Origin: Actinomycetota bacterium
Lineage (GTDB): Bacteria > Actinomycetota > Acidimicrobiia > Acidimicrobiales > Acidimicrobiaceae
DNA: 44,131 nt
Assembly (NCBI GenBank): GCA_027320695.1
Contig: DAHVKW010000003.1
Coordinates: 1 to 44,131 of the forward strand
Reading direction: 5' to 3'
Shown: positions 1-44,131 of the stretch, piece after piece
Position numbering within the stretch: position 1 is the first letter of the stretch
Layout: each line of letters opens with the position of its first letter
Translations under genes and position numbers: made by a program
Notes under the pieces: generated by a model
What the model was told of the DNA's origin: nothing
The model's database searches: none
Seen by the model: the letters and a program-made list of their open reading frames with translations, nothing else

Positions 1-198
1 TGCTCCTCGAACATCGATGATTTCGTGCGCTTCGTGCTCGCCCCAGCCAACAATGAATCCGTTTTTGATTGCGAGCCCCGTCTCGATCCACTCTTTGGTG
101 GCGGGAGAAAACACTTTTCCACCTAAAACCGAGATGTCAGCAGGAACCTCTTTCCTCGCAACTGAGAGCATCTCTTTAGAGCCGGGATTACGCAACAT
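1..198 (-). CDS. Adenine deaminase-like amidohydrolase, N-terminus only
   Basis: The minus strand is open from an ATG at 198 to the window edge (66 codons), so the ORF track misses it. The translation reads like the N-terminal beta-sandwich of adenine deaminase (Ade/AdeC) and related amidohydrolases: a short helix (MLSVARKEVPAD), a strand with LGGKVFSPATKEWIETGLAI, then KNGFIVGWGE and EIIDVRGA, where the family usually has an 'I.dGkI.giG ... viDa.Gk..vPGfID.H.H' pattern. The metal-binding HxH motif would lie beyond the edge, so the activity (adenine to hypoxanthine plus ammonia) cannot be confirmed. Other amidohydrolases such as imidazolonepropionase-like enzymes are possible. No clear ribosome site is visible. 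The ORF printed for the plus strand here is its shadow. Confidence 0.65.
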   Translation of the reverse strand, partial: MLRNPGSKEMLSVARKEVPADISVLGGKVFSPATKEWIETGLAIKNGFIVGWGEHEAHEIIDVRGA

Positions 199-372
199 AG
201 TTCAACATTAGAGGTAAGAATGGCGGTTAACTATGTTGTTTCGTGAATTTAGTCTCTTGTTGAATAATAATTATGACTTTTTGGGTAATAGAAGTCGGTA
301 ATCGCCCAAAAGTTTGTTTCGCTTGCCGATTTCTCGAGATGTGAATGATTCGATTATTTTGCACTATCTAAC

Positions 373-400
373 ATCATTGCCTGTCTTGGCAGGCAATGAT
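373..400. terminator. Perfect 11-bp hairpin downstream of the DUF4395 gene
   Basis: Arms 373-383 (atcattgcctg) and 390-400 (caggcaatgat) are perfectly complementary around a 6-nt loop. It lies 28 bp beyond the stop codon of the minus-strand gene ending at 428. There is no strong T-run on either side, so termination is likely but not certain. Confidence 0.5.
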
Positions 401-427
401 AGAGTTCCAAACCGATTGGGTGAGAAA

Positions 428-955
428 TCAGATTGCTGCCGCTTTTTGACGGTTCCAAATATTTGCGCAGTCTGCGCAGACCTCGTCGGGAATGAGACCG
501 ATCTTCATCAAAACTCCAAATATCTTGCATCCAAGACATAGGCCGAGCGCGGACTCCATGAAAGCTGCAACCGTCAGTGCGCCGAGAATGACATCTCCTG
601 CAACCGAGGATCCGATGGCAAGGTAGGCGATTGTGGCGGCCAGAGAGAAGGCGAGTCCGATAGCCTGTGCGAAGCGCTTTGGAGGGCCAGCCACTATCTT
701 TGGCTCTAACGGAAGCTTAGGCACGATCACTTTTGTTGCCAGCAGGCCGAGCGGGCTGAATCTGGGTCCCGCTGCTACTCTTGCGGCGAAACCGTAGAGT
801 AGGACTAGCACCAGAAGATGCGCTCCAGTCACTATGGTGGTGACCGCGAGCACTACCACTCCTGCCGCTACAGTCCTTGCCGAAACTTCATTGACCGGGT
901 TTGGGAAGGTGAACGTTTTTGATATCTGTGATCTAATTCCCATAATTCCTATCAT
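428..955 (-). CDS. DUF4395 family membrane protein
   Basis: A 175-aa integral membrane protein with about four hydrophobic segments: two near residues 28-60 and two near 95-150. The family pattern of DUF4395 is visible: an acidic/asparagine N-terminus (FPNPVNEVSARTVA), a cytoplasmic loop with RFSPLGLLATKVIVPKL, PPKRFAQAIGL, and the conserved CLGCKIF near residue 140. A second pair of cysteines, CADCANIW, follows near the C-terminus. The function of the family is unknown. Its members often sit beside thioredoxin-like or rhodanese genes, but none is present here. Two ATGs four codons apart can start it; the inner one (943) has a closer AGGA. No operon partner is seen. Confidence 0.75.
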   Translation of the reverse strand: MIGIMGIRSQISKTFTFPNPVNEVSARTVAAGVVVLAVTTIVTGAHLLVLVLLYGFAARVAAGPRFSPLGLLATKVIVPKLPLEPKIVAGPPKRFAQAIGLAFSLAATIAYLAIGSSVAGDVILGALTVAAFMESALGLCLGCKIFGVLMKIGLIPDEVCADCANIWNRQKAAAI

Positions 956-1079
956 TATAGTCAGGAATTCAAACTTTGGGAATTAAAGTTGACTTAATTT
1001 GTAATAATTAGAAAAAAAATTCGCAATCGGCATTCAGCATTTTGGTGCCGTTTGCCTATGCGGCCCAGTTTAACCAAAG

Positions 1080-1140
1080 CAGCTCATCCTGGTCGGTATC
1101 TCCGAGAGGCAACTTCAAGAGATTCGACCAGGATGAGCTG
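1080..1140. repeat. 16-bp perfect inverted repeat
   Basis: cagctcatcctggtcg (1080-1095) is exactly reverse-complementary to cgaccaggatgagctg (1125-1140), with a 29-nt spacer. It lies just downstream of the minus-strand gene ending at 1183, so an extended hairpin in the 3' UTR or an operator-type palindrome are both possible. Confidence 0.7.
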
Positions 1141-1143
1141 GTG

Positions 1144-1162
1144 CTTAGCTCGCAGAGCTAAG
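1144..1162. terminator. Hairpin after the 209-aa membrane protein gene
   Basis: cttagctc / gagctaag (8 bp, 3-nt loop) lies between the stop of the minus-strand gene at 1183 and the larger inverted repeat at 1080-1140. On the plus strand it is followed by ctgcttgtttt. The two hairpins together probably terminate or protect the minus-strand transcript. Confidence 0.5.
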
Positions 1163-1182
1163 CTGCTTGTTTTATCCTGCAA

Positions 1183-1812
1183 TTAGGCGTTTGCCCCTAC
1201 CAGATTTCTTCGCTCGATTTTCGAGAGGCCGGCAAGGATCTCATCCGCCGGGTCAGCCTTTCTGGCGTGGTACATACCCAGTATCGACAGCAAGAGCATG
1301 ATAGCCGCCGCTATGAATGCTCCCACGGCCGCCCATCCCATGATCACAGCCATGGTTCCAAACGCATAAGCGTTCAGAAGCATTCCTCGAAGGGTTGTTC
1401 CCTGGAACGAGGTCTGGTCAAGGGCCGCGAGGCTTGTGGCTTCTGTGCTGCCAGGGGTTGCTGTCCTTGCTGCTGCGCTGATCTTAGAGTAGACGCCGTG
1501 ATAAGGCATGTTGTATAGGTGCACCGCTATGAAGTCGTTGGCGTAGACTTCAGCCTGCTGGCCGGTAAGCAGCTGCTGTCCGGCGTATTGGGATACCGAA
1601 GGAATCATGCTAGGGGTGATTTCGGTGCCCGCTTTCGGGTTGGCGAACGCGGACTGGGCAGGGAAGAAGATCTGCTGCTCAGATAGTTGGCTGCGAACCT
1701 GGCTGTTGATGTAGTTGTGACCCCAGGTAAGCAGTCCTCCAGCGACGATTAACACTGCCACCAATAGCATCCCGGTAAGACTGACCAGAGTATCGAAAGT
1801 CTTGCGTCTCAT
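1183..1812 (-). CDS. Actinobacterial-type integral membrane protein, unknown function
   Basis: A 209-aa protein with an N-terminal transmembrane helix (about residues 10-30), an extracytoplasmic domain of about 110 residues, then one long or two short helices (about 145-183) and a basic cytoplasmic tail (HARKADPADEILAGLSKIERR). The domain contains SQLSEQQIFFP, QYAGQQLLTGQQAEVYAN and TLRGMLLNAYAFGTM. I associate this pattern with a widespread actinobacterial hypothetical family without assigned function. The start is well placed, with AGAAGG about 5 nt upstream of ATG 1812. It appears monocistronic. No catalytic or ligand motif is visible. Confidence 0.75.
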   Translation of the reverse strand: MRRKTFDTLVSLTGMLLVAVLIVAGGLLTWGHNYINSQVRSQLSEQQIFFPAQSAFANPKAGTEITPSMIPSVSQYAGQQLLTGQQAEVYANDFIAVHLYNMPYHGVYSKISAAARTATPGSTEATSLAALDQTSFQGTTLRGMLLNAYAFGTMAVIMGWAAVGAFIAAAIMLLLSILGMYHARKADPADEILAGLSKIERRNLVGANA

Positions 1813-2630
1813 TTTGGCCTTCTTTCTTGCTTGTCAATATCCCCTTCGGTCTGAATTGCACCGACATTGTGAGCCAGAAAGGCACTCCCATCGCCACTAT
1901 TAAATAGTGTCGTTGGCAGATGCTTGTTCAAGGTCAACCAATGCGGCCCGACTTTTGCAAATCCAGCCGAAGCGAGGATATTTTTGGGAACTTTGTTTAG
2001 CTCGTTAATATGGAGATCGTACTGCCCCCCATCCCCTTGGTTCCAAAATGCGGGTGGGGCTTGGATTTTTGGACAACCGACGAGACCTCTTGTCGAATCT
2101 GTTTCCAAGCTCTTTCCCAACACCTTGAACATAGTTTCATAGTAACTGCGCGGAAATGGGCAACTAGGCCTGTTACTACCGTGACCGTTACGAAATTCTA
2201 CGGTACTGACACCCGTATTCCCTGGTCTTGCGGTCTTTGCAAGTCGCCTACGGGAATTTCTCGGTAGAATGATTTCGGTAGTGATGTTTTGACAGGTCGG
2301 TCCGCAGACTAGGAAGCGTTGGCGGCTGGTGGTGAGCCGTATGGCTATTTCACAGAAGGAGTGGACTTTTAACTAACCGAATCAAATAGTCAATCTTGGA
2401 ACAGATTTGAATCGTTCTGTTCGTGCGGTGGGCTTCCAACTTCTCCATTGCCACGGCACTCCGATATCGGGGCTAAGTTCCTAGAGCTTGGTAACTCCTG
2501 CGAGTGCTGAAGTTGGTGTCGGAGATTGGATGTGGATAGGATTGATTACATTGATCAGTTATCCACGGCTGGAAATGATAAGGGGTACTTGAAGTGCCTA
2601 TACACGCTGGTGGACTTTTAATGCTATTTA
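1813..2630. other. 818-bp stretch without a credible gene
   Basis: Only overlapping short ORFs on both strands (for example 1809-2132 minus and 2010-2267 plus) are present, none with a recognisable pattern or good ribosome site. The stretch is less GC-rich than the genes. It holds a 12-bp direct repeat, gtggacttttaa, at 2361-2372 and 2610-2621; the second copy lies about 10-25 bp before the regulator gene. Promoters for the divergent genes on either side presumably lie here. Confidence 0.5.
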
Positions 2631-3356
2631 GTGAGGGATCGTTCGGTGGATCCGCTCGTTAATACCCGTACCAGTTCGATTCGCGAACATGGTCCCATTA
2701 GGGTTTTGATCGTCGACGATCATGCCTTGGTGCGCGAAGGAACTGTTCAGCTGCTCGAGCGCGAGGCTGACATGATCGTGGTGGGCCAAGCCTCTACGGG
2801 TGCCCAGGCTAATTTGCTGTTCGATCGTCTGGGAATCGATGTCGCGCTTCTTGACGTCAACCTTCCCGATATGAGCGGGCTCGAGGTCGCGCGCCTAGTG
2901 GCTCTAAAGCATCCGACGATAAGAGTTTTGGTTGTAAGCGCCTATGACGATTACGCCTATGTTGCCGAAGCTCTGGAGCTCGGTGTGGCCGGATACCTGC
3001 TCAAGACGGCAACAGGAAGAGAACTCGTTGATGCCGTCAGGACTGTGGCAGGAGGCGATTTCGTGTTGAGCGGATCGATATCGCTGCGTCTGGCACACCG
3101 CAGGCAGACAAACCATGAAGTCAACGAGGCAAAGTTGACACCAAGGGAGATTGACGTATTTCGTCTTCTTGGCAAGGGATTGACGAACAAGGGTATTGCC
3201 AATAATCTAGGGCTGACTCTTCGGACGGTGGAAGGCTACGTTTCTAATGTTCTGGCAAAACTTGGAGCGACTTCAAGAACCGAGGCGGCGCTTTATGCGC
3301 TTAGCCGGCATCTAATTCCTTTGGACGAACGCGATGAGCAGACAGAGACACACTGA
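2631..3356 (+). CDS. NarL/FixJ-family response regulator
   Basis: Two-component transcription regulator of 241 aa. A receiver domain spans about residues 23-140: the acidic pair in VLIVDDHALVREG, the phosphoacceptor aspartate in VALLDVNLPDMSG, and the conserved lysine in GYLLKTATGRELVDAV. A LuxR-type helix-turn-helix follows at about 168-230 (LTPREIDVFRLLGKGLTNKG, RTVEGYVSNVLAKLGATSRT). The track starts at GTG 2631. An in-frame GTG at 2646 has GAGGG about 8 nt upstream and may be the real start. It overlaps the sensor kinase gene by 23 bp, so the pair is co-transcribed and probably translationally coupled. The stimulus and target genes are not evident. Confidence 0.9.
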   Translation: MRDRSVDPLVNTRTSSIREHGPIRVLIVDDHALVREGTVQLLEREADMIVVGQASTGAQANLLFDRLGIDVALLDVNLPDMSGLEVARLVALKHPTIRVLVVSAYDDYAYVAEALELGVAGYLLKTATGRELVDAVRTVAGGDFVLSGSISLRLAHRRQTNHEVNEAKLTPREIDVFRLLGKGLTNKGIANNLGLTLRTVEGYVSNVLAKLGATSRTEAALYALSRHLIPLDERDEQTETH

Positions 3357-4785
3357 ATACATAACGGTGTTGCGGCGCGCCGCTCACCCTCCTTCGTATG
3401 AGCTCCAATTCTGGCTTCTTCAAACATCGGTAATCCTGATAGCTGTTCTGCACTTGGTCGTAGATTTGAAGTGGAGCCATGAAACAGCATTTCCAGATGG
3501 GATTCCGGTCGCCCTGCTCATCATTCCTGTTGGCTACGCGGCGCTGAGATACGGGCTGTCCGGTTCGGCGGCCACCGCGTTGTGGGCGACGGTGCTTTGG
3601 TTCCCGGATCTGCTACTTTCTCACGACCGAGGACATTCTGGCAGTGATCTGGTCAGCTTGATCCTTGTCGATGCCGTGGGGTTCTTCGTGGGTCAGCGGG
3701 TCGAAGCTGAGAGAATGGCACGGGCAAGGGTGGAGAGCGCGGCAGTGGAACTCGCCGGCGCTGAAGAACGCTACCGCCAGCTCTTCAACGCCAACAGCGC
3801 TCCGATCCTTCTGTTTGACGAGCTTGGGACGATCCTGGACGCAAATTTTGCCGCACACATGGCATTCGGCGCCGAGGTAGTGGGCAGTTTCGACAGAGGA
3901 ATCCTGGGCATTGACATCCTCGCGGAGGACCATTCCGGCCGAGTCATCTCGATGGCTGATGGCCATGATTATAGGGTGGATCTGGTCCGTTTGACCACCG
4001 GAAGAGGAGACCGCGCGATCCAGGTGGTTCTAGAGGATATTACCCGCGAGCGCAGCGAGGGACGGCGGATAAGGCACTACGCGGAACTGGTTGTGCGTGC
4101 CGAGGAAGAGGAGCGGCTGCGTTTGTCGCGGGAGCTCCATGACGAGCCTCTCCAGGTACTGATGCATTTGTCCAGGCGGTTGGCAATGGTAGCAGAAGAT
4201 CCAGTTCCGCCGGAAAATTTGGAAGAGACGCTCCTGGAGCTGCGCCAGCATGTGCTCGACGCCGCCACCGGGCTAAGAGGCATAGTGACCGGCCTGCGGC
4301 CGCCCGCTCTTGACCAACTCGGCCTGGTGCCAGCGCTCAGGAGCTTCTGTGCCGATCTGGAAGATCAGACCGGGCTTCTGGTCTCTATCGAGGTGTCTGG
4401 CAATCCGGAGCGCCTTCCCTCTGAAGTCGAGCTTGGAGCTTTCAGAATTGTCCAGGAATCAGCTAGCAACGCGGCCCGCCATGCCGATGCGAGAGCTCTA
4501 AAAGTGTCAGTTGAGTTCGACAAAGATACCCTGCGACTCGAAATATCCGATAACGGTCGGGGATTTGATCCTGACAAGCTTGACGAACATACGGGCGAGC
4601 ATCTTGGCGTGGTTGGCATGAGGGAGCGCGCCAGGCTTCTCGGCGGCGGTCTCGACCTGCAATCGTCGATCTCCGGTGGAACCATAGTGAAGGCGTCGAT
4701 TCCTGTCAGAGGATTTGAGCTGGAACGCGACCACCCCTCGTTCCAGCAGGAAACGGCGGCCACCGGGCAGAGTGCCCGAGACTGA
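3334..4785 (+). CDS. NarX-type membrane sensor histidine kinase with PAS domain
   Basis: 483 aa. The N-terminus has three or four hydrophobic segments (about residues 25-120). A PAS-like domain follows (about 140-235; RYRQLFNANSAPILLFDE, DANFAAHMAFG). Next is a HisKA_3 dimerisation domain whose phosphoacceptor is the histidine in RLSRELHDEPLQVL, and a HATPase domain with FRIVQESASNAARHADA (N box), ISDNGRGFDP (G1) and HLGVVGMRERARLLGG (G2). Enzymes of this family autophosphorylate on His and pass the phosphate to NarL-type regulators. The partner is the overlapping upstream gene. The PAS segment has no obvious heme or flavin signature, so the ligand is unknown. Confidence 0.9.
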   Translation: MSRQRHTEYITVLRRAAHPPSYELQFWLLQTSVILIAVLHLVVDLKWSHETAFPDGIPVALLIIPVGYAALRYGLSGSAATALWATVLWFPDLLLSHDRGHSGSDLVSLILVDAVGFFVGQRVEAERMARARVESAAVELAGAEERYRQLFNANSAPILLFDELGTILDANFAAHMAFGAEVVGSFDRGILGIDILAEDHSGRVISMADGHDYRVDLVRLTTGRGDRAIQVVLEDITRERSEGRRIRHYAELVVRAEEEERLRLSRELHDEPLQVLMHLSRRLAMVAEDPVPPENLEETLLELRQHVLDAATGLRGIVTGLRPPALDQLGLVPALRSFCADLEDQTGLLVSIEVSGNPERLPSEVELGAFRIVQESASNAARHADARALKVSVEFDKDTLRLEISDNGRGFDPDKLDEHTGEHLGVVGMRERARLLGGGLDLQSSISGGTIVKASIPVRGFELERDHPSFQQETAATGQSARD

Positions 4786-5027
4786 TTCTCGGATTTCCCG
4801 ACCTAATGCCTTTGTTTCTCCGCGAGTCGGCTGGGTGCCCCAAATCCAAGGCGGCAAAGCCGGCTAATGTGATGTACCTTGACAGGCCGACTTCGGATGC
4901 CAGGATCGATCCAAATTCGAACGGGGCAAAGCTCCAGGTTCAAGTGCCATTGCGCAGAGTGGCGGATAGATCGCCCGCAAGGAATCCTAAATTTTTTCCG
5001 AGCGATGTTTTCGCGGCCATGACTTAT

Positions 5028-6485
5028 TCACTGGACTTTGCCTTGTACCGAAAGGCTGGCGTTGATGCCCGAGGCCGCCACTTTTCCCATCCTGACCGCC
5101 TCCACCACCGTAGCTCCTCCATTTAGAGCATCGCCCGCTGCGAAATAGAGAGGATTGGACGTAGCTCCAGTTTCCGGGTCGACAATTATCAGCCCAGAGC
5201 GAACCTCAAGGTCTGGGATAAATGCCAGGAAGTCGGTTCTCGGCGTTTGGCCAATTGCCTCTATCACAGTATCGACCTCTAGGAGAAATTCGGAACCTTC
5301 AATCGGGACCGGTATTCGCCGGCCCGACGGGTCAAGCTCGCCAAGTTCCATCTTCGCGCACTGAATAGCGCTAACCCGCCCGTTGCCTCGGTATTGGAGA
5401 GGACTTGTAAGCCAGGCGAATCGGATGCCTTCTTCAACAGCCTCTCCGTATTCAACGGCATAGGCGGGCATCTCCTCAAGGCTGCGCCTGTAGAGGATGG
5501 TGACCTCATTTGCGCCAAGTCTTACGCATTGTCTTGCAACATCCACGGCAGTGTTGCCCGCTCCGATGATCGCCACTCTATCTCCAACTCTAGGCAGGTC
5601 GGCAGACTTGATTCTTTCGATAAACGGCAGGGAGAAGTGTATTCCTTCCAATTTGCTCCCCTTGCATCCGGTGGAAGCCCCTTTGCCCATTCCTACCGCC
5701 AGCAAAATGGCATCATATGAAGCTTCGAGTTCCTTCAGTAATTTGTCGTCCACCGTAGTGTCGAGACGAAATTCAACGCCCAGTTCCCAGAGCCGGGAAG
5801 TTTCTGTCTCTAGTGGATCGCTGAGCTGGCGATAGGGCGCTATGGCACTGCGCGCCAGACCTCCCGTAGCTGACTTGGAATCGATCAAAGTGACTTTGTA
5901 TCCCCAATTCGCGAGTTCAAAAGCTCCGGTCATTCCAGCCGGGCCCGCCCCTATGACTGCGACCTTTTTCCCGTTGTGAGCCGGCCTGGCAGGAACCAAG
6001 AGGTCGCCTTCATTGAAAATATGGTCAATCGCATACCTTTCAAGACGTCCGATATCTACCGGTCTCTGGTTGGTGGAGTGCAGGACGCAGGCCCCCTCGC
6101 ATAGTTCCTCCGTGGGACAGACGCGGGCACAAGTTCCTCCCATAGGGTTTTCGAGGAGAATAATCTCTGCCGCCTCATTCGGCTCTCCCACGGAAATGGC
6201 TCCTATGAAACTCGGAACATCAACTTTCACAGGACAGGCCAACATGCATGGTGCCGGAGTGAGTGGTCCCCCGCATAGCAGGCAGCGGTATGCCTCTAGG
6301 AAAGCGTCCTGGTGCGAAATTGGGGGTTTGAGCTCCGCCGTCATCGCTTGCCACGGGTCCGGCAGGTGAGAGATCTCATAGAGGTCGGTTCTCGGCGCTG
6401 CCTTGCGAATTCCCCCCCTAATGGGCTCGGCGTGCACTGCTTTACCTCCTGGACAGGATCGACTTCGATCTGTTCTGGCATTCAT
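5028..6485 (-). CDS. GltD/PreT-type NADPH-dependent Fe-S flavoprotein
   Basis: 485 aa. The N-terminal third is a double-cluster Fer4_20 domain (CLLCGGPLTPAPCMLACP and CARVCPTEELCEGAC). It is followed by an FAD-binding Rossmann motif (VAVIGAGPAGMTGAFELANW) and an NAD(P)H-binding motif (VAIIGAGNTAVDVARQC) with a downstream YRR, which favours NADPH. The C-terminal FAD motif GATSNPLYFAAGD is also present. Length and domain order match glutamate synthase small subunit and the PreT subunit of bacterial dihydropyrimidine dehydrogenase. Neither GltB nor PreA is next to it, so it may act as a stand-alone electron-transfer subunit for another oxidoreductase. Start: ATG with a weak AAGG upstream. It faces the sensor-kinase gene convergently. 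Confidence 0.82.
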   Translation of the reverse strand: MNARTDRSRSCPGGKAVHAEPIRGGIRKAAPRTDLYEISHLPDPWQAMTAELKPPISHQDAFLEAYRCLLCGGPLTPAPCMLACPVKVDVPSFIGAISVGEPNEAAEIILLENPMGGTCARVCPTEELCEGACVLHSTNQRPVDIGRLERYAIDHIFNEGDLLVPARPAHNGKKVAVIGAGPAGMTGAFELANWGYKVTLIDSKSATGGLARSAIAPYRQLSDPLETETSRLWELGVEFRLDTTVDDKLLKELEASYDAILLAVGMGKGASTGCKGSKLEGIHFSLPFIERIKSADLPRVGDRVAIIGAGNTAVDVARQCVRLGANEVTILYRRSLEEMPAYAVEYGEAVEEGIRFAWLTSPLQYRGNGRVSAIQCAKMELGELDPSGRRIPVPIEGSEFLLEVDTVIEAIGQTPRTDFLAFIPDLEVRSGLIIVDPETGATSNPLYFAAGDALNGGATVVEAVRMGKVAASGINASLSVQGKVQ

Positions 6486-7043
6486 TTTCGCCTTGGACCT
6501 CGAAGTTTGTCAATTTGAGGCATCAGAGCATTTGAAGCCGGCTCTGCAAGAAACTCCAGGTCAACGCCCATCGAATTGTTTTGCGATGTCCGGTGACCAC
6601 GGAAAGTGGCAGGCGATCGATTATTTATTGGCCAAAGAGAATGCATGTTTTGGATCAGGTCTTGGCCAGTTTCGCAAAGCGCAACCCAACGCGGATTTGA
6701 TGCACCAGGGGAATCGGACTGATTTGCGTAGAAGCCTAGGTTGCCCCTCGTGGTGCCACTGTGTTGTGGAGTAGTCATCCGGCGTGGGAATTTCCGGGTC
6801 CAGGAAATTACACGGTGTTTTCCGCGAAATTGGCTGTCGACGTAACTCCTGGTAGATGGCTATATGCCAGGTTCAGTGCCGAAATCTTACGGGTACGGCA
6901 CCGTAGTATCTCGGCTGTCAACACTGAGGTATTGCAGATAGTCCGAGTTCCTTCCATTCGTAGCATTACCCATGACGTGATTAACGAGTTAGAGCTTTGC
7001 AGGAAAGATCGACCGTTCCGTCACCTACGTTAGGGAGGTTTAA
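6486..7043. other. 558-bp intergenic region upstream of the copper/Fe-S cluster
   Basis: No credible ORF. The 98-aa and 123-aa frames here are mutual shadows without family pattern. This region separates divergent genes and should carry the promoter of the cupredoxin cluster. A good ribosome site (GGGAGG) lies directly before the ATG at 7044. No clear operator palindrome was found by eye. Confidence 0.5.
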
Positions 7044-7685
7044 ATGGCAATTTCTTCAGGGAGATACCTTAGGCCAGGAGCGGTCGCGGGTGGCTTGGCC
7101 ACCTTGGCAATCGGCGCTCTGCTGGCAGCTTGCGGCTCATCAACAGCTGCATCATCTACTAGCTCAACCGAAGCACCCACTACTCAGGCGCCAACCACTA
7201 CTACTGAGGCACCAACCACTACGGCGGCCCCCCAGAACGTAAGTTTGCAGCTTGCGACCGAAAGTGCGAGCGGAAGTAAAGAGGGTTATCCAAAATTCAT
7301 ACCAGGGGATATCACCATACAGCAAGGGTCACCGGTGGTTTTGACGATCACCAGTGTTGACGACGGCCCGGCTCCATTGCCGGCCAGCCTTGCCACCTAC
7401 GAGACGATCCAGGGTGGTACGGAAACCGTAGATGGTTCACCGGTAACCGCTATACCGAATGCCAACATTTCCCACACGTTCAGCGTGCCGGACCTTGGTA
7501 TCAATGTCCTGATTCCTCCAGTTCCCAAGGGTGCCAAGACGACGACCGTTACCTTCACCTTCACACCTTCTAAGACCGGTACCTTTACGTGGCACTGCTT
7601 TGCTCCTTGCGGAGACGGTGCTGACGGTATGGGCGGCGCAATGGCGACCATGGGCGAGATGGAAGGCAACATAACAGTGTCCTAA
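7044..7685 (+). CDS. Cupredoxin-fold lipoprotein 1 (CuA-like C-x3-C-G motif)
   Basis: 213 aa. A lipoprotein signal (lipobox LLAAC, Cys about residue 31) is followed by a Thr/Pro-rich linker with repeated PTT units and then a cupredoxin-like domain. Candidate copper ligands are the His in NISHTFSVPD, two cysteines in WHCFAPCG, and a methionine seven residues after the second Cys (PCGDGADGM). That Cys-x3-Cys-x6-Met spacing equals the CuA site of cytochrome oxidase subunit II, but the second CuA histidine (four residues after the second Cys) is replaced by Ala. The Met-rich tail (MGGAMATMGEM) may also bind copper. It probably acts as a membrane-tethered extracytoplasmic electron carrier, by inference. 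A strong RBS (GGGAGG) fixes the start. It is a paralogue of the next gene. Confidence 0.75.
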   Translation: MAISSGRYLRPGAVAGGLATLAIGALLAACGSSTAASSTSSTEAPTTQAPTTTTEAPTTTAAPQNVSLQLATESASGSKEGYPKFIPGDITIQQGSPVVLTITSVDDGPAPLPASLATYETIQGGTETVDGSPVTAIPNANISHTFSVPDLGINVLIPPVPKGAKTTTVTFTFTPSKTGTFTWHCFAPCGDGADGMGGAMATMGEMEGNITVS

Positions 7686-7749
7686 GGCTTATTCAGGCAG
7701 GGCGTGTGGCCTAGCGCCCCAGTTCCCATGCGCCCTGTCTGAATAATTA
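7686..7749 (+). terminator. Long hairpin between the two cupredoxin genes
   Basis: Arms 7689-7704 (ttattcaggcagggcg) and 7731-7746 (cgccctgtctgaataa) pair over 16 bp with one G-U. The hairpin begins a few bases after the stop codon at 7685. It could terminate or attenuate transcription so that the first cupredoxin is made in excess of the downstream genes. Confidence 0.65.
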
Positions 7750-7753
7750 AGCC

Positions 7754-7786
7754 CGTGGCCGCTGCAGGTATCTTGCAGCGGCCACG
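7754..7786 (+). terminator. Second perfect 13-bp hairpin before cupredoxin 2
   Basis: cgtggccgctgca (7754-7766) and tgcagcggccacg (7774-7786) with a 7-nt loop. It has no T-run (gtgtgaaac follows), so an RNA-stabilising or processing role is as likely as termination. Confidence 0.55.
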
Positions 7787-7826
7787 AGTGTGAAACAAGA
7801 GAAGCAGTCAAGGAGGCAGGTAGGAC

Positions 7827-8492
7827 ATGAAGCTCATACAGAGGCGTAGGACGGTCAATGGAAGCGCGAAGCCGATTGCAGCGTTTAGCAATAGGCGGTT
7901 AGCCAAGGTTGGGGCAGCGGGCGCAGTGGCTACGGCAGCATTGCTGCTGTCGGGTTGCACCAGTTCCACTTCGGCGACAGCAGCAAAGGATGTTTCGGCT
8001 GTCAGCCCTTCCGTTGTTCACGAACAGATGGTCATCCAAACGGGAAAGATGGACGGAAAGCCCGGCTGGCCAAAAATTGTTCCCTCTGACCTCACGTTTG
8101 CTGCTGGTACAACGGTGGATCTAAAAATTGTCAATTATGACGATGGCACAGCGCCATTGTCGCCAGTTTCCCCTTATGGACATGTCTGGGGGTCCGACCC
8201 GACCTTTGGTCTGGTGAACGGGGGAAGCGAAACGGTGGACGGCAAAGCTGTAACAGAGATCGCAAACAACCTGGTATCGCATACTCTCACGGTTCCAGGA
8301 TTGTTGATAAACATTCCTATCCCAGCTGTTCCCTCGGGGCAAAAGAGCATCACTGTCGAGTTCACGTTCCAAGTCCTCAAGACGGGAAAGTTCTTCTGGC
8401 AGTGTGAAGCTCCGTGCGGAAGCGGATCAACAGGCATGGGAGGGGCAATGAACTCCATGGGATGGATGCAGGGCTATATCAACGTGACGTGA
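7827..8492 (+). CDS. Cupredoxin-fold lipoprotein 2 (paralogue of 7044-7685)
   Basis: 221 aa with a basic N-terminus, a hydrophobic segment and a lipobox (LLLSGC, Cys near residue 46). The mature domain aligns along its length with lipoprotein 1: GWPKIVPSDLTF, an NGGSETVDGKAVTEI block (counterpart GGTETVDGSPVTAI), VSHTLTVPG, PIPAVPSGQ, and FWQCEAPCGSGSTGMGGAM. The Cys-x3-Cys and the Met seven residues on are kept, while Ser stands where CuA has its second His. The role is presumably the same: extracytoplasmic copper electron carrier or copper-binding partner of the Fe-S/NrfD proteins downstream. A strong AAGGAGG ribosome site precedes ATG 7827. Two hairpins separate it from its paralogue. Confidence 0.75.
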   Translation: MKLIQRRRTVNGSAKPIAAFSNRRLAKVGAAGAVATAALLLSGCTSSTSATAAKDVSAVSPSVVHEQMVIQTGKMDGKPGWPKIVPSDLTFAAGTTVDLKIVNYDDGTAPLSPVSPYGHVWGSDPTFGLVNGGSETVDGKAVTEIANNLVSHTLTVPGLLINIPIPAVPSGQKSITVEFTFQVLKTGKFFWQCEAPCGSGSTGMGGAMNSMGWMQGYINVT

Positions 8493-8565
8493 TCAAAGAT
8501 CGTGCATGACCCTTGCTTTGGGGCGTTGACCAGTAGTTTCGATCGGTTAGAAGGAGGTGGTTACG

Positions 8566-8604
8566 TTGTATGACGAGAACTTCCTAGGAGATGATGTTAA
8601 ATGA
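8566..8604 (+). CDS. Possible 12-codon leader ORF translationally coupled to the Fe-S gene
   Basis: An excellent ribosome site (AAGGAGGTGG, 8551-8560) lies too far (about 40 nt) from the ATG of the Fe-S protein but is 8 nt from a TTG at 8566. That TTG opens 12 codons (YDENFLGDDVK after the start) and stops at TGA 8602-8604, overlapping the ATG at 8601 in an ATGA arrangement. This suggests a coupled leader peptide, or that ribosomes are loaded here. The peptide itself resembles nothing I know. Confidence 0.35.
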   Translation: MYDENFLGDDVK

Positions 8605-9602
8605 GGAAGCTTTCAAAGAGTAAGCAACAAGCTTCAGGCGGACTTGATTTGATTCCAGCGGAATCGTGTGCGATTCCGGCGGATGGGCAAGCTTGTTCGA
8701 TCATGCCAGCTGTGCTCGCGGACGAGCCAGCCGGCAGCGTAGAAAAGGATTTATCAAGAAGACGTTTTCTTGGAATGTTCGGCGCGGTGGCAGGTGCCAC
8801 TGCAGTCCTGGGCACTGGCGTTGAGCTACTTTCCTACCGTGCATATGCCCAGGGCCTTCCAAAGACGAACAACTGGACCGGCAACAGTGGAATGACCGGA
8901 AGTGGCGCAGCCGACATGGCAAGCACCCAGGCTCCTCCCACTCACCAGTGGGCAATGGTAATAGATCTAAGCATGTGCAACGGCTGCGGGTCGTGCACTG
9001 CCGCGTGTCAAAAGGCTCACTACCTCACTCCGGATCAGACCTGGATGAAGGTTTTCGAGCTGACCGACACTACTGGACAGACTTATCACCTGCCAAGACC
9101 GTGCATGCAGTGCGAAAACCCTCCTTGCTTGCATGTTTGCCCGGTGCATGCGACCTTCAGGCAGGAGCAGGGCGTAGTTTTGGTAAACCAGGACCGCTGC
9201 ATCGGTTGCCGCATGTGCATGGCCGCGTGTCCATACGAGGCCAGATACTTCAACTGGAATTCAGACGTGAAATATCCCCCGATCCCGGTTGAGGCTACTC
9301 CGGAGTTTCCCGTGCCCCAGCGTCTGGGCACAGTCGGGAAGTGCACTTTCTGCGTTGGGAATTTAAACCACGGCCTGCTCTCGGAGTGTGCTGCAGGATG
9401 TCAAATGGGCGCCATCTATAACGGCGACCTGAAAACGGACGTGGCGGTAAACAGCGCGGGTACGACGGTGAAACTGTCAAAGTTCCTCGATGACAACAAT
9501 GCCGTCACTTTCAAGCCGGAGCAAAATACACACCCCCGGGTTTGGTACATATTGGGACACGGCCAGAACCTTAATGCCGATGCATCAACGGCGAAGTCTT
9601 AG
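8601..9602 (+). CDS. Tat-exported NrfC/TtrB-type four-cluster Fe-S protein
   Basis: 333 aa. A twin-arginine motif (LSRRRFLG, residues 51-58) before a hydrophobic stretch ending AYAQG marks export by Tat, with an unusually long N-region. The mature part carries the four cysteine groups of the DmsB/NrfC/TtrB/PsrB family: CNGCGSCTAACQ, CMQCENPPCLHVCP, CIGCRMCMAACPYEA and CTFCVGNLNHG...CAAGCQMGAIY, that is four [4Fe-4S] clusters. In this family the protein wires a membrane NrfD quinone module to a catalytic subunit. Here NrfD follows 16 bp downstream but there is no molybdopterin or multiheme subunit, and the neighbours are cupredoxins. Inferred role: electron relay on the outer face of the membrane. 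Confidence 0.87.
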   Translation: MRKLSKSKQQASGGLDLIPAESCAIPADGQACSIMPAVLADEPAGSVEKDLSRRRFLGMFGAVAGATAVLGTGVELLSYRAYAQGLPKTNNWTGNSGMTGSGAADMASTQAPPTHQWAMVIDLSMCNGCGSCTAACQKAHYLTPDQTWMKVFELTDTTGQTYHLPRPCMQCENPPCLHVCPVHATFRQEQGVVLVNQDRCIGCRMCMAACPYEARYFNWNSDVKYPPIPVEATPEFPVPQRLGTVGKCTFCVGNLNHGLLSECAAGCQMGAIYNGDLKTDVAVNSAGTTVKLSKFLDDNNAVTFKPEQNTHPRVWYILGHGQNLNADASTAKS

Positions 9603-9618
9603 AGAGTAGGGAGGAATC

Positions 9619-11091
9619 GTGAAAGAGACAGATATAAACGAGAGTGCCCTTCTGAATGAGAATGGCCAAAGAGATGCAGAGCAAGCCTGGGCCGCGGATG
9701 TCCGCAGAGCCGCAATAAGGCCGACAATAGGGCGCGCGAGCGTTGCCTGGAAGCTTTCGGTAACGGTGCTTGGCCTAGTAGTGCTGGCAGGCTTAGGTGC
9801 CTGGATATACCAGTTCAAGCGTGGTCTTGGTGCGGCTGGCTACAATGATCAGGCATTTTGGGCAGTTTACATTGTCGATGTCGTTACCTTTATTGGAGTG
9901 AGCTATGGCGGCGCGGTCATATCGGCAATCTTGCGCCTCACCGGCCAGAGCTGGCGAGCGCCGCTTACTCGACTAGCCGAAGGCACGGCATTGGTCACAG
10001 TTCTGATCGGCGCGCTTTTCATCTTTCCGCACCTTGGCAGGCCGGAACGTTTCTGGGAGATCCCGATCTATGTGAACACCTCTTCGCCGCTGTTTTGGGA
10101 TTTCATGGCGATCAGCACATACGTTTTGGCGACAGTGATCTTTTTCTACCTGCCGCTGGTTCCCGATATGGCCATCGTCAACAAGACACTCGGCAGAGCC
10201 GATAGGCCCGCGCGTTTCAGGATTTACAAGGCGCTATCCCTGAAGTGGATGGGAAACGAACGGCAGCGCCGCCTGCTGCACTCGGTTCTCACGCTCATAT
10301 CGCTGATAATCATCCCGCTTGCCGTATCGGTTCACTCCGTGCTTTCATGGGCGTTTGCGACGACTAGCAGGCCAGGTTGGATGGAGTCCGTCTTTCCTCC
10401 TTATTTCGTGATCGCGGCGCTCTACTCGGGCACTGCGCTGGTCATTGTCGTCGCATCAGCCTTCAGGAAGGGGTATCGCCTGGAGAGGTTCATTACCAAG
10501 CGGCATTTTGTCCGGCTTGGTTACATAATGGCAGCTCTTGGACTGGTTTACGCATACCTTACCATTGCTGATCTTTTGTCCGAGGGTTACACCGGAATCA
10601 CCAGCGGCTGGATACGGCAAACTATCGCCGGTCGCTATGCCATACCGTTCTGGTTCTATGTGGTTTTTGGCGAGGTTCTTCCAATAGCGCTGGTGGCGGT
10701 GAAAAAGACTCGAAACATCAAGGGTATGACCGTGGCAAGCGTTGGCGTGGTAATCGCGTTATGGGTCAAGCGAATCGTTATCGTGCTTCCTCCGGTAACC
10801 CAGCCGCTAATCGGCGGATTCTGGGGAACGTACCATTTCACTTGGGTATCAATCACGATCACAGTTGCGGGCGTCGCAGCCATACCTTTTGGTTTGATGC
10901 TGTTGTTCCGCTTTCTCCCCGTTCTTTCAATTGACGAGATGGAGGAGATGGGTGAGCTTGGGTCAGTGGAGCAAGTCTCCAAAGAGACCCTGGCAGTACA
11001 AAAGCAGGCGCCAGCATACGCATATGCAAATGGCAACGGTCATGTGAACGGCAACGGAGTGGGAATGCCTGAAAAGGAAGTGCAATTATGA
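9619..11091 (+). CDS. NrfD/PsrC/ActC-type quinone-interacting membrane subunit
   Basis: 490 aa with about ten hydrophobic helices between residues 50 and 440, an N-terminal cytoplasmic extension and a polar C-terminal tail (NGNGHVNGNG). Family traits visible include AFWAVYIVDVVTFIGVSYGG, LFIFPHLGRPERFW, SPLFWDFMAISTYV and HSVLSWAFATTSRPGW. The length and FPHLGRPERFW-type loop resemble the larger NrfD proteins found in alternative complex III (ActC/ActF) and related complexes. Proteins of this family oxidise or reduce quinol. The GTG start has GGGAGG about 5 nt upstream, and the stop overlaps the next ATG (ATGA), so translation is coupled. Together with the Fe-S protein it makes the core of a quinone oxidoreductase. 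Confidence 0.87.
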   Translation: MKETDINESALLNENGQRDAEQAWAADVRRAAIRPTIGRASVAWKLSVTVLGLVVLAGLGAWIYQFKRGLGAAGYNDQAFWAVYIVDVVTFIGVSYGGAVISAILRLTGQSWRAPLTRLAEGTALVTVLIGALFIFPHLGRPERFWEIPIYVNTSSPLFWDFMAISTYVLATVIFFYLPLVPDMAIVNKTLGRADRPARFRIYKALSLKWMGNERQRRLLHSVLTLISLIIIPLAVSVHSVLSWAFATTSRPGWMESVFPPYFVIAALYSGTALVIVVASAFRKGYRLERFITKRHFVRLGYIMAALGLVYAYLTIADLLSEGYTGITSGWIRQTIAGRYAIPFWFYVVFGEVLPIALVAVKKTRNIKGMTVASVGVVIALWVKRIVIVLPPVTQPLIGGFWGTYHFTWVSITITVAGVAAIPFGLMLLFRFLPVLSIDEMEEMGELGSVEQVSKETLAVQKQAPAYAYANGNGHVNGNGVGMPEKEVQL

Positions 11092-11675
11092 AAAGTCTTT
11101 CGAGATGGCTCATTGCCGCCGTGGCAACGATTGGCTCGGTGCTGGTTGTGTCAGGCACTGCTGTAGCGGCCGCTGGGCAAAGTAGCGCCGTACTTGATCT
11201 GGCGGTACAGACTGTATCGGCCAACGGAGTTAATTTGGCGCTGTCTGCACAGGCGGGATCCGGGGCTTCCGGACAGAGTGTGACCTTTTTTGTCCAGACT
11301 CAGGAGTTTTCTAGCCATGGATGGATGGCGCTTGGCACCTCAGTCACGAACTCTGCCGGCGAGGCTACCTACACCTATACTCCGACATGGACCGGTACGG
11401 AACTTTTTGGAGCGGCTCTAGGTTCTTCGGATGCTGTTGCCACGCCGAGCGTCACAAAGTCATTCCAAGTTTTGAAGGATCCTCCCGGGGTGCCCCAGAG
11501 CGTCATTGAATACTCAAGGCCGCTCGGCACCGAAGGAGGGATATTCGTCAAGAGCATTTTGTCGGTTCTCGCTCTGGTGTGGATTCTGCTCCTTGGCTCG
11601 CTCGTTCTGGTGGTTTGGCGCATGCCTCGCCTGACAAGAGCATCGGTGGATACCAGCCAATCTGGGAGGAACTGA
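11088..11675 (+). CDS. Secreted Ig-like domain protein with C-terminal membrane anchor
   Basis: 195 aa. A Sec signal peptide (residues about 1-28, AVAAAGQ) is followed by a beta-rich domain of about 100 residues (VNLALSAQAGSGASGQSVTF, SAGEATYTYTPTWTGTELF) with the look of a bacterial Ig-like fold. A short Pro-rich spacer, a transmembrane helix (about 153-177) and a basic tail (WRMPRLTRASVD) complete it. I recognise no family. It is translationally coupled to the NrfD gene (ATGA) and sits directly before the third cupredoxin gene. An accessory or docking subunit that holds copper proteins near the NrfD/Fe-S complex is a reasonable but unproven guess. Confidence 0.7.
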   Translation: MKSLSRWLIAAVATIGSVLVVSGTAVAAAGQSSAVLDLAVQTVSANGVNLALSAQAGSGASGQSVTFFVQTQEFSSHGWMALGTSVTNSAGEATYTYTPTWTGTELFGAALGSSDAVATPSVTKSFQVLKDPPGVPQSVIEYSRPLGTEGGIFVKSILSVLALVWILLLGSLVLVVWRMPRLTRASVDTSQSGRN

Positions 11676-11676
11676 G

Positions 11677-12201
11677 ATGATTCAGATCGGTGCAAATATG
11701 AAGAAAAGATTGTTCACGCGCCAAGCGGCGACCATAGCCGGGCTGGCAGTGATCGGAGGCATCGCGGCTGCCTGTGGCGGAGCATCTACCGCGGCAAGCC
11801 AAGTAGCCACCGTCGATGGCAACGCGCCGTGGATGACCACTCCCTCAGCCAATGGAGCCTCAGGGTCGGCCCAGGTCATCAACCTGACAATTCAGGACGT
11901 GACTACTCCGCAAGGCCCCCAGCCCGCATTTGTAGGTCCCAACGGCAAGGGAGCCGCAGATCTGTTCAGCGTCTCGGCCGGCAAACAGGTGCAAGTGGTT
12001 GTGGCCAACAAGGATGCCATGCCGCATACCTTTACGGTAGCGGATCTTGGGCTGAACATCACGATTGCTCCCGAGGCAACAACGAAGTTCAGTTTCACGG
12101 CGAAAGCCGCTGGAACTTATTCTTGGTACTGCGCTATTCCATGTGGCAGCTGGGTGATGAGCAATCCAGGCTATATGAAAGGCGACTTCAAAGTAGCTTG
12201 A
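11677..12201 (+). CDS. Cupredoxin-fold lipoprotein 3
   Basis: 174 aa. The lipobox is IAAAC (Cys near residue 33). A plastocyanin/CoxB-like cupredoxin domain follows: strands around VINLTIQDV, VQVVVANKDAMPHTFTVADLGLNITI, TTKFSFTAKAAGTYSWYCAIPCGSW and a terminal GYMKGDFKV. Potential copper ligands are His in PHTF, both Cys of YCAIPCG, and Met in the SWVM or GYM segment. It is shorter than the other two and lacks their GG[TS]ETVDG block, so it is a more distant paralogue. Start at 11677 is supported by GGGAGG upstream. An inner ATG at 11698 is less well placed. It begins 1 bp after the preceding stop and ends the cluster. Confidence 0.78.
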   Translation: MIQIGANMKKRLFTRQAATIAGLAVIGGIAAACGGASTAASQVATVDGNAPWMTTPSANGASGSAQVINLTIQDVTTPQGPQPAFVGPNGKGAADLFSVSAGKQVQVVVANKDAMPHTFTVADLGLNITIAPEATTKFSFTAKAAGTYSWYCAIPCGSWVMSNPGYMKGDFKVA

Positions 12202-12231
12202 TGATAAATCTTCCAGACAGTCGGTCTGGTC

Positions 12232-12264
12232 CCTTGGAGCAGAGCTAGAAGCTCTGCTCCAAGG
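12232..12264 (+). terminator. Strong 14-bp hairpin ending the copper/Fe-S cluster
   Basis: ccttggagcagagc (12232-12245) pairs perfectly with gctctgctccaagg (12251-12264) over a 5-nt loop, 30 bp after the last cupredoxin stop. It is followed by cattta rather than a long T-run. Confidence 0.75.
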
Positions 12265-12333
12265 CATTTAATACGGCTGAAATTAATCTGTCGGACTCGA
12301 GCGTCATTCGTAAGGCTTCAGTTGGCGGCGGGA

Positions 12334-12363
12334 CATTCTTGCTAGCGGCAAGAATGCCTTTTA
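12334..12363 (+). terminator. Rho-independent terminator
   Basis: cattcttgc (12334-12342) and gcaagaatg (12348-12356) form a 9-bp stem with a 5-nt loop, followed by ccttttat. This is a second stop signal for transcripts from the copper cluster, before the promoter of the synthetase gene. Confidence 0.7.
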
Positions 12364-12489
12364 TGCCTGGTTCAGCCTCGCGGCAATCCGCTTTCCCGTG
12401 CTAACCCTTTATATTCCGCTATTTACTTTTTACTGGTAAAGCAATAAAATTAGGTCGCTGTTTTCTCAGTAGAGCGGGGAAGTCGATAT

Positions 12490-14604
12490 ATGTCGACAGA
12501 AGAGGAACAACAGGTCTCTGAAGCACAGATTGCGGTTCACTGGCGTGAGGAGGAGTTTTACTATCCGCCTGCGAAGTTCATCGGACAAGCCAATGCGTCA
12601 GATCCTGCCATTCTTGACCGGTTCAGCGAAGAAAATTTTCCGGAGTGTTTCAAGGAATTCGCTGATCTGCTGAGTTGGGATCATTACTGGCACACGACCT
12701 TGGATTCGAGTAATCCACCATTCTGGAAGTGGTTCGTCGGCGGAAAGTTGAACGCATCGTATAACTGCATCGATCGCCATCTTGAGAAGAATCGTAATAA
12801 GTCGGCAATCCTTTGGGCCCCTGAGCCCGAGAATGAAGAAATCAAATCCATTACCTATCAGGAGTTGTACCATCAGGTTAATGAGTTTGCCGCGCTGCTT
12901 AGGGATTTCTGCGGCCTAAAGGCCGGCGACCGTGTTACTTTCCATATGCCCATGGTTCCTGAACTCCCGGTATCTATGCTTGCATGCGCACGACTAGGAG
13001 TGATCCACTCCGAAGTCTTTGCCGGCTTCAGCGGAGCATCCTGCGGCGGAAGAATTGCCGACTCGGGCAGCCATGTGCTGGTCACGATGGACAGCTACTA
13101 TCGAAGCGGCGAGCTCGTCGACCACAAGGTCAAAGCAGATGAGGCTATCGCGACTGCGCATGAACTTGGATTCGACATTGCCAAGGTCCTGGTCTGGCGC
13201 AGATATCCAGGCAAGTACGGGTCAAAGACTCCGATGGTTGAAGGCCGCGACTTCTTCGTGGATGAAGTCCTGAAGGACTTCAAGGGCAAGATCGTAAGCC
13301 CGGTCTCCATGCCGGCCGAGGCTCCGCTGTTTCTCATGTACACGAGCGGGTCTACCGGCAAGCCAAAGGGATGCCAGCATAGCACCGGCGGCTATCTTTC
13401 TTATGTCGCGGGGACATCGAAGTACTATCAAGATATTCATCCCGAAGACACCTACTGGTGTATGGCTGACATCGGGTGGATCACCGGCCACTCATATATT
13501 GTCTATGGCCCGCTTGCTTTGGGCACGACCACGGTGATCTACGAAGGAGTGCCGACCTATCCAGACGCTGGACGGGCATGGCGCATTGCGGAGCGGCTGG
13601 GCGTGAATATATTCCACACTGCGCCGACAACCATTAGGATGCTGCGAAAATTGGGACCGGATGAGCCGGCGAAGCACAACTACCACTTCAAGCACATGAC
13701 AACGGTGGGCGAGCCCATCGAGCCTGAAGTTTGGCGCTGGTACCACGATGTCGTAGGCAAGAACGAAGCTGTGATTGTCGACACCTGGTGGCAGACCGAA
13801 AATGGTGGCTTCCTCGGCAGCACCCTTCCTGGACTTCAGCCCATGAAGCCGGGCAGCTGCGGACCCGGAGTGCTGGGCGTATTCCCGGTGATCATGGATG
13901 AAGACGGAAATGAGGTGGAGGCCGGAAGCGGCAGGGCCGGCAACATGTGCATTCGCAATCCATGGCCCGGGATACTGCAGACGATTTACGGACAGCCCGA
14001 GAGATTCGTCCAGGTTTACTACGAGAAGTACTGCAAGGATCGAAACAGCAAGGATTGGCGTGATTGGCCGTACTTTGCTGGTGACGGAGCGGTTAAGGCG
14101 GCAGATGGCTACTTCCGCATTCTCGGCAGAGTTGACGACGTTATCAATGTGGCCGGCCACCGGTTGGGCACAAAGGAACTCGAGTCCGCAAGCTTGACCG
14201 TGCCGGAAATTGCCGAAGCCGCCGCTGTTCCAGTCGTAGATGAGCTGCGCGGCCGAATCGTTGAGATGTATGTCTCCCTGAAACCTGGTTTTCAGCCGAG
14301 CAAGGAGATCTCGGATAAAGTTACCAAGGCCATCGAGACCGAGATCGGCAAGATCGCGCGTCCCAAAAATGTCTGGATTGTCCAAGACATGCCAAAGACG
14401 CGGTCGGGGAAGATCATGCGCAGGGTCATTGCCGGAATTTCCAACTTCACTGACGCTGGAGATCTGACCACTCTCGCTAATGCCGAGGTGGTGGAAGGCA
14501 TCCGCCACCATGTCCAAAGTGAGAAACTGGCCAAAGGCGATGTTCCGCGTGAGCTGTCGCCTGCAGAAATAGACGAAATCAAGGCCTTCGGAAGCGCCGA
14601 ATAG
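12490..14604 (+). CDS. Acetyl-CoA synthetase-like AMP-forming acyl-CoA synthetase
   Basis: 704 aa, longer than typical Acs (about 650). It makes acyl-CoA from an acid, ATP and CoA. Visible motifs: P-loop-like YTSGSTGKPKG, GWITGHSYIVYGPLALG, TVGEPIEPEVW, the Acs signature DTWWQTENGG, GRVDDVINVAGHRLG and the C-terminal PKTRSGKIMRR with the catalytic, often acetylated lysine. The Trp in DTWWQTE is the residue that restricts Acs to short acids, so acetate or another small acid is the likeliest substrate. The N-terminal region and an extra C-terminal segment of about 25 residues are unusual. The gene stands alone, but downstream genes are P450 and UbiD decarboxylases, which leaves a role in processing their products open. 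Confidence 0.85.
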   Translation: MSTEEEQQVSEAQIAVHWREEEFYYPPAKFIGQANASDPAILDRFSEENFPECFKEFADLLSWDHYWHTTLDSSNPPFWKWFVGGKLNASYNCIDRHLEKNRNKSAILWAPEPENEEIKSITYQELYHQVNEFAALLRDFCGLKAGDRVTFHMPMVPELPVSMLACARLGVIHSEVFAGFSGASCGGRIADSGSHVLVTMDSYYRSGELVDHKVKADEAIATAHELGFDIAKVLVWRRYPGKYGSKTPMVEGRDFFVDEVLKDFKGKIVSPVSMPAEAPLFLMYTSGSTGKPKGCQHSTGGYLSYVAGTSKYYQDIHPEDTYWCMADIGWITGHSYIVYGPLALGTTTVIYEGVPTYPDAGRAWRIAERLGVNIFHTAPTTIRMLRKLGPDEPAKHNYHFKHMTTVGEPIEPEVWRWYHDVVGKNEAVIVDTWWQTENGGFLGSTLPGLQPMKPGSCGPGVLGVFPVIMDEDGNEVEAGSGRAGNMCIRNPWPGILQTIYGQPERFVQVYYEKYCKDRNSKDWRDWPYFAGDGAVKAADGYFRILGRVDDVINVAGHRLGTKELESASLTVPEIAEAAAVPVVDELRGRIVEMYVSLKPGFQPSKEISDKVTKAIETEIGKIARPKNVWIVQDMPKTRSGKIMRRVIAGISNFTDAGDLTTLANAEVVEGIRHHVQSEKLAKGDVPRELSPAEIDEIKAFGSAE

Positions 14605-14738
14605 AAAATCGTGGTTGCAGCCGCCGATCGTTTTGTTTTGAATACTGCATGAAGCCAGAGTTCGAAGCGGCAATCGATCCTTGATTGCATAGATGTGGCA
14701 GGGTCATCATAGATGGCTCTGCCGGGGCTAGCAATGAA

Positions 14739-15044
14739 ATGCGAGATGCCATAGCTATGACGTGGCACTACATTGCGGGTGAATTATCTCTGTTGCTCGG
14801 GGAGCTTGGCAAGGTTACGGGAGACGAGATCATCACCCAGCAGATTTGCAAATTGCGGATAGAAGCCGAAACGGTGCCGTTTTCAGCGCTGCCAGACATA
14901 GCGGCGGAGTCCCTTGCTCTGGCCAACGAATTGTGCCAGTTCTCTTTGGTCAACGGGGACAGCCTGGTCTTCACCCGGCAACTGACGGTATGCAGCGAGA
15001 TATGGCGTTTTGGGACTTCGGCAGGCCTGCTGGTGGATGATTGA
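14739..15044 (+). CDS. Small hypothetical helical protein
   Basis: About 101 aa from the ATG at 14739 (the track extends to a TTG at 14685; ATG 14757 is also possible). The sequence is balanced and looks helical: ELSLLLGELGKVTGDEIITQ, FSALPDIAAESLALANELCQ, RQLTVCSEIWRFGTSAG. It contains three cysteines but no recognised motif. The opposing 117-aa minus frame is rich in Arg/Ser/Thr and looks like its shadow. No convincing ribosome site precedes any start, so this is a moderate-to-low call. I do not recognise a family. Confidence 0.4.
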   Translation: MRDAIAMTWHYIAGELSLLLGELGKVTGDEIITQQICKLRIEAETVPFSALPDIAAESLALANELCQFSLVNGDSLVFTRQLTVCSEIWRFGTSAGLLVDD

Positions 15045-15295
15045 GCCTTTGGTCCTCCCGCTGCCCGACAAGCATGAACCCTGGAGCACTTTGTTCTGTC
15101 TTTGCGCTGCCCGCTATGCAATTATGTGCCGCTCATGATTCGGGCGCCGGCACCAAAGGTGTCAAAAAATGGTAGTTTGGCAAATGAAAGTCGGCTAATT
15201 AGAGCGGTGAAAGCGATGTTCTGGAGATTATTCACTATCGATCCCGCCAAGATTAGCTACGTCGAGTAGTCATCTGAATTGCGGGGGATATTGAA

Positions 15296-16498
15296 TTGAG
15301 CACCATGCAGAGCGAGGCAAGTTTGCAGCTGGAATGGGGGTTGAACCAATTCAATCCCTGGGATCGCCGGATTACCGAGGAAAATATCTGGCCCATTTAT
15401 AGGGCTATGCGTCAGGAAGGCCCAGTTGTTCACAGCGAGGCTCTTGGCGGATTTTGGTGTGTGACGCGTTACAAGGAAGTCCGCGCGGCTGCCCTGGATT
15501 ACCGCAACCTTTCATCGGGCCATGCCCTTGAGATCGGCAAGCAGAACTGGACCGACAAGCCAAGGACTCGTCTAATCGAAACCGATCCGCCGGAGCACAC
15601 CAGGCAGCGCAAAGCTATGCAGGCACCAATTCTGCAGAAGAGGATGGGTGAGTTCTCAAACGGCATTCGGGAAAGCGTGGTGGATCTTTTAGACCACATT
15701 GCCCAACTCGGGGAGTTTGACATCGTCGCGGATCTGGCAGAGCCGATCCCTCAGGAGGTTCTGGGCCGAATTCTGGGGTTTGACGAGGAGACAAGGCGAA
15801 GGAATCGGGAGCTTGTTCGAAAGTTCGTCCACGCTGATTTAGAGACGAGTGAGGACGCGCATGGCGACTTCTGGGCATTTCTAATAGAGACCATTCAAGA
15901 CCGGCTTCGCCATCCAGGCGAAGATTTTCTGAGCCAGCTTTGCATTGCCGAGGTGGACGGCCAGCGCTTTAGCGAGTCTGAACTCGTTGGGATGCTACAT
16001 GGATTTGCACTCGCCGGGCACCACACCGCCATAGACGCAATATCGTCGATGCTGCTGCACCTCTCGGATGACGAAGTCAAGTTCGCATATCAGGACGATC
16101 CTTCCATCGGTACTCAGATCGTCGAGGAAACTTTGCGCATCGACTCCCCCATTCATCTCGAAGGACGCACCGCGATGGCTGACATAGTGATAGGCGACGT
16201 GGGCATTCCTGCCGGGGAATCAGTTGCTCTTTTGTATGCTTCGGCGAATCACGATGACGTCCAGTTCGAGAATCCGGAAGAGTTCAACCCCAAGCGCTCT
16301 GCGAATCAGCATGTGGCATTCGGTTACGGGATCCATATGTGTATCGGGCTGCATCTCGCCAGGCTGGAAATGAACGTGGTTCTCGAAGAGATGGTGAAGC
16401 GGTTTCCCTCCTATCGGGTCACAGGTTCGCCTCGGGGCACGGGCATGGTTTTTGGCCATCACATGGGCTGGGAGTCGATACCGGCAACAATTGGTTGA
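15296..16498 (+). CDS. Cytochrome P450
   Basis: 400 aa, normal for a soluble bacterial CYP. The heme loop FGYGIHMCIGLHLARLE carries the axial cysteine (residue 349). The K-helix ExxR is in EETLRIDSP, and the I-helix reads LAGHHTAIDAIS (A-G-x-x-T, with Ala after the Thr instead of the usual second Thr). The C-helix ETDPPEHTRQRK matches the 'DPPeHtr.R' block. Such enzymes insert oxygen using electrons from a ferredoxin, but no ferredoxin or ferredoxin reductase gene adjoins it. Start TTG 15296 has GGGGG about 8 nt upstream; ATG 15305 is an alternative. It converges on a UbiD gene, and its substrate cannot be read from sequence. Confidence 0.92.
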   Translation: MSTMQSEASLQLEWGLNQFNPWDRRITEENIWPIYRAMRQEGPVVHSEALGGFWCVTRYKEVRAAALDYRNLSSGHALEIGKQNWTDKPRTRLIETDPPEHTRQRKAMQAPILQKRMGEFSNGIRESVVDLLDHIAQLGEFDIVADLAEPIPQEVLGRILGFDEETRRRNRELVRKFVHADLETSEDAHGDFWAFLIETIQDRLRHPGEDFLSQLCIAEVDGQRFSESELVGMLHGFALAGHHTAIDAISSMLLHLSDDEVKFAYQDDPSIGTQIVEETLRIDSPIHLEGRTAMADIVIGDVGIPAGESVALLYASANHDDVQFENPEEFNPKRSANQHVAFGYGIHMCIGLHLARLEMNVVLEEMVKRFPSYRVTGSPRGTGMVFGHHMGWESIPATIG

Positions 16499-16584
16499 GG
16501 CCGCGCTGCCGGCTCGTAGCGCTTTTCGCCAAGTCGTCGGCCAAGTTGCGAGTATGCCAAACATCACCTGCCAGTTTGCAAAGT

Positions 16585-16634
16585 ACAAGGGTGGCCTCGC
16601 CACGATCCATTGGAACGCGCGGTGCCACCCTTGT
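16585..16634. terminator. Bidirectional hairpin between P450 and UbiD genes
   Basis: acaagggtggc (16585-16595) and gccacccttgt (16624-16634) are perfect 11-bp complements with a 28-nt spacer, placed between two convergent stop codons (16498 plus, 16649 minus). Confidence 0.55.
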
Positions 16635-16648
16635 GATGCCCCAGCTAT

Positions 16649-18154
16649 TTAGATGTGTAGCTCCTCTTCGGGGTTGTCAAAAACTTTCACTACCGGGGGT
16701 TTGCCGGGCATTCCAAGGTCATCCCACCGGGCCAGGGCATTTTCGTACTGTTCGGTTGTCAATGCCGTCCTGCGTGAGAAGGTCTTGATATTCTTGAACT
16801 CCTTGCACGCGTAGATCAGGGCCTTTGATCCGTAGGGGCGCTCTTCATTGGGGTTCTTGCTCGGATCGAGGTAAGTTGACCATGTGTTGCGCAGGATGTC
16901 GATATCTTCGGAAACTCTGCAGCGCGTGGAAGCCGCCCAGATGACCTGTTCCAAATCGGATGGATCGACGTCATCGTCCACCACGTAGATGAATTTTGCG
17001 AAATACGCGCCTCCGGCACATTGGGCGGCGATCGCAGCTGCCTGTTGGGCATGGCCTGCGTACATCTGTTTCAGAGAGACCACAGTCATTCCGAACCCGC
17101 CAGCGGCAGAGGGTACAGACCATACGCCTTGAACTCCCGGGATACCACAGGCTTCGAGGTCGCGCCACACTCTCGCGCCGCGCATCACGGATAGGAAAAG
17201 GTTCTGCTCACACGACGGATGGTCAGCCATGAGCGCCGCCGTCATGATTGGCTGGTTCCTGAAATATATCGCCTTGATCTCTATGCTTGGCGTCTGTTCC
17301 AATCCGGGCCGGCCGTAATATCCTGTGAATTCGCCAAAGGGCCCCTCTTCGCGTCCGCCTTCGGGATAGGAGTATCCTTCGATTACCAACTCGGCTCTGG
17401 CTGGGATCGGCAGGCCGGTGATCTTGCCGGGAACTGTTTCGATCGGAGAACCTTGGAGTCCTCCAGCCGCATCATATTCCGATTCCTGTTTGGGGAATCC
17501 CGTTGCGGCGCAGATGAACAGCAAAGGGTCGACGCCGTAGACGCTGACCACCGGACACGGCTTTCCTTTGGCCCACCACTTCTCGCGGTCCAATAACGTG
17601 TCCTTGCCCGGGGAGGAGTAATATCCGACCCTGTCTTTTTCTTCAACCATCTGGCGGTATGTGCCAAGATTGATGCGCCCGGAGTCTGGATCCTGGGTGA
17701 TGATGACATCTGCGGTACCGATGTACGGTCCTCCGTCCCGCACCCAGTGGGTAGGAGTCGGGAAGTAGCTCAAATCGATATCGTCGCCCATCCAAACGTT
17801 TTCAAAAATGGGCGCGTCTTTCGGATCGATTGAAACGGGCTTGATTTTTTCGTCGAACTTTTCTTTTATGTACTGGACCAGTTCAATCGGGGTTTTGCCG
17901 GGAAGGGTCCGCATCGCCAGCGAAAGGCGGTTCATGCTGTTCCCGATGGGATTGAAAAGCACTCGCACGTCGCCTTTGTGGCCCTTTGGATTCTCGAACA
18001 GCAAAGTTGTTTGTTCGGAGTTTTTTCCGTTGAGATAGGTCAAAGCGCCCATTTCAAGATGAGGGTCCACCTCTTTGGTTATGTGGGTGACTTCCCCGAG
18101 CTTCTCTACGTCGCCCAGCCAGTCCCTCAGGTCGCGAATATCGACTTTGCTCAT
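16649..18154 (-). CDS. UbiD-family (prFMN-dependent) decarboxylase 1
   Basis: 501 aa from ATG 18154, which has GGAGGT 7 nt upstream; the track's longer start at 18223 lacks this. UbiD/Fdc enzymes use prenylated FMN to (de)carboxylate aromatic or alpha,beta-unsaturated acids. Visible hallmarks are RINLGTYRQ (the Asn and Arg of the prFMN/active-site motif), EGPFGEF (the two catalytic-region glutamates), and a C-terminal DEDVDP-like segment (VVDDDVDPSD). It differs from the other three paralogues in many places (THWVRDGGPYIG, NSEQTTLLFENP). Where E. coli UbiD/Fdc1 have a metal-binding His (GMH-type), it has GYYSSPGKD. It is divergent from UbiD 2, across a 590-bp region. No UbiX is in the window. 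Confidence 0.9.
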   Translation of the reverse strand: MSKVDIRDLRDWLGDVEKLGEVTHITKEVDPHLEMGALTYLNGKNSEQTTLLFENPKGHKGDVRVLFNPIGNSMNRLSLAMRTLPGKTPIELVQYIKEKFDEKIKPVSIDPKDAPIFENVWMGDDIDLSYFPTPTHWVRDGGPYIGTADVIITQDPDSGRINLGTYRQMVEEKDRVGYYSSPGKDTLLDREKWWAKGKPCPVVSVYGVDPLLFICAATGFPKQESEYDAAGGLQGSPIETVPGKITGLPIPARAELVIEGYSYPEGGREEGPFGEFTGYYGRPGLEQTPSIEIKAIYFRNQPIMTAALMADHPSCEQNLFLSVMRGARVWRDLEACGIPGVQGVWSVPSAAGGFGMTVVSLKQMYAGHAQQAAAIAAQCAGGAYFAKFIYVVDDDVDPSDLEQVIWAASTRCRVSEDIDILRNTWSTYLDPSKNPNEERPYGSKALIYACKEFKNIKTFSRRTALTTEQYENALARWDDLGMPGKPPVVKVFDNPEEELHI

Positions 18155-18745
18155 TTCAAATACCTCCAATTGCTGTCCGGCCAAATGAATTCCCCAAAGC
18201 GCCTCTAAATCGATACATGCCATACCCCTGCATTAAGTTTCGATGTAATAGTAAATTGGCTGTCAGCGCCGCTCCAAATCTGACGGTTGCGAAGCCCCTC
18301 ATGCTGGTATTTGGCTGCATGAATAAAATTAAGCATGACGGGCTCTGCGCTATAAGCTCCGGTGCCCACCGTTACCCAAGTACTCATGTGTCCCCATCGT
18401 CTGGCTTGATATAGTAGCTCGCAATTTGTTGGCTCTCTTAGGGTCCGCGCTATCTCACTGTGATATTTACAAGTTAGAATCGCTGTTTGATAATGACAAT
18501 AGCGCACCATGATAGAGAAATACAAATTTACCGAGAAATATTTTCTGCGCCTTGAGCTGGCATTTTTATCCACAGGCGGTTTTTTGAATTGAGGTCTTGA
18601 GAAACGCCTATGTTACAATTTCTTCGACCTGGCGTTCCACGGCTGTGGGGATGAACACTTTGAGGCTCATTGGGGGGTAACAGACCAGGATTGGGGCTAT
18701 CCCGTTGGATATTTTGGGGATATCTATGCTGCAGGAGGTATTATT
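18155..18745. other. 591-bp divergent promoter region between two ubiD genes
   Basis: Transcription leaves in both directions from here. The 122-aa minus frame (18205-18573) and 65-aa plus frame have no family pattern and overlap each other, so I do not call a gene. The stretch 18480-18650 is AT-rich, as expected for promoters. AGGAGG lies just before the TTG of UbiD 2 and GGAGGT just before the ATG of UbiD 1. Confidence 0.5.
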
Positions 18746-20215
18746 TTGCAAAATTTAGGGGATTGGCTTACGAAAGTCGAAGAGCTGGGCGAGTTGAAAA
18801 AGATCTCCGCCGAAGTCGATCCAGTGCTCGAAATGTCGACAATAACTTACATGGCCGGCAAAGAGGTCGGAGGGCCGACGCTCCTATTCGAGAACATCAT
18901 GGATCGTCCAGGCCAAAGGGTGTTGTTCAACCCATATGGCTCGAGTTACAAGAGGCTGGCATTGGCAATCAGGGAAAACCCCGACGATAAGCCGATAGAG
19001 CTGGCTCACACTCTGGCCAGGAAGATGAAGCAGAGGATTGCGCCAAAGATAGTCGATGGCGCCACCGCTCCAGTCAATGAGAACATCGAGACCGGAGATG
19101 ATATCGACGTCACCAAGTTTGGCGCCCCTGTTATGTGGCCTAGAGATGGCGGGGCATACATAGGCACCGCAGACGTGGTGATAACCAGGGATCCCGAATC
19201 ATCGAGAGTCAACCTTGGCACCTATCGCCAGATGGTCGAAGGCCCGAAGCAGGTGGGATTCTACGCATCTCCCGGCAAGGACGCTCTTTTGGACAGGGAG
19301 CTTTGGTGGAAACAGGGCAAGCCTGCTCCGGTGGCGGCAGTTTACGGAGGCGACCCGCTTCTTTTCCTGGTGGCGGCGACCACATTTCCAAAAGACATCT
19401 CAGAATATGAGTTTGCCGGAGGAATTGCGGGTGAGCCGATCGAGGTGTTCGAGAGCGAGATCACCGGCCTGACGCTTCCAGCCCACGCCGAAATAATCAT
19501 CGAGGGCTTTGCGTATCCTGACCAGACCGCTCCTGAAGGTCCCTTCGGAGAGTTCCAGGGTTACTATGGACGTCCTGGAGGACCCACCCCGTACATAGAG
19601 ATAAAGGCAATTCGCTACCGGAATAACCCGATCCTCATGTCCGCGCTCATGGCGGATTGGCCCTCCAACGAATGCGGAGTCATGTGGGCTCTGGCCAAAT
19701 CGTCCAAGGTCTGGGATGATCTTGACTCCATGGGCGTCCCTGGAATCAAAGGAGTCTGGTCTCCCCCTGAGGCGGCTGGATGGGGCTGGACGGTTGTCTC
19801 GATCGAACAAAGATATGCTGGTCATGCCTCGCAGGTGGGAGCGCTTGCTGCCCAATGCATGGGTGGTGCCTACTTCACCAAGTACGTTGTGGTGGTGGAT
19901 GAAGATGTCGATCCGACGAGTTTGTCCGAGGTGGTTTGGGCTATGGCTACGCGTTCAAGGCCTAAGGATTCCATTGACATACTGCGTGAGACCTGGAGCA
20001 CTTACTTAGATCCAAGCCAGAACCCCGCGGAGATGAGACCCTGGGGCTCGAAGTGCATAATAAACGCCTGCAAAGAGTACAAGTACATCAACGAGTTCTC
20101 CAGGCGAACCCGGCTGGACAGGAAGGTGTACGAAAAGGTTTCGGCAAAATGGCAGGAGCTCGGGCTAAATGGCCTGCCTCCGCAGATCGACTTTTTCGAA
20201 GACGAGAACATTTAG
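18746..20215 (+). CDS. UbiD-family (prFMN-dependent) decarboxylase 2
   Basis: 489 aa, starting at TTG 18746 with CAGGAGG about 7 nt upstream; the next residues (QNLGDWLTKVEELGEL) fit the family N-terminus. Conserved elements are VNLGTYRQ, SEYEFAGGIAGEPIEVF, EGPFGEFQGYYGRPGG, and VVVDEDVDP. The GFYASPGKD segment replaces the His-containing segment of Fdc1. By eye it is largely identical to UbiD 4 at 40384, including long uninterrupted blocks such as GIKGVWSPPEAAGWGWTVVS, so the two are recent paralogues or parts of one heteromeric enzyme. Expected reaction: reversible decarboxylation of an aromatic or unsaturated acid in the cytoplasm. Substrate unknown. Confidence 0.9.
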   Translation: MQNLGDWLTKVEELGELKKISAEVDPVLEMSTITYMAGKEVGGPTLLFENIMDRPGQRVLFNPYGSSYKRLALAIRENPDDKPIELAHTLARKMKQRIAPKIVDGATAPVNENIETGDDIDVTKFGAPVMWPRDGGAYIGTADVVITRDPESSRVNLGTYRQMVEGPKQVGFYASPGKDALLDRELWWKQGKPAPVAAVYGGDPLLFLVAATTFPKDISEYEFAGGIAGEPIEVFESEITGLTLPAHAEIIIEGFAYPDQTAPEGPFGEFQGYYGRPGGPTPYIEIKAIRYRNNPILMSALMADWPSNECGVMWALAKSSKVWDDLDSMGVPGIKGVWSPPEAAGWGWTVVSIEQRYAGHASQVGALAAQCMGGAYFTKYVVVVDEDVDPTSLSEVVWAMATRSRPKDSIDILRETWSTYLDPSQNPAEMRPWGSKCIINACKEYKYINEFSRRTRLDRKVYEKVSAKWQELGLNGLPPQIDFFEDENI

Positions 20216-21009
20216 CTCTGGCCGGCCACAATTGAAATAACGGAAGTTGGATGTAAAGCCTTCCAACTTGGGCCTTGGCCTAGCGTGGGAAGTTGGATCA
20301 CGGATGTTTGGCGCATGTGGCAGACAGCCGCATGCGCCGATGATTTAATCGACTGGCGAATTTTTCGAGATGAAGCAAAGTTTGCTCTTCCAGCCCTGGC
20401 GGGTGGCAGCCGACAGCTTGGTCTACCAGGCGTCGCGAGCATGCCTAAATAGCTGATGAGTTTGACCCGTGAGGTTTGGGCGAGAAAGGTCGCAAGCCTC
20501 AGAAGGAGGCTCGCCAATTCTCAGGGGGAGGACATCGAGGGCCTTTCTTCTTGAGATCGGGGAGACATTTTTCTCATCAGACCGCAAAACACACGGCCAA
20601 AGACGTGCGCGATCTGGAGTGATTACCCGCCCCGATGTTTTGCGCAAGTTATCTCCCGTCATTCTTGGCCCAACTAGCAAATGTGATATGTCCGATATTG
20701 CCTGATGATAGACTCGCATTGATTTCAAGTGGAATAAGCGACTTTCGCAACAGCTGACCGGATTTGCGAATTGGCGCAGGCCATAGCAGCGAATTGATGT
20801 GCGATGCGCGCGGCACAGGCTTGGTATTGGCAAGTAGCAGGCATCGTGGGTCTGGCGCCGCTGTTGGCAAAGTAATACCATTAGTTGGTGGTTTGGCAAG
20901 CTAAATCCGCCGGTGACCTTCGGGAAATTTTTCCGAGGTCCGCGGCGGTGAAATGTTTGAGGGGATCAAAGCGCAGCGTCCCAGGTTTGGGCTTGAAAAG
21001 AGGGTGGAA
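20216..21009. other. About 790-bp gap without a supported gene
   Basis: Short frames on both strands (20423-20899 minus, 20469-20705 plus, 20649-20870 minus) overlap each other, lack ribosome sites and recall no family. The stretch may hold a decayed gene or long untranslated regions. Its right part includes the alternative start (ATG 20953) of the following ubiD gene. Confidence 0.45.
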
Positions 21010-22437
21010 ATGGCACAGGGGTTCAGGGATTATCTCGATTTTATGGAGAGCAAGCACCCATCGGAAATCTTGCACATAGACGGAGTAGTTAACCCGGCTG
21101 GTTTTGACGTGACAGCCGTTTTGACGCACCTGGAGAAGCAGGGGAAGTACCCAATGACGCTTTTCTCTAACTGCCTCAACCTGAAGGGCGAGATATCGCG
21201 TTTTCCGCTCGCTACCAACATCTACGCGTCTCGAAAGCGTTGCGCAATTGCGCTGGGACTTGAATCTGAGCAGAGCGGACTACCACTCGGAATTGAATAC
21301 GCTCGCCGGGAGGCCGGCAGAAAGACGCCCCTGGAGATACCGAGATCACAGGCTCCGGTGTGTCAAATCGTAAAAGTAGGGGACGAGGCCGATCTTGAAG
21401 AATTTCCTATCGTCAAACACCACTACATGGATGGGGGACCCTACGTTGATATGACTCCGGTTATGAAAGACCCGGATTCCGGTGCCTATAACATCGCATT
21501 TCTGCGGACCATGTACAAAGGGCCACGAAAGCTGGGCTTTCACATGTCACCCCGGCACAACTGGCAGATAGTGAGGAAAAACGAAGAAAAAGGCACTGGC
21601 ACCCCAGTGGTGATCGTGGTGAGTCACCATCCTGCCTTCTATCTCGGTGCGCTGAACGTTTCACCCTTTGGCGTGGATGACTACGAACTAATCGGTTCGA
21701 TTATGAATGAGCCGCTTCGCCTGACCCCATCCGCGACCTGGGGAAGTAATTTCATGATCCCGGCGGATGCGGAGATCATTATCGAAGGGGAAGTTCTTCC
21801 CAATGTTCGTGAGGTCGAGGGGCCCTTCGGCGAGTTTCCGGGAACTTTTGGACCTCAGCGGGTACGCTGGGTCATCGATGTCAAAGCCATCAGCTACCGT
21901 GAAGATGCCGTGTACCAGGATATCTTTGTAGGGCACAAGGACAATTGGACTCTGGGCGCCATACCAAAGGAAGGAACAATATTCAACCGGATAAAGGGAG
22001 TTGTTCCAACCATTCGAGGCCTGCACATGCCCGACTCGGGCGCTGGAAGGTTCAACTGCTACATCTCAATTGGCAAGAAAGTAAATGGAGAGAGCAAGCA
22101 AGCTGCCATGATCGCATTGGGCGAGTGCGACTTCGTCAAGAATGTGATCGTCGTCGACGAGGATGTCGATCCCTTCAATGAGCATGAAGTGATGTGGGCA
22201 GTCGCAACCAGGGTCCAAGCTTCACAGGATGTGGACATCATTAAGAATGTCAAAGGGAATACGCTTGATCCATCTCAGATCGACGATGTCTTGACCGACA
22301 AGATAATCATTGACGCCACCAAGCCCCTGGGCCGTCCTTTTGCCGAACGGGTTCGGGTTCCAGACGAATCGCTGGAGCGAATAAAGCTGGAGAATCTGGT
22401 AAGCCAAGATGAACTTGAGAAGTTAGCGAGGGGATAA
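21010..22437 (+). CDS. UbiD-family decarboxylase 3, hydroxyarylic-acid type
   Basis: 475 aa from ATG 21010 (MAQGFRDYLDFMES matches the usual family start); the track's ATG at 20953 adds 19 residues and cannot be excluded. It belongs to a different UbiD branch from the other three: YNIAFLRTMYKG in place of the INLGTYRQ motif, GFHMSPRHNWQI keeping a His, and EGPFGEFPGTFGPQRVR. VIVVDEDVDPFNEHEVMWAV is typical. Length and form resemble the large subunit of non-oxidative hydroxyarylic acid decarboxylases (EcdC/VdcC class). The 49-aa zinc-ribbon gene 6 bp downstream strengthens this, because those enzymes have a small D subunit. The prFMN synthase subunit (UbiX/EcdB) is absent here. Confidence 0.88.
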   Translation: MAQGFRDYLDFMESKHPSEILHIDGVVNPAGFDVTAVLTHLEKQGKYPMTLFSNCLNLKGEISRFPLATNIYASRKRCAIALGLESEQSGLPLGIEYARREAGRKTPLEIPRSQAPVCQIVKVGDEADLEEFPIVKHHYMDGGPYVDMTPVMKDPDSGAYNIAFLRTMYKGPRKLGFHMSPRHNWQIVRKNEEKGTGTPVVIVVSHHPAFYLGALNVSPFGVDDYELIGSIMNEPLRLTPSATWGSNFMIPADAEIIIEGEVLPNVREVEGPFGEFPGTFGPQRVRWVIDVKAISYREDAVYQDIFVGHKDNWTLGAIPKEGTIFNRIKGVVPTIRGLHMPDSGAGRFNCYISIGKKVNGESKQAAMIALGECDFVKNVIVVDEDVDPFNEHEVMWAVATRVQASQDVDIIKNVKGNTLDPSQIDDVLTDKIIIDATKPLGRPFAERVRVPDESLERIKLENLVSQDELEKLARG

Positions 22438-22443
22438 GTCAAG

Positions 22444-22593
22444 ATGGTAAAGCTTTTCGACGCCGTATGCCCACAGTGCAAGGGCAAGTTCCACTGCCAC
22501 TGGGAGGACTTGAGGCACAAGGATTACAAGCTGGTGTGTCCTTTCTGTAGCACATCGTTTGCCCAGGAGGAAAGTCCGCAAATTATCGAGTGA
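22444..22593 (+). CDS. 49-aa zinc-ribbon protein, putative small subunit of UbiD 3
   Basis: Too short for the ORF track. ATG 22444 to TGA 22593, starting 6 bp after the stop of UbiD 3, which makes co-translation likely. The sequence has two CxxC knuckles, AVCPQCKGKF and LVCPFCSTSF, about 20 residues apart, plus HCHW between them: a classic small zinc ribbon. Hydroxyarylic acid decarboxylase operons (EcdBCD, VdcBCD) encode a small Cys-rich D protein after the UbiD-like C subunit, and by position and form this may be its counterpart, though shorter than those I know. Possible ribosome site: GAGGGGATAAG inside the upstream gene's end. Its function in any D protein is poorly understood. Confidence 0.75.
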   Translation: MVKLFDAVCPQCKGKFHCHWEDLRHKDYKLVCPFCSTSFAQEESPQIIE

Positions 22594-23263
22594 TTGCAAA
22601 AGTGCGCCCACCGATGTCCAATTTTGGCGGACTGCGGATTGTCTCAATCTCATTATCTGGCGCTTGAGAAATTATTTAAGATTCGGCTGCTGCAGCCAGG
22701 ATCATTCGGCGCCTTGTCCGAGTTTGGCGCGACCCTGGATGTTTTAACCTCTGCTTTCGGCGAATGAGCTGCTGTTGATGCTTGCGATATCTGCCTGTGT
22801 TACCCCCGCATCCTGTTCCTCTTTAGCTGTTAGGCGGCTTCGCCAGTAGCGCGGTGCTCCGCGGGTTCACTCGCGGGTTGGCTTTGTCGCGCTAACCGAT
22901 CAGTGATACGGTCATGACCGGCCTCCATTAGCCAGGTGCGACTGCTGCGCGCAAGAAGAAGGATATTTCACTCGAGAGCCCTGTCTTTGGAACGGGCCAA
23001 TAATTATCGCCGGCCCGGGCGGTCCAAATCAGCAGCTGTTTGCATGCATGGCTTGAACGAGCGGCTTCGTTTTGAATGTTCAAGTACTGCACCGAAGAAC
23101 CGCTTGGCTTCCACCACGTTGCCGGCAGCGGTTTACCTGGGAATGAATTGCAGTGGCACGGTGGTGGGTAGCCGAGTTTTACGGGTACCACAGTGGGATT
23201 CGGGCCTTGAACCACGTAGTTTCCCAGTGTTTGATACCGGTCTGTCAGCATACGCTTACGCTC
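22594..23263. other. 670-bp gap with a GC-rich foldable segment
   Basis: No supported gene. The long plus frame 22936-23409 and minus frame 22928-23251 overlap each other and read as noise. Around 22847-22894 tagcgcg and cgcgcta enclose a GC-rich stretch with ccgcgggttcactcgcggg, which could fold as a branched RNA. Whether it is an RNA gene, attenuator or chance structure cannot be decided by eye. Confidence 0.35.
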
Positions 23264-23488
23264 ATGTTGACAGCAGTCGAGTATACAGTGGCTATCTTGG
23301 TGAGCATCTCGCTGCTGGTACTTCTTGCATATGCGGCATTTTTTCTCAGCGTAATTTTTATCGGACTGTTTTCAAAATGTCGCGACCCCTTGGCGGAAGA
23401 ACTCGATGAGTTTCTCGACGGTCTTCTCGGCCCTAATGCGTCTCCCTGGCGGGAACCGGAGAGGCTGCACGGAAAGAGGCATCGATGA
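23264..23488 (+). CDS. Small single-span membrane protein, hypothetical
   Basis: About 74 aa from ATG 23264; the track extends the frame upstream to a GTG at 23153 but that part does not look protein-like. It has one strong transmembrane helix (VAILVSISLLVLLAYAAFFL...) followed by an amphipathic acidic stretch (DPLAEELDEFLDGLLG) and a basic tail. No ribosome site is obvious and I recognise no family. The hydrophobic pattern and its position before another membrane protein gene make a real gene plausible. Confidence 0.4.
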   Translation: MLTAVEYTVAILVSISLLVLLAYAAFFLSVIFIGLFSKCRDPLAEELDEFLDGLLGPNASPWREPERLHGKRHR

Positions 23489-23619
23489 GTCTCATCTCGA
23501 CGGTGCCGGAGCCGAGATAGGCGCGCATCGATAATGACCAAGGGGCGAGCAATAAAAGCATTTGGAAAGAGTTTTGCGTCTTTAACAAGCTACAGATCTG
23601 TTCATGAAAGCGGGCGAGC

Positions 23620-24561
23620 ATGAGACCTTCTCAGCGATTTATTCAAATTGTTCTCGGGGTTATTTGGTTGGTGGATGGAATACTCCAGTTCCAGCCTTAT
23701 ATGTTCACCAAAGATTTTGCCACCGACGTGTTAGCCGGAGCTGGCCAGGGCCAGCCCGCCTTTGTGGCACACCCGGTTACCGCCATGGCCCAGTTTCTAA
23801 CGCCGCATATCGCGTTTTGGAATGCGATTTTCGCCACAATCCAGGTGCTTATCGGCGTGGGGATTTTGATTCGCAGGACTGTGAAGCCGGCCTTGGTAGT
23901 TTCGTTCGGATGGGTGATAGCGGTTTGGTGGTTTGCTGAGGCCTTCGGACAGATGTTCGGTGGAAGCGCAACAATTTTGAATGGCGCTCCCGGCGCGGTC
24001 TTGCTCTACGGCTTGATTGGCGTGCTGGTTTGGCCGGCCGGCCAGTCCAAGGAGATTTCAGCATCTGGCAGCGGCCTGGTTGGAGATATGGGTGGCAGAA
24101 TAATTTGGGCAGTGCTGTGGATTCTGGACGCTGCACTTCAGTTTTTGCCGGCTAATCACGCCAAGGGCGCTTTGTCTTCAGCGATCACCGGAGCCGCCTC
24201 TGGCGAGCCCGGGTTCCTGGCTTCAATAAGCAATCACGTGGGCCACACGATAAAGGGATTCGGTCCGGAGATTGCGATACTCCTCGGGATCGCTGAAGTT
24301 CTGATAGGTCTTGGAGTTTTGGGAAAGCGGCCAAACATCGCGCTCATGGCGGGCGCCGCCTTAGCTCTTGTGATTTGGGTGGTAGGGCAGGACCTAGGAG
24401 GGATACTCACCGGCCAGGGAACCGATCCCAACGCAGGCCCGCTCTACATCTTGTTGGCTCTCACTTGCTATCAGTGGCCGAACACGGTTTCCGAAAGGTT
24501 TTCCTTCCGCTCGCTGCGAGTCAGAGAACGTTCTGTTGACCAGGTTCCCGCTAGCGCCTAA
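23620..24561 (+). CDS. Tandem-duplicated DoxX-like membrane protein
   Basis: 313 aa with about eight hydrophobic helices arranged as two similar halves. Half one reads VLGVIWLVDGILQFQPYMF ... GAGQGQPAFVAHPV ... IQVLIGVGILI. Half two reads AVLWILDAALQFLPANH ... GAASGEPGFLASIS ... AEVLIGLGVLG. This internal repeat points to gene duplication and fusion of a four-helix DoxX/DoxD-like unit. DoxX-type proteins are linked in other organisms to thiosulfate:quinone or redox-detoxification systems, but the assignment here is by general form only. It converges on a sulfide:quinone oxidoreductase gene, so a link to sulfur or quinone metabolism is an attractive inference. Start ATG 23620 has only a weak upstream GGGCGAG. 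Confidence 0.75.
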   Translation: MRPSQRFIQIVLGVIWLVDGILQFQPYMFTKDFATDVLAGAGQGQPAFVAHPVTAMAQFLTPHIAFWNAIFATIQVLIGVGILIRRTVKPALVVSFGWVIAVWWFAEAFGQMFGGSATILNGAPGAVLLYGLIGVLVWPAGQSKEISASGSGLVGDMGGRIIWAVLWILDAALQFLPANHAKGALSSAITGAASGEPGFLASISNHVGHTIKGFGPEIAILLGIAEVLIGLGVLGKRPNIALMAGAALALVIWVVGQDLGGILTGQGTDPNAGPLYILLALTCYQWPNTVSERFSFRSLRVRERSVDQVPASA

Positions 24562-24575
24562 CCCACTTTTCGCCC

Positions 24576-24604
24576 GGGGTCGACGGCTCGTTAGCCGAGA
24601 CCCC
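24576..24604. terminator. Bidirectional terminator hairpin between DoxX-like and sqr genes
   Basis: ggggtc (24576-24581) pairs with gacccc (24599-24604), with an inner cggct/agccg stem. It sits at the meeting point of the two convergent genes and includes the stop codon of the minus-strand gene. Confidence 0.5.
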
Positions 24605-25787
24605 GCAGCATGAAGTTCCAGTAAAAGAACGGCAGCCCGAATCTTTTCAGCAGCCACATGTCATAGCGCTCTTTCTTGGTGTTGATCAAAGGAACAGTAG
24701 GATGTGGAGTGAGGCTGTAATCAAACTCTGCCAAAAGCATCTTGCCTCTCGCGGTAGTGAAAGGGCAAGCGGCGTAGCCGTCATAGCGGGCCGTCAATTC
24801 TTTGTCATTGATAGCTGAAAGCAGATTTGCGATCACTACTGGCGCCTCTTTCCTTATCGCCGCGCCGGTTTTCGAGGTTGGCGCATTGCAGACGTCACCC
24901 AGAGAAAAGACTTCGGGATAGCTGGTATGGCGAAGAGTGTGACGGTCTACGCTCACCCAACCGAAGGGGCTTGCCGGGTCTGCCAGAGGAGAGTCCCTGA
25001 CGAACTTGGGCGCACGCTGTGGCGGCGCAGTGTGGAGCAGGTCGTAGGTGATTGACTGGCGCGTCTTGCCGTCGGGTGTTGTGATCTCGAAAGTGGCCGC
25101 ACGTTTGCCGGGGTCGACCTCGACAAGCTCATGACTGAACCTGGCGTCAATGCCGTAGCGCTCGATGACGCTTGTCAGCACTTTGGCGAATTCCGGGACA
25201 CCGAAGATTCCTCCTGCCCCGGTGGCAAATATCAGATCCGTGTTCGCCAGCGTGCCAGATTTCTGCCAGTAATCCGCGGAGAGATAGGCGGCTTTCTGGG
25301 GTGCGCCCGGGCACTTTATGGGAGTGCCTGGCGCGGCAAACAGTGCCGTGCCTCCTCGAAACTTTCGAACGAGCTCCCATGTTTTCGGGGCTAGTTCGGC
25401 AACGTAATTTGAGCTGGCAAAAGGCGTGTGGACGGCATCTTCCAGACCTGGCACCAAATCCCAAGCCATCTCCAGCCCAGGGCAAACGACAAGGTAGTCA
25501 TAGGATATTTTGGCTCCGGAGGATATGGAAACTTCGCGTTGATCCGGATCGATCTCCACCGCTTTGTCCTGAATCCAGCGCACCCCTCTGGGCATGACGC
25601 TGGTTTCCGAACGCCGCGTGTTGGCAAGCGAGCTCACGCCGCCACCCACCAAGGTCCAGAGCGGCTGATAGTAGTGTATGTCAGATGGCTCGATGACGGC
25701 GACGTCATCTTGGCCCGCGCGACGGAGCCTGGCGGCAATGCTTATTCCAGCCGAACCCCCTCCGATGATGACAATTCGATGATGCAT
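24591..25787 (-). CDS. sqr: Sulfide:quinone oxidoreductase, type II
   Basis: 398 aa membrane-associated flavoprotein that oxidises sulfide and reduces quinone. FAD-binding motif IVIIGGGSAGISIAARLRRAG at the N-terminus; PIKCPGAPQKAAYL near residue 170, with the Cys in the same setting as the redox Cys of human-type SQR; VFSLGDVCNAPTSKTGAA, the second FAD motif; and GYAACPFTTARGKMLLAEF, which holds the second redox Cys. The KCPGAPQK and [SA]CP.TT...LAEFDY patterns are those of type II (SQOR-like) enzymes. Start ATG 25787 has AGGAG about 6 nt upstream. It probably forms its own transcript, with two ttagtcaa repeats upstream. Electrons would enter the same quinone pool as the NrfD complex. Confidence 0.88.
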   Translation of the reverse strand: MHHRIVIIGGGSAGISIAARLRRAGQDDVAVIEPSDIHYYQPLWTLVGGGVSSLANTRRSETSVMPRGVRWIQDKAVEIDPDQREVSISSGAKISYDYLVVCPGLEMAWDLVPGLEDAVHTPFASSNYVAELAPKTWELVRKFRGGTALFAAPGTPIKCPGAPQKAAYLSADYWQKSGTLANTDLIFATGAGGIFGVPEFAKVLTSVIERYGIDARFSHELVEVDPGKRAATFEITTPDGKTRQSITYDLLHTAPPQRAPKFVRDSPLADPASPFGWVSVDRHTLRHTSYPEVFSLGDVCNAPTSKTGAAIRKEAPVVIANLLSAINDKELTARYDGYAACPFTTARGKMLLAEFDYSLTPHPTVPLINTKKERYDMWLLKRFGLPFFYWNFMLRGLG

Positions 25788-25858
25788 TTGAATCTCCTGC
25801 TCTAATTTTTTCGATAGCTTTTTGCTTACTTTGCGGAAAGTTAAGAAAGTTTATCGAT

Positions 25859-25876
25859 TTAGTCAACATTAGTCAA
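25859..25876. promoter_or_regulatory. Tandem ttagtcaa repeats upstream of sqr
   Basis: ttagtcaa occurs at 25859-25866 and again at 25869-25876, a 10-bp period that puts both copies on one face of the helix. They lie 72-90 bp upstream of the sqr start in an AT-rich segment. A regulator binding site is plausible, but the regulator is unknown. Confidence 0.35.
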
Positions 25877-25978
25877 GACAGTAGAAAATCTTACTTGTGA
25901 ACTGCTAATTTGAGTAGTCGTGACGCTCGGCTCCAAGATTTTTGAGCCAACCGGGGCCTTTAAGGTTCAGTCAGGGCG

Positions 25979-27250
25979 CTATCGCCTCTGACTCGCAAAG
26001 CAGCAGAGTTTGTACTTCTTCCCGCTTCCGCACGGGCAAGGGTCATTTCGCGATGCGGCTTTCCATTTCCGGCGTTCGCCAGTTTCCGATCTTTCGATTT
26101 CCGCCATGATCGACTGAGGGGACATCCCCTTTTTGTAGAATCTGAGAACCTCCTCCAGCTGTGGCTGCAGGTGGCGGTAGTAGGTTCGATAGCCCTCGCA
26201 GAGGTAGTTGAGGCCGTCTTGCCCATCGGGAGTTTGCGCGAAACGGTCCTTTGGACATCCGCCATTGCACAATGAGAGCACTGGGCACTCTTTGCAGTAG
26301 CGGGGCAGCGAGTCCTTTTTTGCCTGTCCGAAGGCCTTCTGTTTGGGAGATTCGATCAATTCCGCCAGGCTGCGGGTAGTCAGGTTGCCAAGGAAGTTAT
26401 CTGGATTCACGTAGTGGTCGCAGCTGTAGGTTCCGCCGTCGTGTTCAACTGCGAGAACCCTTCCGCAGGTTTCAGACATTATGCAAATGTTGGCGGGCTT
26501 GCCGCCCACCACCAGAAGGCATTCCAAGAAATTCTGGATGCCAATTTGCCCCAGATCGTGGCGGATCCATTCATCAAAGACCGTGGATAGGAAACTCCCC
26601 ATTGCTTGCGGATCTACTGACCAGGGGGCAACGCTTCCATCGCTTAGGCGGCTGACAACGGGTAGGAACTGGAGCCAGCGGACTTTCTGATCGAGGAAAA
26701 AGCGGTAGACCTCTCGGGGAAATTGCGAGTTCCGGGAATTGAGAGTGCAAAGGATGTCCGGCTCAATGCCGCGGGCGCGAAGCTGGCGCAGCCCTCGCAT
26801 GGCATTGCGGTGGCTCCCGTCGCCGTTTCGGTCGATCCGGTAGGCGTCGTGGAGATCTTCCGGACCGTCAAGGCTGAGTCCTACCGTGAAGCTATTCTCG
26901 GCCAGGAAATCACACCAGGCCTCGTCAAGACGCGTACCGTTGGTTTGCAGATTGTTCAGGCACTGCCATCCCTCGGGGGTGTACTTTGCTTGAAATTCCA
27001 GCGCCTTCCTGAAGAAGTCGATCCCCGCCAGCGTAGGCTCTCCTCCGTGCCAGACGAAGTGAACTACGGGTCCAGGACTTTCAGCTATGAACGATTTGAC
27101 GTATCCCTCGAGCACCTCCGGTCGCATCCGGAACCGCTCATCGGAAGGAAACAGAGACTTTTTTTGCAGGTAATAGCAGTAGTCGCAACTCAGGTTGCAT
27201 ATCGGTCCGATTGGTTTGGCCATGACAACAAAAGGAATCGTTACGGTCAT
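25979..27250 (-). CDS. Radical SAM/SPASM enzyme of the anSME type with C-terminal SEC-C motif
   Basis: 423 aa. The radical SAM cluster motif is CNLSCDYCYY (residues about 18-27), followed by HFVWHGGEPTLAG (the GGEP-type SAM motif). The SPASM region holds many cysteines: NICIMSETCGRV, YSCDHYVNPDNFLGNL, YCKECPVLSLCNGGCPKDR and LCEGY. The DHYV aspartate and CNGGCPKDR are characteristic of anaerobic sulfatase-maturating enzymes, which turn a Cys or Ser of a sulfatase into formylglycine. A SEC-C zinc motif (DPCPCGSGKKYKLCC) ends the protein, a known accessory in this family. No sulfatase gene is in the window, so the client may be elsewhere or a different peptide. The second rSAM gene lies 0.9 kb away but is not in the same operon. 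Confidence 0.87.
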   Translation of the reverse strand: MTVTIPFVVMAKPIGPICNLSCDYCYYLQKKSLFPSDERFRMRPEVLEGYVKSFIAESPGPVVHFVWHGGEPTLAGIDFFRKALEFQAKYTPEGWQCLNNLQTNGTRLDEAWCDFLAENSFTVGLSLDGPEDLHDAYRIDRNGDGSHRNAMRGLRQLRARGIEPDILCTLNSRNSQFPREVYRFFLDQKVRWLQFLPVVSRLSDGSVAPWSVDPQAMGSFLSTVFDEWIRHDLGQIGIQNFLECLLVVGGKPANICIMSETCGRVLAVEHDGGTYSCDHYVNPDNFLGNLTTRSLAELIESPKQKAFGQAKKDSLPRYCKECPVLSLCNGGCPKDRFAQTPDGQDGLNYLCEGYRTYYRHLQPQLEEVLRFYKKGMSPQSIMAEIERSETGERRKWKAASRNDPCPCGSGKKYKLCCFASQRR

Positions 27251-27515
27251 TTTGCTGCTTGCGCTCCCTGATTCTTGGCAACTTTACACTGGAGCGTATC
27301 ACGCGGTCTGGTCACCCTGCCAGACGCCAAAGTGCACCGCAGGAAACTTTAGGAGCAAATTAATGAGGTAGTAGTTTTCGCATTTGGCACGGGTTTTGAC
27401 GTAGAATTCGAAAGCGTCGAGACCAAAAGGGAATCGGCTTGGATTTGTAACCAAGGTGTCAGCTGATTCGCTATTAGGGTGGACGGCCGACTGAGGTGGC
27501 AGCAAGGGAATCGCC

Positions 27516-27950
27516 GTGAAGCCTTCATTGCAAGCTGGAATAGAACATGAGTTTGTTTTTCGCGTCCCGCAGTCAAAGACTGTGCCCGGTCTTTATCCAG
27601 AGGCTGAAGAGTTTCAGGTGATGCCTGATGTTCTTGCCACCGGATTTCTAGTAGGCCTGCTCGAATGGGCCTGCGTCAAGGCACTTCATCCTTATCTTGA
27701 CTGGCCCAACGAACAAAGCTTGGGAACGCACATCAACATCAGCCATGAGGCTCCCACTCCCCCCGGGTTCGAAGTCAAAGCTCGGGTCAAGCTCACAGAG
27801 GTTGATGGGCGCCGCCTCTTCTTTTATGTCGAAGCCGATGACGGCAAGGACATCATTAGCAGAGGCACCCATGAGAGGTACGTGATCGATAAGGCCAGAT
27901 TCTTGGAAAAGGTCGAGGAGAAAAAGGCTTGGTCTTCTCCTCGCCTATGA
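27516..27950 (+). CDS. FlK-like hotdog-fold thioesterase
   Basis: 144 aa, the usual size. The sequence follows the fluoroacetyl-CoA thioesterase (FlK) pattern: VLATGFLVGLLEWACVKAL (Thr and, eight residues later, Glu as in the FlK dyad), SLGTHINISHEAPTPPG (with histidine candidates for the third catalytic residue), VKARVKLTEVDGRRLFFYVE and the end motif RGTHERYVI. Such proteins hydrolyse acyl-CoA thioesters. Most FlK homologues are not fluoroacetate-specific, so substrate is unknown. GTG start at 27516 with AAGGGA about 6 nt upstream. It lies on the opposite strand between the two radical SAM genes and has no obvious operon partner. Confidence 0.82.
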   Translation: MKPSLQAGIEHEFVFRVPQSKTVPGLYPEAEEFQVMPDVLATGFLVGLLEWACVKALHPYLDWPNEQSLGTHINISHEAPTPPGFEVKARVKLTEVDGRRLFFYVEADDGKDIISRGTHERYVIDKARFLEKVEEKKAWSSPRL

Positions 27951-28181
27951 ATCGTGGTGATTCCCAGGTGCCAGCGGCGTAAGCCGCATCTTCTCGGGGC
28001 GCGGACGCTTTTCCGGCCGTTCTCTTTCACGGCATCGCCAGATATGGTTCGGGTGGGATGCAGAGGCAAAGACAAGGGCGGAGGCCGTGCCATCCACCAT
28101 ATGGACGATTGCCAAGGAGACCATAACAGGTCCTAGCGGGCGGGATCTGTCTTAGGGGTGACGTGCGGATATGGAATCGCA

Positions 28182-29558
28182 TCATTGCATGTTCATGTCG
28201 AAAACTGTTGGAATTCCCTTGTCCCAGTTGTCCCACAGAAAGTCGTTCTCAATGCCGTCTGCTATGAGTCTGAGCACATAGCGCACTTGATCCTTGTAAA
28301 AGTCGCAGAATGCGCCGCGCTGGTTGATCCCGCCGTTGATCTCGTGCGCTTCGGCGGGACAGGGGGCTCCGCAGAAATGGCGGATTGGACATGTTCCGCA
28401 CTCGTCGATCTCTTCGATCTTACGCCCCGTCACACTTTGGAAAGCGCTTGTTTCGAAGCAGGTCTCGAGTCCCCCGCTGAAAAGGTTTCCGCCATTGAAC
28501 TTGGGAAGGCCTATGAATTCGCTGCATGGGAAGAGATCTCCGCGGGCATTGACCGCGAAGAAGCAGCGGCCTCCGCCGCAGGGGGAGATGTCGCACATCA
28601 GCCTTCGAGCGGTGGGTGCCACGACAGCTAGCACAATGTTGGCAAAATTGGCGACAACTATCTTGCGTCCGGTCTCTGAATAGAGTTCGTGGGTCCTCTC
28701 GAGCGCTTTGAGGTATGACCTTGTAAAGTCGTCATCGCTAGGACGGACCTGCAGGCCTCCAGGAAGCGTGCAGCGCACCTGGTTGAGCATGCATGTTGGC
28801 ACTTCCAGGGAGTGGAAAAGCTCCACCATTTCGGTCAGGTGCTCGAGGTTCTGTGTCGTTACGGTTGTGATCACCGAATAGTTTTGGTATCCGCGCAGGC
28901 TCTCCATCACATCTATTACGCGATCATGGATCCCATGTCCGCTGAAGGTGTGCCTTGTCCGGTTTGTAATCTCAGCCGTAGGTCCATCCAGGGATAAGCC
29001 GAGACTTATGCCTCTTGAAGTTATGAACTCGATGGCTTCCGAGTCGAGCAGCGTTCCGTTAGTTTGTATCCCGAAGATGAAGTCGTCTTTGAAGTGATCG
29101 ATGGTGGCGAATACATTTGTCCGATTGAGCATTGGCTCGGAACCGTGAAAGATCAGCTGTGGTTTGACTCCGGGTGGCATCTGCCTGCGGAAATAGTCGA
29201 GAAGCAGGTCAAGGGCTTCAGTCAGCTGTTCCTTGGACATGTTTTGGCCGTGCCGGCGCATGGATTCCGGTAAATAGCAGTAGGTGCAGTTCAGATTGCA
29301 GCGCTCGGTGGGATTGAAGTACACCGCCGATGGAACCAGGCCGAATCGCAGATGGTCCATTTCTTCCGCGAACGCGCGCCTGTTTTCGCCTATCTTCTCC
29401 AGGAACCCTTTATCTGTGAGAATTTCTTTCGAAACATCTTTTCTGACTAGCGACCAAAAGGCGGTACCTGCATCGATGACTGCTTCATATTCCCGATGGT
29501 GAATATCGAACCTTACCAAGGATGGACTGGCGTCAGAGATCAAGCGGGTGTCGGTCAT
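28182..29558 (-). CDS. Peptide-modifying radical SAM/SPASM enzyme, CbpB-like
   Basis: 458 aa. An N-terminal section of about 95 residues (DIHHREYEAVIDAGTAFWSL) precedes the radical SAM core with CNLNCTYCYLP, LIFHGSEPMLN (variant GGEP) and FGIQTNGTLL, ISLGLSLDGP. The C-terminal SPASM region has CDISPCGGGRCFFAVNARGD, PCSEF, and CGTCPIRHFCGAPCPAE, binding auxiliary Fe-S clusters. This build is typical of RiPP maturases that crosslink or otherwise modify a short precursor. A 47-aa peptide gene lies 92 bp upstream and a cobalamin riboswitch before that, which matches my memory of the rSAM family named CbpB (cobalamin-regulated peptide). Start ATG 29558 with GGAGAGTGAG upstream. The product is unknown. 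Confidence 0.85.
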   Translation of the reverse strand: MTDTRLISDASPSLVRFDIHHREYEAVIDAGTAFWSLVRKDVSKEILTDKGFLEKIGENRRAFAEEMDHLRFGLVPSAVYFNPTERCNLNCTYCYLPESMRRHGQNMSKEQLTEALDLLLDYFRRQMPPGVKPQLIFHGSEPMLNRTNVFATIDHFKDDFIFGIQTNGTLLDSEAIEFITSRGISLGLSLDGPTAEITNRTRHTFSGHGIHDRVIDVMESLRGYQNYSVITTVTTQNLEHLTEMVELFHSLEVPTCMLNQVRCTLPGGLQVRPSDDDFTRSYLKALERTHELYSETGRKIVVANFANIVLAVVAPTARRLMCDISPCGGGRCFFAVNARGDLFPCSEFIGLPKFNGGNLFSGGLETCFETSAFQSVTGRKIEEIDECGTCPIRHFCGAPCPAEAHEINGGINQRGAFCDFYKDQVRYVLRLIADGIENDFLWDNWDKGIPTVFDMNMQ

Positions 29559-29650
29559 TTGCTCACTCTCCGTTTAGCTCTGCTGTTGGACTTTGCAGAG
29601 TCCGCCAGTCCGGTCTCTTGTGCTGCAAGAAGTGCAATGGGTTCAAAGCG

Positions 29651-29794
29651 TCAAGCGACATCGGCTCTGCCCTCGTTCTCTTCTTGGTGAACCGGCGTGT
29701 TTACTACCAGTACGTAGTGAGACAGGCCTATACCGGTTGGTTGGCATGCTTTGCGGTACGCTGTCACCGTTGCTTTCTTGGATTTGGTCGTCAT
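29651..29794 (-). CDS. 47-aa RiPP precursor candidate, CbpA-like
   Basis: Absent from the ORF track because of its size. ATG 29794 to TGA 29651 with a superb ribosome site (GGGAGGGGG about 6 nt upstream). The N-terminal part is basic and polar (MTTKSKKATVTAYRKA), the centre is CQPTGIGLSHYVLVVN and the tail is acidic (HQEENEGRADVA). The single Cys (17), Tyr 27 and His 26 in the hydrophobic core are candidate modification sites. Gene order riboswitch, peptide, radical SAM/SPASM protein is the sort of arrangement seen for radical-SAM RiPPs, and I recall a short precursor family CbpA in this setting. No protease or exporter gene adjoins, so the mature product may act inside the cell or use a housekeeping protease. 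Confidence 0.8.
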   Translation of the reverse strand: MTTKSKKATVTAYRKACQPTGIGLSHYVLVVNTPVHQEENEGRADVA

Positions 29795-29927
29795 TGTGTC
29801 ACCCCCTCCCGAGACAGTTCTGCTCGCGTGAAACTAAAAAGGGTGTGCGAGGATGGAAATGTAAACACCAGGCAAGCCTCCCGTTGCCAAGCTGCCGTTC
29901 CACAGGCAGGCTATGTCCTTACCGTCG

Positions 29928-30085
29928 AGGCCGGTCTCCTGACTTGCGCATCGCCATTTGCGTCACCTTCCCAGATGGCCAAGCATCCAGTGGTCAAAGA
30001 CGCAAACTCCACGCTTACAGTGGCGGGTCCGTGCCGGATTCTCACCGGCTTCCCGATTCTCCCCACATAAGGGGCACCTCGCGGT
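29928..30085 (-). promoter_or_regulatory. Cobalamin (B12) riboswitch
   Basis: Read on the minus strand, the element has the full set of adenosylcobalamin riboswitch hallmarks: aggtgcccc...gggg at the 5' end, gggaagccggtgagaatccg, gcacggacccgccactgtaa, a second gggaaggtgacg, and the B12 box aagtcaggagaccggcct (29929-29946 region). It lies about 135 nt upstream of the 47-aa peptide gene. The intervening leader contains caccc upstream of the gggagggggtg ribosome site, which could pair with it, so translational control is possible; no clean terminator was seen. Expected logic: with B12 bound, the peptide/rSAM operon is off. No cobalamin synthesis or transport gene is downstream. Confidence 0.93.
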
Positions 30086-30501
30086 ATTCAATTTTCAGTC
30101 ACCTTAGTAGTCAGCTGAAGCGCTGTCAACTTAGTCGGTGGTAATACTTGCAATTAGGCGGGCCGAAAGCCGATGGTGCCGTCAGCGTACGCCCGCTATG
30201 CGGGATAGCCGCCTAATGCTTGTATAGATCTCCTAGTCCAGCCCAATTTTGCATGTTCTGACCTCCAGGCGCATTTCAGCGCCGGCAAAGCTCACTTTGG
30301 ACAAAAAATTCAGCTCTACAGCAAACGAGGGATAAGTTCAAACAGGACCGCGCCCGACGAGATCTCATCGCGGTTCAGCTGCACTGGGAAATAACTGCCA
30401 GCGGGTACAACTCAAATTGAGTCCGGCTTCGCCTGATGTTTCTTTGCACCGATTGGGATCGGTTGAGCATATGGGAGCCTGAACCGCAGTTGCGGGGAGT
30501 C
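30086..30501. other. 416-bp gap upstream of the riboswitch, with a foldable repeat
   Basis: No gene is supported. At 30153-30217 attaggcgg and ccgcctaat (9 bp) enclose an inner cccgc-tat-gcggg hairpin (30192-30204) and a gccgaaagcc segment, suggesting a branched RNA or the terminator of the minus-strand RDD gene that ends at 30502. The promoter of the riboswitch transcript should also lie between 30086 and about 30150. Confidence 0.45.
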
Positions 30502-30981
30502 TCAGTCAAGGGGCTCGAAACCGTTCCCATGCGCAACGGAGATGACTAGTGATCCTGCCATTTTGTCATGCAGAGTCTGACGCTTAGCGTCTCTGAGCAT
30601 CATGAGATAGCCGAGACCTAGAATGATCGCGCTTATTCCCGAGACGAGATATCTGACAGTGGCCCTCAAATAGCCAAGCTTGCTTCCATTTAGATTGATG
30701 ACCCTCACTCTTGCGACCTTTGCGCCAACGGTTTGGCCAAACGGTCCTCCGAGCAGGATGACCATATACCCGAGGTCCACCAGTGCGCTCAGATCGTTGC
30801 CCAGTCTGGGATTGATGCGGACCAGGGCTTCGCCAATGGCCGCCATAATCAGGAGGTCAATCAGCCATGCCAGGGCTCGTTGGCCGAATGAGGCGAGAGG
30901 ATAGGTGAGACGGTCGTTCACCTGCGGATTATTTTCTTCGCCAAAACGGCTTGAGGAGGAAGATTCCCATGGACTGGCCAT
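30502..30981 (-). CDS. RDD family membrane protein
   Basis: 159 aa. After a polar N-terminus the protein shows the RDD layout: LASFGQRALAWLIDLLIM (helix 1 with Arg and Asp), a second helix (LVDLGYMVILLGG), the GQTVGAKVARVRVINLNG turn, and a last helical region ending in LMMLRDAKRQTLHDKMAGSLVI, where the DxxRQxxHDxxAG pattern is diagnostic. Three to four transmembrane helices. The function of the family is mostly unknown, with proposals of ion exchange or transport. A perfect AAGGAGG precedes ATG 30981. It appears monocistronic and is divergent from hisS. Confidence 0.85.
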   Translation of the reverse strand: MASPWESSSSSRFGEENNPQVNDRLTYPLASFGQRALAWLIDLLIMAAIGEALVRINPRLGNDLSALVDLGYMVILLGGPFGQTVGAKVARVRVINLNGSKLGYLRATVRYLVSGISAIILGLGYLMMLRDAKRQTLHDKMAGSLVISVAHGNGFEPLD

Positions 30982-31142
30982 TGCGTCCTCCTTGTATCTT
31001 GTCTTCCCTATTTCACCTTAGCTTTAAATGTCGCTGCCGCGAGCTGCAGGTGGGGCATAAGACTTTCCAGAAATTTGTACGATGTAGGCTAGGTCTTTGT
31101 CAATGATCAGCCATTTGGCTCGATATATGTTGGGGATTGCTC

Positions 31143-32420
31143 TTGAGTAACAAAAATGCTGCACCTGCCAGAGGAACGAGGGATATCCTGCCCAAGGAGG
31201 CACAGCTCAGGAGCTGGGCTGTCTCAAGGATCCTCGAAACTTACTCAAAGCATGGTTTTACCCAGGTAGAGGTTCCGATAATCGAGAACATCGATTGGCT
31301 GACCGGCGGAGTCGGGGGTGAGAACGAGAAGCTTCTGTTCAAGATACTCAAGCGGGGCGACAAGCTTGATTTGACAGAGGTCAAAAGTGAAGACGACCTG
31401 TGCGATCTTGCTCTACGTTTCGACTTGACAGTTCCGTTGACAAGGTACTTTGCCAACAATCACGCGCTGCTTCCGATGCCCTTCAAGGCGATACAGATCG
31501 GACCGGTTTTTAGAGCCGAGCGACCTCAAAAGGGGAGGTTCCGCCAGTTCACCCAGTGCGATATAGACATTCTCGGAGAGCCCAGCTATTTGGGCGAGAT
31601 CGAACTTATCGCTGCTTCCGCGGAAGCTCTGAAGGCTCTTTCGCTGCGCGGGTTTGAAATCAAGATCAACGATCGCCGGGCCCTCGAGTCATTCCACCGC
31701 TATTGCGGGTTCGAAGAATCCCGGGCGGGCGAGTTTTTCATAATTCTGGACAAGCTGGACAAGGTCGGAATCGATGGTGTTGCGAAAGAGCTCGCAGCGA
31801 AGTCATTTGCCCCTGGGTCGATAGACAAAGCCATGAAGCTGCTGCAGGAGCTGTCAAGCGGACGGGACCCGGTGGATTTCTACTCCGAGATCGGAGTAGC
31901 TGACGAGGCTCTGTCTCAGATAGTAAAAATAGCTTCATTCTCCGAGGATCTTGGCGGAGGAGACTACTCGGTATCTCTCGACCCGACGGTCGTTCGGGGA
32001 ATGGGCTATTACACCGGGACGGTCTTCGAGGTGGCTTATCCAGGCTGGGGTTCATCGATTGCCGGCGGCGGGCGATATGACAAGATGCTCGAGCGTTTCG
32101 GCAGAGGCTCCCCTGCAGTTGGATTCTCGATCGGGTTCGAACGAGTGATGTCGATACTGTCAGATAATGCCGATTCTTCCCGGGGCGCGGCGCAGAGATA
32201 CGTAACGATTCTCTTTGCCGAGTCCGACGAGCTAAAGCCCGTGTACCAGCTAGCTGATCGGTGGAGGCAAGCGGGTTACAGCGTATCCCTGCGCCATCGG
32301 CAGGCCAAGATTGGCAACCAGTTCAAGAGGCTTGAGACCGAGGCCAACCTTGCTCGGCGCGAAGGAGACTTTTTCGGCGTACTCGTTTATGGCGAGGATA
32401 CCGAGCCCAGGGAGCTCTAA
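31143..32420 (+). CDS. hisS: Histidyl-tRNA synthetase
   Basis: Class II synthetase charging tRNA-His. The preferred start is TTG 31143 (GGGG about 7 nt upstream); the track's TTG at 31137 is two codons earlier. N-terminal ARGTRDILPKEAQLR, motif 1 region (YSKHGFTQVEVPIIE), LRFDLTVPLTRYFANN, motif 2 FRAERPQKGRFRQFTQCDID and motif 3 GGGRYDKMLERFG with VGFSIGFER are all present. The HisRS-specific loop reads VVRGMGYYTGTVFEV, where most bacterial enzymes have RGLDYYTG. The catalytic Arg is kept; the Asp to Gly change marks a distinct lineage rather than a defect. The C-terminal anticodon domain (VTILFAESDELKPVYQLADR...) is complete. About 425 aa, normal length. Confidence 0.92.
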   Translation: MSNKNAAPARGTRDILPKEAQLRSWAVSRILETYSKHGFTQVEVPIIENIDWLTGGVGGENEKLLFKILKRGDKLDLTEVKSEDDLCDLALRFDLTVPLTRYFANNHALLPMPFKAIQIGPVFRAERPQKGRFRQFTQCDIDILGEPSYLGEIELIAASAEALKALSLRGFEIKINDRRALESFHRYCGFEESRAGEFFIILDKLDKVGIDGVAKELAAKSFAPGSIDKAMKLLQELSSGRDPVDFYSEIGVADEALSQIVKIASFSEDLGGGDYSVSLDPTVVRGMGYYTGTVFEVAYPGWGSSIAGGGRYDKMLERFGRGSPAVGFSIGFERVMSILSDNADSSRGAAQRYVTILFAESDELKPVYQLADRWRQAGYSVSLRHRQAKIGNQFKRLETEANLARREGDFFGVLVYGEDTEPREL

Positions 32421-32536
32421 AGCGGTCCGGCCAATGCCCTGCCGATAAGCAAATTGTGACTAAGCGGTAAGAGGCATGCGATTTCTCCCGGACTCGACTG
32501 GTCGGTCCAGCATCAGGTCCAACCTAAGGTTGAGCA

Positions 32537-33640
32537 ATGACACTTGCTTGTTTCGATCGGCCGGTCGGCATATGGAAGGCTCTTCGCAATTCAAAATTGG
32601 CGAAGCTGAGTGGATTTGGATCAAAGAGCTTGTTTGGCGGATCGGCGTTGGTTGCGTTGTCCATGGTTGCCAGCGCCTGCGGTTCTGCGCCTGCTTCTGC
32701 GCCGGCGAAGAGGGCGGTCAGCAATTTTGCTGTGCCAACTTCGTCGACCTCGCCGGTTGCCCTTCATGGGGCGAAGGCAACCTGGCAGCTCCGAAATCCG
32801 CTCAGCCGGATGGTGTTGCTGCCGGCGGGCAACAATGAACTGGTGATTCTTGGAGGCCTTACTGCCGCGGACACGTCAGCAAACGGGGTATTTCGCTTGG
32901 ATATTGCCAACGGCGCTTTGAGTCCGGACGGCACTTTGCCGGCCGCGGTGCATGATGCTGCCGGAGCAGTGTTAGGAAGCGATTACATGGTGTTCGGAGG
33001 CGGATCCGTCAGCACGGTGAGTAGCGTCGAAGCGGTGCCGTTGTCGGGTGGGAATGGAACTGTCATTGGCACTCTGCCTCAACCTCGATCGGACTGCACC
33101 GCCGTAAACGTAAATGGGTCCGTGGTGATCGCCGGCGGCTACAACGGTTCCGCGGCGGATCCGGCGGTGCTAGCAACGACCGATGGAACCACCTTCAGGC
33201 AGATATCGACACTCAAGGTCGCGGTTCGTTACCCCGCGCTGGCTGCTCTTGGCAACTCAGTCTATGTCTTTGGCGGCGTAGAGGTTGGGGGACAGAACTC
33301 CGGACGTTTGTCGGCTGCCATTCAAAAGATCGATCTCTCAACGGGCACGACCTCCGTAGTTGGCTCGCTTCCCCAGCCGCTTGACGGGGCGATGGCGTTT
33401 GTCCTGCGCGGCAACGTCTTTCTTGCAGGAGGCGATAGCGGATCGGCGGCTAATCCCGTCAGCAATTCGTTGGTCTGGCGGTACCAGCTGGGGCAGGGAT
33501 TGACCCAGGTTGCGGACCTGCCTTTGGCGGTCTCTAATGCTGGAATTGCTGTATCGGGAAACACAGCCTGGATTGTCGGCGGAGAGCACAACGGGAAAAC
33601 CACCGCGATGGTCCAAACGCTGAGCGCTTCAGGCAACTAA
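32537..33640 (+). CDS. Kelch-like beta-propeller lipoprotein
   Basis: 367 aa. After a longer polar N-terminus, a signal with lipobox (VASAC, Cys about 48) and a Ser/Ala/Pro linker lead into repeated kelch-type blades: NNELVILGGLTAADTSANGV, DYMVFGGGSVSTVSSVEA, GSVVIAGGYNGSAADPAVLA, NSVYVFGGVEVGGQNSG, GNVFLAGGDSGSAANPVSNS, NTAWIVGGEHNGKTTAMVQT, giving about six blades with GG turns. Such surface propellers bind proteins or sugars or have enzymatic roles; no catalytic motif is visible. It converges with another propeller protein encoded on the minus strand, only 22 bp apart. A shorter start nearer the signal peptide is possible. Confidence 0.78.
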   Translation: MTLACFDRPVGIWKALRNSKLAKLSGFGSKSLFGGSALVALSMVASACGSAPASAPAKRAVSNFAVPTSSTSPVALHGAKATWQLRNPLSRMVLLPAGNNELVILGGLTAADTSANGVFRLDIANGALSPDGTLPAAVHDAAGAVLGSDYMVFGGGSVSTVSSVEAVPLSGGNGTVIGTLPQPRSDCTAVNVNGSVVIAGGYNGSAADPAVLATTDGTTFRQISTLKVAVRYPALAALGNSVYVFGGVEVGGQNSGRLSAAIQKIDLSTGTTSVVGSLPQPLDGAMAFVLRGNVFLAGGDSGSAANPVSNSLVWRYQLGQGLTQVADLPLAVSNAGIAVSGNTAWIVGGEHNGKTTAMVQTLSASGN

Positions 33641-33662
33641 GGCGCCAAATCTTGACTTGCAG

Positions 33663-34976
33663 CTAACCGCCTGTGGTCGGGGTTGCGGCCCCGCTCGCTT
33701 GGAACGGCGGGATGCCGACCGTAGAAGCATGGGTCATCATCAACGAGTAAGGCGGCGCCAGATCCACACCGTCGGGCTTGTCGAGGTATCCTGGCCGGGC
33801 TCCAGCTACTCCCGTGTACCCGTACTGCCAAACAATCTTGTAAGTCTTTGGGTCCACCACGATTACCCGGTGGTTCCAATCGTCGGTGGCGAGGATGTCG
33901 CCATTTGGAAGCGGCATGGCAATCGAAGGCTTATCGAGCGCCTGTGCTCCAGCGGGAGCAAAGCGCCAGGTTAGTTTTCCACTCCGGTTGAATTCCTCGA
34001 TCACTCCCGGCTTGGTGTAAGCGGCAGTCAGAAAAGTCCCTGGAGAGACTTCATTGGAATCTGACGGATAGGCAATTCCTGGTGGATGTGTTGAAAACTT
34101 GATCTGGCCGTCAGGCGTCATTTCGTCCACCCAGTCGCCGTTGATCTCGGTCACCAACCAGTCGCCGTTGGCCATCGGAAACATGCCGTTCGGACTTCCA
34201 AAGCGGAGAGGTGGTTGATGGCTGCAGTAAGGGGTGGTTTCGCCGTAGATGTGCAAAGGCACAAGCGAGGACGGCGACAGGTACAGCAGCCGGCAGTTAT
34301 TGGTGTCGGCCGAGATCATATTTCCATTGGGAAGGATCATCGCATCGTCGGGGTTGTCAAGAGATCCCGCGCTCGAACCGCTGGCTCCGGGGTTGCCGTA
34401 TCTGAAGATGATGTGACCGCTCTGTGGGGAAATCTCGGTGAGGACGGACTGGCTCTTCTGTGTGGCCAAGATGTGGTATCCCTTCGGGCCGAAAAACGCA
34501 TCGTCGGGCTCGGCGAAACTCTGCCCTGGAGTGAGATCTCCGCTTACCGGGAACTGCCAGATGATCCTTCCCTTGGCGTCGACTATCAGAATCCTCGAAT
34601 TATTGCGGTCGGCTATAACTATCGGTCCAGGCAAAACCGAAGGATCGGATCCAGGCTGAAGATGCCCAGCCTGCCCCTTGGCCTTGGCCTCAAGGGAGGC
34701 GATCCACGCGCCAGGAGCCATAGATGAGTTCATGGCAGCGGTCGTAACCTTGCTTCCAGATCCAGTAGAGGTGACCTTGGTGGTGGACGGCGAAGTAAGA
34801 GCCCGGGAAGCGCTGGTCTTGTTGGCTCCGTTTGATTCTGCGACAATGACAACCGCTGCCGAAATGACAATTACCGCTGCGGCAAGGGCAATAACAATTT
34901 TCGATTTGCCGCGTCTGTCGCGCGAGCCCTTTCCGAGCTGGCGCATCTGTGTATTCGAAGGCTCTTGGGAAGTCAT
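33663..34976 (-). CDS. Membrane-anchored NHL/PQQ-like beta-propeller protein
   Basis: 437 aa. A basic cytoplasmic N-terminus, one transmembrane helix (about residues 27-47), a Ser/Thr-rich linker and then an extracytoplasmic propeller from about residue 110. Blades repeat patterns such as GPIVIADRNNSRILIVDAKG, NPDDAMILPNGNMISADTNN, FGSPNGMFPMANGDWLVTEI and MPLPNGDILATDDWNHRVIV, each pairing 'LPNG.il..D..n.Rv' with a 'I.W.yG' strand. This resembles NHL or PQQ-like propellers that bind ligands or act as lyases. The tail ends in a low-complexity SGAATPTTGG. Its function cannot be stated. It is convergent with, and just after, the kelch-like lipoprotein gene. Confidence 0.75.
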   Translation of the reverse strand: MTSQEPSNTQMRQLGKGSRDRRGKSKIVIALAAAVIVISAAVVIVAESNGANKTSASRALTSPSTTKVTSTGSGSKVTTAAMNSSMAPGAWIASLEAKAKGQAGHLQPGSDPSVLPGPIVIADRNNSRILIVDAKGRIIWQFPVSGDLTPGQSFAEPDDAFFGPKGYHILATQKSQSVLTEISPQSGHIIFRYGNPGASGSSAGSLDNPDDAMILPNGNMISADTNNCRLLYLSPSSLVPLHIYGETTPYCSHQPPLRFGSPNGMFPMANGDWLVTEINGDWVDEMTPDGQIKFSTHPPGIAYPSDSNEVSPGTFLTAAYTKPGVIEEFNRSGKLTWRFAPAGAQALDKPSIAMPLPNGDILATDDWNHRVIVVDPKTYKIVWQYGYTGVAGARPGYLDKPDGVDLAPPYSLMMTHASTVGIPPFQASGAATPTTGG

Positions 34977-35158
34977 GACTAAGCGCCACCCTAGTGAAGA
35001 TGCAGCACTATCGCACGTTGTGCCGGTCTTTGAGCGCCAGCACTAACGGGGATGAATCCTCAGGAGGACTCCTCTTTGCATTGCGCGAATGCGCGAAGTT
35101 TGGCCTGGCGCGCCAAGGCTTTAGGGGGAAACGGGGTTCCGGCGAGGAATAGACTGGC

Positions 35159-35698
35159 ATGGCGATGCGGACAAAGAGCGTGCAAACGCGAACTGGAGAG
35201 ATACCCACAGATAGTGCCTACGGCTCGCCGAGAGCCATAGGCCAACCTGGCCTCGAAGGCCTCTGCGCTACAATATTCGCTTCTCTGGAAGGCGAGTGGA
35301 AAATCAGCCGCACCATTGAAGACATCGGAACCTTTAGAGGAGCGGCGAAATTCGAACTGATAGAACCCGCAACTTTGAGCTATCGCGAGGACGGCCAGCT
35401 AGAGCTGAATTCCGGGTTGAGCCGGCCGGCATTCAGGGAATATTATTACCAACTGGCCGAAGATAGGATTCTCGTAAGCTTTGCGGACGCCTCTCCGGGA
35501 GCGCGGCCGTTTCTTAGCCTATTTCCCCAGGTCACCACGGCAGACAGCTGGGCGCGAGACGTTCACAGCTGCGGTCCGGACCAATATGACTGCACTTACA
35601 GATTTGTCTCGCAGGACCGGTTCACCTCGCGCATAAACGTGGAAGGGAAATCCAAAAGATACTCTCTGTTCACCATTTATTCGCGGGCGATCCAGTGA
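35159..35698 (+). CDS. DUF6314 family protein
   Basis: 179 aa, cytoplasmic, lipocalin-like beta-barrel in outline. The core matches DUF6314: SLEGEWKISRTIEDIGTFRG, ATLSYREDGQLEL, FREYYYQLAEDRILVSFADA, VHSCGPDQYDCTYRF and the closing SKRYSLFTIYSR. The His-x-Cys-x2-Asp-x-Tyr segment is the most conserved part of the family. Ligand and role are unknown. The first about 30 residues are not family-like, so a start later than 35159 (for example ATG 35165) is possible; no strong ribosome site was found. It is followed by the tRNA-Ser gene on the opposite strand. Confidence 0.75.
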   Translation: MAMRTKSVQTRTGEIPTDSAYGSPRAIGQPGLEGLCATIFASLEGEWKISRTIEDIGTFRGAAKFELIEPATLSYREDGQLELNSGLSRPAFREYYYQLAEDRILVSFADASPGARPFLSLFPQVTTADSWARDVHSCGPDQYDCTYRFVSQDRFTSRINVEGKSKRYSLFTIYSRAIQ

Positions 35699-35769
35699 CT
35701 GTCGAACGCCGGCTAATAGTCACACCGATATCTGGCTTCCGGCGGCTCGCTGACGTCACTAATTTGGCG

Positions 35770-35854
35770 CGGAGGGAGTGGGATTCGAACCCACGGTGCC
35801 TTGCGACACGACGGTTTTCAAGACCGTTCGATTCGTCCGCTCTCGCATCCCTCC
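35770..35854 (-). tRNA. tRNA-Ser (anticodon UGA)
   Basis: On the minus strand, GGAGGGA...TCCCTCC acceptor arms, an anticodon stem ACGGT/ACCGT enclosing CTTGAAA (anticodon TGA, read UGA for UCA codons), a long variable arm (cgtgtcgcaaggcac) typical of serine tRNA, and a T arm GTGGGTTCGAATCCCAC. G is the discriminator base. CCA is not encoded. Confidence 0.96.
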
Positions 35855-35859
35855 GGCAG

Positions 35860-36831
35860 CTAGGCTAGTCGATCGATTCTCGACAGGAGTTCACTTAACC
35901 AGGTTTCCGCTTTGTCGGATCTATCCTTAAGTTCGCCCAACTTTTCGGAGTTGCTGGCGGCCGACGGGTACGATCCGATAAATTTCAGTTCAGGTAAGCT
36001 GCGATGCAGCTGAGATAGCGTGTCTGCGACTATCGGATCTTCGATGTGACCCTCCAGATCGATCACGAAACAGTATTGGCCCAGGCCGGCTTTTGATGGG
36101 CGGGACTCCAACTTTGTCAGGTTGATGTTGCGGGCCGAGAATTGGGCCAAGATCGAGATCAGCGACCCGGGCCGGTCGGAGATCTGGAAACAAACTACCG
36201 TGGTTTTATCATGGCCGGTTCTAGGAGCCAGTTGGTCTTTGTTCAAAAGAAAGAACCTCGTCTGATTGCCCTTGTGATCCTCGACGTTGTTCCTCAGGAT
36301 TTCCAGGTTGTACAGGCCCGCCGAGACCGAAGGGGCTAGGGCGGCAGAAGCGGCATCAGAGCTTTCGGCGACGAGCATTGCCGCTTCGGAGGTGGAGTTG
36401 GTGGCGACATGTTCGACATGGGGTAGGTGCTCGGTTAGGAACCCGCGGCACTGTGCAAGGGCATGGGGGAACGAGAGCACCTTTTTGACCTGGCTCATCT
36501 GCGTCCCGCTCTTCGCCATTAGGTTCAGGTGAATGTCCAAGACTACTTCACGCAGCACAAACAGGTCGTAGTCGAAGATGAGCGGGTCGATGCTCGCCGA
36601 TACGGTTCCTTCTATTGAGTTCTCGATCGCCACAAACGCGTAGTCAACTTTGCGTGAAGCCACCGCTTCCATAACTGTGGCAAAGGTTGGAAAGGGTAAC
36701 AGCTTTGCTGTGGCAAGATCTGATTGGGACCTTAGGGCCTCTTCGGTGAAAGTGCCTTCAGGCCCGAGATATGCGATTGTGGAATCGGAAAAGTTTTTCA
36801 TCAACGTGATCCATTCATTGTTGTCGTCCAC
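35860..36831 (-). CDS. pheA: Prephenate dehydratase
   Basis: 323 aa; converts prephenate to phenylpyruvate in phenylalanine synthesis. The catalytic domain starts AYLGPEGTFTEEAL and includes VDYAFVAIENSIEGTV and NQTRFFLL (the conserved Thr-Arg-Phe at the active site). A C-terminal ACT domain (about 205-285; TTVVCFQISDRPGSLISILA, with NLTKLESRPSK) gives feedback control by phenylalanine. It is a monofunctional enzyme, without a chorismate mutase domain. The track starts at a GTG at 36831; an ATG ten codons later (36801), just before NFSDSTIAYLGPEG, is the more family-like start, but neither has a clear ribosome site. It diverges from larB. Confidence 0.93.
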   Translation of the reverse strand: MDDNNEWITLMKNFSDSTIAYLGPEGTFTEEALRSQSDLATAKLLPFPTFATVMEAVASRKVDYAFVAIENSIEGTVSASIDPLIFDYDLFVLREVVLDIHLNLMAKSGTQMSQVKKVLSFPHALAQCRGFLTEHLPHVEHVATNSTSEAAMLVAESSDAASAALAPSVSAGLYNLEILRNNVEDHKGNQTRFFLLNKDQLAPRTGHDKTTVVCFQISDRPGSLISILAQFSARNINLTKLESRPSKAGLGQYCFVIDLEGHIEDPIVADTLSQLHRSLPELKFIGSYPSAASNSEKLGELKDRSDKAETWLSELLSRIDRLA

Positions 36832-36937
36832 TTGGTACTAAAGCTTACGCAGATCGAAGCGGTTGCGATTCAGTTTGCGATGTCGTGTCAGCTATCTGCA
36901 GCTAGCCTTGTTTAATCAGCGAAAACAGGTGAGTGTG

Positions 36938-37729
36938 ATGCATCGTTCAACTCTTGAGATTCTTGTCAAAAAATTTGAGTCTGGTGAGATAACCCAAGGC
37001 GAACTCGTAAGGCACCTCGAGTCTGGATTCATGCTTGATCTAGGTTATGCAAAGCTGGATACCCACAGGCCGCTTCGCCAGGGTTTCCCCGAGGTGATAT
37101 ATGGCCCAGGCAAGACCCCAGCCCAAGTAGCGCACATAGTCCAAGCCCTGGTAACTCAAGAGCCAGGTTCAACCGTGCTACTGAGCAGAGCGAGCACCGC
37201 GCAGCTTGACGCCGCCAAGGAGATTGCCGGAGAGGCGATCACTTTCTACCACGGATTGAGTCTTTCAGATTCCGGCCATTTCAGCGCGGTTTGGAACCCG
37301 GTGCCAATTCGAGACGGCGTCAGCGTTTGTGTCATTACCGGCGGAACAGCTGACCTGGCGGTGGCAACCGAGGTGACCGCGGTCCTTTTCGCATTCGGCG
37401 TGAGATCGGATTTGATCTCCGATTGCGGAGTGGCTGGAATTCACCGCCTTCTGGAGCAGACCGAGAGGATCCGAACCGCTGACGTAGTAGTGGTGGTGGC
37501 GGGAATGGAGGGCGCTATCGCTTCGGTTGTCGGGGGACTTGTAAAAGCGCCGGTTATAGCGGTTCCCACCAGCACTGGCTACGGGGCGTCGCTTGACGGA
37601 GTCACAGCGCTTTTGTCGATGCTTTCTAGCTGTACTCCCGGACTGAGCGTGGTTGGGATTGACAACGGTTTCGGAGCGGCAGTCAGCGCTATTCGGATAC
37701 TGGATTATGGCACGAGTCGCCTGGGTTAA
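36938..37729 (+). CDS. larB: LarB, carboxylase of nickel-pincer nucleotide synthesis
   Basis: 263 aa from ATG 36938, which has AGGTGAG about 7 nt upstream; the track's earlier start (36863) adds a non-family leader. LarB carboxylates and hydrolyses nicotinic acid adenine dinucleotide, the first step to the nickel-pincer cofactor of lactate racemase and relatives. The family N-terminus (GYAKLDTHRPLRQGFPEVIY, GKTPAQV) and a PurE-like domain (VITGGTADLAVATEVTAVL, SDCGVAGIHRL, VVVVAGMEGAIASVVGGL, VIAVPTSTGYGASLDG) are present. It overlaps larC by 23 bp. Downstream enzymes of the pathway, LarE and the client LarA, are not in the window. Confidence 0.93.
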   Translation: MHRSTLEILVKKFESGEITQGELVRHLESGFMLDLGYAKLDTHRPLRQGFPEVIYGPGKTPAQVAHIVQALVTQEPGSTVLLSRASTAQLDAAKEIAGEAITFYHGLSLSDSGHFSAVWNPVPIRDGVSVCVITGGTADLAVATEVTAVLFAFGVRSDLISDCGVAGIHRLLEQTERIRTADVVVVVAGMEGAIASVVGGLVKAPVIAVPTSTGYGASLDGVTALLSMLSSCTPGLSVVGIDNGFGAAVSAIRILDYGTSRLG

Positions 37730-38948
37730 TCCCACTTCCGGCGTCAGCGGAGATATGCTCCTGTCCGCAATGGTGGACCTTGGCGCGGACCAGGAAGAGC
37801 TGTGCAGCGCATTGAGCACAATCGAAGCTCTGGATGGTTTTCAACTCCGGTTTGACCCTGTGACCCGCTGCGGATTGAGAGCGCTCCATGCGGAAGTCAA
37901 GCTGCCTGAGACGGGGGTGCACAGGAGGCTTTCCCAGGTCCATTCGATCATTGACCATTCGGATCTGAGCCAGCCGCAGAAAGACCTGTCAATGGAGATC
38001 TTTTCCAAGCTGGCTCAGGCGGAAGCAAAAGTGCACGGAGTAACAGTCGAGGAAGTCGAGCTGCATGAGGTAGGAGCGCTGGACTCCATTTTGGACATAT
38101 GCGGATTCGCGGTCGCAAAGGATCTTCTTGGGTTTGATCAGCTCTATACCTCTCCTCCCGCGCTCGGCAGGGGAGTGTCGAGAGGCTCCCATGGGGGCCT
38201 GGCTGTTCCGGTTCCGGCAGTTCTCGAGCTATTGGCGGACAAGCAAGCATACGGGGGCTCTCCGGATTTCGAAGCTACCACTCCAACTGGAGCGGCAATC
38301 CTTTCATCAGCGGCCGTATTTTGCGAGCAGATGCCGGAGATGATCATTAGTGCCGTTGGGTACGGCGCGGGCACCAAGGATCCTGTCGAGTTCCCTAATG
38401 TCGTGCAAATGACCCTCGGGACTATTAGCCATGAAGAGCATCGCGCTCCGCAGTTGCCGGGTCACTTCGAGCAGATCGTGGAGCTTCAGACCAATCTCGA
38501 CGACATTACAGGCGAGCTGAGCGGGTATTTGATTTCCGCTTTATTGTCCAAGGGGGCATTGGATGCCTTTGTTACCCCGGTCATTGCCAAGAAAGACCGC
38601 TCAGGCATGCTGCTAACTGTGGCTGCATCTTCCAACGACGCTGTTGGAATCTGTACAGAAATGTTTTCCCTTACCGGAACCCTTGGAATTAGAACAATAC
38701 CCAAATGGCGCTATGTTTTGGACCGTCAGTTCTTCGAAGTCACCGTTCTGGGGGAGGTCTTGTCAGTGAAGGCGGGACCTTTTAGAGCCAAGGTGGAGTT
38801 CAGCCAGCTGGCCGATTTAGCGGAGAAGCGAAATGTGCCGATCGTGCAGCTGGAGCGGATGGTTCAGACGGAGATCGAAAACTATATGCGAGCCAATTCG
38901 ATAGATTTTAGTTATGGAGAATGGCCCCCCGAGGGCGAGATTGGATAG
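37707..38948 (+). CDS. larC: LarC, nickel insertion protein of nickel-pincer nucleotide synthesis
   Basis: 413 aa from ATG 37707 (MARVAWVNPTSGVSGDMLLS matches the family start); the track's ATG at 37653 lies deeper inside larB. LarC inserts nickel into the pincer precursor using CTP. Hallmarks: GVSGDM, VEEVELHEVGALDSILDICG, RGSHGGLAVPVPAVLELL, TPTGAAIL, and the C-terminal LQTNLDDITGE with VTPVIAKKDRSGMLLTVAAS. It is one continuous ORF, not split by the programmed frameshift known from Lactobacillus plantarum larC1/larC2. It overlaps larB and is followed 10 bp later by an aldo/keto reductase, so these three are one operon. Confidence 0.93.
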   Translation: MARVAWVNPTSGVSGDMLLSAMVDLGADQEELCSALSTIEALDGFQLRFDPVTRCGLRALHAEVKLPETGVHRRLSQVHSIIDHSDLSQPQKDLSMEIFSKLAQAEAKVHGVTVEEVELHEVGALDSILDICGFAVAKDLLGFDQLYTSPPALGRGVSRGSHGGLAVPVPAVLELLADKQAYGGSPDFEATTPTGAAILSSAAVFCEQMPEMIISAVGYGAGTKDPVEFPNVVQMTLGTISHEEHRAPQLPGHFEQIVELQTNLDDITGELSGYLISALLSKGALDAFVTPVIAKKDRSGMLLTVAASSNDAVGICTEMFSLTGTLGIRTIPKWRYVLDRQFFEVTVLGEVLSVKAGPFRAKVEFSQLADLAEKRNVPIVQLERMVQTEIENYMRANSIDFSYGEWPPEGEIG

Positions 38949-38958
38949 GTGGTAGCCC

Positions 38959-39891
38959 GTGGAATTCAGACAGCTCGGCAAAAGCGGTTTAACGGTTTCT
39001 GTTGTTGGTCTTGGATGCAATAATTTCGGGGTCCGCTGTGATTTCGAGCAGACTGAAGATGTCATCAATGCAGCTATCGAAAACGGGATAACCTTCTTCG
39101 ATACCGCCGATATCTACGGCGGCCACGGAGGCTCTGAGTCATTCATGGGAATGATCCTGAAAGGCCGCAGAGAACAGATCGTACTTGGCTCCAAATTTGG
39201 AATGGACATGGGTACCTCCGATGTCGCCAGAGGCTCGAGGCGCTACGTGCGCAAAGCGATAGAGGCGTCCCTGCGCAGGCTTCATACCGACTATCTCGAT
39301 CTTTACCAGTTCCACGAGCCGGATCCTCATACCCCGATTGAAGAGACGCTTAGCGCGCTTGACGAATTGGTCAAAGAGGGAAAGGTTCGCTATATCGGGT
39401 CTTCCAACTTTGCCGGTTGGCAAATCGCAGAGGCGGAACTTGTGTCGCAGGCTAAAAACTCGGAGCGCTTTATTTCAGCACAGAACCACTACTCCCTAAT
39501 AGAGCACTCAGTCGAAAAAGAGGTTGTTCCAGCTTGCATGAATTTTGGGATCGGCGTGCTTCCCTACTATCCGTTGGCCTCGGGATTGTTGACCGGCAAA
39601 TTCCGCAGAGGCGAAGAGCCGCCTCAAGGAACAAGACTTTCCGGCCGCCGCGAAGAGCTGGAGAAGGCGGACTGGGACGTCATCGACGGACTCGCTGATC
39701 TTGCCAAATCATTGGGCGGAAGCCTGCTGGATCTTTCCATTTCAGCACTGGCGGCAAAGCCCGCCGTTTCTTCGGTGATTGCCGGAGCCACGCGTCCGGA
39801 ACAGGTCGCGACGAATGTAAAAGCGATAGAGCTCAAGCTGAGTGATGATGACATGGCAAAGGTCCGGGAGATTACCGGCTCTTTGTTCTGA
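38959..39891 (+). CDS. Aldo/keto reductase
   Basis: 310 aa TIM-barrel NADPH oxidoreductase. The catalytic tetrad is visible: Asp in FFDTADIYGG, Tyr in the same motif, Lys in IVLGSKFGMD and His in LYQFHEPDPHTP. The NADPH-binding C-terminal part (SVIAGATRPEQVATNVKA) is standard. It resembles the YajO/general stress protein 69 type of AKR, which reduces aldehydes or ketones. GTG start at 38959 with AGGTGG about 7 nt upstream. It begins 10 bp after larC, so its substrate may relate to the nickel-pincer enzyme (for example 2-hydroxy acids or sugars), but that is inference. Confidence 0.9.
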   Translation: MEFRQLGKSGLTVSVVGLGCNNFGVRCDFEQTEDVINAAIENGITFFDTADIYGGHGGSESFMGMILKGRREQIVLGSKFGMDMGTSDVARGSRRYVRKAIEASLRRLHTDYLDLYQFHEPDPHTPIEETLSALDELVKEGKVRYIGSSNFAGWQIAEAELVSQAKNSERFISAQNHYSLIEHSVEKEVVPACMNFGIGVLPYYPLASGLLTGKFRRGEEPPQGTRLSGRREELEKADWDVIDGLADLAKSLGGSLLDLSISALAAKPAVSSVIAGATRPEQVATNVKAIELKLSDDDMAKVREITGSLF

Positions 39892-40383
39892 TGTCGCCGC
39901 TTCGTTCCTGTCTGCTTAGCTGGCGGGTGCAGCTGCCGGGGACTTGAGGCTGGAGGACGAGCCGCCGTCCATTCGGCTCGGTGAGATTACCAGAATCCGC
40001 AGTTTGAAAAGATTTTCTTTCATTTCATTTGTTGTTCATCCTCGCGTTATTTTTCTGTAACAAACGCCGTTTAGAAATATATGCATGGCTGGCTACGCAG
40101 AGATGATCGCAGTGGATGAGAACGGATTTGAAATCGGTGCTCCGTCATCGAAAATCCGTGCGCAGAACTGCGTAGCGGCTTATAGGTCTACCCCCAGGAG
40201 TGTCGGTGCGGCCGCCGCAATGGCTGGCCCATCAATTATGACGCTCGAACCTTGCAATGCCACCGAAACCCCCTCGGAGCTGCGCCGCTAGCCCACGGCG
40301 CAGCGGGCATTGCAATTCATTTATTTGATCTGTGTCCCAGAAGCGGTATCTTCAAAGAGTTAATTTTCATCCCTCTTCGTGGT
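39892..40383. other. 492-bp gap between convergent AKR and ubiD genes
   Basis: A 68-aa plus frame (40085-40291) and a 101-aa plus frame running into the ubiD antisense have no family pattern; I do not call them. AT-rich sequence around 40010-40080 looks promoter-like, and a hairpin lies at 40279-40304. Confidence 0.45.
40279..40304. terminator. 9-bp hairpin downstream of ubiD 4
   Basis: gctgcgccg (40279-40287) pairs with cggcgcagc (40296-40304), 8-nt loop, about 80 bp past the minus-strand ubiD stop. No T-run on either side, so termination is tentative. Confidence 0.45.
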
Positions 40384-41859
40384 CTAACTTCGAAGATCTT
40401 CCGGTTCGAACAGGTTGACTATCGGGGCCTCGCCTTTGAGTCCAAGCTCTTGCCATCTGGCAGCCACTTTCTCGTATACATTTCTATCGAGACGCGTGCG
40501 TTTCGCGAATTCCTTGATGTATTTGAACTCTTTGCAAGCGTTGATGATGCATTTTGATCCCCAAGGTCTGAGCTCAGGAGGGTTCTGGCTGGGGTCTAGA
40601 TAGGTGCTCCAAGTTTCTCGCAAGATATCGATAGAGTCTTTTGGCCTGGACCTAGTGGCCATCGCCCAAATCACTTCGGCGAGATTCGCCGGATCGACGT
40701 CCTCGTCTACCACCACGACGTACTTGGTGAAGTACGCTCCTCCCATGCACTGGGCTGCCAGCGCGCCCACTTGTGCCGCATGGCCAGCATATTTTTGCTC
40801 TATCGATACGACAGTCCAGCCCCATCCGGCAGCTTCCGGAGGGGACCATACTCCTTTGATCCCCGGCACTCCCATGGACTCGAGGTCGCTCCATACCTTC
40901 GCAGATTTTGCCAGTCCCCACATCGCTCCAGCTTCATTGGACGGCCAATCCGCCATAAGGGCTGACATTAATATCGGATTGTTGCGATACCGTATTGCGC
41001 TGATCTCGATATATGGAGTCGGTCCTCCCGGTCGACCGTAGTAGCCCTGAAATTCTCCGAAGGGGCCTTCTTGTTCAACTTGGTTAGGGTACGAGAACCC
41101 CTCGATGATGATCTCAGCGTTGGCTGGAAGCTTCAGGCCGGTGATTTCGCTGGTGAAGACTTCTATTGGCTCTCCAGCTATGCCACCCGCGAATTCATAT
41201 TCGGAAACGTCTTTAGGAAATGTGGTGGCCGCCGTCAGGTAGAGCAGCGGGTCGCATCCATACACGGCTGCGACAGGAGCTGGCTTGCCTTGGCTCCACC
41301 AGAGCTCGCGGTCAAGCAATGCGTCTTTTCCTGGAGAAGCGTAGAAGCCAACTTGGTTTGGTCCTTCGATCATCTGCCTGTAGGTTCCAAGGTTGATTCT
41401 CTTTGAATTTGGATCCATGGTGAGAACCACGTCGGCTGTTCCTATGTATGCGCCTCCGTCTCCGGGCCACATCACCGGTGCTCCAAACTTAGTGACGTCG
41501 ACTTCGTCGCCCATTTCAATGTTCTGGTTCACCGGAGCGCTGCTCGGATCGACTTTTATTGGCTGAGTTCTGTAGCTCATCTTGTGCGCTAGGGTTCGCG
41601 CGAGATCAAGCGGCCCCGTTTCAGGGTCTTCGCGAACGGTGACGGCAAGCCTGCGGTAACTCGAACCGAAGGGGTTGAACAGGACTCGAAAGCCTCGATG
41701 TCCTTGGATATTCTCGAAGAGCAGGGTGGGACCTCCAACCTGCTTACCAGAAAGATATGTGATGGTAGACATCTCGAGGACCGGGTCAACCTCAGCCTCG
41801 ATTCTTGTGAGCTCCCCTAAATCCTCGACCTTTGCCAGCCAATCACCTAAGCTTTTCAC
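40384..41859 (-). CDS. UbiD-family (prFMN-dependent) decarboxylase 4
   Basis: 491 aa from GTG 41859, which has AAAGGAG about 8 nt upstream and gives the same N-terminus as UbiD 2 (KSLGDWLAKVEDLGEL); the track's ATG at 41910 is too early. Conserved elements: INLGTYRQ, GFYASPGKDALLDREL, SEYEFAGGIAGEPIEVF, EGPFGEFQGYYGRPGG, KYVVVVDEDVDPA. Alignment by eye with UbiD 2 (18746) shows most residues identical end to end, while UbiD 1 and 3 are more distant. It stands 18 kb from the others, with no neighbouring aromatic-degradation gene. A duplicated enzyme with a different inducer, or a second subunit, are possible. Confidence 0.9.
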   Translation of the reverse strand: MKSLGDWLAKVEDLGELTRIEAEVDPVLEMSTITYLSGKQVGGPTLLFENIQGHRGFRVLFNPFGSSYRRLAVTVREDPETGPLDLARTLAHKMSYRTQPIKVDPSSAPVNQNIEMGDEVDVTKFGAPVMWPGDGGAYIGTADVVLTMDPNSKRINLGTYRQMIEGPNQVGFYASPGKDALLDRELWWSQGKPAPVAAVYGCDPLLYLTAATTFPKDVSEYEFAGGIAGEPIEVFTSEITGLKLPANAEIIIEGFSYPNQVEQEGPFGEFQGYYGRPGGPTPYIEISAIRYRNNPILMSALMADWPSNEAGAMWGLAKSAKVWSDLESMGVPGIKGVWSPPEAAGWGWTVVSIEQKYAGHAAQVGALAAQCMGGAYFTKYVVVVDEDVDPANLAEVIWAMATRSRPKDSIDILRETWSTYLDPSQNPPELRPWGSKCIINACKEFKYIKEFAKRTRLDRNVYEKVAARWQELGLKGEAPIVNLFEPEDLRS

Positions 41860-41942
41860 CCTCTGCACTCCTTTCCTAAAGCCCGAAACTGTCTGGCGTT
41901 TTGGAGCCAAAACCTACTTGGATCATCCAAGCCGCTACAGCT

Positions 41943-42674
41943 TCACGTATCCGGCCACATAAAGGTCGCCGAAATTATTGTTAGATCAGCCAGACTTGCG
42001 TATGCGAGATTGGACTTGCCTGGATGCCTGATTGGGATTTCAGGGTTGCCGGGCTCGATTTCACTCATTGCGCGAAGCGCTTGATCTATATGATGCCACC
42101 CCGGTCGGGGCACTGAAAATTCTAGATCTGCGGGAGAGGCCTGGGTTCTGCGCGCCAATCCCAACATTCCAGAACTTGAGCCGTCAGAAGAGACGGCAAA
42201 GACCTTACCACTTGACCCAGCCTGACCTGCGCCATCCCAAGCGAAGATACCGATAGCATCCGTCTTTGGAAAGAAGTAATCCAAAGATGAGTTTGCGAGG
42301 ATCATCGAAAAGACTTCTCCAGATGATTTGGTAGGCCGGTTCCGGGCTTCGATGTCCCCGGTTGTGAGTATTTTGCAATTTGAACAGCCGCTAAATACGG
42401 ATTGGATGCCTTTGGCAATAGCTGAGCCCATCGTGTTGCCAAAGGTTGTCACTGCTGCACTGACCAGCCCGCCATTGGAATTTACAGTCGCCTTGTCCGC
42501 CATCAAACGGCCTATCTCAACTAGAGAGGGCGTCGAACCGCCAGACATTCCTTGGCTAAAACCTTGGCTGGCAATTCTCGAATCAGGTTTGCCAGTCAGC
42601 ACTCCTGTGGCCGTAGTATTAGCGGCATCTGCGGCCTTGACCGGGGCCTTTCTCAAAGAGCTCATTTCCCCCAC
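41943..42674 (-). CDS. Hypothetical protein, Gly/Ser-rich
   Basis: 243 aa, unrecognised. The N-terminal half is small-residue rich (SSLRKAPVKAADAANTTATG, GFSQGMSGGSTPSLVEIGRL) with a possible amphipathic helix VSAAVTTFGNTMGSAIAKGI and a CSNC pair near residue 100. The middle reads like a folded domain (SSGEVFSMILANSSLDYFFP, DAIGIFAWDGAGQ, GKVFAVSSDGSSSGMLGLAR). No signal peptide or membrane helix. Of the overlapping frames this one looks most protein-like, but there is no strong ribosome site and the plus-strand frame 42328-42750 competes. It lies 83 bp upstream of ubiD 4 on the same strand, so it could share its transcript. Confidence 0.45.
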   Translation of the reverse strand: MGEMSSLRKAPVKAADAANTTATGVLTGKPDSRIASQGFSQGMSGGSTPSLVEIGRLMADKATVNSNGGLVSAAVTTFGNTMGSAIAKGIQSVFSGCSNCKILTTGDIEARNRPTKSSGEVFSMILANSSLDYFFPKTDAIGIFAWDGAGQAGSSGKVFAVSSDGSSSGMLGLARRTQASPADLEFSVPRPGWHHIDQALRAMSEIEPGNPEIPIRHPGKSNLAYASLADLTIISATFMWPDT

Positions 42675-42905
42675 TTACGCACGAATTGATGCGAAACCCG
42701 AAACACAGAAAATCATGCGACTGCGTCGTTGTATCACTACCGGGAGATAGCTTTGCAGCGTTACATGATATGAATTGGCGCTACTGATAGTCGAACGCAA
42801 AAATAGCGGATTGCACCAACACAAGAGACATAAGTTGCAATTCTTCCCCACACCTTTGAATGCGTAACCGATACTAGCACCTTCGCGCATATCGCTGGGT
42901 CTCAA

Positions 42906-42998
42906 ATGCTCGAGTCGCTTGGTACGCAAGAGGCAGACGAGGAACTGGCAAGGCTGGGCCCGGGAGGGCGAGTTACCTGGATTCGCAGCATCGAATGA
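42906..42998 (+). CDS. 30-aa ORF overlapping the next small ORF by ATGA
   Basis: ATG 42906 encodes 30 residues (LESLGTQEADEELARLG, then GGRVTWIRSIE) and stops at TGA 42996-42998, overlapping the ATG at 42995. The pair looks like two coupled mini-genes or one small gene broken by a frameshift. No ribosome site is clear. I recognise no family. Confidence 0.25.
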   Translation: MLESLGTQEADEELARLGPGGRVTWIRSIE

Positions 42999-43210
42999 TC
43001 GAATTTCCCGGCTTTTTGGATGCGGCGCGCTTTGTCGATCTCGGATGCCCTGACCGCGAAGCGCTGAATCAATATCTGGATATCTCGATAATTTGGGGCA
43101 TGGTCTCTCTGGTATTGAAGACCCGGAATGCCGGAGGAGCCACGGCCGCCGATATCGCAACGGCCAAGATCCTCGATAGGGCTGCCAGGGAGCTGATAGA
43201 ACCTGAATGA
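42995..43210 (+). CDS. Small hypothetical protein
   Basis: 71 aa, mostly helical by composition: FPGFLDAARFVDLGCPDREA, LNQYLDISIIWGMVSLVLKT, ATAADIATAKILDRAARELI. It reads like a genuine soluble protein and GGGAGG occurs about 25 nt upstream, in the preceding mini-ORF. The ATGA overlap with that ORF suggests coupling, or that both are parts of one reading frame with a sequencing or natural frameshift. No known family. It converges on the MarR gene. Confidence 0.4.
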   Translation: MIEFPGFLDAARFVDLGCPDREALNQYLDISIIWGMVSLVLKTRNAGGATAADIATAKILDRAARELIEPE

Positions 43211-43246
43211 GTCAAATCTGAGCGTTTGGATGAAGCTGGCTTTGGA

Positions 43247-43768
43247 TCAAGGCTGGCTTTTGTGGCCGGCCTTTTTTTCGATGCCGAAGGTGAGCTTTTC
43301 AACTAGCCTCAGCAAAGCCTGGACCTCGGATTTTGGCCAATGCGCCACTACTTCGGCAATAGTTTGCTGGCGGAGCTTGACAACCTCGTCGAGCACCCTC
43401 TTGCCGGCTGGCGAGATGATGATCAGGTATGCCCTGGCGTCCTGTTCGTGCACCTTACGGGTAACAAGCCCGTTGGCTTCCAACTGTTTGAGCTGGCGGG
43501 AGACGGTTGATATATCAAGGGATAAGATGCCGGCCAGATCGCTTGGCCTGAGAGGACCATGTTCGTCCAATAATGCGAGCTGCCAATATCCAGCTCCATC
43601 TATCGCCGAAGCCTCTTTGGAGCAGTGAGGATAGGTTATTTTGCGCAACGCGCGTCCCAATCTGAAGAGCAGATGCTCGAGCTCAGGACTGTCGACTCTT
43701 GACCCGCCGGTTTCCGGCGAACTTGCATGATCAATCATAGAATTTGAAATAGATGCTTCCTCAAGCAT
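43247..43768 (-). CDS. MarR-family transcriptional regulator
   Basis: 173 aa. The winged helix-turn-helix is clear: GYWQLALLDEHGPLRPSDLA, LSLDISTVSRQLKQLEANGL (recognition helix), VTRKVHEQDARAYLIIISPAGK (wing with the family's D.R). Flanking helices (LEHLLFRLGRALRK and TIAEVVAHWPKSEVQALLRL) form the dimer interface. MarR proteins repress nearby genes and respond to small phenolic or oxidising ligands. The target is not evident; an aromatic ligand would fit the ubiD genes of the region, though the nearest is 1.4 kb away. About 30 N-terminal residues precede the fold, so a later start is possible. Confidence 0.9.
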   Translation of the reverse strand: MLEEASISNSMIDHASSPETGGSRVDSPELEHLLFRLGRALRKITYPHCSKEASAIDGAGYWQLALLDEHGPLRPSDLAGILSLDISTVSRQLKQLEANGLVTRKVHEQDARAYLIIISPAGKRVLDEVVKLRQQTIAEVVAHWPKSEVQALLRLVEKLTFGIEKKAGHKSQP

Positions 43769-43954
43769 TTTTTGCTCAAGCCGGTAGAAATGTCATTACC
43801 GGCTGCTTTTATTGTTAATCCAGATCTCATCATAGGCCTTTCGTCCAACAATGTTAAACGTGGCTATCTGGGTAGGCTGAAAGCCACCGCCGAGGAACTG
43901 AGTTTGAGGGATGTGAGCTTGGTATTCTGGGTTGGTCATCTGTAAGGAGCGGAT

Positions 43955-44131
43955 TTGCGTTCAGATCTGAAGCTTGGAACGGTGGTCTCAACCACGGATT
44001 TGTTGAAGTTCCTCTCATGCGAAGAGCTGTCGGTTCTTGATCTGATGCGGTCAAAAGGTCTCGCCGCTCCAATCCCCGCGACCGTCTCGGAGCAGCTGGC
44101 GGCGAAGATGGGTTTGGCGAGCGAAGCTGTC
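43955..44131 (+). CDS. Unrecognised protein, N-terminus only
   Basis: Open from TTG 43955 to the window edge (59 codons), with a good ribosome site (TAAGGAG, about 6 nt upstream). The start of the protein (RSDLKLGTVVSTTDLLKFLS, ELSVLDLMRSKGLAAPIPAT, VSEQLAAKMGLASEA) looks genuine and mostly helical. I cannot assign a family from this fragment. The 72-aa minus frame over it is a shadow. Confidence 0.5.
   Translation, partial: MRSDLKLGTVVSTTDLLKFLSCEELSVLDLMRSKGLAAPIPATVSEQLAAKMGLASEAV

Follow-up and report, generated by a model that had tools for sequence, protein, structure and literature searches.

Among the described complexes closest to the locus reported here, ACIII (ActABCDEF) joins an ActC-type NrfD protein to a pentaheme ActA, a monoheme ActE and an ActB with a fused molybdenum-like half, together with ActD and ActF, and is proposed to oxidise quinol and to pass the electrons to a one-electron carrier. 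For the ACIII of Chloroflexus a copper acceptor, auracyanin, is reportedly known. DsrMKJOP contains a Tat Fe-S protein and an NrfD protein (DsrOP) in the company of DsrMK and the triheme DsrJ, and in molybdoenzymes of the PsrABC, TtrABC and DmsABC type a Fe-S protein and an NrfD protein form the membrane electron entry module. The partners tabulated for NrfD-like complexes are heme, molybdenum, nickel-iron or iron-sulfur proteins, in a review that nowhere mentions copper and in which His139, Ser164 and Asp169 of R. marinus ActC are given a proposed role in quinone binding or protonation (PMC8076601). Our literature search for NrfD with cupredoxins, or for Acidimicrobiia with NrfD, found no relevant report.

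The locus lies in a window of 44,131 nucleotides (contig C158 of a MAG of 1.9 Mb, 70% complete), whose relatives in protein searches carry the names Acidimicrobiaceae, Acidimicrobiales, Actinomycetes or Actinobacteria. Between positions 7044 and 12201, six open reading frames on the + strand run in the order cupA-cupB-FeS-NrfD-Ig/TM-cupC, the layout of an NrfD protein, a Tat Fe-S protein, three lipoproteins and an Ig-like protein that the first-pass annotation had drawn. The features and their evidence are as follows.

2631..3356, + strand: NarL-type response regulator, a possible regulator (NCBIfam; layout compared with L037 and L031)
3334..4785, + strand: PAS histidine kinase, partner of the response regulator (Pfam, synteny)
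7044..7685, + strand: cupA, cupredoxin-like lipoprotein, 213 aa (ORF, lipobox, residues, homology to cupB)
7827..8492, + strand: cupB, cupredoxin-like lipoprotein, 221 aa (invariant columns, AlphaFold model, Foldseek)
8601..9602, + strand: Tat-exported Fe-S protein, 333 aa, DsrO / ActB C-terminal type (Pfam, NCBIfam, PDB matches to ActB, motifs)
9619..11091, + strand: predicted NrfD-like quinone-binding membrane subunit, 490 aa, ActC type (Pfam, PDB, quinone-site residues)
11088..11675, + strand: third subunit, Ig-like extracytoplasmic domain with a C-terminal TM helix (model, Foldseek, profile matches)
11677..12201, + strand: cupC, cupredoxin lipoprotein, 174 aa (Pfam, solved relative, residues)

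The operon is tight, with overlapping NrfD and Ig genes and a gap of 1 bp between the Ig gene and cupC. A regulator-kinase pair stands directly upstream of cupA in the related cluster L037 (assigned by Pfam) and, by layout, in the same place in L031; a promoter and terminator scan returned sites no more numerous than in shuffles. Neither a CXXCH heme motif nor a molybdopterin protein was found among the six genes of 7044-12201, in agreement with the earlier claim that the operon encodes neither a heme protein nor a molybdopterin subunit.

The NrfD protein matches PF03916 with E 6e-32 (112 bits against a cut-off of 25.8), and the only solved structures that it matches are ACIII C-subunit-type chains, with E values from 1.5e-56 for the best (6f0k_C, PDB sequence search) to 2.7e-45. 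In alignment, His139, Ser164 and Asp169 of R. marinus ActC correspond to H138, S156 and D161, and the position of Asp253 is occupied by Ala; the Pfam score together with S156 and H138 places the protein in the NrfD-like family, and it is of the ActC type. Judged by sequence, it is nearest to ActC of ACIII and keeps the putative quinone-site residues, so that of the complexes first compared (PSR, TTR and ACIII) the last is the nearest relative. The cluster, like the window's own genome as a whole, holds a single NrfD. The Fe-S protein has a Tat motif (SRRRFL), and 4-Cys motifs occur in it four times, at residues 126, 168, 200 and 248, as expected of the four-cluster exported protein first described. 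Its 333 residues comprise Fe-S domains only; it matches ActB in the PDB search, resembling the C-terminal half, and its best NCBIfam score is to DsrO (165 bits, below the cut-off of 200).

Despite these likenesses in NrfD, Fe-S protein and proposed role, we rejected a filing as ACIII: the multiheme, monoheme and molybdenum-like parts were searched for and not found. Neither the cluster nor its same-clade orthologues encode a CXXCH subunit, the Fe-S protein is without the molybdenum-like half of ActB, NrfD is single, and no ActD or ActF was recognised in the cluster. Unlike ACIII, moreover, the cluster encodes cupredoxins within its operon and adds the Ig-TM subunit. With DsrOP it shares the pairing of a Tat Fe-S protein with NrfD and no molybdenum subunit, but both proteins score under the curated cut-offs (DsrO 165 of 200 bits, DsrP 72 of 350 bits), no DsrMK or DsrJ was seen among the scanned neighbours, and the partners here are putative copper proteins. 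The Psr, Ttr and Dms enzymes have the same electron entry module but depend on a molybdopterin catalytic subunit, which is absent from the window's operon; the molybdenum version of the present cluster is a paralogue (L138). The module is real and conserved, and we class it as a variant among NrfD modules of the ACIII/DsrOP kind; the view that its layout corresponds to no described complex holds for the missing multiheme, monoheme and molybdenum parts and fails in that the core belongs to this known kind.

The three lipoproteins have the lipoboxes LAAC (cupA), LSGC and AAAC. In Pfam, cupC alone is a secure cupredoxin (PF13473, 4.5e-10), cupA scoring 0.009 and cupB giving no match; cupA and cupB are homologous (44%). 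An AlphaFold model of cupB is a beta sandwich (mean pLDDT 75, core above 90) with Foldseek matches to rusticyanin (1rcy, E 5e-5) and AcoP (E 9e-5), and among solved structures cupC comes closest to N2O reductase, in its CuA domain (1fwx, E 5e-6). A cupredoxin Greek-key beta fold is thereby indicated for cupC by Pfam and for cupB by the model. Candidate ligands are conserved in cupA (H144, C185, C189, M200, M206), invariant across 27 cupA/B sequences in cupB (H152, C193, C197, M208, M214), and repeated in the same pattern in cupC (H117, C152, C156, M161, M167).

This pattern, H...C-x3-C...M...M, has the first His and the C-x3-C spacing of CuA in N2O reductase and COX2, but cupC lacks the second CuA His and is a free lipoprotein with no oxidase domain. 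The 27 cupA/B sequences hold one invariant His and the window's cupC a single His, short of the full type 1 or CuA ligand set. Rusticyanin and AcoP of Acidithiobacillus are likewise of cupredoxin fold and are small copper carriers near an aa3 oxidase in acidophiles; they differ from the present proteins, whose ligand set is H, C-x3-C, M, M without a second His and whose partner is a quinone module. Because the second His of CuA and type 1 sites is conserved in none of the three lipoprotein groups, the putative copper site appears unorthodox. Cupredoxin-like sequence features predict that cupA, cupB and cupC bind copper, at a site that could be mono- or binuclear, both being compatible with the sequences; the Cys pair could instead form a disulfide. 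We take the three copper-type lipoproteins of the initial description to be cupredoxins with an unusual ligand set.

The Ig/TM protein is modelled as a beta domain followed by a C-terminal TM helix, and Foldseek returned only a generic Ig-like fold. Profile comparisons link the window's Ig-TM family to a Chloroflexi/archaeal family (E 1e-6) and that family to Ig-TM proteins fused to cytochromes (E 1e-9); the direct comparison of the window's family with the cytochrome fusions is weak (E 6e-4). In two Chloroflexi clusters (L043, L045) and in an archaeal MAG (L047), the Ig-TM protein carries a CuA-like domain as an N-terminal fusion. The subunit is probably a scaffold for a one-electron carrier.

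The six-gene order recurs beyond the window. Cupredoxin(s)-FeS-NrfD-Ig-cupC, with genes that overlap or adjoin, is repeated in many Acidimicrobiia and is kept in other genera, where the proteins share roughly 45-90% identity, as the first-pass annotation had proposed to check; because of this, the cluster is no chance arrangement. The gene after cupC is acs (acetate-CoA ligase) within the genus and, in some other genera, a DoxX-like membrane protein judged by sequence, with no Pfam match. Across 60 genomes, cupC and NrfD occur together in 14, NrfD alone in 2, cupC alone in 1 (where the contig end cuts the cluster) and neither in 43, giving p 1e-10, or 3e-7 outside the genus, in Fisher tests that, like those on the partner swap described below, ignore shared ancestry. 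A lone cupB in genome G028 was considered as a sign of another partner and discarded: its contig (L152) has cupB-FeS and ends inside a membrane protein, so this is probably the same cluster cut by the contig end. A search for the Fe-S protein in plasmids gave distant matches only.

A census of the class found a close NrfD in 39 of 395 genomes. Clade counts combine this census with relatives from the order, their flanks annotated with profiles built for the analysis. In the NrfD-tree clade that contains the window's genus, CxxPC cupredoxins are present in 19 of 24 clusters (the others being L138, L173, L174, L176 and L177), in one to four copies beside Fe-S/NrfD; a heme subunit occurs in none of the 24 and a molybdopterin gene in two (L138 and L162/L037), so that homologous clusters do not regularly contain either. 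In the sister group, the third gene encodes Ig, TM and a C-terminal cytochrome c in 16 of 19 clusters, and a cupredoxin in none of the 19. On the NrfD tree a single change accounts for the heme state and three changes for the copper state, so that few events may underlie the swap. This exchange of cytochrome c for cupredoxin, read from sequence comparison, supports a quinol:cupredoxin oxidoreductase, and it fits the earlier proposal that quinone electrons are exchanged directly with (putative) extracytoplasmic copper proteins.

We therefore favour, with modest confidence, a minimal heme- and molybdenum-free relative of ACIII that acts as a quinol:cupredoxin oxidoreductase. Menaquinol would be oxidised on NrfD near the outer membrane face, and the Tat-exported Fe-S protein, with its four clusters, would conduct the electrons to the CuA-like cupredoxin lipoproteins, which the Ig-TM subunit would hold nearby. 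With the cupredoxins as shuttles, the electrons would reach a terminal acceptor, for which CuA of an aa3-type oxidase is the likeliest candidate. We infer this path, its direction and its final acceptor, as well as proton translocation by NrfD, from comparative evidence.

The rest of the host chain makes the need for such a module less plain. A cytochrome b family match is present in 60 of 60 relatives and COX1 in 57 of 60, and in the window's own genome bc1 and aa3 genes share a contig (C148), on which grounds we rejected a replacement of bc1; with bc1 and aa3 complexes in the same host, the module is accessory, additional equipment. A relative's cluster, L158, has a cupredoxin belonging to this class (CFDPCGG...M, again lacking the second His) directly upstream of COX2, whose CuA motif is complete, followed by COX1 of an aa3 oxidase, and many family members show weak cupB matches beside a second COX1. 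AcoP homologues of acidophiles occur in oxidase clusters (PMC4059628), which the L158 arrangement resembles. It is because of these three observations that we favour the path from quinol through NrfD, Fe-S and cupredoxin to an oxidase. The acceptor in the window's genus is uncertain, since only a bc1-linked oxidase was clearly found there and no cupredoxin-containing oxidase operon was detected.

In the main rival, electrons flow through the same complex the other way: the cupredoxins would be reduced by a donor of high potential, in acidic and iron-rich water for example Fe(II), and NrfD would use the proton motive force to drive electrons uphill to quinone for NADH formation. Several related MAGs bear contig names that we take to denote acidic mine sites, where they probably originate, and by fold the cupredoxins come closest to two proteins of the iron oxidiser Acidithiobacillus, rusticyanin and AcoP. 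The likeness of the L158 operon to AcoP-homologue oxidase clusters of acidophiles (PMC4059628) speaks for this direction as well. However, genomes with the oxidase operon and genomes with NrfD overlap only partly, and bc1 could perform the uphill transfer instead; we consider the reverse direction unlikely.

Less likely still is a reading in which the core handles electron transfer for a molybdenum enzyme, with the catalytic subunit encoded at another locus and the cupredoxins as extra carriers. The paralogous cluster L138 (genome G002, same genus) encodes TIG, FeS, NrfD, Ig, a divergent molybdopterin-like protein of 1067 aa and a NarJ-type chaperone; L162/L037 have an ethylbenzene-dehydrogenase-like molybdenum gene (type II DMSO-reductase family) beyond the response regulator and kinase; and L045 has, downstream, a gene for a Tat protein resembling type II DMSO reductases. 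Because L138 and L162/L037 hold such genes, the Fe-S/NrfD core can, on sequence grounds, presumably serve molybdenum enzymes; cupredoxin clusters usually lack them. Within 5 kb on the same strand, 22 of the 24 clade clusters have no molybdenum gene, although some contigs are short. A search of the 60 genomes with the L037 type II enzyme gave high-identity matches in G055 alone, where NrfD is on another contig, and in the window's own genome only low-identity matches, in one NarG-like frame of 1239 aa.

Sco proteins have a chaperone-like ligand set of C-x3-C plus His and Met. That the lipoproteins are likewise copper chaperones or stores, with Fe-S/NrfD only supplying reductant for copper-site assembly, would suit this set and the homologue adjoining the L158 oxidase operon, but is very improbable given that they number one to four next to a complex itself free of copper, that cytochrome c takes their place in the sister clade, and that they have a cupredoxin rather than a Sco-like thioredoxin fold.

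If the quinol:cupredoxin reading is right, copper proteins replace cytochrome c on the same NrfD/Fe-S core, which would make this core a portable quinone module and the cluster a small system for studying energy conservation by NrfD. A CuA-like site that lacks its second His would pose a separate question in copper chemistry. In its widest form the reading is tentative, possible rather than probable: a cytochrome-free quinol:cupredoxin oxidoreductase with new His-Cys2-Met(2) carriers and a cupredoxin-fed aa3 oxidase may give acidophilic actinobacteria a heme-c-free branch.

Directly upstream of cupA, the cupredoxin-like lipoprotein gene that opens the module, lies a divergent gene for a GltD-like NAD(P)H flavoprotein (window 5028-6485, minus strand), and the same arrangement recurs in every contig of the genus that is long enough (loci L020, L021, L023 and L025). 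Large TIG-domain proteins and lipoproteins accompany FeS-NrfD at L045, L047, L042, L174 and L177, whose hosts are Chloroflexi, a Thaumarchaeota MAG and Acidimicrobiia; to our knowledge, no described system matches these clusters. A paralogous TIG-FeS-NrfD-Ig cluster in the same genus (G002, L138:1708-10424) also encodes a 1067-aa divergent molybdopterin-like protein and a NarJ-type chaperone, and another relative, G055, carries three ethylbenzene dehydrogenase-like type II DMSO-reductase alpha genes inside about 16 kb (L149:2168-18500). Separate from the bc1 operon, the host genome encodes a divergent second cytochrome b of about 610 aa (G000:C207, L144:3195-5027), which is also present in many family members.

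Elsewhere in the window, genes for a LarB-type AIR-carboxylase-like protein and an adjoining LarC-type nickel insertion protein (36863-38948) form a nickel-pincer cofactor pair; no obvious racemase to accompany them was seen in the scanned part. Pfam also identifies four UbiD-family decarboxylase genes:

16649-18223, minus strand, gene 1
18746-20215, plus strand, gene 2
20953-22437, plus strand, gene 3
40384-41910, minus strand, gene 4

The presence of all four within 44 kb suggests that these prenylated-FMN decarboxylases belong to a large family of paralogues.
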